Assembly: GCA_963681505.1 (NCBI GenBank)
Contig: OY811983.1
Location: 271,501-335,500, forward strand
DNA from: Eunapius fragilis
Lineage: Eukaryota > Porifera > Demospongiae > Spongillida > Spongillidae
Length of the DNA stretch: 64,000 nucleotides
Direction: 5' to 3'
Shown: positions 1 to 64,000 of the stretch, one piece after another
Layout: the number at the start of each line of letters is the position of its first letter
How positions within the stretch are numbered: the stretch's first letter is position 1
Notes under the pieces: generated by a model
Told to the model about the DNA's origin: nothing
The model's input: only the letters and a program-made list of their open reading frames with translations
The model's database searches: none
Translations under genes and position numbers: made by a program

Positions 1-30
1 TGTGCGTGCGTGTGTGTGTGTGTGGTGGTG
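1..30. repeat. TG microsatellite
   Basis: Short run of TG dinucleotides (with two CG variants), grading into a G-rich GGTGGTGGGGG stretch. It is cut by the window edge, so its full length is unknown. Confidence 0.9.
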
Positions 31-637
31 GGGGTAGTGCATTTCAATCACGTGGCAGACGTGTACGAAGATTGGGTACGGCTGATATTGCTTTTACATA
101 GCAAGCCAGTAATTTGTTAAGCTATTGGAGGGGTAGTGCGTTAGAATCGGCATGATTAAAGATGTCATTAAGCTTACGTGCCACGCCTGTCGTGTGTAAA
201 GCTTGGACAATAGACAAAGGCAGTATGTGTGTATGTGGGGTGGGGGGGGTTGTGCATTAGAATCGGCACTGCAAACACAGTTAAGGATTGCACGTGGCAC
301 GGCAGATGTGTACAAAGCTTGTACATGGCACGGCAGGCAGACGTACAAAAGTAGTGATGCGGGTGCACATACCTTCACCTAGCGTTTGTAAGGTAACTGT
401 AAAACACACTGGAGATAAAATAAATATATTGTTGCGATACACAAAAATAAAAATGCTTAAGAAAACCCCTGCTATGGGAGGAACATAGCGGACCCAAAGC
501 CATAATGCTATGAACCTTGGCGGTACTTTGTTCCCGGGCCTCGCTGGTATAAATACCTTACGAAGCAGTTGTGGGTTCATCAGTATGAATGTAATTAAGT
601 CAACAAATCTGTTTAAGTCGTTTGCTAATTGCAAGTT
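31..637. repeat. Non-coding flank with diverged ~100-bp repeats
   Basis: No gene is seen. Diverged repeat units recur in direct orientation: a GTAGTGCRTTWGAATC-like phrase starts near 35, 133 and 251 and again near 1028, and a phrase like GGCACGGCAGATGTG (298-312) reappears diverged at about 1078-1112. The reverse complement of the same phrase lies near 58560-58575 in the other flank, so both sides of the array belong to one old repeat family. The 117-codon minus-strand frame at 281-634 crosses these repeats, matches nothing I recognise and is probably chance. Confidence 0.5.
548..584 (+). promoter_or_regulatory. Possible TATA/Inr core promoter
   Basis: TATAAATA at 548-555 is followed by TCAGT at 580-584, an arthropod-type initiator match. 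The distance of about 34 bases from the TATA to the initiator A fits RNA polymerase II promoters. Nothing recognisable is encoded downstream before the inverted-repeat arm. It may be a relic LTR promoter or a chance match in AT-rich sequence. Confidence 0.25.
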
Positions 638-1338
638 GTTTTAATTCGCAGTGCGATGTTTCTTCACATACTAAGGACATGTAATACAGTGTACACTTAA
701 CATGATGTAGTTCCAGTATGTGCACTTCAATAGAATTTATGCAAGGAAAATTTGTAAGTCTGTTGGGTGGGTTGGCGGGTGGTTGGTCCTTCCCTTAGTG
801 CATCAAGACGTTCTAACAAGCCCATCGTGGCAGCACACGTAACCTTAGCTAAGTGACAAGGCCATATGCAGGTACTGTAGTGCTTTTTACTAGCGCTGCA
901 TACGTGTGTTCAAATTATACATGGCACTGCAGGTATGAAGCTAGCTGGTTAAAGACACGCCACACGCGTGAGTGAAGCCTGGTTAATTAATGGACAACGA
1001 CTTAATTTAGGTGACAAGGTAGGTACGGTAGTGCGTTTGAATCGCACGGCTTAGGGATATAATATTGAACGTGACCCAGCAGATGTGAATTAAGCTCGTA
1101 TGTGGCACGCCAGTCGTGTGGGAAGCTTAGGTAATAGAAAAAACTGGTATCAACGGCCATATGTGTGGACGTTATACAAAAAAGTAATTAGGAACGTACC
1201 TCGATGGAAGTTCAATAGACGAGAACAAAGTTCGGTCTTGCGTGGGCAGTCTGTCCTCGCTCCTGTGCCACACATTTCTAAAGGTGAAAGGTGTAAGGCA
1301 AGTCTATGGCAAATTTCAAAGTATTCAGTGGTTGTACA
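638..1338 (+). repeat. Left arm of long inverted repeat
   Basis: About 701 bp that match the reverse complement of 59596-60974 almost base for base once a 672-bp transposon plus its 8-bp target duplication are removed from the right copy (about 702 bp remain). Landmarks shared in opposite orientation include GCAGTGCGATGTTTCTTCAC near the outer end and CAGTGGTTGTACA at the inner end. The inner end abuts the 62-bp satellite at a shared TTGTACAG/TTGTTACAG phrase. No ORF in it is recognisable as a gene. Confidence 0.9.
865..872 (+). other. Empty insertion site (TATGCAGG)
   Basis: Single copy of TATGCAGG in the left arm. In the right arm its reverse complement CCTGCATA is present twice, at 60063-60070 and 60743-60750, on either side of the hAT-like element. 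This is the pre-insertion state of the same site. Confidence 0.85.
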
Positions 1339-1652
1339 GTGATTGATCCTGCGAAAGTGCAGCAATCCGTCTCAGCGCGCCGAATTGCGCCGAATTGTTG
1401 CAGATTCATCCCGCCATAGTGAAGCAATCGGTCTCAGCGCGCCGAATGGCCCCTAATTGTTGCAGATTGATCCGGCGATAGTGCAGCAATCCGTTGTAGC
1501 GCGCCGAATTGTTACAGATTGGTTCCGCGAAAGTGCTGCAATCCGTCGCAGCGCGCCAAATTGCACCAAATTGTTACAGATTGATCCCGCAAATGTGCAC
1601 CAATCCGTCGCAGCGCGCCGCATTGCGCTGGATTGTTACAGATTGATCCCGC
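1339..1652 (+). repeat. 62-bp satellite block S1
   Basis: First block of the CpG-rich 62-bp satellite. A unit runs ACAGATTGATCCCGCGAAAG, then TGCAGCAATCCGTCGCAG, then CGCGCCGAATTGCGCCGAAT and TGTT. A shorter 52-bp form lacks one of the two GCCGAATTG copies. Because 62 is not a multiple of three, frames such as LQIDPA..VQQSVAARRI drift from unit to unit and do not encode a protein. The block ends at the phrase GATTGATCCCGCAATCCCAC, where the simple-repeat array begins. Confidence 0.9.
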
Positions 1653-2521
1653 AATCCCACTTCAATTACCACTACCAATCCCACTACCAATCCCACTACC
1701 AAAACCACTACCACTACCACTACCACTACCAATCACAATCCCACTACCAATCCCACTACAAATCCCACTACCAATCCCACTACCAATCCCACAACCACTA
1801 CCACTACCAATCCCACTACCAATCCCACTACCAATCCCACCACCAATCCCACTACCAATCCCACAACCAATCCCACTACCAATCCCACTACCACTACCAC
1901 TACCACTACCAATCCCACTACCAATCCCACTACCACTACCACTTACAATCCCACTACCACTACCACTACCAATTCCTCTACCAATCCCACTACCACTATA
2001 ATTTCCACTACCAATCCCACTACCAATCCCACTACTAATCCCACTACCACTACCACTACCAATCCCACTACCAATCCCACTACCAATCCCACTACCAATC
2101 CCACTACCAATCCCACTACCACTACCAATCCCACAACCAATCCCACTACCACTACCACTACCACTACCAATCCCACTACCAATTCCACTACCACTACCAC
2201 TACCAATCCCACTACCACTACCACTACCAATTCCCCTACCAATCCCACTACCACTACAATTTCCACTACCAATGCCACTACCAATCCCACTACCAATCCC
2301 ACTACCAATCCCATTACCACTACCACTACCACTACCAATCCCACTACCAATCCCACTACCAATCTCACTACCAATCCCACTACCAATCCTACTACCAATC
2401 CCACCACCACTACCAATCCCACTACCAATCCCAATACCAATCCCACTACCACTACCACTACTACTATACCAATCCCACTACCAATCCCACTACCACTACC
2501 ACTACCAATCCCACTACCACT
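1653..2521 (+). repeat. CCCACTACCAAT array L1
   Basis: Array built from two interchangeable 6-mers, CCACTA and CCAATC, usually alternating to give a 12-bp unit. The top strand has almost no G. Rare variants such as TTCCCCTACC and CAATTTCCAC mark higher-order structure. The 12-bp length gives four-residue peptide periods ([12 protein letters not shown] on the plus strand; GIGS, VGLV on the minus) without stops, so long ORFs here are not genes. It ends at CCACTAAGCAATCGG. Confidence 0.95.
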
Positions 2522-3003
2522 AAGCAATCGGTCTCGGCGCGCCGAATTGCCCCAAATTGTTACAGATTGATCCTGCGAAAGTGCAGGAATCCGTCGCAGC
2601 GTGCCGAATTGTGCTAAATTTTTGCAGATTGGACCAAAGAAAGTGCAGCAATAGGTCGCAGCGCGCCGAATTTTGCCGAATAACATTGCAGATTGATCCT
2701 GCGAAAGTGCAGCAATACATCTCAGCGCGCCGTATTGCGCCGAATTGTTGCAGATTGATCACGCCATTGTGAAGCAATCGGTCTTAGTGCGCCGAATTGC
2801 CCCTAATTGTTGCAGATTGATCCGGCGATAGTGCAGCAATCCGTTGTAGCGCGCCGAATTGTTACAGATTGGTTCCGCGAAAGTGCGGCAATCCGTCGTT
2901 GCGCGCCGAATTGCGCCAAATTGTTACAGATTAATCCCGCAAAAGTGCACCAATCCGTCGCAGCGCGCCGAATTGCACTGGATTGTTACAGATTGATCCC
3001 GCA
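2522..3003 (+). repeat. 62-bp satellite block S2
   Basis: About eight units in plus orientation. It enters from the array at AAGCAATCGGTC and leaves at GATTGATCCCGCAATCCCAC, the same exit as S1. The run from about 2795 repeats the S1 unit order nearly exactly, so S1 and the end of S2 are copies of one higher-order segment. Confidence 0.9.
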
Positions 3004-4813
3004 ATCCCACTTCAATTACCACTACCAATCCCACTACCAATCCCACTACCAATCCCACTACCACTACCACTACCAATCCCACTACCACTACAACTACCAA
3101 TCCCACTACCAATCCCACTACCAATCCCACTACCAATCCCACTACCAATCCCACTACCACTACCACTACCAATCCCACTACCAATCCCACTACCAATCCC
3201 ACCACCAATCCCACTACATTCCCACTACCAATCCCACTACCAATCCCACTACCACTACCAATCCCACTACCAATCCCACTACCAATCCCACTACCACTAC
3301 CACTACCACTACCAATCCCACTACCAATCCCACTACCACTACCACTTTCAATCCCACTACCACTACCACTACCAATTCCCCTACCAATCCCACTACCACT
3401 AAAATTTCCACTACCAATCCCACTACCAATCCCACTACCAATCCCACTACCACTTCCACTACCAATCCCACTACCAATCCCACTACCAATCCCACTACCA
3501 ATCCCACTACCAATCCCACTACCACTACCAATCCCACTACCAATCCCACTACCAATCCCACTACCACTACCACTACCACTACCAATCCCACTACCAATCC
3601 CACTACCAATCCCACTTCCACTACCACTACCAATCCCACTACCAATCCCACTACCAATCCCACTACCAATCCCACTACCACTACCAATCCCACTACCAAT
3701 ACCACTACCAATACCACTACCACTACCACTACCACTACAAATCCCACTACCAATCCCACTACCACTACCACTACCAATCCCACTACCACTACCACTACCA
3801 ATTCCCCTAACAATCCCACTACCACTACCACTACCACTACCAATCCCACTACCAATCCCACAACCAATCCCACTACCAATCCCACTACCAATCCCACTAC
3901 CAATCCCACTACCAATCCCACTACCACTGCCAATCCCACCACCAATCCCACTACCACTACCACTACTACTACTACCAATCCCACTACCAATCCCACTACC
4001 ACTACCACTACCAATCCCACTACCAATCCCACTACCAATCCCACTACCAATCCCACTACTACTACCACTACCAATCCCACTACCAATCCCACTACCAATC
4101 CCACCACCTATCCCACTACCAATCCCAATACCAATCCCACTACCAATCCCACTACCACTACCAATCCCAATACCAATCCCACTACCAATCCCACTACCAC
4201 TACCACTACCACTACCAATCCCACTACGAATCCCACTACCACTACCACTTACAATCCCACTACCACTACCACTACCAATTCCCCTACCAATCCCACTACC
4301 ACTAACATTTCCACTACCAATCCCACTACCAATCCCACTACCAATCCCACTACCACTACCACTACCAATCCCACTACCAATCCCACTACCACTACCACTA
4401 CCTCTACCAATCCTACTACCAATCCCACTACCAATCCCACTACCAATCCCACTACCACTACCACTACCACTACCAATCCCACTACCAATCCCACTACCAA
4501 TCCCACTACCACTACCACTACCAATCCCACTACCAATCCCACTACCAATCCCACTACCAATCCCACTACCACTACCAATCCCACTACCAATCCCACTACC
4601 AATACCACTACCACTACCACTACCACTACCACTACCACTACCAATCCCACTACCACTACCACTACCAATTCCCCTAACAATCCCACTACCACTACCACTA
4701 CCACTACCAATCCCACTACCAATCCCACTACCAATCCCACTACCACTACCACTACTACTACCAATCCCACTACCAATCCCACTACCACTACCACTACCAA
4801 TCCCACTACCACT
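3004..4813 (+). repeat. CCCACTACCAAT array L2
   Basis: 1810 bp. It begins with the entry variant CACTTCAATTACCAC and carries several marker variants (ACTTTCAATCC, AATTCCCCTACC, AAAATTTCCAC, ACTAACATTTCC) in a recurring order. The apparent 687-codon NPTT frame on the plus strand and the 684-codon GIGS frame on the minus strand are shadows of the repeat. Confidence 0.95.
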
Positions 4814-5059
4814 AAGCAATTGGTCACGGCACGCCGAATTGCCCCAAATTGTTACAGATTGATCCTGTGAAAGTGCAGGAATCCGTCGCAGCGTGCCGAA
4901 TTGTGCTGAATTTTTGCAGATTGGACCAAAGACAGTGCAGCAATCGGTCGCAGCGCGCCGAATTGTGCCGAATAACATATTGCAGATTGATCCTGCGAAA
5001 GTGCAGCAATCCGTCTCAGCGCGCCGAATTGCGCCGAATTGTTACAGATTGATCCCGCA
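4814..5059 (+). repeat. 62-bp satellite block S3
   Basis: Four units in the order seen again at 6544-6789: AAGCAATTGGTCACGGCACG entry, a unit with CCTGTGAAAGTGCAGGAATC, a unit with GGACCAAAGACAGTGCAG, then AATAACATATTGCAGATTG. It is the head of a 1730-bp higher-order repeat whose second copy starts at 6544. Confidence 0.9.
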
Positions 5060-6543
5060 ATTCCACTACCAATCCCACTACCACTACCACTACCAATCCC
5101 ACTACCAATCCCACTACCACTACCACTACCTCTACCAAACCCACTACCAATCCCACTACCAATCCCACTACCAATCCCACTACCACTACCACTACCACTA
5201 CCAATCCCACTACCAATCTCACTACCAATCCCACTACCACTACCACTACCAATCCCACTACCAATCCCACTACCAATCCCACTACCAATCCCACTACCAA
5301 TCCCACTACCACTACCAATCCCACTACCAATCCCACTACCAATACCACTACCACTACCACTACTACTACCAATCCCACTACCAATCCCACTACCAATCCC
5401 ACTACCAATCCCACTACCAATCCCACTACCAATCCCACTACCACTACCAATCCCACTACCAATCCCACTACCAATACCACTACCACTACCACTACCACTA
5501 CCAATCCCACTACCAATCCCACTACCACTACCACTACCATTCCCACTACCACTACCACTACCAATTCCCCTAACAATCCCACTACCACTACCACTACCAC
5601 TACCAATCCCACTACCAATCCCACAACCAATCCCACTACCAATCCCACTACCAATCCCACTACCAATCCCACTACCAATCCCACTACCACTACAAATCCC
5701 ACTACCAATCCCACTACCAATCCCACTACCACTACCACTACTACTACCAATCCCACTACCAATCCCACTACCACTACCACTACCAATCCCACTACCAATC
5801 CCACTACCAATCCCACTACCAATCCCACTACCACTACCACTACCAATCCCACTACCAATCCCACTACCAATCCCACCACCTATCCCACTACCAATCCCAA
5901 TACCAATCCCACTACCAATCCCACTACCACTACCAATCCCAATACCAATCCCACTACCAATCCCACTACCACTACCACTACCACTACCAATCCCACTACC
6001 AATCCCACTACCACTACCACTTACAATCCCACTACCACTACCACTACCAATTCCCCTACCAATCCCACTACCACTAACATTTCCACTAACAATCCCACTA
6101 CCAATCCCACTACCAATCCTACTACCAATCCCACTACCAATCCCACTACCAATCCCACTACCACTACCACTACCACTACCAATCCCACTACCAATCCCAC
6201 TACCAATCCCACTACCACTACCACTACCAATCCCACTACCAATCCCACTACCAATCCCACTACCAATCCCACTACCACTACCAATCCCACTACCAATCCC
6301 ACTACCAATACCACTACCACCACCACTACCACTACCAATCCCACTACCAATCCCACTACCACTACCACTACCAATCCCACTACCACTACCACTACCAATT
6401 CCCCTAACAATCCCACTACCACTACCACTACCACTACCAATCCCACTACCAATCCCACTACCATTCCCACTACCACTACCACTACTACTACCAATCCCAC
6501 TACCAATCCCACTACCACTACCACTACCAATCCCACTACCACT
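5060..6543 (+). repeat. CCCACTACCAAT array L3
   Basis: 1484-bp body of the first 1730-bp higher-order copy. It contains paired CCAATACCACTACC variants, CCACAACCAATCC, CCACCTATCCC and the TTCCCCTACC / TAACATTTCC marker pair in an order that is largely repeated in L4. Confidence 0.95.
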
Positions 6544-6789
6544 AAGCAATTGGTCACGGCACGCCGAATTGCCCCAAATTGTTACAGATTGATCCTGTGA
6601 AAGTGCAGGAATCCGTCGCAGCGTGCCGAATTGTGCTGAATTTTTGCAGATTGGACCAAAGACAGTGCAGCAATCGGTCGCAGCGCGCCGAATTGTGCCG
6701 AATAACATATTGCAGATTGATCCTGCGAAAGTGCAGCAATCCGTCTCAGCGCGCCGAATTGCGCCGAATTGTTACAGATTGATCCCGCA
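6544..6789 (+). repeat. 62-bp satellite block S4
   Basis: Copy of S3 displaced by exactly 1730 bp, with the same four unit variants and the same entry and exit phrases. The two blocks look identical over nearly their whole length, so the duplication is recent relative to the array as a whole. Confidence 0.9.
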
Positions 6790-8096
6790 ATCCCACTACC
6801 AATCCCACTACCACTACCACTACCAATCACACTACCAATCCCACTACCACTACCACTACCTCTACCAATCCCACTACCAATCCCACTACCAATCCCACTA
6901 CCAATCCCACTACCACTACCACTACCACTACCAATCCCACTACCAATCTCACTACCAATCCCACTACCACTACCACTACCAATCCCACTACCAATCCCAC
7001 TACCAATCCCACTACCAATCCCACTACCAATCCCACTACCACTACCAATCCCACTACCAATCCCACTACCAATACCACTACCACTACCACTACTACTACC
7101 AATCCCACTACCAATCCCACTACCAATCCCACTACCAATCCCACTACCAATCCCACTACCACTACCAATCCCACTACCAATCCCACTATCAATACCACTA
7201 CCACTACCACTACCAATCCCACTACCAATCCCACTACCACTACCACTACCAATCCCACTACCACTACCACTACCAATTCCCCTAACAATCCCACTACCAC
7301 TACCACTACCACTACCAATCCCACTACCAATCCCACAACCAATCCCACTACCAATCCCACTACCAATCCCACTACCAATCCCACTACCAATCCCACTACC
7401 ACTACAAATCCCACTACCAATCCCACTACCAATCGCACTACCACTACCACTACTACTACCAATCCCACTACCAATCCCACTACCACTACCACTACCAATC
7501 CCACTACCAATCCCACTACCAATCCCACTACCAATCCCACTATCACTACCACTACCAATCCCACTACCAATCCCACTACCAATCCCACCACCTATCCCAC
7601 TACCAATCCCAATACCAATCCCACTACCAATCCCACTACCACTACCAATCCCAATACCAATCCCACTACCAATCCCACTACCACTACCACTACCACTACC
7701 AATCCCACTACCAATCCCACTACCACTACCACTTACAATCCCACTACCACTACCACTACCAATTCCCCTACCAATCCCACTACCACTAAAATTTCCACTA
7801 CCAATCCCACTAGCAATCCCACTACCAATCCCACTACCACTACCACTACCAATCCCACTACCAATCCCACTACCACTACCACTACCACTACTAATCCCAC
7901 TACCAATCCCACTACAAATCCCACTACCAATCCCACTACCACTACCAATCCCACTACCAATCCCACAACCAATCCCACTACCACTAGTGGGATTGGTAGT
8001 GGGATTGGTAGTGGTAGTGGTAGTGGTAGTGGGATGGGGAGTGGGATGGGGAGTGGGATTGGTAGTGGGATTGGTAGTGGTATTTGAAGTGGGATT
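6790..8096. repeat. CCCACTACCAAT array L4 with internal strand flip
   Basis: Repeats L3 with small unit losses, then switches orientation between 7985 and 7986 at CCACTACCACTAGTGGGATT, centred on ACTAGT. The last 110 bp read GGGATTGGTAGT on the top strand and end with GTATTTGAAGTGGGATTGCG, the reverse complement of the usual array entry. The flip therefore carries the satellite/array junction with it. Confidence 0.9.
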
Positions 8097-8662
8097 GCGG
8101 GATCCATCTGTAACAATCCAGCGCAATTCGGCGCGCTGCGACGGATTGGTGCATTTTTGCGGGATCAATCTGTAACAATTTGGCACAATTCGGCGCGCTG
8201 CGACGGATTGCAGCACTTTCGCGGAACTTATCTGTAACAATTCGGCGCACTACAACGGAATGCTGCACTATCGCCGGATCAATCTGCAACAATTCGTGGC
8301 AAATCGGCGCGCTGAGACCTATTGCTTCACTATGGCGGGATCAATCTGCAACAATTCGGCGCAATTCGGCGCGCTGAGACAGATTGCTGCACTTTCGCAG
8401 GATCAATCTGCAAATTGATCACGCCATAGTGAAGCAATCGGTCTTAGTGCGCCGAATTGCCCCTAATTGTTGCAGATTGATCCGGCGATAGTGCAGCAAT
8501 CCGTTGTAGCGCGCCGAATTGTTACAGATTGGTTCCGCGAAAGTGCTGCAATCCGTCGCTGCGCGCCGAATTGCGCCAAATTGTTACAGATTGATCCCGG
8601 AAAAGTGCACCAATCCGTCGCAGCGCGCCGAATTGCACTGGATTGTTACAGATTGATCCCGC
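8097..8662. repeat. 62-bp satellite block S5, head-to-head inversion
   Basis: 8097-8410 is in minus orientation and 8411-8662 in plus orientation. The switch is at the palindromic phrase GATCAATCTGCAAATTGATC (8401-8420). The minus part is the reverse complement of a normal exit block, attached to the flipped end of L4. The plus part runs to the usual exit into L5. Confidence 0.9.
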
Positions 8663-11113
8663 AATCCCACTTCAATTACCACTACCAATCCCACTACCAA
8701 TCCCACTACCAATCCCACTACCACTACCAATCCCACTACCAATCCCACTACCAATCCCACTACCAATCCCACTACCAATCCCACTACCACTACCAATCCC
8801 ACTACCAATCCCACTAAAAATCCCACTACCACTACCACTACCACTACCAATCCCACTACCAATCCCACTACCAATCCCACTACCACTACCACTACCAATC
8901 CCACTACCAATCCCACTACCAATCCCACTACCAATCCCACTACCACTACCAATCCCACTACCAATCCCACTACCAATCCCACTACCACTACCACTACCAC
9001 TAGCAATAACACTACCAATCCCACTACCACTACCACTACCAATCCCTCTACCACTACCACTACCAATTCCCCTAACAATCCCACTACCACTACCACTACC
9101 ACTACCAATCCCACTACCAATCCCTCAACCAATCCCACTACCAATCCCACTACCAATCCCACTACAAATCCCACTACCAATCCCACTACCACTACCACTA
9201 CAACTACCAATCCCACTACCAATCCCACTACCACTACCACTACCAATCCCATTACCAATCCCACTACCAATCCCACTACCAATCCCACTACCACTACCAC
9301 TAACAATCCCACTACCAATCCCACTATCAATCCCACCACCTATCCCACTACCAATCCCAATACCAATCCCACTACCAATCCCACTACCACTACCAATCCC
9401 AATACCAATCCCACTACCAATCCCACTACCATTACCACTACCACTACCAATCCCACTACCAATCCCATTACCACTACCACTTACAATCCCACTACCACTA
9501 CCACTACCAATTCCCCTACCAATCCCACTACCACTAAAATTTCCACTACCAATCCCACTACCAATCCCACTACCAATCCCACTACCACTACCACTACCAA
9601 TCCCACTACCAATCCCACTACCAATCCCACTACCAATCCCACTACCAATCCCACTACCACTACCAATCCCACTACCAATCCCACTACCAATCCCACTACC
9701 AATCCCACTACCAATCCCACTACCACTACCAATCCCACTACCAATCCCACTACCAATCCCACTACCACTACCACTACCACTACCAATCCCACTACCAATC
9801 CCACTACCAATCCCACTTCCACTACCACTACCAATCCCACTACCAATCCCACTACCAATCCCACTACCAATCCCACTACCACTACCAATCCCACTACCAA
9901 TACCACTACCAATACCACTACCACTACCACTGCCACTACCAATCCCACTACCAATCCCACTACCAATCCCACTACCAATCCCACTACCACAACCACTACC
10001 AATTCCCCTAACAATCCCACTACCACTACCACTACCACTACCAATCCCACTACCAATCCCACAACCAATCCCACTACCAATCCCCCTACCAATCCCACTA
10101 CCAATCCCACTACCAATCCCACTACCACTGCCAATCCCACTACCAATCCCACTACCACTACCACTACTACTACTACCAATCCCACTACCAATCCCACTAC
10201 CACTACCACTACCAATCCCACTACCAATCTCACTACCAATCCCACTACCAATCCCACTACTACTACCACTACCAATCCCACTACCAATCCCACTACCAAT
10301 CCCACCACCTATCCCACTACCAATCCCAATACCAATCCCACTACCAATCCCACTACCACTACCAATCCCAATACCAATCCCACTACCAATCCCACTACCA
10401 CTACCACTACCACTACCAATCCCACTACCAATCCCACTACCACTACCACTTACAATCCCACTACCACTACCACTACCAATCCCACTACCAATCCCACTAC
10501 CACTACCACTACCAATCCCACTACCAATCCCACTACCAATCCCACTACCAATCCCACTACCACTACCACTACCAATCCCACTACCAATCCCACTACCAAT
10601 CCCACCACCTATCCCACTACCAATCCCAATACCAATCCCACTACCAATCCCACTACCACTACCAATCCCAATACCAATCCCACTACCAATCCCACTACCA
10701 CTACCACTACCACTACCAATCCCACTACCAATCCCACTACCACTACCACTTACAATCCCACTACCACTACCACTACCAATTCCCCTACCAATCCCACTAC
10801 CACTAAAATTTCCACTACCAATCCCACTAGCAATCCCACTACCAATCCCACTACCACTACCACTACCAATCCCACTACCAATCCCACTACCACTACCACT
10901 ACCACTACCAATCCCACTACCAATCCCACTACAAATCCCACTACCAATCCTACTACCACTACCAATCCCACTACCAATCCCACAACCAATCCCACTACCA
11001 CTAGTGGGATTGGTAGTGGGATTGGTAGTGGTAGTGGTAGTGGTAGTGGGATGGGGAGAGGGATGGGGAGTGGGATTGGTAGTGGGATTGGTAGTGGTAT
11101 TTGAAGTGGGATT
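8663..11113. repeat. CCCACTACCAAT array L5 with internal strand flip
   Basis: 2451 bp. With S5 it forms a 3017-bp higher-order copy followed by another at S6/L6. The orientation switches between 11002 and 11003 at the same ACTAGT-centred phrase used in L4. A segment of about 300 bp within 10300-10750 is internally duplicated (two CCACCTATCCC blocks). Confidence 0.9.
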
Positions 11114-11679
11114 GCGGGATCAATCTGTAACAATCCAGCGCAATTCGGCGCGCTGCGACGGATTGGTGCATTTTTGCGGGATCAATCTGTAACAATTTGG
11201 CACAATTCGGCGCGCTGCGACGGATTGCAGCACTTTCGCGGAACCAATCTGTAACAATTCGGCGCACTACAACGGAATGCTGCACTATCGCCGGATCAAT
11301 CTGCAACAATTCGTGGCAAATCGGCGCGCTGAGACCGATTGCTTCACTATGGCGGGATCAATCTGCAACAATTCGGCGCAATTCGGCGCGCTGAGACAGA
11401 TTGCTGCACTTTCGCAGGATCAATCTGCAAATTGATCACGCCATAGTGAAGCAATCGGTCTTGGTGCGCCGAAATGCCCCTAATTGTTGCAGATTGATCC
11501 GGCGATAGTGCAGCAATCCGTTGTAGCGCGCCGAATTGTTACAGATTGGTTCCGCGAAAGTGCTGCAATCCGTCGCTGCGCGCCGAATTGCGCCAAATTG
11601 TTACAGATTGATCCCGCAAAAGTGCACCAATCCGTCGCAGCGCGCCGAATTGCACTGGATTGTTACAGATTGATCCCGC
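11114..11679. repeat. 62-bp satellite block S6, head-to-head inversion
   Basis: Copy of S5 displaced by 3017 bp: minus orientation to 11427, then plus. The same GATCAATCTGCAAATTGATC switch is at 11418-11437. It differs from S5 by only a few substitutions. Confidence 0.9.
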
Positions 11680-14531
11680 AATCCCACTTCAATTACCACT
11701 ACCAATCCCACTACCAATCCCACTACCAATCCCACTACCACTACCACTACCACTACCAATCCCACTACCACTACCACTACCAATCCCACTACCAATCCCA
11801 CTACCAATCCCACTACCAATCCCACTACCAATCCCACTACCACTACCAATCCCACTACCAATCCCACTACCAATCCCACTACCAATCCCACTACCAATCC
11901 CACTACCACTACCAATCCCACTACCAATCCCACTAAAAATCCCACTACCACTACCACTACCACTACCAATCCCACTACCAATCCCACTACCAATCCCACT
12001 ACCACTACCACTACCAATCCCACTACCAATCCCACTACCAATCCCACTACCAATCCCACTACCAATCCCACTACCAATCCCACTACCACTACCAATCCCA
12101 CTACCAATCCCACTACCAATCCCACTACCACTACCACTACCACTAGCAATCCCACTACCAATCCCACTACCACTACCACTACCAATCCCTCTACCACTAC
12201 CACTACCAATTCCCCTAACAATCCCACTACCACTACCACTACCAATCCCACTACCAATCCCTCAACCAATCCCACTACCAATCCCACTACCAATCCCACT
12301 ACCAATCCCACTACCAATCCCACTACCACTACCACTACAACTACCAATCCCACTACCAATCCCACTACCACTACCACTACCAATCCCACTACCAATCCCA
12401 CTACCAATCCCACTACCAATCCCACTACCACTACCACTAACAATCCCACTACCAATCCCACTATCAATCCCACCACCTATCCCACTACCAATCCCAATAC
12501 CAATCCCACTACCAATCCCACTACCACTACCAATCCCAATACTAATCCCACTACCAATCCCACTACCATTACCACTACCACTACCAATCCCACTACCAAT
12601 CCCATTACCACTATCACTTACAATCCCACTACCACTACCACTACCAATTCCCCTACCAATCCCACTACCACTAAAATTTCCACTACCAATCCCACTACCA
12701 ATCCCACTACCAATCCCACTACCACTACCACTACCAATCCCACTACCAATCCCACTACCAATCCCACTACCAATCCCACTACCAATCCCACTACCACTAC
12801 CAATCCCACTACCAATCCCACTACCAATCCCACTACCACTACCACTACCACTACCAATCCCACTACCAATCCAACTACCAATCCCACTTCCACTACCACT
12901 ACCAATCCCACTACCAATCCCACTACCAATCCCACTACCAATCCCACTACCACTACCAATCCCACTACCAATACCACTACCAATACCACTACCACTACCA
13001 CTACCACTACCAATCCCACTACCAATCCCACTACCAATCCCACTACCAATCCCACTACCACTACCACTACCAATTCCCCTAACAATCCCACTACCACTAC
13101 CACTACCACTACCAATCCCACTACCAATCCCACAACCAATCCCACTACCAATCCCACTACCAATCCCACTACCAATCCCACTACCAATCCCACTACCACT
13201 GCCAATCCCACTACCAATCCCACTACCACTACCACTACTACTACTACCAATCCCACTACCAATCCCACTACCACTACCACTACCAATCCCACTACCAATC
13301 CCACTACCAATCCCACTACCACTACCACTACCACTGCCAATCCCACTACCAATCCCACTACCACTACCACTACTACTACTACCAATCCCACTACCAATCC
13401 CACTACCACTACCACTACCAATCCCACTACCAATCCCACTACCAATCCCACTACCAATCCCACTACTACTACCACTACCAATCCCACTACCAATCCCACT
13501 ACCAATCCCACCACCTATCCCACTACCAATCCCATTACCAATCCCACTACCAATCCCACTACCACTACCAATCCCAATACCAATCCCACTACCAATCCCA
13601 CTACCACTACCACTACCACTACCAATCCCACTACCAATCCCACTACCACTACCACTTACAATCCCACTACCACTACCACTACCAATTCCCCTACCAATCC
13701 CACTACCACTAACATTTCCACTACCAATCCCACTACCAATCCCACTACCAATCCCACTACCACTACCACTACCAATCCCACTACCAATCCCACTACCACT
13801 ACCACTACCAATCCCACTACCAATCCCACTACCACTACCACTACCTCTGCCAATCCTACTACCAATCCCACTACCAATCCCACTACCAATCCCACTACCA
13901 CTACCACTACCACTACCAATTCCACTACCAATCCCACTACCAATCCCACTACCACTACCACTACCAATCCCACTACCAATCCCACTACCAATCCCACTAC
14001 CAATCCCAATACCACTACCAATCCCACTACCAATCCCACTACCAATACCACTACCACTACCACTACCACTACCAATCCCACTACCAATCCCACTACCACT
14101 ACCAATCCCACTACCACTACCACTACCAATTCCCCTAACAATCCCACTACCACTACCACTACCAATTCCCCTGCCAATCCCACTACCACTACAATTTCCA
14201 CTACCAATGCCACTACCAATCCCACTACCAATCCCACTACCAATCCCACTACCACTACCACTACCACTACCAATCCCACTACCAATCCCACTACCAATCT
14301 CACTACCAATCCCACTACCAATCCTACTACCAATCCCACTACTACTACCAATCCCACTACCAATCCCACTACCAATCCCACTACCAATCCCACTACCAAT
14401 CCCACTACCAATCCCACTACCACTACCAATCCCACTACCAATCCCACTACCAATCCCACTACCATGCCACTACTACTACCAATCCCACTACCAATCCCAC
14501 TACCACTACCACTACCAATCCCACTACGACT
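11680..14531 (+). repeat. CCCACTACCAAT array L6
   Basis: 2852 bp. It follows L5 with indels of whole units (offset 3017 bp at the start, about 3137 bp by position 12618), then continues with different variant blocks (CTACCTCTGCC, TTCCCCTGCC, ACCATGCCACTACT) and exits at CCACTACGACTAAACAATTG. The 957-codon PIPL frame over it is a repeat artefact. Confidence 0.95.
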
Positions 14532-14783
14532 AAACAATTGGTCACGGCACGCCAAATTGCCCCAAATTGTTACAGATTGATCCTGTGAAAGTGCAGGAAT
14601 CCGTTGCAGCGTGCCGAATTGTGCTGAATTTTTGCTGATTGGACCAAAGGCAGTGCAGCAATCGGTCGCAGCGCGCTGAATTGTGCCGAACAACATATTG
14701 CAGATTAATCCTGCGAAAGTGCAGCAATCCGTCTCAGCGCGCCGAATTGCGCTGGATTGTTACAGATTGATCATTGATCCCGC
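14532..14783 (+). repeat. 62-bp satellite block S7
   Basis: Four units of the S3 type with the TTTGCTGATTGGACCAAAGG variant shared with S9 and S10. The final unit has a local 6-bp duplication (GATTGATCATTGATCCCGC) just before the array. Confidence 0.9.
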
Positions 14784-15812
14784 AATCCCACTTCAATTAC
14801 CACTACCAATCCCACTACCAATCCCACTACCACTACCACTACCACTACCAATCCCACTACCACTACCACTAACAATCCCACTACCAATCCCACTACCAAT
14901 CCCACTACCAATCCCACTACCACTACCACTACCAATCCCACAACCAATCCCACTACCAATCCCACCACCAGTCCCACTACCAATCCCACTACCAATCCCA
15001 CTACCAATCCCACTACCACTACCAATCCCACTACAAATCCCACTACCAATCCCACTACCACTACCACTACCACTACCTATCCCACTACCAATCCCACTAC
15101 CACTACCACTTACATTCCCACGACCACTACCACTACCAATTCCCCTACCAATCCCACTACCACTAAAATTTCCACTACCAATCCCACTACCAATCCCACT
15201 ACCTATCCCACTACCACTACCACTACCAATCCCACTACCAATCCCACTACCAATACCACTACCAATCCAACTACCAATCCCACTACCAATCCGACTACCA
15301 CTACCAATCCCACTACCAATCCCACTACCAATCCCACTACCACTACCACTACCACTACCACTACCAATCCCACTACCAATCCCACTACCAATCCCACTAC
15401 CACTCCCACTACCAATCCCACTACCAATCCCACAACCAATCCCACTACCAATCCCACTACCACTACCAATCCCACTACCAATCCCACTACCAATACCACT
15501 ACCACTACCTCTACCACTACCAATCCCACTACCAATTCCACTACCACTACCACTACCAATCCCAATACCACTACCACTACCAATTCCCCTAACAATCCCA
15601 CTACCCCTACCACTACCACTACCAATCCCACTTCCAATCCCACTACCAATCCCACTCCCAATCCCACTACCAATCCCACTACCAATCCCACTACCAATCC
15701 CACTACCACTACCAATCCCACTACCAATCCCAATACCAATCCCACTACCACTACCACTACTACTACCAATCCCACTACCAATCCCACTACCACTACCAAT
15801 CCCACTACCACT
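14784..15812 (+). repeat. CCCACTACCAAT array L7
   Basis: 1029 bp with unusual variants: CACCAGTCCC, CTTACATTCCCACGACC, CCACTCCCACTACC, CTACCCCTACC and CCACTTCCAATCC. The ACGACC and CCCCTACC variants link it to L8 and L10. It exits at CCACTAAGCAATTGG. Confidence 0.95.
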
Positions 15813-16295
15813 AAGCAATTGGTCACGGCACGCCGAATTGCCCCAAATTGTTACAGATTGATCCTGTGAAAGTGCAGGAATCCGTCGCAGCGTGCCGAAT
15901 TGTGCTGAATTTTTGAAGATTGGACTAAAGACAGTGCAGCAATCGGTTGCAGCGCGCCGAATTGTGCCGAATAACATATTGCAGATTGATCCTGCGAAAG
16001 GCAGCAATCCGTCTCAGCGCGCCGAATTGCGCCGAATTGTTGCAGATTGATCCTGCCGTAGTGAAGCAATCGGTCTCAGCACGCCGATTTGCCACAAATT
16101 GTTGCAGATTGATCCGGCGATAGTGCAGCATTCCGTTGTAGTGCGCCGAATTGTTACAGATTGGTTCCGCGAAAGTGCTGCAATCCGTCGCAGCGCGCCG
16201 AATTGTGCCAAATTGTTACAGATTGATCCCGCAAAACTGCACCAATCCGTTGCAGCGCGCCGAATTGCGCTGGATTGTTACAGATTGATCCCGCA
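15813..16295 (+). repeat. 62-bp satellite block S8
   Basis: About eight units. A longer variant of the S3 type that adds the CTGCCGTAGTGAAGC and CCGGCGATAGTGCAGC units before the exit. The same composite returns at 21979-22461, displaced by 6166 bp, including a one-base-short GCGAAAGGCAGC unit in both copies. Confidence 0.9.
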
Positions 16296-19141
16296 ATCCC
16301 ACTTCAATTACCACTACCAATCCCACTACCAATCCCACTCACCATCCCACTACCACTACCACTACCACTACCACTACCAATCCCACTACCACTACCACTA
16401 CCAATCCCACTACCAATCCCACTACCAATCCCTCTACCAATCCCACTACCAATCCCACTACCACTACCAATCCCACTACCAATCCCACGACCAATCCCAC
16501 CACCAATCCCACTACAAATCCCACTACCAATCCCACTACCAATCCCACTACCACTACCAATCCAACTACCATTCCCACTACCATTCCCACTACCACTACC
16601 ACTACCATTACCAATCCCACTACCAATCCCACTACCACTACCACTACCATTACCAATCCCACAACCAATCCCACTACCAATCCCACTACCAATCCCACTA
16701 CCAATCCCACTACCAATCCCACTACCAATCCCACTTCCAATCCCACTACCAATCCCACTACCACTACCACTACCACTACCACTACCAATCCCACTACCAC
16801 TACCACTACCAATCCCACTACCAATCCCACTACCAATCCCACTACCAATCCCACTACCAATCCCACTACCACTACCACTACAAATCCCACTACCAATCCC
16901 ACTACCAATCCCACCACCAATCCCACTACCAATCCCACTACCAATCCCACTACCAATCCCACTACCACTACGAATCCCACTACAAATCCCATTACCATTC
17001 CCACTACCACTACCACTACCACTACCTATCCCACTACCAATCCCACTACCACTACCACTTACAATCCCACGACCACTACCACTACCATTTCCCCTACCAA
17101 TCCCACTACCACTAAAATTTCCAATACCAATCCCACTACCAATCCCACTACCAATCCCACTACCACTACCACTACCAATCCCACTACCAATCCCACTACC
17201 AATCCCACTACCAATCCCACTACCAATCCCACTACCAATCCCACTACAACTACCAATCCCACTACCAATCCCACTACCAATCCCACTACCATTTCCCCTA
17301 CCAATCCCACTACCACTAAAATTTCCACTACCAATCCCACTACCAATCCCACTACCAATCCCACTACCACTACCACTACCTCTACCAATCCCACTACCAA
17401 TCCCACTACCAATCCCACTACCAATCCCTCTCCCCATCCCACTACCACTACCACTACCAATCCCACTACCAATCCCACCACCAATCCCACTACCAATCCC
17501 ACTACCAATCCCACTACCAATCCCACTACCACTACCACTACCACTACCAATCCCACTACCAATCCCACTACCACTACCACTTACAATCCCACTTCCACTA
17601 CCACTACCAATTCCTCTACCAATCCCACTACCACTAAAATTTCCACTACCAATCCCACTACCAATCCCACTACCACTACCACTACCAATCCCACTACCAA
17701 TCCCACTACCAATCCCACTACCAATCCCACTACCAATCCCACTACCACTACCACTTACAATCCCACTTCCACTACCACTACCAATTCCTCTACCAATCCC
17801 ACTACCACTAAAATTTCCACTACCAATCCCACTACCAATCCCACTACCAATCCCACTACCACTACCACTACCAATCCCACTACCAATCCCACTACCAATC
17901 CCACTACCAATCCCACTACCAATCCCACTACCACTACCAATCCCACTACCAATCCCACTACCAATCCCACTACCACTACCACTACCACTACCAATCCCAC
18001 TACCAATCCCACTACCACTACCACTACCAATCCCACTACCACTACCACTACCAATTCCCCTACCAATCCCACTACCACTACAATTTCCACTACCAATGCC
18101 ACTACCAATCCCACTACCAATCCCACTACCAATCCCACTACCAATCCCACTACCAATCCCACTACCACTACCAATCCCACTACCAATCCCACTATTGCTA
18201 CCACTACCACTACCAATCCCACTACCAATCCCACTACCAATCCCACCACCACTACCAATACTAATCCCACTACCAATCCCACTACCAATCCCACCACCAA
18301 TCCCACTACCAATCCCACTACCAATCCCACTACCAATCCCACTACCACTACCAATCCCACTACCAATCCCACTACCAATCCCACTATCACTACCACTACC
18401 ACTACCAATCCCACTACCAATACCACTTACAATCCCACTACCACTACCACTACCAATTCCCCTACCAATCCCACTACCACTAAAATTTCCACTACCAATC
18501 CCACTACCAATCCCACTACCAATCCCACTACCACTACCACTACCAATCCCACTACCAATCCCACTACCTATCCCACTACCAATCCCACTACCAATCCCAC
18601 TACCAATCCCACTACCACTACCAATCCCACTACCAATCCCACTACCAATCCCACTACCATTACCACTACCACTACCAATCCCACTACCAATCCCACTACC
18701 AATCCCACTACCACTACCACTACCAATCCCACTACTAATCCCACTACCAATCCCACTACCAATCCCACTACCAATCCCACTATCACTACCAATCCCACTA
18801 CCAATACCACGACCAATACCACTACCACTACCACTACCACTACCAATCCCACTACCAGTCCCACTACCACTACCACTACCAATCCCACTACCACTACCAC
18901 TACCAATTCCCCTAACAATCCCACTACCACTACCACTACCACTACCAATCCCACTACCAATCCCACTACCAATCCCACTACCAATCTAAATACCAATCCC
19001 ACTACCAATCTCACTACCAATCCCACTACCACTACCAATCCCACTACCAATCCCACTACCAATCCCACTACCACTACCACTACTACTACCAATCCCACTA
19101 CCGATCCCACTACCACTACCACTACCAATCCCACTACGACT
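16296..19141 (+). repeat. CCCACTACCAAT array L8
   Basis: 2846 bp. It starts with the variant CACTCACCATCCCAC (shared with L11). The AAAATTTCCAC / AATTCCCCTACC or AATTCCTCTACC marker pair recurs about six times at intervals of 150-500 bp, which shows an intermediate repeat inside the array. The 904-codon PIPL frame is an artefact. Confidence 0.95.
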
Positions 19142-19387
19142 AAACAATTGGTCACGGCACGCCGAATTGCCCCAAATTGTTACAGATTGATTCTGTGAAA
19201 GTGCAGGAATCCGTCGCAGCGTGCCGAATTGTGCTAAATTTTTGCTGATTGGACCAAAGACAATGCAGCAATCGGTCGCAGCGCGCCGAATTGTGCCGAA
19301 TAACATATTGCAGATTAATCCTGCGAAAGTGCAGCAATCCGTCTCAGCGCGTAGAATTGCGCTGGATTGTTACAGATTGATCCCGCA
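19142..19387 (+). repeat. 62-bp satellite block S9
   Basis: Four units with the CAAAGACAATGCAGC variant. Head of a 1574-bp higher-order repeat whose next copy starts at 20716. Confidence 0.9.
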
Positions 19388-20715
19388 ATCCCACTTCAAT
19401 TACCACTACCAATCCCACTACCATTCCCACTACCAATCCCACTACCACTACCACTACCACTACCAATCCCACTACCACTACCAATCCCACTACCAATCCC
19501 ACTACCAATCCCACTACCAATCCCACTACCAATCCCACTACCACTACCACTACCAATCCCACTACCAATCCCACTACCAATCCCACCACCAATCCCACTA
19601 CCAATCCCACTACCAATCCCACTACCAATCCCACTACCACTACCAATCCCACTACAAATCCCACTACCAATCCCACTACCACTACCACTACCACTACCTA
19701 TCCCACTACCAATCCCTCTACCAATACCACTTACAATCCCACTACCACTACCACTACCAATTCCCCTACCAATCCCACTACCACTAAAATTTCCACTACC
19801 AATCCCACTACCAATCCCACTACCAATCCCACCACCACTACCAATACTAATCCCACTACCAATCCCACTACCAATCCCACCACCAATCCCACTACCAATC
19901 CCACTACCAATCCCACTACCAATCCCACTACCACTACCAATCCCACTACCAATCCCACTACCAATCCCACTACCACTACCACTACCACTACCAATCCCAC
20001 TACCAATACCACTTACAATCCCACTACCACTACCACTACCAATTCCCCTACCAATCCCACTACCACTAAAATTTCCACTACCAATCCCACTACCAATCCC
20101 ACTACCAATCCCACTACCACTACCACTACCAATCCCACTACCAATCCCACTACCTATCCCACTACCAATCCCACTACCAATCCCACTACCACTACCAATC
20201 CCACTACCAATCCAACTACCAATCCCACTACCATTACCACTACCACTACCAATCCCACTGCCAATCCCACTACCAATCCCACTACCACTACCACTACCAA
20301 TCCCACTACTAATCCCACTACCAATCCCACTACCAATCCCACTACCAATCCCATTACCACTACCAATCCCACTACCCCAACCACGAACAATACCACTACC
20401 ACTACCACTACCACTACCAATCCCACTACCAGTCCCACTACCACTACCACTACCAATCCCACTACCACTACCACTACCAATTCCCCTAACAATCCCACTA
20501 CCACTACCACTACCACTACCAATCCCACTACCAATCCCACTACCAATCCCACTACCAATCTAAATACCAATCCCACTACCAATCTCACTACCAATCCCAC
20601 TACCACTACCAATCCCACTACCAATCCCACTACCAATCCCACTACCACTACCACTACTACTACCAATCCCACTACCGATCCCACTACCACTACCACTACC
20701 AATCCCACTACGACT
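19388..20715 (+). repeat. CCCACTACCAAT array L9
   Basis: 1328 bp. Its first part carries CTACCATTCCCAC and CCACCACCAATCC variants that recur in L10, and its end (ACCAATCTAAATACCAATCC, CTACCGATCCC, CTACGACTAAAC) repeats the end of L8. L9 is thus made from segments shared with both neighbours. Confidence 0.95.
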
Positions 20716-20961
20716 AAACAATTGGTCACGGCACGCCGAATTGCCCCAAATTGTTACAGATTGATCCTGTGAAAGTGCAGGAATCCGTCGCAGCGTGCCG
20801 AATTGTGCTGAATTTTTGCTGATTGGACCAAAGACAATGCAGCAATCGGTCGCAGCGCGCCGAATTGTGCCGAATAACATATTGCAGATTAATCCTGCGA
20901 AAGTGCAGCAATCCGTCTCAGCGCGCAGAATTGCGCTGGATTGTTACAGATTGATCCCGCA
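20716..20961 (+). repeat. 62-bp satellite block S10
   Basis: Copy of S9 displaced by 1574 bp, with one substitution visible in the last unit (GCGCAGAATT here against GCGTAGAATT). Confidence 0.9.
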
Positions 20962-21978
20962 ATCCCACTTCAATTACCACTACCAATCCCACTACCATTC
21001 CCACTACCAATCCCACTACCACTACCACTACCACTACCAATCCCACTACCACTACCAATCCCACTACCAATCCCACTACCAATCCCACTACCAATCCCAC
21101 TACCAATCCCACTACCACTACCACTACCAATCCCACTACCAATCCCACTACCAATCCCACCACCAATCCCACTACCAATCCCACTACCAATCCCACTACC
21201 AATCCCACTACCACTACCAATCCCACTACAAATCCCACTACCAATCCCACTACCACTACCACTACCACTACCTATCCCACTTCCAATCTTACTACCACTA
21301 CCACTTACAATCCCACGACCACTACCACTACCAATTCCCCTACCAATCCCACTACCACTAAAATTTTTTACTACCAATCCCACTACCAATCCCACTACCA
21401 ATCCCACTACCACTACCACTACCAATCCCACTACCAATCCCACTACCAATCCCACTACCAATCCCACTACCAATCCCACTACCAATCCCACTACCACTTC
21501 CAATCCCACTACCAATCCCACTACCAATCCCACTACCACTACCACTACCACTACCAATCCCACTACCAATCCCACTACCAATCCCTCTACCACTACCACT
21601 ACCAATCCCACTACCAATCCCGCTACCAATCCCACTACCAATCCCACTACCACTACCAATCCCACTACCAATCCCACTACCAATACCACTACCACTACCA
21701 CTACCACTACCAATCCCACTACCAATTCCACTACCACTACCACTACCAATCCCACTACCACTACCACTACCAATTCCCCTAACAATCCCACTATCCCTAC
21801 CACTACCACTACCAATCCCACTACCAATCCCACTCCCAATCCCACTACCAATCCCACTACCAATCCCACTACCAATCCCACTAACACTACCAATCCCACT
21901 ACCAATCCCAATACCAATCCCACTACCACTACCACTACTACTACCAATCCCACTACCACTACCAATCCCACTACCACT
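20962..21978 (+). repeat. CCCACTACCAAT array L10
   Basis: 1017 bp. The first ~400 bp copy L9. An ACTAAAATTTTTTACTACC variant at about 21357-21375 is the only T6 run in the arrays. The rest resembles L7 (TAACACTACC, CTATCCCTACC). Exit at CCACTAAGCAATTGG. Confidence 0.95.
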
Positions 21979-22461
21979 AAGCAATTGGTCACGGCACGCC
22001 GAATTGCCCCAAATTGTTACAGATTGATCCTGTGAAAGTGCAGGAATCCGTCGCAGCGTGCCGAATTGTGCTGAATTTTTGCAGATTGGACCAAAGACAG
22101 TGCAGCAATCGGTCGCAGCGCGCCGAATTGTGCCGAATAACATATTGCAGATTGATCCTGCGAAAGGCAGCAATCCGTCTCAGCACGCCGAATTGCGCCG
22201 AATTGTTGCAGATTGATCCCGCCATAGTGAAGCAATCGGTCTCAGCGCGCCGATTTGCCACAAATTGTTGCAGATTGATCCGGCGATAGTGCAGCATTCC
22301 GTTGTAGTGCGCCGAATTGTTACAGATTGGTTCCGCGAAAGTGCTGCAATCCGTCGCAGCGCGCCGAAATGTGCCAAATTGTTACAGATTGATCCCGCAA
22401 AAATGCACCAATCCGTCGCAGCGCGCTGAATTGCGCTGGATTGTTACAGATTGATCCCGCA
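21979..22461 (+). repeat. 62-bp satellite block S11
   Basis: Near copy of S8 (offset 6166 bp), with the same order of unit variants and the same exit into a CACTTCAATTACC array. Confidence 0.9.
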
Positions 22462-22932
22462 ATCCCACTTCAATTACCACTACCAATCCCACTACCAATC
22501 TCACTCACCATCCCACTACCACTACCACTACCACTACCAATCCCACTACCACTACCACTACCAATCCCACTACCAATCCCACTACCAATCCCACTACCAC
22601 TACCACTACCAATCCCACTACCACTACCAATTCCCCTACCAATCCCACTACCACTACAATTTCCACTACTAATGCCACTACCAATCCCACTACCAATCCC
22701 ACTACCAATCCCACTACCACTACCACTACCACTACCAATCCCACTACCAATCCCACTACCTATCCCACTACCAATCCCACTACCAATCCCACTACCAATC
22801 CCACTACCACTACCAATCCCACTACCAATCCCACTACCAATCCCACTACCACTACCACTTCTACTACCAATCCCACTACCAATCCCACTACCACTACCAC
22901 TACCAATCCCACTACCAATCCCACTACCAACT
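22462..22932 (+). repeat. CCCACTACCAAT array L11
   Basis: Shortest left-hand array (471 bp) and the last in this orientation. It opens like L8 (CTCACCATCCC) and ends abruptly at CCACTACCAACTACG, a different exit from the other arrays. Confidence 0.95.
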
Positions 22933-23550
22933 ACGATTTGCCACGAATTGTTGCAGATTGATTCGGCGATAGTGCAGCAATCCGTTGTAGCGCGCCGAAT
23001 TGTTACAGATTGGTACCGCGAAAGTGCACCAATCCGTCGCAGCGCGCCGAATTGCGCTGAATTGTTACAGATTGAACCCGTGAAAGTGCAGCAATCGGTC
23101 GCAGCGCGCCGAATAGTGCCGAATTGTTGCAGATTGATCCCGCGAAAATGCAACAATCCGTCGCAGCGCGCCGAAATGCGCCGAATTGTTTCAGATTGAT
23201 CCCGTGAAAGTGCAGCAATCAGGTTGATCCCGTGAATGTGCAACAATCGGTCACACCACGCCGAATGGCGCGGAATTGTTACAGATTGCATGGGCCAGCC
23301 GTCGGGCACCAATCCGTCCATGCGCGCCTAATTACGCCGAATTGTTGCAGATTGACCCCGCCATCAATATATAACAATTCGGCGCGCTGCAAAGGATTGC
23401 TGCACTACCGCCGGATCAATCTGCAACAATTCGGCGCAATTCGGCGCGCTGCGACCGATTGCTGCACTTTAGTGGGATCAATCTACAACAATTCGGCACA
23501 ATTCGGCACGCTGCGACGGATTGCAGCACATTTGCGGAACCAATCTGTAA
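22933..23550. repeat. 62-bp satellite block S12, inverted at the centre
   Basis: About ten units. Plus orientation to about 23368, then minus orientation to 23550, with the switch at CCATCAATATATAACAATTC. Unit variants here (CCCGTGAATGTGC, ACACCACGCCGAATGG, CATGGGCCAGCCG) are the kinds used in the right-hand half, so this block is transitional. It ends against the PstI satellite at ATCTGTAACTATGCATGACT. Confidence 0.9.
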
Positions 23551-26408
23551 CTATGCATGACTCCTTCAGGAGTCATTCATAGTGACATCCTTAACTCCTG
23601 CAAGAGTCATGCATGGAGATACTTGACTCTTGCAGGAGTCATACATATTGCAATATTTGACTCCTGCAGGAGTCATACATTGAGATACTTGACTCCTGCA
23701 GGAGTCATGCAAACATATAGTTGACTCCTGCCGGAGTAATACATACTGACATACTTGACTTCTGCAGGAGTCATAAATATTGAAATACTTGACTCCTGCA
23801 GGAGTCATACATTGAAATACTTGACTCCTGCAGGAGTCATAATTGAAATACTTGACTCCTGCAGGAGTCATACATTGAAATAGGTCTTAAGTGACATACT
23901 TGACTCCTGCAGGAGTCATACATACTGAGATACTTGACTGCTGCAGGAGTCATCCATGGAGATACTTGACTCCTGCAGGAGACATACATTGAGATACTTG
24001 ACTCCTACAGGAGTCTTGCATACTGACATACATGACTCCTGCAGGAGTCATGCAAATATATATTTGACTCCTGCAGGAGTCATACAAACTGACATACTTG
24101 ACTCCTGCCGGCAGGATTTATGCATGGAGATACATGTCTCCTGGAGGAGTCATACATATTGACATACTTTACTCCTATACAGGAGTCATTCATTGAAATA
24201 CTTGACTCCTGCAGGAGTCATTCATTGTGAAATATTTGACTCCTGCAGCTGTCATCCAATCTGACATACTTGACTCCTGCAGGAGTCATGCAAATCTATA
24301 GTTGATTCCTGCAGGAGTCATACATATTGACATACTTGACTCCTGCAGGACTCATACATTCTGACATACATAACTCCTGCAGGAGTCATACATGGAGATT
24401 ACTCACTCCTGCAGGAGTCATACAAATTGACTTATGACTCCTGCAGGAGTCATTGATACTGACATATTTGACTCCTGCAGGAGTCAGGCATGGAGATATA
24501 TGACTCTTGCAGTAGTCATACATTTTGACATATTTGACTCCTGCAGGAGTCATACATTGAAATACTTGAGTCCTGCAGGAGTCATAAATTGAGATACTTG
24601 ACTCCTGCAGGAGTCAATGATACTGACATACTTGACTCCTGCAGGTGTCATGTATGGAGATCCTTGACTCCTGCAAGAGTCTTACATATTGATATTCTTG
24701 ACTCCTGCAGGAGTCATTCATTGAAATACTTCACTCCTGCACGAGTCATATATTGAAATACGTGACTCCGGCAGGAGTCATTCATAGTGACATATTTGAC
24801 TCCTGCAGGAGTCATTCATGGAGATTGCTCACTCCTGCCGGAGTCATACATATTGACATATGACTCCTGCAGTAGTCATTGATACTGACATACTTGACTC
24901 CTTCAGGTGTCATACATGGAGATACTTGACTCCTGCAGGAGTCATACATATAGAAATACTTGACTCCTGCAGGAGTCATACATTGAAATACTTGACTCCT
25001 GCAGGTTTCATACATTGAAATACTTGACTCCTGCAGGAGTCAGACATATTGACATACTTGACTCCTGCAGGAGTCATACATTGATATAATTGACTCCTGC
25101 AGGAGTCAGACATATTGACATACTTGACTCCTGCAGGAGTCATAATTGAAATAATTGACTCCTGCAGGAGTCATTCATTGAAATACTTGAGTGACATACT
25201 TGACTGCTGTAGGTATCACACATACTGACATACTTGACTCCTGCAGGAGTCATGCTTGGAGATACGTGACTACTGCAGGAGTCATTCATAGTGACATATT
25301 TCACACCAGCGGGAGTCATACATGGAGATTGCTCACTCCTGCCGGAGTCATACATATTGACATATGACTCCTGTAGTAGTCATTGATACTGACATACTTT
25401 ACTCCTTCAGGTGTCATACATGGAGATAATTGACTCCTGCAGGAGTCATACATATTGAAATACTTGACTCCTGCCGGAGTTATACATTGAAATACTTGAC
25501 TCCTGCAGGAGTCAGACATTTTAAAATACTTGTCTCCTGCAGGAGTCAGACATATTGATATACTTGACTCCTGCAGGAGTCATAATTGAAATAATTGACT
25601 CCTGCAGGAGTCATACATTGAAATACTTGAGTGACATACTTGACTACTGCAGGAGTCATGCATACCAACATACTTGACTCCTGCAGGAGTCATGCTTGGA
25701 GATACTTGACTCCTGCAGGAGTCATTCATTGAGGTACTTGACTTCTGCAGGAGTCATTCATTGTAACATATTTGACTCCTGCAGCAGGCATACAAACTGA
25801 CATATTTGACTCCTGCAGGAGTCATGCAAATATATAGTTGACTCCTGCAGGAGTCATAAATACTGACATACTTGACTCCTGCAGGAGTCATAAATATTGA
25901 AATACTTGACTCCTGCAGGAGTCATACATTGAAGTACTTGACTCCTGCAGGAGTCAGACATATTGACATTCTTGACTCCTGCAGGAGACATAATTTAAAT
26001 ACTTGACTCCTGCATACATTGAAATTCTTGAGTGACATACTTGACACTTGCAGGAGTCATACATAATGACATACTTGACTCCTGCAGGAGTCATGCATGG
26101 AGATACTTGACTCCTGCAGGAGTCGTACATTGAGATACTTGACTCCTGCAGGAGTCTTGCATACTGACATACTTGACTCCTGCAGGAGTCATGCAAATAT
26201 ATAGTTGACTCATGCAGGAGTCATATATACTGGCATACTTGAAATACTTCACTCCTGCACGAGTCATATATTGAAATACGTGACTCCTGCAGGAGTCATT
26301 CATAGTGACATATTTGACTCCTGCAGGAGTCATACATGGAGATTGCTCACTCCTGCCGGAGTTATACATATTGACATATGACTCCTGTAGTAGTCATTGA
26401 TACTGACA
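23551..26408. repeat. PstI palindromic satellite, cluster P1
   Basis: Tandem array of the 20-bp perfect palindrome ATGACTCCTGCAGGAGTCAT (PstI site CTGCAG at the centre), spaced by 12-18 bp AT-rich linkers; the period is mostly 32-36 bp. Linkers fall into a few recurring types (ACATTGAAATACTT, ACATACTGACATACTT, GCAAATATATAGTT, ACATGGAGATACTT, TCATAGTGACATATTT) in repeated orders, so units were amplified in groups. Each unit could extrude a short hairpin. ORFs rich in DSCRSQV or TPAGVKY are readings of the repeat. Confidence 0.95.
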
Positions 26409-26411
26409 CAC

Positions 26412-26692
26412 AAGTAAATAAAAACATTCTCTACGAGAAAGATGGTGGGATATAGGATTTGATTATGACATTGGTGGTGCAAAAAGCAAGGAAACAAGGT
26501 CTTATCAGAAGGGAAAATGTCATAGTCCTATTTTAGCACATTTCTAGGACATGTGTTGTTTGTGTGCTAAATATAGGACTATGACATTTCCCCTTCTGAT
26601 AAGACCTTGTTACCTTGCTTTTTACACCACCAATGTCACAATCAAATCCTATATCCCACCAACTTTCTCGTAGAGAATGTTTTTATTTACTT
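26412..26692. repeat. Foldback with ~130-bp inverted arms
   Basis: Left arm 26412-26540 and right arm 26563-26692 are near-perfect reverse complements (AAGTAAATAAAAACATTCTC at one end, GAGAATGTTTTTATTTACTT at the other), separated by a loop of about 22 bases. Differences are few (AGAAAGATGG against CCAACTTTCT, GCAAAAAGC against GCTTTTTAC). It could be a non-autonomous foldback element or the hairpin of a larger element. No coding potential and no clear target duplication. Confidence 0.85.
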
Positions 26693-26736
26693 GCTTTCTT
26701 TATTTTTTTTCATACCCATTTTATTATACAAGACAT

Positions 26737-26869
26737 TAGTCTCGTACCCAGACCGTCTATGACGTAAGCGATTATCGCTGTAAACAGTATAATCACTACG
26801 TCCATACGTATGGACGTAGTGTTTACAGCGATAATCGCTTATGTCATAGACGGTCTGGGTACGAGACTA
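26737..26869. mobile_element. Palindromic MITE with 9-bp target duplication
   Basis: The 133-bp element begins TAGTCTCGTACCCAGACCG and ends with its reverse complement. The pairing continues to a central 28-bp perfect palindrome (CACTACGTCCATACG and its complement), broken only by a GTATAAT-like insertion of about 7 bases in the left half and one substitution. It is flanked by ACAAGACAT at 26728-26736 and 26870-26878. A 9-bp duplication is the usual mark of Mutator-like transposases, so a MULE-mobilised MITE is likely; no transposase is present. Confidence 0.85.
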
Positions 26870-26916
26870 ACAAGACATAGGAGGCTGATAGTCGATTGTT
26901 TATCAATGTATTATAT

Positions 26917-26926
26917 TATATAAAAG
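26917..26926 (+). promoter_or_regulatory. TATA box in the insertion island
   Basis: TATATAAAAG, a strong match to the RNA polymerase II TATA element, about 80 bases upstream of the first ATG of the 90-codon ORF at 26997. A start site about 30 bases downstream would give a leader of roughly 50 bases. No initiator or other promoter element is obvious. Confidence 0.35.
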
Positions 26927-26996
26927 CGAGTCCTCCAGCCGATTCTGAAGCTATTGGTGTAATTTTCATCGCTTAGAAATGTTCCTGTCCTGAGTT

Positions 26997-27269
26997 ATGC
27001 GTGGGCAAGAAGGAGAAGACGACCCGCCCCTTGTTCCGAGACTGGGTACGAGGACGGGCAGTACACTCTTGTTCTCAACAACCACGCGGTTCAGCGACAT
27101 GAAACAAAAACGAAACTACTCATTTTTGACTTCTAGATCGATTGCTAAAAGAAGCTACACGACCCGATCGTCGGGAGTGTTGTTACAGACGGGTCGCGTT
27201 ATTTTAATGACATTCATAGTCGGGGTCAAATCCTATATGGAAGTTTCTAACGAAACTCCCGATACTTGA
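26997..27269 (+). CDS. Hypothetical 90-codon ORF, truncated by satellite
   Basis: I do not recognise this ORF. It starts at the ATG in GTTATGCGTGGG, 71 bases after a TATATAAAAG box, and encodes a basic, serine/threonine- and arginine-rich peptide with no signal peptide or known motif. It is one of very few ORFs in the window outside satellite sequence. Its last two residues and stop come from the PstI satellite (GATACTTGA), so any original C-terminus is missing. The AT-rich upstream and mixed-composition body could also be a transposon remnant. Confidence that it is a real gene is low. Confidence 0.2.
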   Translation: MRGQEGEDDPPLVPRLGTRTGSTLLFSTTTRFSDMKQKRNYSFLTSRSIAKRSYTTRSSGVLLQTGRVILMTFIVGVKSYMEVSNETPDT

Positions 27270-28105
27270 CTCCTTCAGGTGTCATACATGGAGATACTTG
27301 ACTCTTGCAGGAGTCATACATATTGAAATACTTAACTCCTGCAGGAGTTATACATTGAAATACTTGACTCCTGCAAGAGTCAGACATATTGATTTACTTG
27401 ACTCCTGCAGGAGTCATAATTGAAATAATTGACTCCTGCAGGAGTCATACATTGAAATACTTGAGTGACATACTTGACTCCTGCAGGAGTCATACATTGA
27501 GATACTTGACTCCTGCAGGAGTCTTGCATACTGACATACTTGACTCCTGCAGGAGTCATGCAAATATATGTATGACTCCTGCAGGAGTCATACATACTGA
27601 CATACTTGACTCCTGCAGGAGTCATACATACTGACATACTTGACTCCTGCAGGAGTCATGCATGTAGATACTTGACTCCTGCAGGAGTTATACATTTAGA
27701 TACTTGACTCCTGCAAGAGTCTTGCATACTGACATACTTGACTCCTGCAGGAGTCATGCAAATATATAGTTGACTCATGCAGGAGTCATACATACTGGCA
27801 TACTTGAAATACTTCACTCCTGCACGAGTCATATATTGAAATACGTGACTCCTGCAGGAGTCATTCATAGTGACATATTTGACTCCTGCAGGAGTCATTC
27901 ATGGAGATTGCTCACTCCTGCCGGAGTCATACATATTGACATATGACTCCTGTAGTAGTCATTGATACTGACATACTTGACTCCTTCAGGTGTCATACAT
28001 GGAGATACTTGACTCCTGCAGGAGTCATACATATTGAAATACTTGACTCCTGCAGGAGTCAGACATATTGACATACTTGACTCCTGCAGGAGTCATAATT
28101 GAAAA
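27262..28105. repeat. PstI palindromic satellite, cluster P2
   Basis: Continuation of P1 beyond the insertion island. It contains the composite block also found near 24726-24915, 26242-26405 and 63660-63860: CACTCCTGCACGAGTCATAT, CGTGACTCCTGCAGG, a GAGATTGCTCACTCC linker, then GACTCCTGTAGTAGTCATTG. It ends at ATAATTGAAAAAGAATCG and a 20-base non-repeat link to the next array. Confidence 0.95.
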
Positions 28106-28124
28106 AGAATCGTGTTCCGGATTG

Positions 28125-28236
28125 TAGTGGGATTGGTAGTGGGATTGGTAGTGGTAGTGGTAGTGGGATTGGTAGTGGGATTGGTAGTGGGATTGCTAGC
28201 GGGATTGGTAGTGGGATTGGTAGTGGGATTGGTATT
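28125..28236 (+). repeat. GGGATTGGTAGT array R0 (first in reversed orientation)
   Basis: A 112-bp array reading GGGATTGGTAGT on the top strand, opposite to all full arrays to the left. It ends GGGATTGGTATTAATACAGA, close to the GGTATTATTACAGATTGAAC exit of the large right-hand arrays. It looks like the truncated tail of one of those modules. Confidence 0.95.
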
Positions 28237-29966
28237 AATACAGATTGAACCCGTGAAAGTGCAGCAATTGGTCGAAGCGCGCCGAATTGTGCCGAATTGT
28301 TGCAGATTGTTGCAGATTGATCCCGCGATAATGCAGCAATCTGTCGCAGCGCTCCGAATTGCGCCGAATTGATACAGATTGATCCCGTGAAAGTGCAACA
28401 ATCTGTCGCATCGTGCCGAATTGCGCTGAGTTGTTACAGATTGATCCCATGAATGTGCAGCAATCGTTCGTTCCACGCCGAATTGCACCGAATTGTTACA
28501 GATTGGTCCAGCCGAAGCGCACCAATCCGTCCATGCGCGACTAATTGTGCCGAATTGTTACAGATAGAACCCGTGAAAGTGCAGCAATCGGTAGCAGCGC
28601 GCTGAATTGTGCCGAATTGTTGCATATTGCTCCCGCGAAAGTGCACCAATCCGTCGCAGCGCGCCGAATTGCGCCGAATTGTTACAGATTGATCCCATGA
28701 AAGTGCAGCAATCCGTCGCAGTGCGCCGAATTACGCTGAGTTGTTACAGATTGATCCCGTGAATGTGCAGCAATCAGTCACACCACGCCGAATTGCGCCG
28801 AATTGTTACAGATTGATCCTGCAAAAGTGCAGGATTCCGTCGCAGCGCGCCGAATTGCGCTGAATTGTTACAGATTTGTCCCGGTGAATATGCAGCAATC
28901 CGTTGCAGCGCGCCGAATTGTTACAGATTGGTTCCGCGAAAGTGGTGCAATCTGTCGCAGCGCGCCGAATTGTGCCGAATTGTTGCAGATTGATCCCGCA
29001 AAAGTGCACCAATCCATTGCAGCGCGCCGAATTGCGCTGAATTGTTACAGATTGAACCCGTGAAAGTGCAGCAATTGGTCGCAGCGCGCCGAATTGTGCC
29101 GAATTGTTGCAGATTGATCCCGCAATAATGCAGCAATCCGACGCAGCGCGCCGAATTGATACAGATTGATCCCGTGAAAGTGCAACAATCTGTCGCATCG
29201 CGCCGAATTGCGCTGAGTTGTTACAGATTGATCCCGTCAATGTGCAGCAATCGGTCGTACCACGCCGAATTGCGTCGAATTGTTACAGATTGGTTCAGCC
29301 GAAGCGCACCAATCCGTCCATGCGCGCCGAATTGCGCCGAATTGTTACAGATAGAACCCGTGAAAGTGCAGCAATCGGTACAAGCGCGCTGAATTGTGCC
29401 GAATTGTTGCATATTGCCCCCGCGAAAGTGCACCAATCCGTCGCAGCGTGCCGAATTGTTACAGATTGATCCCGTGAAAGTGCAGCAATCCGTCGCAGCT
29501 CGCCGAATTGTTACAGATTGGTTCCGCGAAAGTGGTGCAATCTGTCGCAGCGCGCCGAATTGTGCCGAATTGTTGCAGATTGATCCCGCAAAAGTGCACC
29601 AATCCGTTGCAGCGCGCCGAATTGCTCTGAATTGTTACAGATTGAACCAGTGACAGTGCAGCAATTGGTCGCAGCGCGCCGAATTGTGCCGAATTGTTGC
29701 AGATTTATCCCGCGATAATGCAGCAATCCGTCGCAGCGCGCCGAATTGCGCCGAATTGATACAGATTGATCCCGTGAAAGTGCAACAATCTGTCGCATCG
29801 CGCCGAATTGCGCTGAGTTGTTACAGATTGATCCCGTGAATGTGCAGCAATCGGTCGTACCACGCCGAATTGCGCCGAATTGTTACAGATTGGTCCAACC
29901 GAAGGGCACCAAACCGTCCATGCGCGCCAAAATGCGCCGAATTGATGGGGATTGATCCCGCCATAA
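28237..29966 (+). repeat. 62-bp satellite block S13
   Basis: About 1.7 kb, roughly 28-30 units, in plus orientation. It opens with the unit ACAGATTGAACCCGTGAAAG and the marker stutter TTGCAGATTGTTGCAGATTG. Units of 62 and 52 bp are mixed. It closes with GAATTGATGGGGATTGATCC and CGCCATAAGG, the entry into a GGGATTGGTAGT array. Its last ~940 bp match S14 at an offset of about 15.63 kb. Confidence 0.9.
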
Positions 29967-32900
29967 GGGATTGGTAGCGGGATTGGTAGTGGTAATTGAA
30001 GTGGTAGTGGGATTGGTAGTGGGATTGGTAGTGTAGTGGAAGTGGGATTGGTAGTGGTAGTGGGATTGGTAGTGGTAGTGGTAGTGGGATTGGTAGTGGG
30101 ATTGGTAGGGGTAGTGGTAGAGGTAGTGGGATTAGTAGAGGTAGTGGTAGTGGTAGTGGGATTGGTAGTGGATTGGTAGTGGGATTGGTAGTGGTAATTG
30201 TAGTGGTAGTCTGATTGGAAGGGGGATTAGTAGTGGTAGTGGTAGTGGGATTGGTAGTAGTAGTGGTAGTGGTAGTGGGATAGGTAGAGGGAGTGGTAGT
30301 GGGATTGGTAGTGGGATTAACAGTGGTAATGGTAGTGGTTGCGTGAATGGTAGTGGGATTGGTAGTGGGATTGGTAGTGGTAGTGGAAGTGGGATTGGTA
30401 GTGGGATTGGTAGTGGGATTGGTAGTGGGATTGGTAGTGGTGGTGGTAGTGGGATTGGTAGTGGGATTGGTAGTGGGATTGTTAGTGGGATTGGTAGTGG
30501 GATTGGTAGTGGTAGTGGTAGTGGGATTGGTAGTGGTATTGGTAGTGGGATTGGTAGTGGTAGTGGTAGTGGGAATGTTAGTGGGATTGGTAGTGGTAGT
30601 AGGATTGTAGTGGGATTGGTAGTGGGATTGGCAGTGGGATTGGTAGTGGGATTGGTAGTGGCATTGGTAGAAGTAGTGGTAGTGGTAGTGGGATTGGTAG
30701 TTGGATTGGTAGTGGGATTGGTAGTGGGATTGGTAGTGGGATTGGTAGTGGGATTGGTAGTGGGATTTGTAGTGGTAGTGGTAGTGGTTGTGGGATTGGT
30801 AGTGGGATTGGTAGTGGGATTGGTAGTGGGATTGGTAGTGGGATTGGTAGTGGGATTGGTACTGGGATTAGTAGTGGCATTGGTAGTGGTAGTGGTAGAG
30901 GGATTGGTAGTGGGATTGGTAGTGGGATTGGTAGTGGGATTGGTAGTGGGAATGGTCGTGGGATTGGTAGTGGGATTGGTAGTGGGATTGGTAGTGGGAT
31001 TGGTAGTGGGATTGGTAGTGGGATTGGTAGTGGGATTGGTAGTAGGAATGGTAGTGGGATTGGTAGTGGGATTGGTAGTGGGATTGGTAGTGGGATTGGT
31101 AATGGGATTGGTAGTGGGATTGGTAGTGGTAGTGGTAGTGGGATTGTTAGTGGAATTGGTAATGGGATTGCTAGTGGGATTGGTAGTTTGATTGGTAGTG
31201 GGATTGGTAGTGGGATTGGTAGTGGTAGTGGTAGTGGAATTGGTAGTGGGATTGGTATTGGGATTGGTAGTGGGATTGGTAGTGGGATTGGTAATGGGAT
31301 TGGTAGTGGGATTGGTAGTGGGATTGGTAGTGGGATTGGTAGTGGTACTGGTAGTGGGATTAGTAGTGGGATTGGTAGTGGGATTGGTAGTGGGATTGGT
31401 AGTGGGATTGGTAGTGGGATTGGTAGTGGGATTGGTAGTGGGATTGGTAGTGGGATTGGTAGTGGGATTAGTAGAAGTAGTGGTAGTGGTAGTGGAATTG
31501 GAAGTGGGATTTATAGTGGTAATTCTAGTGGTAGTGGGATTGGTAGGGGAATTGGTAGTGGTAGTGGTAGTGGGATTGGTAGTGGTAGTGGTAGTGGGAT
31601 TGGTAGTGGGATTGGTAGTGGTAGTGGTAGTGGGATTGGTAGTGGGATTGGTAGTGGGATTGGTAGTGGGATTGGTAGTGGGATTGGTAGTGGGATTGGT
31701 AGTGGGATTGGTAGTGGTAGTGGTAGTGGGATTGGTAGTGGGATTGGTAGTGGGATTGGTAGTGGGATTGGTAGTGGGATTGATAGTGGGATTGGTTGTG
31801 GGATTGGTTGTGGTAGTGGTAGTGGGATTGGTAGTGGGATTGGTAGTGGGATTGGTAGTGGGATTGGTAGTTGCATTGGTAGAAGTAGTGGTAGTGGTAG
31901 TGGGATTGGTAGTGGGATTTATAGTGGAAATTTAAGTGGTAGTGGGATTGGTAGGGGAATTGGTAGTGGTAGTGGTAGTTGGATTGGTAGTAGTAGTGGT
32001 AGTGGGATTGGTAGTAGGATTGGTAGTGGTAGTGGTAGTGGGAATGGTAGTGGGATTGGTAGTGGTAGTGGTAGTGGGATTGGTAGTGGGATTGGTAGTG
32101 GGATTGGTAGTGGAATTGGTAGTGGGATTGGTAGTTGGATTGGTAGTGGTAGGGGTAGTGGGATTGGTAGTGGGATTGGTAGTGGGATTGGTAGTGGGAT
32201 TGGTAGTTGGATTGGTAGTGGGATTGGTAGTGGGATTGGTAGTGGGATTGGTAGTGGTAGTGGTAGTGGGATTGGTAGTGGTAGTGGTAGTGGTAGTGGT
32301 AGTGGGATTGGAGGTGGGATTGATAGTGGGATTGGTAGTGGGATTGGTAGTGGGATTGGTAGTGGGATTGGTAGAGGTATAGGTAGTGGGATTGGTAGTG
32401 GGATTGGTAGTGGGATTGGTAGTGGGATTGGTAGTGGGATTGATAGTGGGATTGGTAGTGGTAGTGGTAGTGGTAGTGGGATTGGTAGTGGGATTGGTAG
32501 TGGGATTGGTAGTGGGATTGGTAGTGGGACTGGTAGTGGAATTGGTTGTGGGATTGGTAGTGGTAATGGTAGTGGTAGTGGGATTGGTAGTGGATTGGTA
32601 GTGGGATTGGTAGTGGGATTGGTAGTGGGATTGGTAGTGGGATTGGTTGTGGGATTGGTAGTGGTAGTGGTAGTGGGATTGGTAGTGGTAGTGGTAGTGG
32701 TAGTGGGATTTGTAGTGGGATTGGTAGTGGGATTGGTAGTGGGATTGGTAGTGGGATTGGTAGTGGGATTGGTAGTGGGATTGGTAGTGGGATTGGTAGT
32801 GGGATTGGTAGTGGTAGTGGTAGAGGTAGTGGGATTGGTAGTGGGATTGGTAATGGTAGTGGTAGTGGGATTGGTAGTGGGATTGGTAGTGGGATTGGTA

Positions 32901-35900
32901 GTGGGATTGATAATGGGATTGCTAGTGGGATTGGTTGTTTGATTGGTAGTGGGATTGGTAGTGGGATTGGTAGTGGTAGTGGTAGTGGGATTGGTAGTGG
33001 GATTGGTAGTTGGATTGGTAGTGGGATTGGTAGTGGGATTTGTAGTGGGATTGGTAGTGGGATTGGTAGTGGGTTTGGTAGTGGGATTGGCAGTGGGATT
33101 GGTAGTGGGATTGGTAGTGGGATTGGTAGTGGTAGTGGTAGCGGGATTGGAAGTGGTAGTGGTAGTGGTAGTGGGATTGGTAGTGGGATTAGTAGTGGGA
33201 TTGGTAGTGGGAATGGTAGTGGGATTGGTAGTGGAATTGGTAGTGGGATTGGTAGTGGGATTGGTAGTGGGATTGGTAGTGGGATTGGTAGTGGGATTGG
33301 TAGTGGGATTGGTAGTGGGATTGGTAGAAGTAGTGGTATTGGTAGTGGGATTGGTAGTGGGATTTATAGTGAAAATTCTAGTGGTAGTGGGATTGGTAGG
33401 GGAATTGGTAGTGGTAGTGGTAGTGGAATTGGTAGTGGTAGTGGTAGTGGGATTGGTAGTGGGATTGGTAGTGGTAGTGGTAGTGGGAATGGTTGTGGGA
33501 TTGGTAGTGGTAGTGGTAGTGGGATTGGTAGTGGGATTGGTAGTGGGATTGGTAGTGGGATTGGTAGTGGGATTGGTAGTGGGATTGGTTGTGGTAGTGG
33601 TAGTGGGATTGGTAGTGGGATTGGTAGTGGGATTGGTAGTGGGATTGGTAGTTGGATTGGTAGTGGGATTGGTAGTGGGATTGGTAGTGGGATTGGTAGT
33701 GGGATTGGTAGTGGTAGTGGTAGTGGGATTGGTAGTGGTAGTGGTAGTGGTAGTGGTAGTGGGATTGGAGGTGGGATTGATAGTGGGATTGGTAGTGGGA
33801 TTGGTAGTGGGATTGGTAGTGGGATTGGTAGAGGGATAGGTAGTGGGATTGGTAGTGGGATTGGTAGTGGGATTGGTAGTGGGATTGGTAGTGGGATTGA
33901 TAGTGGGATTGGTAGTGGTAGTGGTAGTGGTAGTGGGATTGGTAGTGGGATTGGTAGTGGGATTGGTAGTGGGATTGGTAGTGGGACTGGTAGTGGGATT
34001 GGTTGTGGGATTGGTAGTGGTAATGGTAGTGGTAGTGGGATTGGTAGTGGATTGGTAGTGGGATTGGTAGTGGGATTGGTAGTGGGATTGGTAGTGGGAT
34101 TGGTAGTGGGATTGGTAGTGGGATTGGTAGTGGGATTGGTAGTGGGATTGGTAGTGGTAGTGGTAGAGGTAGTGGGATTGGTTGTGGGATTGGTAATGGT
34201 AGTGGTAGTGGTAGTGGGATTGGTAGTGGGATTGGTAGTGGGATTGATAATGGGATTGCTAGTGGGATTGGTTGTTTGATTGGTAGTGGGATTGGTAGTG
34301 GGATTGGTAGTGGTAGTGGTAGTGGGATTGGTAGTGGGATTGGTAGTTGGATTGGTAGTGGGATTGGTAGTGGGATTTGTAGTGGGATTGGTAGTGGGAT
34401 TGGTAGTGGGTTTGGTAGTGGGATTGGCAGTGGGATTGGTAGTGGGATTGGTAGTGGGATTGGTAGTGGTAGTGGTAGCGGGATTGGAAGTGGTAGTGGT
34501 AGTGGTAGTGGGATTGGTAGTGGGATTGGTAGTGGGATTGGTAGTGGGAATGGTAGTGGGATTGGTAGTGGGATTGGTTGTGGGATTGGTAGTGGGATTG
34601 GTAGTGGGATTGGTAGTGGGATTGGTAGTGGGATTGGTAGTGGGATTGGTAGTGGGATTGGTAGTGGGATTTGTAGTGGGATTGGTAGTGGGATTGGTAG
34701 TGGGATTGGTAGTGGGATTGGTAGTGGGATTGGTAGTGGGATTGGTAGTGGGATTGGTAGTGGGATTGGTAGTGGGATTGGTTGTGGGATTGGTAGTGGG
34801 ATTGGTAGTGGTAGTGGTAGTGGGATTGGTAGTGGGATTGGTAGTGGGGTTGGTAGTGGGATTGGTAGTGGTAGTGGTAGTGGTAGTGGGATTGGTAGTG
34901 GGATTGGTAGTGGTAGTGGTAGTGGGATTGGTAGTGGGATTGGTAGTGGGATTGGTAGAGGGATTGGTAGTGGGATTGGTAGTGGTAGTGGTAGTGGGAT
35001 TGGTAGTGGGATTGGTAGTGGGATTGGTAGTGGGATTGGTAGTGGGATTGGTAGTGGGATTGGTAGAAGTAGTGGTATTGGTAGTGGGATTGGTAGTGGG
35101 ATTTATAGTGAAAATTCTAGTGGTAGTGGGATTGGTAGGGGAATTGGTAGTGGTAGTGGTAGTGGGATTGGTAGTGGTAGTGGTAGTGGGATTGGTAGTG
35201 CGATTGGTAGTGGTAGTGGTAGTGGGAATGGTTGTGGGATTGGTAGTGGTAGTGGTAGTGGGATTGGTAGTGGGATTGGTAGTGGGATTGGTAGTGGGAT
35301 TGGTAGTGGGATTGGTAGTGGGATTGGTTGTGGGATTGGTAGTGGTAGTGGTAGTGGGATTGGTAGTGGGATTGGTAGTGGGATTGGAAGTGGGATTGGT
35401 AGTGGGATTGGTAGTGGAATTGGTAGTGGGATTGGTAGTGGGATTGGTAGTGGTAGTGGTAGTGGGATTGGTAGTGGTAGTGGTAGTAGTAGTGGTAGTG
35501 GGATTGGTAGTGGGATTGGTAGAGGGATTGGTAGTGGTAGTGGTAGTGGGATTGGTAGTGGTATTGGTAGTGGGATTGGTTGTGGGATTGGTAGTGGGAT
35601 TGGTAGTGGGATTGGTAGTGGGATTGATAGTGGGATTTGTAGTGGTAGTGGTAGTGGTAGTGGGATTGGTAGTGGGATTGGGATTGGTAGTGGGATAGGT
35701 AGTGGGATTGGTAGTGGGATTGGTAGTGGGATTGGTAGTGGGATTGGTAGTGGTAGTGGTAGTGGGATTGGTAGTGGTAGTGGTAGTGGTAGTGGGATTG
35801 GTAGTGGGATTGGTAGTGGGATTGGTAGTGGGATTGGTAGTGGGATTGGTTGTGGGATTGGTAGTGGGATTGGTAGTGGGATTGGTAGTGGGATTGGTAG

Positions 35901-38900
35901 TGGGATTGGTAGTGGGATTGGTAGTGGGATTGGTAGTGGGATTGGTAGTGGGATTGGTAGTGGGATTGGTAGTGGGATTGGTAGTGGGATTGGTAGTGGG
36001 ATTGGTAGTGGGATTGGTAGTGGGATTGGTAGTGGGATTGGCACCGGGATTGGTAGTGGGATTGGTAGTGGGGTTGACAGTGGGATTGGTAGTGGGATTG
36101 GTAGTGGGATTGGTAGTGGGATTGGTAGTGGGATTGGTAGTGGGATGGGTAGTGGTAGTGGTAGTGGGATTGGTAGTGGGATTGGTAGTGGGATTGGTAG
36201 TGGGATTGGTAGTGGGATTGGTAGTGGGATTGGTAGTGGGATTGGTAGTGGGATTGGTAGTGGTAGTGATAGTGGGATTGGTAGTGGTAGTGGTAGTGGT
36301 AGTGGGATTGGTAGTGGGATTGGTAGTGGGATTGGTAATGGGATTGGTAGTGGGATTGGTAGTGGGATTGGTAGTGGGATTGGTAGTGGGATTGGTAGTG
36401 GGATTGGCACCGGGATTGGTAGTGGGATTGGTAGTGGGATTGGGAGTGGTAGTGGGATTGGTAGTGGGATTTGTAGTGGGATTGGTAGTGGGATTGGTAG
36501 TGGGATTGGTAGTGGGATTTGTAGTGGGATTGGTAGTGGGATTGGTAGTGCGATTGGTAGTGGGATTGGTAGTGGGATTGGTAGTGGGATTGGTTGTGGG
36601 ATTGGTAGTGGTAGTGGTAGTGGTAGTGGGATTGGAGGTGGGATTGGTAGTGGGATTGGTAGTGGGATTGGTAGTGGGATTGGTAGTGGGATTGGTAGTG
36701 GGATTGGTAGTGGGATTGGTAGTGGGATTGGTAGTGGTAGTGGTAGTGCGATTGGTAGTGATAGTGGTAGTGGTAGTGGGATTGGTAGTGGGATTGGTAG
36801 TGGGATTGGTAGTGGGATTGGTAGTGGGATTGGTAGTGGGATTGGTAGTGGGATTGGTAGTGGGATTGGCACCGGGATTGGTAGTGGGATTGGTAGTGGG
36901 ATTGGTAGTGGGATTGGTAGTGGGATTGGTAGTGGGATTGGTAGTGGTAGTGTTAGAGGTAGTGGGATTGGTAGTGGGATTGGTAGTGGGATTGGTAGTG
37001 GGATTGGTAGTGGGATTGGTAGTGGGATTGGTAGTGGGATTGGTAGTGGGATTGGTAGTGGTAGTGGTAGTGGTAGTGGGATTGGTAGTAGGATTGGTAG
37101 TGGGATTGGTGGTGGGATTGGTAGTGAGATTGGTAGTGGGATTGGTTGTGGGATTGGTAGTGGTAGAAGTAGTGGTAGTGGGATTGGTAGTGGGATTGGT
37201 AGTGGGATTGGTAGTGGGATTGGTAGTGGGATTGGTAATGGGATTGGTAGTGGGATTGGTAGTGGGATTGGTAGTGGGATTGGTAGTGGTAGTGGTAGTG
37301 GGATTGGTAGTGGTAGTGGTAGTGGTAGTGGGATTGGTAGTGGGATTGGTAGTGGGATTGGTAGTGGGATTGGTAGTGGGATTGGTTGCGGGATTGGTAG
37401 TGGTAGTGGTAGTGGTAGTGGGATTGGTAGTGGGATTGGTAGTGGGATTGTTAGTGGAATTGGTAGTGGGATTGGTAGTGGGATTGGTTGTGGGATTGGT
37501 AGTGGTAGTGGTAGTGGTAGTGGGATTGGTAGTGGGATTGGTAGTGGGATTGGTAGTGGGATTGGTAGTGGGATTGGTAGTGGGATTGGTAGTGGAATTG
37601 GTAGTGGAATTGGTTGTGGGATTGGTAGTGGTAATGGTAGTGGTAGTGGGATTGGTAGTGGATTGGTAGTGGGATTGGTAGTGGGATTGGTAGTGGGATT
37701 GGTAGTGGGATTGGTTGTGGGATTGGTAGTGGTAGTGGTAGTGGGATTGGTAGTGGTAGTGGTAGTGGTAGTGGGATTTGTAGTGGGATTGGTAGTGGGA
37801 TTGGTAGTGGGATTGGTAGTGGGATTGGTAGTGGGATTGGTAGTGGGATTGGTAGTGGGATTGGTAGTGGGATTGGTAGTGGTAGTGGTAGAGGTAGTGG
37901 GATTGGTAGTGGGATTGGTAATGGTAGTGGTAGTGGGATTGGTAGTGGGATTGGTAGTGGGATTGGTAGTGGGATTGATAATGGGATTGCTAGTGGGATT
38001 GGTTGTTTGATTGGTAGTGGGATTGGTAGTGGGATTGGTAGTGGTAGTGGTAGTGGGATTGGTAGTGGGATTGGTAGTTGGATTGGTAGTGGGATTGGTA
38101 GTGGGATTTGTAGTGGGATTGGTAGTGGGATTGGTAGTGGGTTTGGTAGTGGGATTGGCAGTGGGATTGGTAGTGGGATTGGTAGTGGGATTGGTAGTGG
38201 TAGTGGTAGCGGGATTGGAAGTGGTAGTGGTAGTGGTAGTGGGATTGGTAGTGGGATTAGTAGTGGGATTGGTAGTGGGAATGGTAGTGGGATTGGTAGT
38301 GGAATTGGTAGTGGGATTGGTAGTGGGATTGGTAGTGGGATTGGTAGTGGGATTGGTAGTGGGATTGGTAGTGGGATTGGTAGTGGGATTGGTAGAAGTA
38401 GTGGTATTGGTAGTGGGATTGGTAGTGGGATTTATAGTGAAAATTCTAGTGGTAGTGGGATTGGTAGGGGAATTGGTAGTGGTAGTGGTAGTGGAATTGG
38501 TAGTGGTAGTGGTAGTGGGATTGGTAGTGGGATTGGTAGTGGTAGTGGTAGTGGGAATGGTTGTGGGATTGGTAGTGGTAGTGGTAGTGGGATTGGTAGT
38601 GGGATTGGTAGTGGGATTGGTAGTGGGATTGGTAGTGGGATTGGTAGTGGGATTGGTTGTGGTAGTGGTAGTGGGATTGGTAGTGGGATTGGTAGTGGGA
38701 TTGGTAGTGGGATTGGTAGTTGGATTGGTAGTGGGATTGGTAGTGGGATTGGTAGTGGGATTGGTAGTGGGATTGGTAGTGGTAGTGGTAGTGGGATTGG
38801 TAGTGGTAGTGGTAGTGGTAGTGGTAGTGGGATTGGAGGTGGGATTGATAGTGGGATTGGTAGTGGGATTGGTAGTGGGATTGGTAGTGGGATTGGTAGA

Positions 38901-41900
38901 GGGATAGGTAGTGGGATTGGTAGTGGGATTGGTAGTGGGATTGGTAGTGGGATTGGTAGTGGGATTGATAGTGGGATTGGTAGTGGTAGTGGTAGTGGTA
39001 GTGGGATTGGTAGTGGGATTGGTAGTGGGATTGGTAGTGGGATTGGTAGTGGGACTGGTAGTGGGATTGGTTGTGGGATTGGTAGTGGTAATGGTAGTGG
39101 TAGTGGGATTGGTAGTGGATTGGTAGTGGGATTGGTAGTGGGATTGGTAGTGGGATTGGTAGTGGGATTGGTAGTGGGATTGGTAGTGGGATTGGTAGTG
39201 GGATTGGTAGTGGGATTGGTAGTGGTAGTGGTAGAGGTAGTGGGATTGGTTGTGGGATTGGTAATGGTAGTGGTAGTGGTAGTGGGATTGGTAGTGGGAT
39301 TGGTAGTGGGATTGATAATGGGATTGCTAGTGGGATTGGTTGTTTGATTGGTAGTGGGATTGGTAGTGGGATTGGTAGTGGTAGTGGTAGTGGGATTGGT
39401 AGTGGGATTGGTAGTTGGATTGGTAGTGGGATTGGTAGTGGGATTTGTAGTGGGATTGGTAGTGGGATTGGTAGTGGGTTTGGTAGTGGGATTGGCAGTG
39501 GGATTGGTAGTGGGATTGGTAGTGGGATTGGTAGTGGTAGTGGTAGCGGGATTGGAAGTGGTAGTGGTAGTGGTAGTGGGATTGGTAGTGGGATTGGTAG
39601 TGGGATTGGTAGTGGGAATGGTAGTGGGATTGGTAGTGGGATTGGTTGTGGGATTGGTAGTGGGATTGGTAGTGGGATTGGTAGTGGGATTGGTAGTGGG
39701 ATTGGTAGTGGGATTGGTAGTGGGATTGGTAGTGGGATTTGTAGTGGGATTGGTAGTGGGATTGGTAGTGGGATTGGTAGTGGGATTGGTAGTGGGATTG
39801 GTAGTGGGATTGGTAGTGGGATTGGTAGTGGGATTGGTAGTGGGATTGGTTGTGGGATTGGTAGTGGGATTGGTAGTGGTAGTGGTAGTGGGATTGGTAG
39901 TGGGATTGGTAGTGGGGTTGGTAGTGGGATTGGTAGTGGTAGTGGTAGTGGTAGTGGGATTGGTAGTGGGATTGGTAGTGGTAGTGGTAGTGGGATTGGT
40001 AGTGGGATTGGTAGTGGGATTGGTAGAGGGATTGGTAGTGGGATTGGTAGTGGTAGTGGTAGTGGGATTGGTAGTGGGATTGGTAGTGGGATTGGTAGTG
40101 GGATTGGTAGTGGGATTGGTAGTGGGATTGGTAGAAGTAGTGGTATTGGTAGTGGGATTGGTAGTGGGATTTATAGTGAAAATTCTAGTGGTAGTGGGAT
40201 TGGTAGGGGAATTGGTAGTGGTAGTGGTAGTGGGATTGGTAGTGGTAGTGGTAGTGGGATTGGTAGTGCGATTGGTAGTGGTAGTGGTAGTGGGAATGGT
40301 TGTGGGATTGGTAGTGGTAGTGGTAGTGGGATTGGTAGTGGGATTGGTAGTGGGATTGGTAGTGGGATTGGTAGTGGGATTGGTTGTGGGATTGGTAGTG
40401 GTAGTGGTAGTGGGATTGGTAGTGGGATTGGTAGTGGGATTGGAAGTGGGATTGGTAGTGGGATTGGTAGTGGAATTGGTAGTGGGATTGGTAGTGGGAT
40501 TGGTAGTGGTAGTGGTAGTGGGATTGGTAGTGGTAGTGGTAGTAGTAGTGGTAGTGGGATTGGTAGTGGGATTGGTAGAGGGATTGGTAGTGGTAGTGGT
40601 AGTGGGATTGGTAGTGGTATTGGTAGTGGGATTGGTTGTGGGATTGGTAGTGGGATTGGTAGTGGGATTGGTAGTGGGATTGATAGTGGGATTTGTAGTG
40701 GTAGTGGTAGTGGTAGTGGGATTGGTAGTGGGATTGGGATTGGTAGTGGGATAGGTAGTGGGATTGGTAGTGGGATTGGTAGTGGGATTGGTAGTGGGAT
40801 TGGTAGTGGTAGTGGTAGTGGGATTGGTAGTGGTAGTGGTAGTGGTAGTGGGATTGGTAGTGGGATTGGTAGTGGGATTGGTAGTGGGATTGGTAGTGGG
40901 ATTGGTTGTGGGATTGGTAGTGGGATTGGTAGTGGGATTGGTAGTGGGATTGGTAGTGGGATTGGTAGTGGGATTGGTAGTGGGATTGGTAGTGGGATTG
41001 GTAGTGGGATTGGTAGTGGGATTGGTAGTGGGATTGGTAGTGGGATTGGTAGTGGGATTGGTAGTGGGATTGGTAGTGGGATTGGTAGTGGGATTGGCAC
41101 CGGGATTGGTAGTGGGATTGGTAGTGGGGTTGACAGTGGGATTGGTAGTGGGATTGGTAGTGGGATTGGTAGTGGGATTGGTAGTGGGATTGGTAGTGGG
41201 ATGGGTAGTGGTAGTGGTAGTGGTAGTGGGATTGGTAGTGGGATTGGTAGTGGGATTGGTAGTGGGATTGGTAGTGGGATTGGTAGTGGGATTGGTAGTG
41301 GGATTGGTAGTGGGATTGGTAGTGGTAGTGATAGTGGGATTGGTAGTGGTAGTGGTAGTGGTAGTGGGATTGGTAGTGGGATTGGTAGTGGGATTGGTAA
41401 TGGGATTGGTAGTGGGATTGGTAGTGGGATTGGTAGTGGGATTGGTAGTGGGATTGGTAGTGGGATTGGCACCGGGATTGGTAGTGGGATTGGTAGTGGG
41501 ATTGGGAGTGGTAGTGGGATTGGTAGTGGGATTTGTAGTGGGATTGGTAGTGGGATTGGTAGTGGGATTGGTAGTGGGATTTGTAGTGGGATTGGTAGTG
41601 GGATTGGTAGTGCGATTGGTAGTGGGATTGGTAGTGGGATTGGTAGTGGGATTGGTTGTGGGATTGGTAGTGGTAGTGGTAGTGGTAGTGGGATTGGAGG
41701 TGGGATTGGTAGTGGGATTGGTAGTGGGATTGGTAGTGGGATTGGTAGTGGGATTGGTAGTGGGATTGGTAGTGGGATTGGTAGTGGGATTGGTAGTGGT
41801 AGTGGTAGTGCGATTGGTAGTGATAGTGGTAGTGGTAGTGGGATTGGTAGTGGGATTGGTAGTGGGATTGGTAGTGGGATTGGTAGTGGGATTGGTAGTG

Positions 41901-44659
41901 GGATTGGTAGTGGGATTGGTAGTGGGATTGGCACCGGGATTGGTAGTGGGATTGGTAGTGGGATTGGTAGTGGGATTGGTAGTGGGATTGGTAGTGGGAT
42001 TGGTAGTGGTAGTGTTAGAGGTAGTGGGATTGGTAGTGGGATTGGTAGTGGGATTGGTAGTGGGATTGGTAGTGGGATTGGTAGTGGGATTGGTAGTGGG
42101 ATTGGTAGTGGGATTGGTAGTGGTAGTGGTAGTGGTAGTGGGATTGGTAGTAGGATTGGTAGTGGGATTGGTGGTGGGATTGGTAGTGAGATTGGTAGTG
42201 GGATTGGTTGTGGGATTGGTAGTGGTAGAAGTAGTGGTAGTGGGATTGGTAGTGGGATTGGTAGTGGGATTGGTAGTGGGATTGGTAGTGGGATTGGTAA
42301 TGGGATTGGTAGTGGGATTGGTAGTGGGATTGGTAGTGGGATTGGTAGTGGTAGTGGTAGTGGGATTGGTAGTGGTAGTGGTAGTGGTAGTGGGATTGGT
42401 AGTGGGATTGGTAGTGGGATTGGTAGTGGGATTGGTAGTGGGATTGGTTGCGGGATTGGTAGTGGTAGTGGTAGTGGTAGTGGGATTGGTAGTGGGATTG
42501 GTAGTGGGATTGTTAGTGGAATTGGTAGTGGGATTGGTAGTGGGATTGGTTGTGGGATTGGTAGTGGTAGTGGTAGTGGTAGTGGGATTGGTAGTGGGAT
42601 TGGTAGTGGGATTGGTAGTGGGATTGGTAGTGGGATTGGTAGTGGGATTGGTAGTGGAATTGGTAGTGGGATTGGTAGTGGGATTGGTAGTGGGATTGAT
42701 AGTGGGATTGGTAGTGGGATTGGTAGTGGGATTGGTAGTGGTAGTTGTAGAGGTAGTGGGATTGGTAGTGGGATTGGTAATGGTAGTGGTAGTGGTAGTG
42801 GGATTGGTAGTGGGATTAGTAGTGGGATTGGTAGTGGGATTGATAATGGGATTGCTAGTGGGATTGGTAGTTTGATTGGTAGTGGGATTGGTAGTGGGAT
42901 TTGTAGTCGTAGTGGTAGTGGGATTGGTAGTGGGATTGGTAGTGGGATTGGTAGTGGGATTGGTAGTGGGATTTGTAGTGGTAGTGGTAGTGGTAGTGGG
43001 ATTGGTATTGGGATTGGTAGTGGGATTGGTAGTGGGATTGGTAGTGGGATTGGTAGTGGGATTGGTAGTGGGATTAGTAGTGGCATTGGTAGTGGTAGTG
43101 GTAGTGGGATTGGTAGTGGGATTGGTAGTGGGATTGGTAGTGGGATTGGTAGTGGGATTGGTAGTGGGATTGGTAGTGGGATTGGTAGTGGGATTGGTAA
43201 TGGGATTGGTAGTGGGATTGGTAGTGGGATTGGTAGTGGGATTCGTAGTGGGATTGGTAGTGGGATTGGTAGTAGGATTGGTAGTGGGATTGGTAGTGGG
43301 ATTGGTAGTGGGATTAGTAGTGGGATTGGTAATGGGATTGGTAGTGGGATTGGTAGTGGTAGTGGTAGTGGTAGTGGTAGTGGAATTGGTAGTGGGATTG
43401 GTATTGGGATTGGTAGTGGGATTGGTAGTGGGATTGGTAATGGGATTGGTAGTGGGATTGGTAGTGGGATTGGTAGTGGGATTGGTAGTGGGATTGGTAG
43501 TGGTACTGGTAGTGGGATTGGTAGTGGGATTGGTAGTGGGATTGGTAGTGGGATTGGTAGTGGGATTGGTAGTGGGATTGGTAGTGGGATTGTTAGTGGG
43601 ATTGGTAGTGGGATTGGTACTGGTAGTGTTAAAGGTAGTGGGATTGGTAGTGGGATTGTAAATGGTAGTGGTAGTGGTAGTGGGATTGGTAGTGGGATTG
43701 GTAGTGGGATTGGTAGTGGGATTGGTAGTGGGATTGGTAGTGGGATTGGTAGTGGGATTGGTAGTGGGATTAGTAGTGGCATTGGTAGTGGTAGTGGTAG
43801 TGGGATTGGTAGTGGGATTGGTAGTGGGATTGGTAGTGGGATTGGTAGTGGGATTGGTAGTGGGATTGGTAGTGGGATTGGTAGTGGTAGTGGGATTGGT
43901 AGTGGGATTGGTATTGGGATTGGTAGTGGGATAGGTGGTGGGATTGGTAGTGGGATTGGTAGTGGGATTGGTAGTGGTAGTGGTAGTGGGATTGGTAGTG
44001 GGATTGGTAGTGGGATTGGTAGTGGGATTGGTAGTGGTAGTGGTAGTGGTAGTGGGATTGGTAGTGGGATTGGTATTGGGATTGGTAGTGGTAGTGGGAT
44101 TGGTAGTGGGATTGGTATTGGGATTGGTAGTGGGATAGGTGGTGGGATTGGTAGTGGGATTGGTAGTGGGATTGGTAGTGGTAGTGGTAGTGGGATTGGT
44201 AGTGGGATTGGTAGTGGGATTGGTAGTGGGATTGGTAGTGGTAGTGGTAGTGGGATTGGTAGTGGGATTGGTAGTAGTAGTGGTAGTGGTAGTGCGATTG
44301 GTAGTGGGATTGGTAGTGGGATTTGTAGTGGTAGTGGGATTGGTAGTGGGATTGGTAGTGGGATTGGTAGTGGGATTGGTAGTGGGATTGGTAGTGGGAT
44401 TGGTAGTGGGATTGGTAGTGGGATTGGTAGTGGGATTGGTAGTGGGATTGGTAGTGGGATTGGTAGTGGGATTGGTAGTGGGATTGGTAGTGGTAGTGGT
44501 AGTGGTAGTGGGATTGTAGTGGGATTGGTAGTGGGATTGGTAGTGGGAATGGTAGTGGGATTGGTAGTGGTAGTGGTAGTGGTAGTGGCATTGGTAGTGG
44601 GATTGGTAGTGGGATTGCTAGCGGGATTGGTAGTGGGATTGGTAGTGGGATTGGTATTA
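29967..44659 (+). repeat. GGGATTGGTAGT array R1, 14.7 kb
   Basis: Longest uninterrupted simple-repeat array here, made of GGTAGT and GGGATT 6-mers; the top strand has almost no C. Runs of GGTAGT fit the two-tetrad G-quadruplex pattern with 4-base loops. It contains a tandem duplication of about 5.07 kb (32540-42669) and repeated marker blocks such as GGTAGGGGAATTGG, TATAGTGAAAATTC and GGCACCGGGATT. Open frames as long as 1816 codons (GIGS) or 1575 codons (PIPL, minus strand) result only from the stop-free 12-bp unit. Contraction in the assembly cannot be excluded. Confidence 0.95.
32540..42669 (+). repeat. 5.07-kb tandem higher-order duplication
   Basis: Copy 1 is about 32540-37607 and copy 2 about 37608-42669. 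Landmarks recur at +5068 bp (GGTTGTTTGATTGG at 32939 and 38007, TATAGTGAAAATTC at about 35104 and 40172). The offset falls to +5056 after loss of one 12-bp unit and returns to +5062 after gain of one 6-bp unit. Otherwise the copies look nearly identical, pointing to a very recent event. Each copy also begins with a smaller duplicated head: GGTTGTTTGATTGG recurs after 1337 bp (32939/34276 and 38007/39344). Confidence 0.9.
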
Positions 44660-45600
44660 TTACAGATTGAACCCGTGAAAGTGCAGCAATTGGTCGAAGC
44701 GCGCCGAATTGTGCCGAATTGTTGCAGATTGTTGCAGATTGATCCCGCGATAATGCAGCAATCTGTCGCAGCGCTCCGAATTGCGCCGAATTGATACAGA
44801 TTGATCCCGTGAAAGTGCAACAATCTGTCGCATCGCGCCGAATTGCGCTGAGTTGTTACAGATTGATCCCGTGAATGTGCAGCAATCGGTCGTACCACGC
44901 CGAATTGCGTCGAATTGTTACAGATTGGTTCAGCCGAAGCGCACCAATCCGTCCATGCGCGCCGAATTGCGCCGAATTGTTACAGATAGAACCCGTGAAA
45001 GTGCAGCAATCGGTACAAGCGCGCTGAATTGTGCCGAATTGTTGCATATTGCCCCCGCGAAAGTGCACCAATCCGTCGCAGCGCGCCGAATTGTTACAGA
45101 TTGATCCCGTGAAAGTGCAGCAATCCGTCGCAGCTCGCCGAATTGTTACAGATTGGTTCCGCGAAAGTGGTGCAATCTGTCGCAGCACGCCGAATTGTGC
45201 CGAATTGTTGCAGATTGATCCCGCAAAAGTGCACCAATCCGTTGCAGCGCGCCGAATTGCTCTGAATTGTTACAGATTGAACCCGTGAAAGTGCAGCAAT
45301 TGGTCGCAGCGCGCCGAATTGTGCCGAATTGTTGCAGATTGATCCCGCGATAATGCAGCAATCCGTCGCAGCGCGCCGAATCGCGCCGAATTGATACAGA
45401 TTGATCCCGTGAAAGTGCAACAATCTGTCGCATCGCGCCGAATTGCGCTGAGTTGTTACAGATTGATCCCGTGAATGTGTAGCAATCGGTCGTACCACGC
45501 CGAATTGCGCCGAATTGTTACAGATTGGTCCAGCCGAAGGGCACCAAACCGTCCATGCGCGCCAAAATGCGCCGAATTGATGGGGATTGATCCCGCCATA
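44660..45600 (+). repeat. 62-bp satellite block S14
   Basis: About 940 bp. It opens exactly like S13 (AACCCGTGAAAG, TTGCAGATTGTTGCAGATTG) but lacks about 0.8 kb of S13's middle; from about 44856 it follows 29221 onward. It ends with the same GATTGATCCCGCCATAAGG phrase. Confidence 0.9.
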
Positions 45601-48600
45601 AGGGATTGGTAGCGGGATTGGTAGTGGTAACTGAAGTGGTAGTGGGATTGGTAGTGGGATTGGTAGTGTAGTGGAAGTGGGATTGGTAGTGGTAGTGGGA
45701 TTGGTAGTGGTAGTGGTAGTGGGATTGGTAGTGGGATTGGTAGGGGTAGTGGTAGAGGTAATGGGATTAGTAGTGGTAGTGGTAGTGGTAGTGGGATTGG
45801 TAGTGGATTGGTAGTGGGATTGGTAGTGGTAATTGTAGTGGTAGTCTGATTGGAAGGGGGATTAGTAGTGGTAGTGGTAGTGGGATTGGTAGTAGTAGTG
45901 GTAGTGGGATAGGTAGAGGGAGTGGTAGTGGGATTGGTAGTGGGATTAACAGTGGTAATGGTAGTGGTTGCGTGAATGGTAGTGGGATTGGTAGTGGGAT
46001 TGGTAGTGGTAGTGGAAGTGGGATTGGTAGTGGGATTGGTAGTGGGATTGGTAGTGGGATTGGTAGTGGTGGTGGTAGTGGGATTGGTAGTGGGATTGGT
46101 AGTGGGATTGTTAGTGGGATTGGTAGTGGGATTGGTAGTGGTAGTGGTAGTGGGATTGGTAGTGGGATTGGTAGTGGGATTGGTAGTGGTAGTGGTAGTG
46201 GGAATGTTAGTGGGATTGGTAGTGGTAGTGGTAGTGGGATTGTAGTGGGATTGGTAGTGGGATTGGTAGTGGGATTGGTAGTGGGATTGGTAGTGGGATT
46301 GCTAGTGGGTTTGGTAGTGGTAGTGGTTGTGGGATTGGTAGTGGGATTGGTAGTGGGATTGGTAGTGGGATTGGTAGTGGGATTGGTAGTGGGATTGGTA
46401 GTGGCATTGGTAGAAGTAGTGGTAGTGGTAGTGGGATTGGTAGTGGGATTTGTAGTGGAAATTCTAGTGGTAGTGGGATTGGTAGGGGAATTGGTAGTGG
46501 GATTGGCAGTGGGATTGGTAGTGGGATAAGTAGTGGGATTGGTAGTGGTAGTGGTAGTGGGATTGGTAGTGGTAGTGGTAGTGGTAATGGTAGTGGGATT
46601 GGTAGTGGGATTGGTAGTGGGATTGGTAGTGGGATTGGTAGTGGGATTGGTAGAGGGATTGGTAGTGGGATTGGTAGTGGGATTGGTAGTGGGATTGGTA
46701 GTGGGATTGGTAGTGGTAGTGGTAGTGGGATTGGTAGTGGTAGTGGTAGTGGTAGTGGTAGTGGGATTGGTAGTGGGATTGGTAGTTGGATTGGTAGTGG
46801 AATTGGTAGTGGGATTGGTAGTGGGATTGGTAGTGGGATTGGTAGTGGGATTGGTAGTGGGATTGGTAGTGGGATTAGTAGTGGGATTGGTAGTGGGATT
46901 GGTAGTGGGATTGGTAGTGGGATTTGTAGTGGTAGTGGTAGTGGTAGTGGGATTGGTAGTGGGATTGGTAGTGGGATTGGTAGTGGGATTGGTAGTGGGA
47001 TTGGTAGTGGGATTAGTAGTGGCATTGGAAGTGGTAGTGGTAGTGGGATTGGTAGTGGGATTGGTAGTGGGATTGGTAGTGGGATTGGTAGTGGGATTGG
47101 TCGTGGGATTGGTAGTGGGATTGGTAGTGGGATTGGTAGTGGGATTGGTATTGGGATTGGTAGTGGGATTGGTAGTGGGATTGGTAGTGGGATTGGTAGT
47201 GGGATTGGTAGTGGGATTGGTAGTAGGATTGGTAGTGGGATTGGTAGTGGGATTGGTAGTGGGATTGGTAGTGGGATTGGTAATGGGATTGGTAGTGGGA
47301 TTGGTAGTGGTAGTGGTAATGGGATTGTTAGTGGAATTGGTAATGGGATTGCTAGTGGGATTGGTAGTTTGATTGGTAGTGGGATTGGTAGTGGGATTGG
47401 TAGTGGTAGTGGTAGTGGAATTGGTAGTGGGATTGGTATTGGGATTGGTAGTGGGATTGGTAGTGCGATTGGTAATGGGATTGGTAGTGGGATTGGTAGT
47501 GGATTGGTAGTGGGATTGGTAGTGGGATTGGTAGTGGTACTGGTAGTGGGATTAGTAGTGGGATTGGTAGTGGGATTGGTAGTGGGATTGGTAGTGGGAT
47601 TGGTAGTGGGATTGGTAGTGGGATTGGTAGTGGGATTAGTAGAAGTAGTGGTAGTGGTAGTGGAATTGGTAGTGGGTTTTATAGTGGTAATTCTAGTGGT
47701 AGTGGGATTGGTAGGGGAATTGGTAGTGGTAGTGGTAGTGGGATTGGTAGTGGTAGTGGTAGTGGGATTGGTAGTGGGATTGGTTGTGGTAGTGGTAGTG
47801 GGATTGGTAGTGGGATTGGTAGTGGGATTGGTAGTGGGATTGGTAGTGGGATTGGTAGTGGGATTGGTAGTGGGATTGGTAGTGGGATTGGTAGTGGGAT
47901 TGGTAGTGTAGTAGAAGTGGGATTGGTAGTGGTAGTGGGATTGGTAGTGGTAGTGGTAGTGGGATTGGTAGTGGGATTGGTAGGGGTAGTGGTAGAGGTA
48001 GTGGGATTAGTAGTGGTAGTGGTAGTGGTAGTGGGATTGGTAGTGGATTGGTAGTGGGATTGGTAGTGGTAATTGTAGTGGTAGTCTGAATGGAAGGGGG
48101 ATTAGTAGTGGTAGTGGTAGTGGGATTGGTAGTAGTAGTGGTAGTGGTAGTGGGATTGGTAGAGGGAGTGGTAGTGGGATTGGTAGTGGGATTAACAGTG
48201 GTAAATGTAGTGGTTGCGTGAATGGTAGTGGGATTGGTAGTGGTAGTGGAAGTGGGATTGGTAGTGGGATAAGTAGTGGGATTGGTAGTGGTAGTGGTAG
48301 TGGGATTGGTAGTGGTAGTGGTAGTGGTAGTGGTAGTGGGATTGGTAGTGGGATTGGTAGTGGGATTGGTAGTGGGATTGGTAGTGGGATTGGTAGTGGG
48401 ATTGGTAGTGGGATTGGTAGTGGGATTGGTAGTGGGATTGGTAGTGGTAGTGGTAGTGGGATTGGTAGTGGTAGTGGTAGTGGTAGTGGTAGTGGGATTG
48501 GTAGTGGGATTGGTAGTTGGATTGGTAGTGGGATTGGTAGTGGGATTGGTAGTGGGATTGGTAGTGGGATTGGTAGTGGGATTGGTAGTGGGATTGGTAG

Positions 48601-49069
48601 TGGGATTGGTAGTGGGATTGGTAGTGGGATTGGTAGTGGGATTGGTAGTGGGATTGGTAGTGGGATTGGTAGTGGTAGTGGTAGTGGTAGTGGGATTGGT
48701 AGTGGGATTGGTAGTGGGATTGGTAGTGGGATTGGTAGTGGGATTGGTAGTGGGATTGGTAGTGGGATTGGTAGTGGGATTGGTAGTGGGATTGGTAGTG
48801 GTAGTGGTAGTGGGATTGGTAGTGGTAGTGGTAGTGGTAGTGGGATTTGTAGTGGGATTGGTAGTGGGATTGGTAGTGGGATTGGTAGTGGGATTGGTAG
48901 TGGTAGTGGTAGTGGTAGTGGGATTGTAGTGGGATTGGTAGTGGGATTGGTAGTGGGATTGGTAGTGGGATTGGTAGTGGTATTGGTAGTGGTAGTGGGA
49001 TTGGTAGTGGGATTGGTAGTGGGATTGGTAGCGGGATTGGTAATGGGATTGGTAGTAGGATTGGTATTA
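45601..49069 (+). repeat. GGGATTGGTAGT array R2
   Basis: 3469 bp. The start follows R1 at an offset of about 15.63 kb (GGTTGCGTGAATGGTAG at about 30336 and 45966). The same start phrase occurs again near 48210, so R2 holds two array heads in succession without a satellite between them. It exits at GGATTGGTATTATTACAGAT. Confidence 0.95.
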
Positions 49070-50498
49070 TTACAGATTGAACCCGTGAAAGTGCAGCAAT
49101 TGGTCGCAGCGCGCCGAATTGTGCCGAATTGTTGCAGATTGTTGCAGATTGATCCCGCGATAATGCAGCAATCTGTCGCAGCGCTCCGAATTGCGCCGAA
49201 TTGCTACAGATTGATCCCGTGAAAGTGCAACAATCTGTCGCATCGCGCCGAATTGCGCTGAGTTGTTGCAGATTGATCCCGTGAATGTACAGCAATCGTT
49301 CGTTCCACGCCGAATTGCACCGAATTGTTACAGATTGGTCCAGCCGAAGCGCACCAATCCGTCCATGCGCGACTTATTGTGCCGAATTGTTACAGATAGA
49401 ACCCGTGAAAGTGCAGCAATCGGTAGCAGCGCGCTGAATTGTGCCGAATTGTTGCATATTGCTCCCGCGAAAGTGCACTAATCCGTCGCAGCGCGCCGAA
49501 TTGCGCCGAATTGTTACAGATTGATCCCGTGAAAGTGCAGCAATCCGTCGCAGCGCGCCGAATTACGCTGAGTTGTTACAGATTGATCCCGTGAATGTGC
49601 AGCAATCGGTCACACCACGCCGAATTGCGCCGAATTGTTACAGATTGATCCTGCAAAAGTGCAGGATTCTGTCGCAGCGCGCCGAATTGCGCTGAATTGT
49701 TACAGATTTGTCCCAGTGAAAGTGCAGCAATCCGTTGCAGCGCGCCGAATTGTTACAGATTGGTTCCGCGAAAGTGGTGCAATCTGTCGCTGCGCGCCGA
49801 ATTGTGCCGAATTGTTGCAGATTGATCCCGCAAAAGTGCACCAATCCATTGCAGCGCGCCGAATTGCGCTGAATTGTTACAGATTGAACCCGTGAAAGTG
49901 CAGCAATCGGTACAAGCGCGCTGAATTGTGCCGAATTGTTGCATATTGCCCCCGCGAAAGTGCACCAATCCGTCGCAGCGCGCCGAATTGTTACAGATTG
50001 ATCCCGTGAAAGTGCAGAAATCCGTCGCAGCTCGCCGAATTGTTACAGATTGGTTCCGCGAAAGTGGTGCAATCTGTCGCAGCGCGCCGAATTGTGCCGA
50101 ATTGTTGCAGATTGATCCCGCAAAAGTGCACCAATCCGTTGCAGCGCGCCGAATTGCTCTGAATTGTTACAGATTGAACCCGTGAAAGTGCAGCAATTGG
50201 TCGCAGCGCGCCGAATTGTGCCGAATTGTTGCAGATTGATCCCGCGATAATGCAGCAATCCGTCGCAGCGCGCCGAATTGCGCCGAATTGATACAGATTG
50301 ATCCCGTGAAAGTGCAACAATCTGTCGCATCGCGCCGAATTGCGCTGAGTTGTTACAGATTGATCCCGTGAATGTGCAGCAATCGGTCGTACGACGCCGA
50401 AATGCGCCAAATTGATACAGATTGGTCCAGCCGAAGGGCACCAAACCGTCCATGCGCGCCGAAATGCGCCGAATTGATGGGGATTGATCCCGCCATAA
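49070..50498 (+). repeat. 62-bp satellite block S15
   Basis: About 1.4 kb. Opens with the S13/S14 stutter phrase. Carries the CAGTGAAAGTGCAGC and GGTACAAGCGCGCTG variants. Closes at CGCCATAAGGGATTGG. Confidence 0.9.
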
Positions 50499-53400
50499 GG
50501 GATTGGTAGTGGGATTGGTAGTGGTAATTGAAGTGGTAGTGGGATTGGTAGTGGGATTGGTAGTGTAGTGGAAGTGGGATTGGTAGTGGTAGTGGGATTG
50601 GTAGTGGTAGTGGTAGTGGGATTGGTAGTGGGATTGGTAGGGGTAGTGGTAGAGGTAGTGGGATTAGTAGTGGTAGTGGTAGTGGTAGTGGGATTGGTAG
50701 TGGATTGGTAGTGGGATTGGTAGTGGTAATTGTAGTGGTAGTCTGATTGGAAGGGGGATTAGTAGTGGTAGTGGTAGTGGGATTGGTAGTAGTAGTGGTA
50801 GTGGTAGTGGGATTGGTAGAGGGAGTGGTAGTGGGATTGGTAGTGGGATTAACAGTGGTAAATGTAGTGGTTGCGTGAATGTTAGTGGGATTGGTAGTGG
50901 GATTGGTAGTGGTAGTGGAAGTGGGATTGGTAGTGGGATTGGTAGTGGGATTGGTAGTGGGATTGGTAGTGGTGGTGGTAGTGGGATTGGTAGTGGGATT
51001 GGTAGTGGGATTGTTAGTGGGATTGGTAGTGGGATTGGTAGTGGGATTGTAGTGGGATTGGTAGTGGGATTGGTAGTGGGATTGGTAGTGGGATTGGTAG
51101 TGGGATTGGTAGTGGTAGTGGTAGTGGGATTGGTAGTGGTAGTGGTAGTGGTAGTGGGATTGGTAGTGGGATTGGTAGTGGGATTGGTAGTGGGATTGGT
51201 AGTGGGATTGGTAGTGGGATTGATTGTGGGATTGGTAGTGGGAATGGTAGTGGGATTGGTAGTGGGATTGGTAGTGGGATTGGTAGTGGGATTGGTAGTG
51301 GGATTGATAGTGGGATTGGTAGTGGGATTGGTAGTGGGATTGGTAGTGGGATTGGTAGTGGGATTGGTAGTGGGATTGGTAGTGGGATTGGTAGTGGGAT
51401 TGGTAGTGGGATTGGTAGTGGGATTGGTAGTGGGATTGGTAGTGGGATTGGTTGTGGGATTGGTAGTGGTAGTGGTAGTGGTAGTGGGATTGGTAGTGGG
51501 ATTGGTAGTGGGATTGGTAGTGGGATTGGTAGTGGGATTGGTAGTGGGATTGGTAGTGGGATTGGTAGTGGTAGTGGTAGTGGGATTGGTAGTGGTAGTG
51601 GTAGTGGTAGTGGGATTGGTAGTGGGATTGGTAGTGGGATTGGTAGTGGGATTGGTAGTGGGATTGGTAGTGGGATTGGTAGTGGGATTGGTAGTGGGAT
51701 TGGTAGTGGGATTGGTAGTGGGATTGGCACCGGGATTGGTAGTGGGATTGGTAGTGGGATTGGTAGTGGGATTGGTAGTGGGATTGGTAGTGGGATTGGT
51801 AGTGGGATTGGTAGTGGGATTGGTAGTGGGATTGGTAGTGGTAGTGTTAGAGGTAGTGGGATTGGTAGTGGGATTGTAAATGGTAGTGGTAGTGGTAGTG
51901 GGATTGGTAGTGGGATTGGTAGTGGGATTGGTAGTGGCAATTGTAGTGGTAGTGGGATTGGTAGGGGGATTAGTAGTGGTAGTGGTAGTGAGATTGGTAG
52001 TGGTTGTGGTTGTGGGATTGGTAGTGGGATTGGTAATGGTAGTGGTAGTGGTAGTGGTAGTGGGAATGGTGGTGATAGTGGTAGAGGTAGTGGGATTGGT
52101 AGTGGGATTTGTAGTGGGATTGGTTGTGGTAGTGGTAGAGGTAGTGGGATTGGTAGTTGTATTGGTAATGGGATTGGTAGTGGGATTGGTAGTGGTAGTG
52201 GTAGTCGTAATGGGATTGGTAGTGGTAGCGGTAGTGGTAGTGGGATTGGCAGTGGGATTGGTAGTGGTAGTGGGATTGGAAGTGGTAATGGTAGTGGGAT
52301 TGGCCGTGGTAGTGGTAGTGGGATTGATTGTGGTAGTGGTAGTGGTAATGGGATTGGTAGTGAGATTGGTAGTGGTAATTGTAGTGGTAGTGGGATTGGT
52401 AGTGGGATTGGTAGTGGTAGTGGTATTGGGATTGGTAGTGATAGTGGTAGTGGTAGTGGGATTAGTAGTGGTAGTGGTAGTGGGATTGGAAGTGGGATTG
52501 GTAGTGGTAGTGGTAGTGGGATTGGTAGTGGTAGTGGTAGAGGTAGAGGGATTGGTAGTGGGATTGGTAATGGTAGTGGTAGTGGTAATGGGATTGGTAG
52601 TGGGATTTGTACTAGGATTGGTAGTGGGATTGGTAGTGGGATTGGTAGTGGGATTGGTAGTGGGATTGGTAGTGGGATTGGTAGTGGGATTGGTAGTGGG
52701 ATTGGTAGTGGGATTGGTAGTGGGATTGGTAGAGGTAGTGGTAGTGGGATTGGTAGTGGGATTGGTAGTGAGATTGGTAGTGGGATTGGTAGTGGGATTG
52801 GTAGTGGGATTGGTAATGGGATTGGTAGTGGGATTGGTTGAGGTAGTGGTAGTGGGATTGGTAGTGGGATTGGTAGTGGGATTGGTAGTTGGATTGGTAG
52901 TGGGATTGGTAGTGGGATTGGTAGTGGGATTGGTAGTGGGATTGGTAGTGGGATTGGTAGTGGGATTGGTAGTGGGATTGGTAGTGGGATTGGTAGTGGG
53001 ATTGGTAGTGGTAGTGGTAGTGGGATTGCTAGTGGGATTGGTAATGGGATTGCTAGTGGGATTGGTAGTTTGATTGGTAGTGGGATTGGTAGTGGGATTG
53101 GTAGTGGTAGTGGTAGTGGGATTGGTAGTGGGATTGGTAGTGGGATTGGTAGTGGTAGTGGTAGTGGGATTGGTAGTGGGATCGGTAATGGGATTGCCAG
53201 TGGGATTGGTAGTTTGATTGGTAGTGGGATTGGTAGTGGGATTGGTAGTGGTAGTGGTAGTGGGATTGGTAGTGGGATTGGTAGTGGGATTGGTAGTGGG
53301 ATTGGTAGTGGGATTGGTAGTGGGATTGGTAGTTGGATAAGTAGTGGGATTGGTAGTGGGATTAGTAGTAGTGGTAGTGGTAGTGGGATTGGTAGTGGGA

Positions 53401-53878
53401 TTTATAGTGGAAATTCTAGTGGTAGTGGGATTGGTAGGGGAATTGGTAGTGGTAGTGGTAGTGGGATTGGTAGTGGTAGTGGTAGTGGGATTGGTAGTGG
53501 GATTGGTAGTGGTAGTGGTAGTGGGAATGGTAGTGGGATTGGTAGTGGTAGTGGTAGTGGGATTGGTAGTGGGATTGGTAGTGGGATTGGTAGTGGGATT
53601 GGTAGTGCGATTGGTAGTGGGATTGGTAGTGGGATTGGTAGTGGGATTGGTAGTGGTAGTGGTAGTGGTAGTGGGATTGGTAGTAAGATTGGGATTGGTA
53701 GTGGGGTTGGTAGTGGGATTGGTAGTGGGATTGGTAGTGGGATTGGTAGTGGGATTGGTAGTGGGATTGGTAGTGGGATTGGTAGTGGTAGTGGGATTGG
53801 TAGTGGTAGTGGTAGTGGTAGTGGTAGTGGGATTGGTAGTGGGATTGGTAGTGCGATTGGTAGTGGGATTGGTATTAT
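50499..53878 (+). repeat. GGGATTGGTAGT array R3
   Basis: 3380 bp. The first part copies the R1/R2 head (GGTTGCGTGAATGTTAG near 50869). After about 51880 the composition shifts to a denser GGTAGT mixture with GGTGATAGTGGTAGAGG, AGTTGTATTGG and TTGGCCGTGG variants that also mark R4 and R5. It ends with the standard exit. The 1150-codon minus-strand NPTT frame is an artefact. Confidence 0.95.
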
Positions 53879-54212
53879 TACAGATTGAACCCGTGAAAGT
53901 GCAGCAATTGGTCGCAGCGCGCCGAATTGTGCCGAATTGTTGCAGATTGTTGCAGATTGATCCCGCGATAATGCAGCAATCTGTCGCAGCGCTCCGAATT
54001 GCGCCGAATTGATACAGATTGATCCCGTGAAAGTGCAACAATCTGTCGCATCGCGCCGAATTGCGCTGAGTTGTTACAGATTGATCCCGTGAATGTGCAG
54101 CAATCGTTCGTTCCACGCCGAATTGCGCCGAATTGTTACAGATTGGTCCAGCCGAAGCGTACCAATCCGTCCATGCGCGACTAAATGTGCCGAATTGTAA
54201 TTGTGCCGAATT
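53879..54212 (+). repeat. 62-bp satellite block S16
   Basis: Short block, about five units: the stutter head, then the CATGCGCGACTAAATGTGCC unit. It breaks into R4 at GAATTGTAATTGTGCCGAAT and TGGGATTGG, a junction not used elsewhere. Confidence 0.9.
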
Positions 54213-54904
54213 GGGATTGGTAGTGGTAGTGGTAGAGATAGTGGGATTGGTAGTGGTAGTAGTAGTGGGATTGGTAGTGGGATTGGTAATGGTAGTGGTA
54301 GTGGTTGTGGTAGTGGGAATGGTGGTGATAGTGGTAGAGGTAGTGGGATTGGTAGTGGGATTTGTAGTGGGATTGGTAGTGGTAGTGGTAGAGGTAGTGG
54401 GATTGGTAGTTGTATTGGTAGTGGGATTGGTAGTGGGATTGGTAGTGGTAGTGGTAGTCGAAGTGGGATTGGTAGTGGTAGCGGTAGTGGTAGTGGGATT
54501 GGCAGTGGGATTGGTAGTGGTAGTGGGATTGGAAGTGGTAATGGTAGTGGGATTGGCCGTGGTAGTGGTAGTGGGATTGGTTGTGGTAGTGGTAGTGGTA
54601 GTGGGATTGGTAGTGGGATTGGTAGTGGTAAATGTAGTGGTAGTGGGATTGGTAGTGGGATTGGTAGTGGTAGTGGTATTGGGATTGGTAGTGGTAGTGG
54701 TAGTGGTAGTGGGATTGGTAGTGGTAGTGGTAGTGGGATTGGAAGTGGGATTTGTAGTGGTAGTGGTAGTGGGATTGGTAGTGGGATTGGTAGTGGGATT
54801 GGTAGTGGTAGTGGGATTGGTAGTGGGATTGGTATTGGTAGTGGTAGTGGGATTGGATGTGGTAGTCGTAGTGGGATTGGCCGTGGTAGTGGTAGTGGGA
54901 TTGA
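54213..54904 (+). repeat. GGGATTGGTAGT array R4
   Basis: 692 bp, rich in GGTAGT runs. The GGTGATAGTGGTAGAGG / TTGTATTGG / TTGGCCGTGG order is shared with R3 (from about 52070) and R5 (from about 56822). It ends at GGGATTGATTCGCAGCGCGC, joined directly to the middle of a 62-bp unit. Confidence 0.95.
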
Positions 54905-56760
54905 TTCGCAGCGCGCCGAATTGTGCCGAATTCTTGCAGATTGATCACGCGAAACTTCTACAATCTGTCATTGCGAACCGAATTGCGCCGAATTGTTGCA
55001 GATTGATCCCGCGAAAGAGCAGCAATCGGTAGCAGCGCGCAGATTTGCGCCAAATTGTTACAGATTGTTTCAGCCGAAGCGCACCAATCCGTCCATGCGC
55101 ACCGAATTGCGCCGAATTGTTACAGATTGATCCCGTGAAAGTGCAGCAATCCGTCACACCACGCCGAATTGCGCCGAATTGTTACAGATTGATCCTGCGA
55201 AAGTGCAGGATTCCGTCGCGGCGCGCCGAATTGCGCTGAATTGTTACAGATTTGTCCCGGTGAAAGTGCAGCAATTTGTTGCAGCGCGCCGAATTCTTAC
55301 AGATTGATTCCGCGAAAGGGGCAACAATCTGTCGCATCGCGCCGAATTGCGCTGAGTTGTTACAGATTGATCCCGTGAATGTGCAGCAATCGGTCACACC
55401 ACGCCGAATTGCGCCGAATTGTTACAGATTGATCCTGCGAAAGTGCAGTAATCCGTCGCAGCGCGCCGAATTGCGCTGAATTGTTACAGATTTGACCCGG
55501 TGAAAGTGCAGCAATCCGTTGCAGCGCGCCGAATTGTTACAGATTGGTTCCGCGAAAGTGGTGCAATCTGTCGCAGCGCGCCGAATTGTGCCGAATTGTT
55601 GCAGATTGATCCCGCAAAAGTGCACAAATCCGTTGCAGCGCGCCGAATTGCTCTGAATTGTTATAGATTGAACCCGTGAAAGTGCAGCAATTGGTCGCAG
55701 CGCGCCGAATTGTGCCGAATTGTTGCAGATTGATCCCGCGATAATGCAGCAATCCGTCGCAGCGCGCCGAATTGCGCCGAATTAATGCAGATTGATCCCG
55801 TGAAAGTGCAACACTCTGTCGTACCACGCCGAATTGCGCCGAATTGTTAGATTGGTCCAGCCGAAGCACACCATTCCGTCGATGCGCGACTAATTGTGCC
55901 GAATTGTTACAGATAGAACCCGTGAAAGTGCAGCAATTGGTAGCAACGCGCTGAATTGTGCAGAATTGTTGCATATTGCTCCTGCGAAAGTGCACCAATC
56001 CGTCGCAGCGCGCCGAATTGCGCCGAATTGTTACAGATTGATCCCGTGAAAGTGCAGCAATCCGTCGCAGCGCGCCGAATTGCGCTGAGTTGTTACAGAT
56101 TGATCTCGTGAATGTGCAGCAATCGGTCACACCACGCCGAATTGCGCCAAATTGTTACAGATTGATCCTGCGAAAGTGCAGGATTCCGTCACAGCGCGCC
56201 GAATTGCGCTGAATTGTTACAGATTTGTCCCGGTGAAAGTGCAGCAATCCGTTGCAGCGCGCCGAATTCTTACAGATTGGTTCCGCGAAAGTGGTGCAAT
56301 CTGTCGCAGCGCGCCGAATTGTGCCGAATTGTTGCAGATTGATCCCGCAAAAGTGCACCAATCCGTTGCAGCGCGCCGAATTGCGCTGAATTGTTACAGA
56401 TTGAACCCGTGAAAGTGCAGCAATTGGTCGCAGCGCGCCGAATTGTGCCGAATTGTTGCAGATTGATCCCGCGATAATGCAGCAATCCGTCGCAGCGCGC
56501 CGAATTGCGCCGAAATGATACAGATTGATCCCGTGAAAGTGCAACAATCTGTCGCATCGCGTCGAATTGCGCTGAGTTGTTACAGATTGATCCCGTGAAT
56601 GTGCAGCAATCGGTCGTACCACGCCGAATTGCGCCGAATTGTTACAGATTGGTCCAGCTTAAGCGCACCAATCCGTCCATGCGCGCCGAATTGCGCCGAA
56701 TTGTTACAGATAGATCCCGTGAAAGTGCAGCAATCGGTAGCAGCGCGCTGAATTGTGCCG
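54905..56760 (+). repeat. 62-bp satellite block S17
   Basis: Longest satellite block (about 1.86 kb, roughly 30 units). It contains a higher-order group that begins CCCGTGAATGTGCAGCAATC, passes through CCGGTGAAAGTGC and reaches GCGATAATGCAGC, seen about three times. It stops in mid-unit at GCTGAATTGTGCC where R5 begins. Confidence 0.9.
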
Positions 56761-58448
56761 GTAGTGGGATTGGTAGTGGAATTGGGAATGGTAGTGGTAG
56801 TGGTAGTGGTAGTGGGAATGGTGGTGATAGTGGTAGAAGTAGTGGGATTGGTAGTGGGATTTGTAGTGGGATTGGTAGTGGTAGTGGTAGAGGTAGTGGG
56901 ATTGGTAGTTGTATTGGTAGTGGGATTGGTAGTGGGATTGGTAGTGGTAGTGGTAGTCGTAGTGGGATTGGTAGTGGTAGCGGTAGTTGTAGTGGGATTG
57001 GCAGTGGGATTGGTAGTGGTAGTGGTAGTGGGATTGGAAGTGGTAATGGTAGTGGGATTGGCCGTGGTAGTGGTAGTGGGATTGGTTGTGGTAGTGGTAG
57101 TGGTAGTGGGATTGGTAGTGGGATTGGTAGTGGTAATGGTAGTGGTAGTGGGATTGGTAGTGTGTTTGGTTGTGGTGGTGGTAGTCGTAGTGGGATTGGT
57201 AGTGGGATTGGTAGTGGTAGTGGTAGTGGTAGTGGGATTTGTAGTGGTAGTGGTAGTGGGATTGGTAGTGGTAGAGGTAGTGGGATTGGTAGTGGTAGTG
57301 GTAGTGGGAGAGGTAGTGCGATTGGTAGTGGGATTGGTAGTGGGATTGGTAGTGGGATTGGTAGTGGTAGTGGTAGTGGTAGTGGGATTGGTATTGGTAG
57401 TGGTAGTGGTAGTGGGATTGGTAGTGGGATTGGTAGTGGTAGTGGTAGTGGGATTGGAAGTGGTAGTAGTAGTGGGATTGGCCAGGGTAGTGGTAGTGGG
57501 ATTGGTAGTAGTAGTGGTAGTGGGATTGGTAGTGGGATTGGTAGTGGGATTGGTAGTGGGATTAACAGTGGTAATTGTAGTGGTAGCGTGAATGGTAGTG
57601 GGATTGGTACTGGTAGTGGTAGTGGGATTGGTAGTGGTAGTGGTAGTGGGATTGGTAGTGGTAGTGGTAGTGGGATTGGTAGTGGGATTGGTAGTGGTGG
57701 TGGTAGTGGGATTGGTAGTGGGATTGGTAGTGGTAGTGGTAGAGATAGTGGGATTGGTAGTGGTAGTGGTAGTGGTAGTGGTAGTGGGATTGGTAGTGGG
57801 ATAGGTAGTGGGATTGGTAATGGCAATTGTAGTGGTAGTGGGATTGATAGGGGGATTACAAGTGGTAGTGGTAGTGGGATTGGTAGTGGTTGTGCTAGTG
57901 GGATTGGTAGTGGGATTGGTAATGGTAGTGGTAGTGGTAGTGGGAATGGTGGTGATAGTGGTAGAGGTAGTGGGATTGGTAGTGGGATTTGTAGTTGGAT
58001 TGGTAGTGGTAGTGGTAGAGGTAGTGGGATTGGTACTGGTAGCGGTAGTGGGAGTGGGATTGGCAGTGGGATTGGTAGTGGTAGTGGTAGTGGGATTGGA
58101 AGTGGTAATGGTAGTGGGATTGGTAGTGGGATTGGTAGTGGGATTGATAGTGGTATTGGGATTGGTAGTGGGATTGGTAGTGGTAGTGGTAATGGGATTG
58201 GTAGTGGTAGTGGGATTGGTAGTGGGATTGGTAGTGGTAGTGGTAGTGGTAGTGGAATTGGTAGTGGGATTGGTAATGGAAGTGGTAGTGGTAGTGGAAT
58301 TGGTAGTGATAGTGATAGAGGTAGTGGGATTGATAGTGGTGGTGGTAGTGGGATTGGTAGTGGGATTGGTAGTGGTAGTGGTAGTGGGATTGGTAGTGGT
58401 AGTGGTAGTAGTAGTGGGATTGGTAGTGGTAGTGGGATTGGTAGTGGG
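56761..58448 (+). repeat. GGGATTGGTAGT array R5
   Basis: 1688 bp, the last array, with the highest share of GGTAGT over GGGATT. Two copies of the GGTGATAGTGGTAG block (near 56822 and 57951). It ends at GGTAGTGGGGCAGCCCAGG, where non-array flank begins. Confidence 0.95.
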
Positions 58449-59595
58449 GCAGCCCAGGTGAAAACCGTACTTTGTACTCGTCTATTAAACGCTCGTCGAG
58501 GATGTTGGTAAGTGCTACCCACAGCATCACTTTCTACCGCGTGCTATTTACAACCTTCGTTCACATCTGCCGTGCCCCATGTTAATAGTATACTTACATC
58601 ATTCGCTTACATAGCCACGGGTACGCATACATTGCCACGGGGCAAGCTTACGTTGTCACGGGAGCACTTGTATTCACTTACATCGCTTACATAGCCACGG
58701 GTACGCTTACACTAGCCTAAATACCCGCGGGGCAAGCTTTCGTAGTCGCGTGCACACTTGCAAATGCCTTTCAAACATACTCTAGCCTTTAGAATAGACA
58801 TGGGTACCCTCGTTCAAATCCATGCATACTACGCCGTCAGCGTTCTAGGTCACGGGCACACATAAACAAGCTATCATTACAATGGGAAAAGCTTAGAGTC
58901 ACGACACCACTTATGCCTTGAGTTTGTTTGGCTGCCAATTGAAAATCAATTGATTTAATACATTGTATGGTCCGGGCACGACTAAAATTATTTGTTTATC
59001 ATCTTGCCCAGTGTTGCACTGTGCTACGAATCCTTGTGGTTAGCACCAGGTATATTTGTATGGTTGCTCTGAACAGAGCAGTAATTGTTTAGCACGAATG
59101 TCATTTACGGGTGTCTATTTTACTAACATCAAGGCTTGACGTAGTGTACAATAGGTTCAAAGCGCGACTGCATTATGATGTGTTGTTGGAAGATTGCGTT
59201 GTGCTCTGGCGTATCGTAAGCACCATATAGGACCAATTGCTGCATCAAGTAGACCTCTAGTTACGAGGCAGACCATCCAGCGCAAACACACTGCACACAC
59301 ACTCCTCACAGATATAAGCTTTGCCCCTCACTCACCTTTTAAAAATCCTTGCGTCACTACAATAAGCAACCTGTACGCTATGTACCAATCTAATCCTTAA
59401 AATTTGAATTTGAAATAGTTACTTATTAATTATTCCTTTTAATGCACTTTGTAGCGATTGGCCTCAATAGCAGAGCTGAGCTGTTTAAACAGGTACGAAG
59501 GGTGGGATATACGTGCCGCACATTTCTGAAGGTGCAACAGGGGTACGCGGGAGAGTGTACGACCTATTCCGGAATACAATGCGTGAGTCCCTTTA
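58449..59595. other. Non-array flank between R5 and the right inverted-repeat arm
   Basis: 1147 bp with no recognisable gene. 58464-58490 matches 59699-59725 in the right arm at 24 of 27 bases (ACCGTACTTTGTACTCGTCT against ACCGAACTTTGTTCTCGTCT), and TTCACATCTGC at about 58559 resembles 59844 onward, so the first ~130 bp are an older, shortened copy of arm sequence. CTTACATAGCCACGGGTACG occurs twice about 80 bp apart (58606 and 58686). The short ORFs here have no recognisable motif. Confidence 0.6.
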
Positions 59596-60282
59596 TGTAC
59601 AACCACTGGATACTTTGAAATTTGCCATAGCCTTGCCTTACACCTTTCATCCTTTAGAAATGTGTGGCACAGGAGCGAGGACAGACTGCCCACGCAAGAC
59701 CGAACTTTGTTCTCGTCTATTGAACTTCCATCGATGTACGTTCCTAATTACTTTTTTGTATAGCGTCCGCACATTTGGCCGTTGATACAAGTTTTTTCTA
59801 TTAACTAAGCTTCCCACACGACTGGCGTGCCACCTACGAGCTTAATTCACATCTGCTAGGCCACGTTCAATATTATATCTCTAAGCCGTGCGATTCAAAC
59901 GCACTACCGTACCTACCTTGTCACCTAAATTAAGTCGTTGTCCATGAATTAACCAGGCTTCACTTACACGTGTGGCGTGTCTTTTACCAGCTAGCTTGAC
60001 ACCTGCAGTGCCATGTATAATTTGAACACACGTATGCAGCGGTAGTAAAAAGCACTACAGTACCTGCATACAGTGGCGTAGCAAGGGGGGGGCAAGGGGG
60101 GCGGTCGCCCCGGGCGCCGAGTTGAGAGGGGCGCTAAAATCGTGGGGAAAAAAAATTTTTTATAGGTCAAACAAAAATTTTAAAAGTAGGTCTAAGGTCA
60201 GGCTCAGCATAATTTCTTTGATAATCGTACGGTACCGGTTGTATTCAGGCTCACTCAAGGAAAAATTATATAGCGATCATTT

Positions 60283-60629
60283 CAGAGGCGGATCCAGGGG
60301 GGGGGTTTTGGGGGTTGCAACCCCCCCTTTCATATATGGTAACGCCCCCTCTTCTGCTAAACAGCCCCTCCCCGCTTTTTATATCGGGCCTGAAGCGCCG
60401 GACAGCACTCCCCCCCCCCCCCCCCTCTGCTTTTCGTATTGGGCCTTAAATGGACAGCACCCCCCCCCCGCCACTTTTCGTATCGGCCTGAAGCGGACAG
60501 CACCCCCCCCCCCCCCCCCCCCCCCCCGCTTTCCGTGTCGGGCCTGAAGCGGACAGCACCCCCCCCCCCCCCGCATTTCGTCTCGCGGGTCTCAACCCCC
60601 CCTTTTTGAAAACCCTGTATCCGCCCCTG
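60283..60629. mobile_element. Nested CAGAGGCGGATCC-ended element
   Basis: Starts CAGAGGCGGATCCAGGGGGG and ends CCCTGTATCCGCCCCTG, imperfect inverted ends of a type common in hAT-like MITEs. Only CATTT is repeated at both flanks (60278-60282 and 60630-60635 region), shorter than the usual 8-bp duplication, so the target site has decayed or the end call is off by a few bases. It lies within the 672-bp element, so it inserted later or both moved together. Confidence 0.65.
60358..60600. repeat. Tandem ~60-bp repeat with poly-C tracts
   Basis: About four units of the form GCTTTTCGTATCGGGCCTGA, AGCGGACAGCA, then a C run of 9 to more than 20. The C-run length is variable and probably slippage-prone and hard to sequence. 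Glycine-rich ORFs on the minus strand derive from it. Confidence 0.85.
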
Positions 60630-60974
60630 CATTTGCATGTTATTTCTAATATTTATTTGTGAAATACGTTTGACTTGAGGTTATGGGAGGGGCGCCAACA
60701 AGTAGCTCGCCCCGGGCGCCAGGAGACCTTGCTACGCCACTGCCTGCATATGGCCTTGTCACTTAGGTAAGGTTACATGTGCCACGATGGGCTTGTTAGA
60801 ACATCTTGATGCACTATGGGAAGGACCATCCACCCACCAACCCACCCAACAGACTTACAAATTTTCCTTGCATAAATTGTATAGAAGCGCACATACTGGA
60901 ACTACATCATTTTAAGTGTACACTGTATTACATGTCCTTAGTATGTGAAGAAACATCGCACTGCAAATTAAAAC

Positions 60975-61779
60975 TATTAGTCATACATACTGACATACTT
61001 GACTCCTGCAGGAGTCATACATTGAAATACTTGACTCCTGCAGGAGTCATGCAAGTATAGAGTTGACTCCTGCAAGAGTCATACATAATGATATATTTGA
61101 CTCCTGCAGGAGTCATACATTGAAATACTTGAGTCATACATTGAAATACTTGACTCCTGCAGGAGTCATTGATACTGACATACTTGACTCCTGCAGGTGT
61201 CATGCATGGAGATCCTTGACTCCTGCAAGAGTCATACATATTGACATTCTTGACTCCTGTAGGAGTCATTCATTGAAATACTTCACTCCTGCAGGAGTCA
61301 TACATTGAAATACTTGACTCCTGCAGGAGTCATTCATAGTGACATATTTGACTCAGGCTGGTGTCATACATACTGACATACTTGACTCCTGCAGGAGTCA
61401 TACATGGAGATTTTTCACTCCTGTAGGAGTCATGCATGGAGATACTTGACTCCTGCAGAAGTCATACATATGGACATCCTTGACTCCTGCAGGAGTCATA
61501 CATTGAAATACTTGACTCCTGCAGGAGTCTTGCATAGTGACATACTTGACTCCTGCAGGAGTCATACAATGAGATACTTGACTCCTGCAGGAGTCATACA
61601 AATTGACATATTTTACTCCTGCAGGAGTCATTCATTGAAATATTTGACTCCTGCAGTACTCATGCATACTGACAAACTTGACTCTTGTAGGAGTCATACA
61701 TTGAAATACTTGACTCCTGTAGGAGTCATTGATAGTGACATATTTGACTCCTGAAGCAGTCATCCCATCTGACATACTT
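60975..61779. repeat. PstI palindromic satellite, cluster P3
   Basis: Same ATGACTCCTGCAGGAGTCAT family and linker types as P1 and P2, outside the long inverted repeat. It begins directly after arm sequence at AAACTATTAGTCATACATAC and is interrupted at 61780 by the chimeric retroelement. Confidence 0.95.
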
Positions 61780-61907
61780 TGTGATGTCTGATACACAACT
61801 AAATCCAAAACCGGGATTATGGAATGTCAATTACAACGTGCACTCAACTTAAATAGTCCAATTAATGCAATCACTGCGCATGCTCCTACTAAGTCCAGTT
61901 CTTCACA
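61780..61907 (-). repeat. 128-bp LTR, left copy (sense on minus strand)
   Basis: On the minus strand it starts TGTGAAGAACTGG and ends TCAGACATCACA, with TGTGA/TCACA inverted termini as expected for an LTR. It follows the pol stop codon and a polypurine tract directly, so it is in the 3' LTR position. Confidence 0.75.
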
Positions 61908-61920
61908 TATCTTTTCCCCT
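61908..61920 (-). other. Polypurine tract
   Basis: On the minus strand AGGGGAAAAGA followed by TA sits between the pol stop and the LTR, the normal position of the plus-strand primer in LTR retrotransposons. The right copy (62971-62984) has the same tract. Confidence 0.6.
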
Positions 61921-62214
61921 AAGAAAAACCCGCTTGATATTTTTCAACTTTTTTCTTGTTTCTCCTAGGTCTTCCTTCGGGTTCCCGTACATCCGGTACC
62001 TGCCTATTCGGTCCCCCTCCTTGCTCTGCCTCCTCTAGTACTGCATCATAGTCATCCAGTCTTTCCTCTACTCCAACTTGTCTGGGTACTTCGTCGTGTT
62101 GTCTTGTTTCCTGTTCATTCTCGTTTGCTGTTCCAGTGACTTCCTCTGTCGGAATCCACTCCTCCAAGCACCCAGTACTGCGTTTCCGTATCTGATCCTG
62201 ATGTCTCCAAAGCC
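61919..62214 (-). pseudogene. Gypsy pol C-terminal fragment
   Basis: Open on the minus strand to TAG at 61919-61921. In-frame sequence from about 62214 reads WLWRHQDQIRKRS, the W-RH-DQ-R tail found after the integrase in many Gypsy-type polyproteins, then an acidic linker (about residues 15-70) and a basic end with RPRRNKKKVEKYQ. There is no proper start, since the upstream part is 28S rRNA, so it is a truncated fragment. About 92 bp at its 3' end are duplicated in inverted orientation at 62881-62973. Confidence 0.75.
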
Positions 62215-62408
62215 ACCTAATATCTCGGCAGCCAATCGGCCGCGTATGGGGTTCTCACCCTCTATGACGCGCCATTCCAGGTCAACTTTGGCCGACCGAC
62301 TACCGAGCGCAGGTGCCTCTCTCGGCTACAATTCGCCGGCTTTTCGCCGGAGATTTAAGACTCGAGCTATTCCCGCTTCACTCGCCGTTACTGGGGGAAT
62401 CCCTGTTG

Positions 62409-62441
<33 letters not shown>

Positions 62442-62472
62442 TTCAGCGGGTAGTCACGCCTGAGCTGAGGTC
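62215..62472 (-). rRNA. 5' end of 28S rRNA (fragment)
   Basis: On the minus strand the sequence runs GACCTCAGCTCAGGCG, then the universal LSU primer region ACCCGCTGAATTTAAGCATA and TCAATAAGCGGAGGAAAAGA, then AACGGCGAGTGAAGCGGGAA and GTTGACCTGGAATGG. This is the first ~250 bases of eukaryotic 28S rRNA through the start of the D1 region. The 5' limit coincides with the conserved start of mature 28S. The 3' limit is uncertain by about 25 bases. It is not a working rRNA gene, being embedded in retrotransposon sequence. Confidence 0.9.
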
Positions 62473-62787
62473 CAGTTTTGAAAATATCTTCGCTCCTGCC
62501 AAGGTGGCTAACAAATCCTCTATTTTTGGAATAGGATATCTATCTACTTCCAAAGCTGGGTTTATTGTTAACCGGAAATCACCACAAATCCTAATCTTTT
62601 TATCTGTCTTCACCACTGGCACTATTGGGGCTGCCCATTCTGCTATTTCCACTGGCTCTAAAATACCCTCCCTGGTCAGTCTATCCAACTCTTCTTCCAC
62701 CTGTCCCTTCAAAGCATATGGCACCGGGCGAGCCTTACAAAACTTAGGCACTATCCCATCTTTTATCACCAGTTTTGCTTTCAACAG
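62465..62787 (-). pseudogene. Gypsy reverse transcriptase fragment
   Basis: About 107 codons on the minus strand: KAKLVIKDG, then KARPVPYAL, VEEELDRL, GILEPVE, EWAAPIVPV, IRICGDFR, then YPIPKIEDLLATL and FSKLDLS. This is the N-terminal part of a Gypsy/Ty3-type RT palm, ending at motif A with its catalytic aspartate in KLDL. The YxDD box, RNase H and integrase are missing because the sequence passes into 28S rRNA at GGACCTCAG. The frame is open and fused upstream to a gag fragment. Confidence 0.9.
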
Positions 62788-62880
62788 CAACCTTTTTTGG
62801 ATTCTTTCATCATTTACTCCACACACGAGCCTGTCTCTTAACATTTCTGACAGCGCTTGCCCAAAATTACACCTTCTCGC
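62785..62880 (-). pseudogene. Gypsy gag fragment fused to RT
   Basis: 32 codons on the minus strand with CNFGQALSEMLRDRLVCG and NDERIQKRLL, matching the conserved FG-AL-EMLRDRLVCG-ND-RIQ-RLL segment of Gypsy-type gag. In an intact element gag lies more than a kilobase before RT; here it runs straight into RT without a frame break. Upstream (62881 on) it abuts the antisense copy of the pol C-terminus. Confidence 0.8.
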
Positions 62881-62973
62881 CCGAATAGGCAGGTACCGGA
62901 TGTACGGGAACCCGAAGGAAGACCTAGGAGAAACAAGAAGCAAGTTGAAAAATATCAAGCGGGTTTTTTATAG
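62881..62973 (+). pseudogene. Inverted copy of pol C-terminal codons
   Basis: Plus-strand frame reading PNRQVPDVREPEG, RPRRNKKQVEKYQAGF, then TAG at 62971-62973. It matches the last codons of 61919-62011 in reverse orientation, with one K-to-Q change and a changed penultimate codon. It leads into the right-hand polypurine tract and LTR. Confidence 0.75.
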
Positions 62974-62984
62974 GGGAAAAGATA

Positions 62985-63112
62985 CGTGAAGAACTGGACT
63001 TAGTAGGAGCATGCGCAGTGATTGCATTAATTGGACTATTTAAGTTGAGTGCACGTTGTAATTGACATTCCATAATCCCGGTTTTGGATTTAGTTGTGTA
63101 TCAGACATCACA
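62985..63112 (+). repeat. 128-bp LTR, right copy (inverted)
   Basis: Same length as the left copy and in opposite orientation. The two differ at only one visible position, the second base pair end (CGTGAAG here against TGTGAAG). Both lie in the 3' position relative to their own pol C-terminus. Confidence 0.75.
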
Positions 63113-64000
63113 TATTTGACTTCTGCAGGAGTCATGCAAATATATAGTTGACTCCAGCAGGAGTCATACATTCTGACATATTAGACTCCAGCAGCAGTCA
63201 TCCAATCTGACATACTTGACTCCTGCAGGAGTCATGCAAATATATAGTTGACTCCTGCAGGAGTCATACATATTGACATACTTGACTCCTGCAGGACTCA
63301 TACATTCTAACATACTTGACTCCTGCAGGAATCATACATGGAGATTGCTCACACCTTCAGGAGTCATACAAATTGACATATGACTCCTGCAGGAGTCATT
63401 GATACTGACATACTTGACTCCTGCAGGAGTCATGCATGGAGATACTTGACTCTTGCAGGAGTCATACGTATTGACATAATTGACTCCAGCAGGAGTCATA
63501 CATTGAAATACTTCAATCCTGCGGGAGTCATACATTGAGATACTTGACTCCTGCAGGAGTCATTGATACTGACATACTTGACTCCTGCAGGTTTCATGTA
63601 TGGAGATCCTTGACTCCTGCAAGAGTCATACATATTGACATTCTTGACTCCTGCAGGAGTCATTCAATGAAATACTTCACTCCTGCAGGAGTCATATATT
63701 GAAATACGTGACTCCTGCAGGCGTCATTGATAGTGACATATATTACTCCTGCAGGAGTCATACATGGAGATTGCTCACTCCTGCAGGAGTCATACATATT
63801 GACATATGGCTCCTGTAGTAGTCATTGATACTGACATACTTGACTCCTTCAGGAGTCATACATGGAGATACTTGACTCCTTCAGGAGTCATACATGGAGA
63901 TACTTGACTCCTGCAGGATTCATACATATTGATATACTTGACTCCTGCAGGAGTCATACATTGAAATACTTGACTCCTGCAGGAGTCAGACATATTGACA
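63113..64000. repeat. PstI palindromic satellite, cluster P4
   Basis: Resumes after the chimeric element and continues past the window edge. It contains the composite linker order also seen in P1 and P2 (GAGATTGCTCAC, GACTCCTGTAGTAGTC, GACTCCTTCAGG in order, around 63760-63860). Some units here are degenerate (CCAGCAGG, CCAGCAGC). Confidence 0.95.

What the first reader, a model, noticed from the sequence alone, without database searches (positions are those of the whole stretch)
61780..63112. Snap-back chimeric retroelement with inverted LTRs and an rRNA core
A Gypsy 3' end (pol C-terminus, polypurine tract, 128-bp LTR) is present twice in inverted orientation, around a mosaic of gag, RT, 28S rRNA and pol. 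Ordinary LTR elements have direct LTRs. The order fits one reverse-transcription product that switched template several times and then copied back on its own end. Its near-identical arms and a likely 5-bp target duplication suggest that it was integrated as a unit by integrase, since both ends present a correct LTR terminus.
Basis: partly seen in the sequence, partly recalled or inferred. Interest (0 to 1): 0.9.

Follow-up and report, generated by a model that had tools for sequence, protein, structure and literature searches.

The report
Inverted-LTR retroelement with rRNA core
A faulty copy of a retrotransposon, stitched together with a piece of ribosomal RNA and capped at both ends by the same terminus, was inserted once into a tandem repeat and was later copied to several chromosomes with the surrounding DNA.

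Summary
The 1333-bp mosaic is real DNA: 11 full-length copies on 8 contigs, with private mutations, plus one remnant. The copies share the same flanks, so there was one insertion, later spread by duplication of satellite blocks. Seven paralogous blocks still hold the empty site (98.5-98.8% over 582-595 bp). They show that 1333 bp arrived with a 5-bp target duplication, TACTT/TATTT. Two relatives with direct 128-bp LTRs also have 5-bp duplications.
In cDNA order the parts are Gypsy 3' end, 28S to near its 5' end, RT, gag, and an inverted copy of the 3' end. Junctions 1-3 have 5, 1-4 and 11 nt of microhomology; the fold-back junction has none. Both arms share four bases absent from the six genomic 3' ends examined, and two copies have identical arms. 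So both arms derive from one molecule or one parent.
Best reading: an error-ridden reverse transcript, closed by copy-back (or by joining two sister cDNAs), was integrated through two U5 ends. Later spread was passive; no second transposition was seen.

The parts
61775..61779 (.). left copy of the 5-bp target-site duplication (tactt)
   Evidence: present once in 9 of 9 empty satellite sites examined
61780..61907 (-). 128-bp LTR, antisense in the window; outer end is the U5 end (TGTGATG... = reverse complement of ...CATCACA)
   Evidence: matches LTRs of ordinary elements at C5 and C2
61908..61920 (-). polypurine tract next to the LTR (sense AGGGGAAAAGATA)
   Evidence: read directly; same string before the 3' LTR of C5, one base different in C2
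61921..62208 (-). 3' end of pol of the Gypsy-like element
   Evidence: window 61780-62208 is 98.1% identical to the C5 and C2 3' ends
62204..62473 (-). 5' end of 28S rRNA, ending within a few nt of the conserved 28S 5' start; overlaps pol by 5 nt (TCTCC) and RT by 1-4 nt
62471..62780 (-). N-terminal part of the reverse transcriptase coding region
   Evidence: 98.5-98.8% to C5/C2; protein piece matches Ty3 and other RTs
62770..62880 (-). gag fragment; overlaps the RT piece by 11 nt (CAGTTTTGCTT)
   Evidence: 97-99% to C5/C2; sub-threshold Pfam Retrotrans_gag match
62881..63112 (+). right arm: inverted second copy of the 3' end (pol end, PPT 62972-62984, LTR 62985-63112)
63113..63117 (.). right copy of the target-site duplication, one base changed (tattt)
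60979..61779 (.). satellite with palindromic core TGACTCCTGCAGGAGTCA that received the insertion, left side
63118..64000 (.). same satellite, right side

Best explanation
One defective reverse transcript of a Gypsy-like LTR retrotransposon, integrated as a unit. Inferred path: (1) minus-strand cDNA began at the primer site, made the U5-R end, transferred to the 3' end of the genomic RNA and copied U3, PPT and the end of pol; (2) it switched to 28S rRNA at TCTCC and copied it almost to the rRNA's 5' end; (3) from there it went back to element RNA in the RT region; (4) it switched to gag through 11 nt of identity; (5) its 3' end, stalled in gag, copied back from the minus-strand cDNA itself (or a sister strand), starting 104 nt on the pol side of the LTR and running out to the cDNA 5' end. 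This gave inverted 232-nt arms that both end in U5. (6) The second strand was completed; a strong-stop cDNA annealed to the new sense R-U5 end could have primed it. (7) Integrase inserted the linear duplex through two U5 ends with a 5-bp duplication. (8) Duplication of satellite blocks, mostly near contig ends, then carried it passively to 8 contigs. Steps 7 (unit insertion with 5-bp duplication) and 8 are shown, except that integrase itself is inferred. Steps 1-4 are well supported by the junctions. Step 5 is likely. Step 6 is conjecture.
For: Nine of 9 empty satellite sites align best to the joined flanks at an overlap of exactly 5 nt (0-9 tried); 7 of the 9 are 98.5-98.8% identical over 582-595 bp. 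Both termini lie exactly at LTR ends TG...CA. C5 and C2 elements have direct LTRs and 5-bp duplications AGGAT and ATAGC. The internal pieces are all sense on one strand, and the Gypsy pieces run 3' to 5' along the element. Microhomology is 5, 1-4 and 11 nt at junctions 1-3. The 28S piece reaches 22-23 nt before CCCGC, where the Rfam hit begins at model position 24. Both arms carry the same four bases (arm positions 19, 33, 155, 177), absent from 6 of 6 genomic 3' ends examined (of 7 that one search matched over most of query 1-429). Two of 11 copies have identical arms, so no arm-arm difference is common to all copies. All 11 full copies have the same flanks, and copies group by shared variants.
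Against: The copy-back junction (62880/62881) has no microhomology, which also fits end joining. A simple hairpin has only one duplex end, so an extra second-strand step must be assumed. None of the 6 ordinary 3' ends examined carries the four arm-specific bases, so the exact parent was not found. The target duplication has one mismatch; the right copy TATTT could also be TAT from the LTR-PBS spacer (CATCACA-TAT-TGG in C5 and C2) plus a 2-bp overlap. The 28S 5' boundary is inferred by homology: no intact rDNA unit turned up, and the Rfam search of the genome did not complete.
Confidence: 0.6

Rival explanations
1. Two defective sister cDNAs of the same element, one the gag-RT-28S-pol chimera and one a truncated 3' end, were joined head to head by end joining before integration; integrase then used the two free U5 ends.
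For: The gag/arm junction has no microhomology. The product is directly a linear duplex with two U5 ends. Shared arm bases only require the same parent element.
Against: Needs two truncated, double-stranded cDNAs from the same variant. The other three junctions look like RT switching, so a second process must be added.
Confidence: 0.25
2. An ordinary Gypsy insertion was rearranged in place by replication template switching (fold-back, rDNA capture) before the satellite block was duplicated.
For: Satellites and inverted repeats are prone to such events (general knowledge). Both LTR ends share TGTGA/TCACA, a possible switch point.
Against: It must replace the U3 terminus by a U5 terminus exactly at the duplication, capture rRNA in sense near its 5' end, and keep Gypsy pieces in reverse-transcription order.
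Confidence: 0.1
3. The mosaic is a non-autonomous element that transposes repeatedly, with LTR-derived terminal inverted repeats used by Gypsy integrase.
For: 11 near-identical full-length copies on 8 contigs, with LTR termini at both ends.
Against: All 11 full copies share the same flanking sequence, and in the one remnant the surviving side does too. Homology continues into flanking non-satellite sequence. No copy found lies in a different site.
Confidence: 0.03
4. Assembly or library chimera.
For: Inverted repeats and satellite are hard to assemble (general knowledge).
Against: 11 loci on 8 contigs with private substitutions and groups of shared variants.
Confidence: 0.01

Closest known systems
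LTR-mediated retroposition (Tan et al. 2016, cited in PMC5408686; I read only passages of PMC5408686; Tan et al. is not held)
   Same: Cellular RNA joined to LTR-element sequence by template switching at short similarities, then integrated by integrase
   Different: Here the captured RNA is 28S rRNA, and the product has inverted 3' ends with two U5 termini instead of direct LTRs
Defective retroviral DNAs with inverted LTR sequences (recalled: Olsen and Swanstrom 1985, J Virol; not held, not read)
   Same: Recalled as aberrant reverse transcripts with inverted terminal sequence
   Different: Not checked; here the product is integrated in a host genome with a target duplication and carries rRNA
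Copy-back defective genomes of negative-strand RNA viruses (recalled)
   Same: Nascent strand copies its own end, giving complementary termini
   Different: RNA replication there; here reverse transcription followed by DNA integration
DIRS-1 class tyrosine-recombinase retrotransposons (PMC5633606, two passages read)
   Same: Inverted LTRs
   Different: DIRS is thought to integrate circular intermediates by a tyrosine recombinase; here Gypsy parts, direct-LTR relatives and a 5-bp target duplication
LINE chimeric retrogenes with several RNA templates (PMC2104539, PMC13174262; seen only in the listing with the start of the abstracts)
   Same: Several RNA templates in one reverse transcript
   Different: Made by LINE machinery, without LTR ends

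Membership tests
Gypsy-like LTR retrotransposon derivative | LTR, PPT and pol/gag sequence homologous to elements with direct LTRs | tested here: met
   3' end, RT and gag pieces match C5 and C2 at 97-99%; against the C5/C2 5' LTRs the window copy is 95-97%; six loci (C2, C4, C5, C6, C15, C16) show both LTRs in direct orientation
Gypsy-like LTR retrotransposon derivative | 5-bp target-site duplication like that of the relatives | tested here: met
   (9 of 9 empty sites, overlap 5); one mismatch between the two copies; for C5 and C2, the two relatives examined
Ordinary LTR element | LTRs in direct orientation, PBS behind the 5' LTR, U3 terminus at one end | tested here: not met
   inverted arms, both ends U5; no PBS follows either LTR
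LTR-mediated retroposition chimera | Cellular RNA inserted between element parts with short similarity at the junctions | tested here: met
   28S with 5 nt and 1-4 nt overlaps
DIRS-type element | No target-site duplication (recalled) | tested here: not met
   5-bp duplication
DIRS-type element | Tyrosine recombinase in the autonomous relatives | not tested
   the middle of the ordinary elements was not fetched and no recombinase was sought
TIR transposon active in trans | Copies at independent target sites | tested here: not met
   same flank in 11 of 11 full copies and on the surviving side of the remnant

The most novel reading that the evidence does not exclude
Copy-back reverse transcription is a regular side pathway of LTR retrotransposons. 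It yields integration-competent DNA with two U5 ends and no U3 terminus, and could found families with LTR-derived terminal inverted repeats.
Probability: 0.12. Interest if true: 0.75.

Novelty: new variant of a known kind. Interest (0 to 1): 0.52.

Why it matters
It is a readable natural record of several reverse-transcription errors in one molecule, with empty sites, relatives and 11 copies to read them from. It suggests that a Gypsy-type integrase can insert DNA presenting two U5 ends, that 28S rRNA was available as template in the particle, and that inverted LTRs can arise without a tyrosine recombinase. The four arm-shared bases and the blunt fold-back junction make copy-back versus cDNA joining testable.

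Tried and rejected
Assembly chimera: rejected (11 loci with private variants). Repeated transposition: rejected for these copies (same flank). DIRS: rejected (5-bp duplication). Other inverted pairs of this LTR family: each scoring 40 of 43 candidates, showed inverted pairs only at the 11 mosaic copies; other Gypsy families were not searched. The copy count of 11 comes (40 of 68 candidates scored); the 28S piece gave the same 11 with 20 of 20 scored.

The C10 28S-like stretch is itself a truncated piece, 94% alike, so it could not define the 28S end; C1 and C5 hold shorter 28S-derived pieces. No intact rDNA unit turned up; a pattern of the 28S start hit 13 places: the 11 mosaics, C1 and C5. 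Pfam at E<=0.001 gave nothing for four frames.

Dropped before a count: the per-position arm table used 8 of 11 full copies (three of other length left out). The four diagnostic sites were read in all 11; copy C21's right arm shows another base at two of them (155, 177), which I put down to register shift, since its arms differ by 4 gap bases. One of 7 genomic 3' ends matched (C16:4956656-4957059, 85%) was not examined. The empty-site set was 9 loci: the seven best left-flank matches after the 12 mosaic and remnant loci, plus two weaker ones; one search scored 40 of 1638 candidates, so more may exist.

Literature: ten searches; in their listings I saw no paper describing an integrated copy-back LTR element with rRNA. 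The library holds only open-licence papers, so this is weak evidence of absence. Read: passages of PMC5408686 and PMC5633606; all other papers were seen in search listings only.

Full report
Observation. The window holds two 232-nt arms in inverted orientation, 61780-62011 and 62881-63112, 98% complementary and 869 nt apart, set in a satellite with a palindromic core. Between them lie, on the minus strand, pol 3' end, 28S rRNA (Rfam, E=2.3e-31), RT and gag pieces. The RT assignment is firm (Ty3 Gag-Pol 7q5b E=1.2e-9, 4ol8 E=2.4e-10; 1821 of 1871 candidate proteins at E<=0.001), although Pfam gave nothing at 0.001 and RVT_1 only at 0.0013. The gag assignment is weaker (Retrotrans_gag E=0.045, PNMA E=0.038, both below cut-off), but the piece lies about 0.4 kb behind the 5' LTR of the C5 and C2 elements.

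Genome copies. The 219-Mb genome (24 contigs, unnamed organism) holds 11 full-length copies at 98-100% on 8 contigs (C4, C7, C9 four times, C10, C13, C16, C21, C22) and a 220-bp remnant on C19 (40 of 68 candidates scored; the same 11, 20 of 20 scored). Pairwise differences are 4-21 substitutions, so these are separate loci and the structure is not an assembly artefact. All 11 have the same 90-bp flanks on both sides, apart from a few substitutions, and the remnant has the left flank. Homology with the window continues beyond the satellite into other sequence at 95.3-99.8%. The copies therefore descend from one insertion by block duplication. Shared variants group C4, C7, C10, C16 and C21, and three or all four of the C9 copies. 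Apart from those on C9, the 12 loci lie within about 0.43 Mb of a contig end (positions, contig lengths); that these ends are subtelomeres is inference.

Empty site. Searching the left 140 bp found blocks without the mosaic. In nine of nine examined, the joined flanks align best with an overlap of exactly 5 nt (overlaps 0-9 tried), seven at 98.5-98.8% over 582-595 bp and two at 82-86%. The same peak at 5 appears with satellite units inside the window. The empty site has TACTT once; the filled site has TACTT left and TATTT right in 11 of 11 full copies. The C/T difference is common in this satellite (TACTT 32, TATTT 8 of 47 matched strings in the window). An alternative for the changed base is that TAT comes from the LTR-PBS spacer, which reads TAT in C5 and C2.

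Relatives. Elements at C5 and C2 have direct 128-bp LTRs differing at 1 and 2 bases between the two LTRs, and 5-bp duplications AGGAT and ATAGC. Six loci (C2, C4, C5, C6, C15, C16) show LTRs in direct orientation at both ends; among the scored matches inverted pairs occur only at the mosaics. Both mosaic ends are U5 ends; the U3 terminus, the PBS and a 5' LTR in normal position are missing.

Junctions. Pol/28S shares TCTCC (5 nt; the 28S side was read from the 94% C10 copy). 28S/RT shares 1 nt with the C1 rDNA piece, up to 4 nt (GTCC) if the species' 28S has the usual GACCTC start (recalled). RT/gag shares CAGTTTTGCTT (11 nt). Gag/arm shares none. The 28S piece runs 22-23 nt beyond CCCGC, the point where the Rfam hit starts at model position 24. 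By recalled yeast and human 28S starts this is within about 2-4 nt of the mature 5' end. That fits a polymerase that ran to the end of an rRNA and then switched.

Arms. At arm positions 19, 33, 155 and 177 both arms carry bases absent from 6 of 6 genomic 3' ends examined (a seventh was not), in 11 of 11 left arms and in 11, 11, 10 and 10 of 11 right arms; the exception at 155 and 177 is C21, put down to register shift. C4 and C10 have identical arms, so no site separates left from right arms in all copies. The arms were therefore most likely identical at insertion and come from one molecule or one parent variant. This agrees with copy-back but does not exclude joining of sister cDNAs, and gene conversion between arms before amplification would look alike.

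Mechanism. Segment order, sense orientation and junctions fit minus-strand synthesis with switches pol to 28S to RT to gag and then copy-back onto the cDNA 5' end. A plain hairpin would have one duplex end, whereas the 5-bp duplication implies a linear duplex with two active ends. A second strong-stop cDNA annealing to the new sense R-U5 end could prime the missing strand; this is conjecture. Because U3 and U5 ends share TGTGA/TCACA, use of two U5 ends by integrase is plausible.

Verdict. As far as the copies found show, it is a single event spread passively, so it is a new variant of LTR-mediated template-switch chimeras and not a new class of element.

Noticed in passing
window 23558-28104, 60979-61779, 63101-64000: Satellite with palindromic core TGACTCCTGCAGGAGTCA, matched on many contigs.
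   Followed up: partly
window 3002-21976 and 29967-53874: Very long 12-bp tandem arrays (CAATCCCACTAC / GGGATTGGTAGT) on opposite strands, interleaved with a 62-bp satellite.
   Followed up: no
L038:4294-4605 (C10): Truncated 28S-like stretch, 94% like the mosaic's 28S piece, beginning near CCCGC; looks like an independent rRNA-derived insertion.
   Followed up: partly
L043:354-540 (C1) and L042:379-469 (C5): Short 28S 5'-end pieces; the C1 one is followed by what looks like 18S 3'-end sequence without 5.8S between (18S recognised from memory).
   Followed up: no
L012:3026-3245 (C19:5908825-5909044): Remnant of the mosaic: left arm 1-220 with its flank kept, the rest deleted.
   Followed up: partly
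window 60375-60572: Poly-C rich minisatellite; the stretch from about 60070 to 60743 is not aligned among the duplicated blocks at 90% identity.
   Followed up: no
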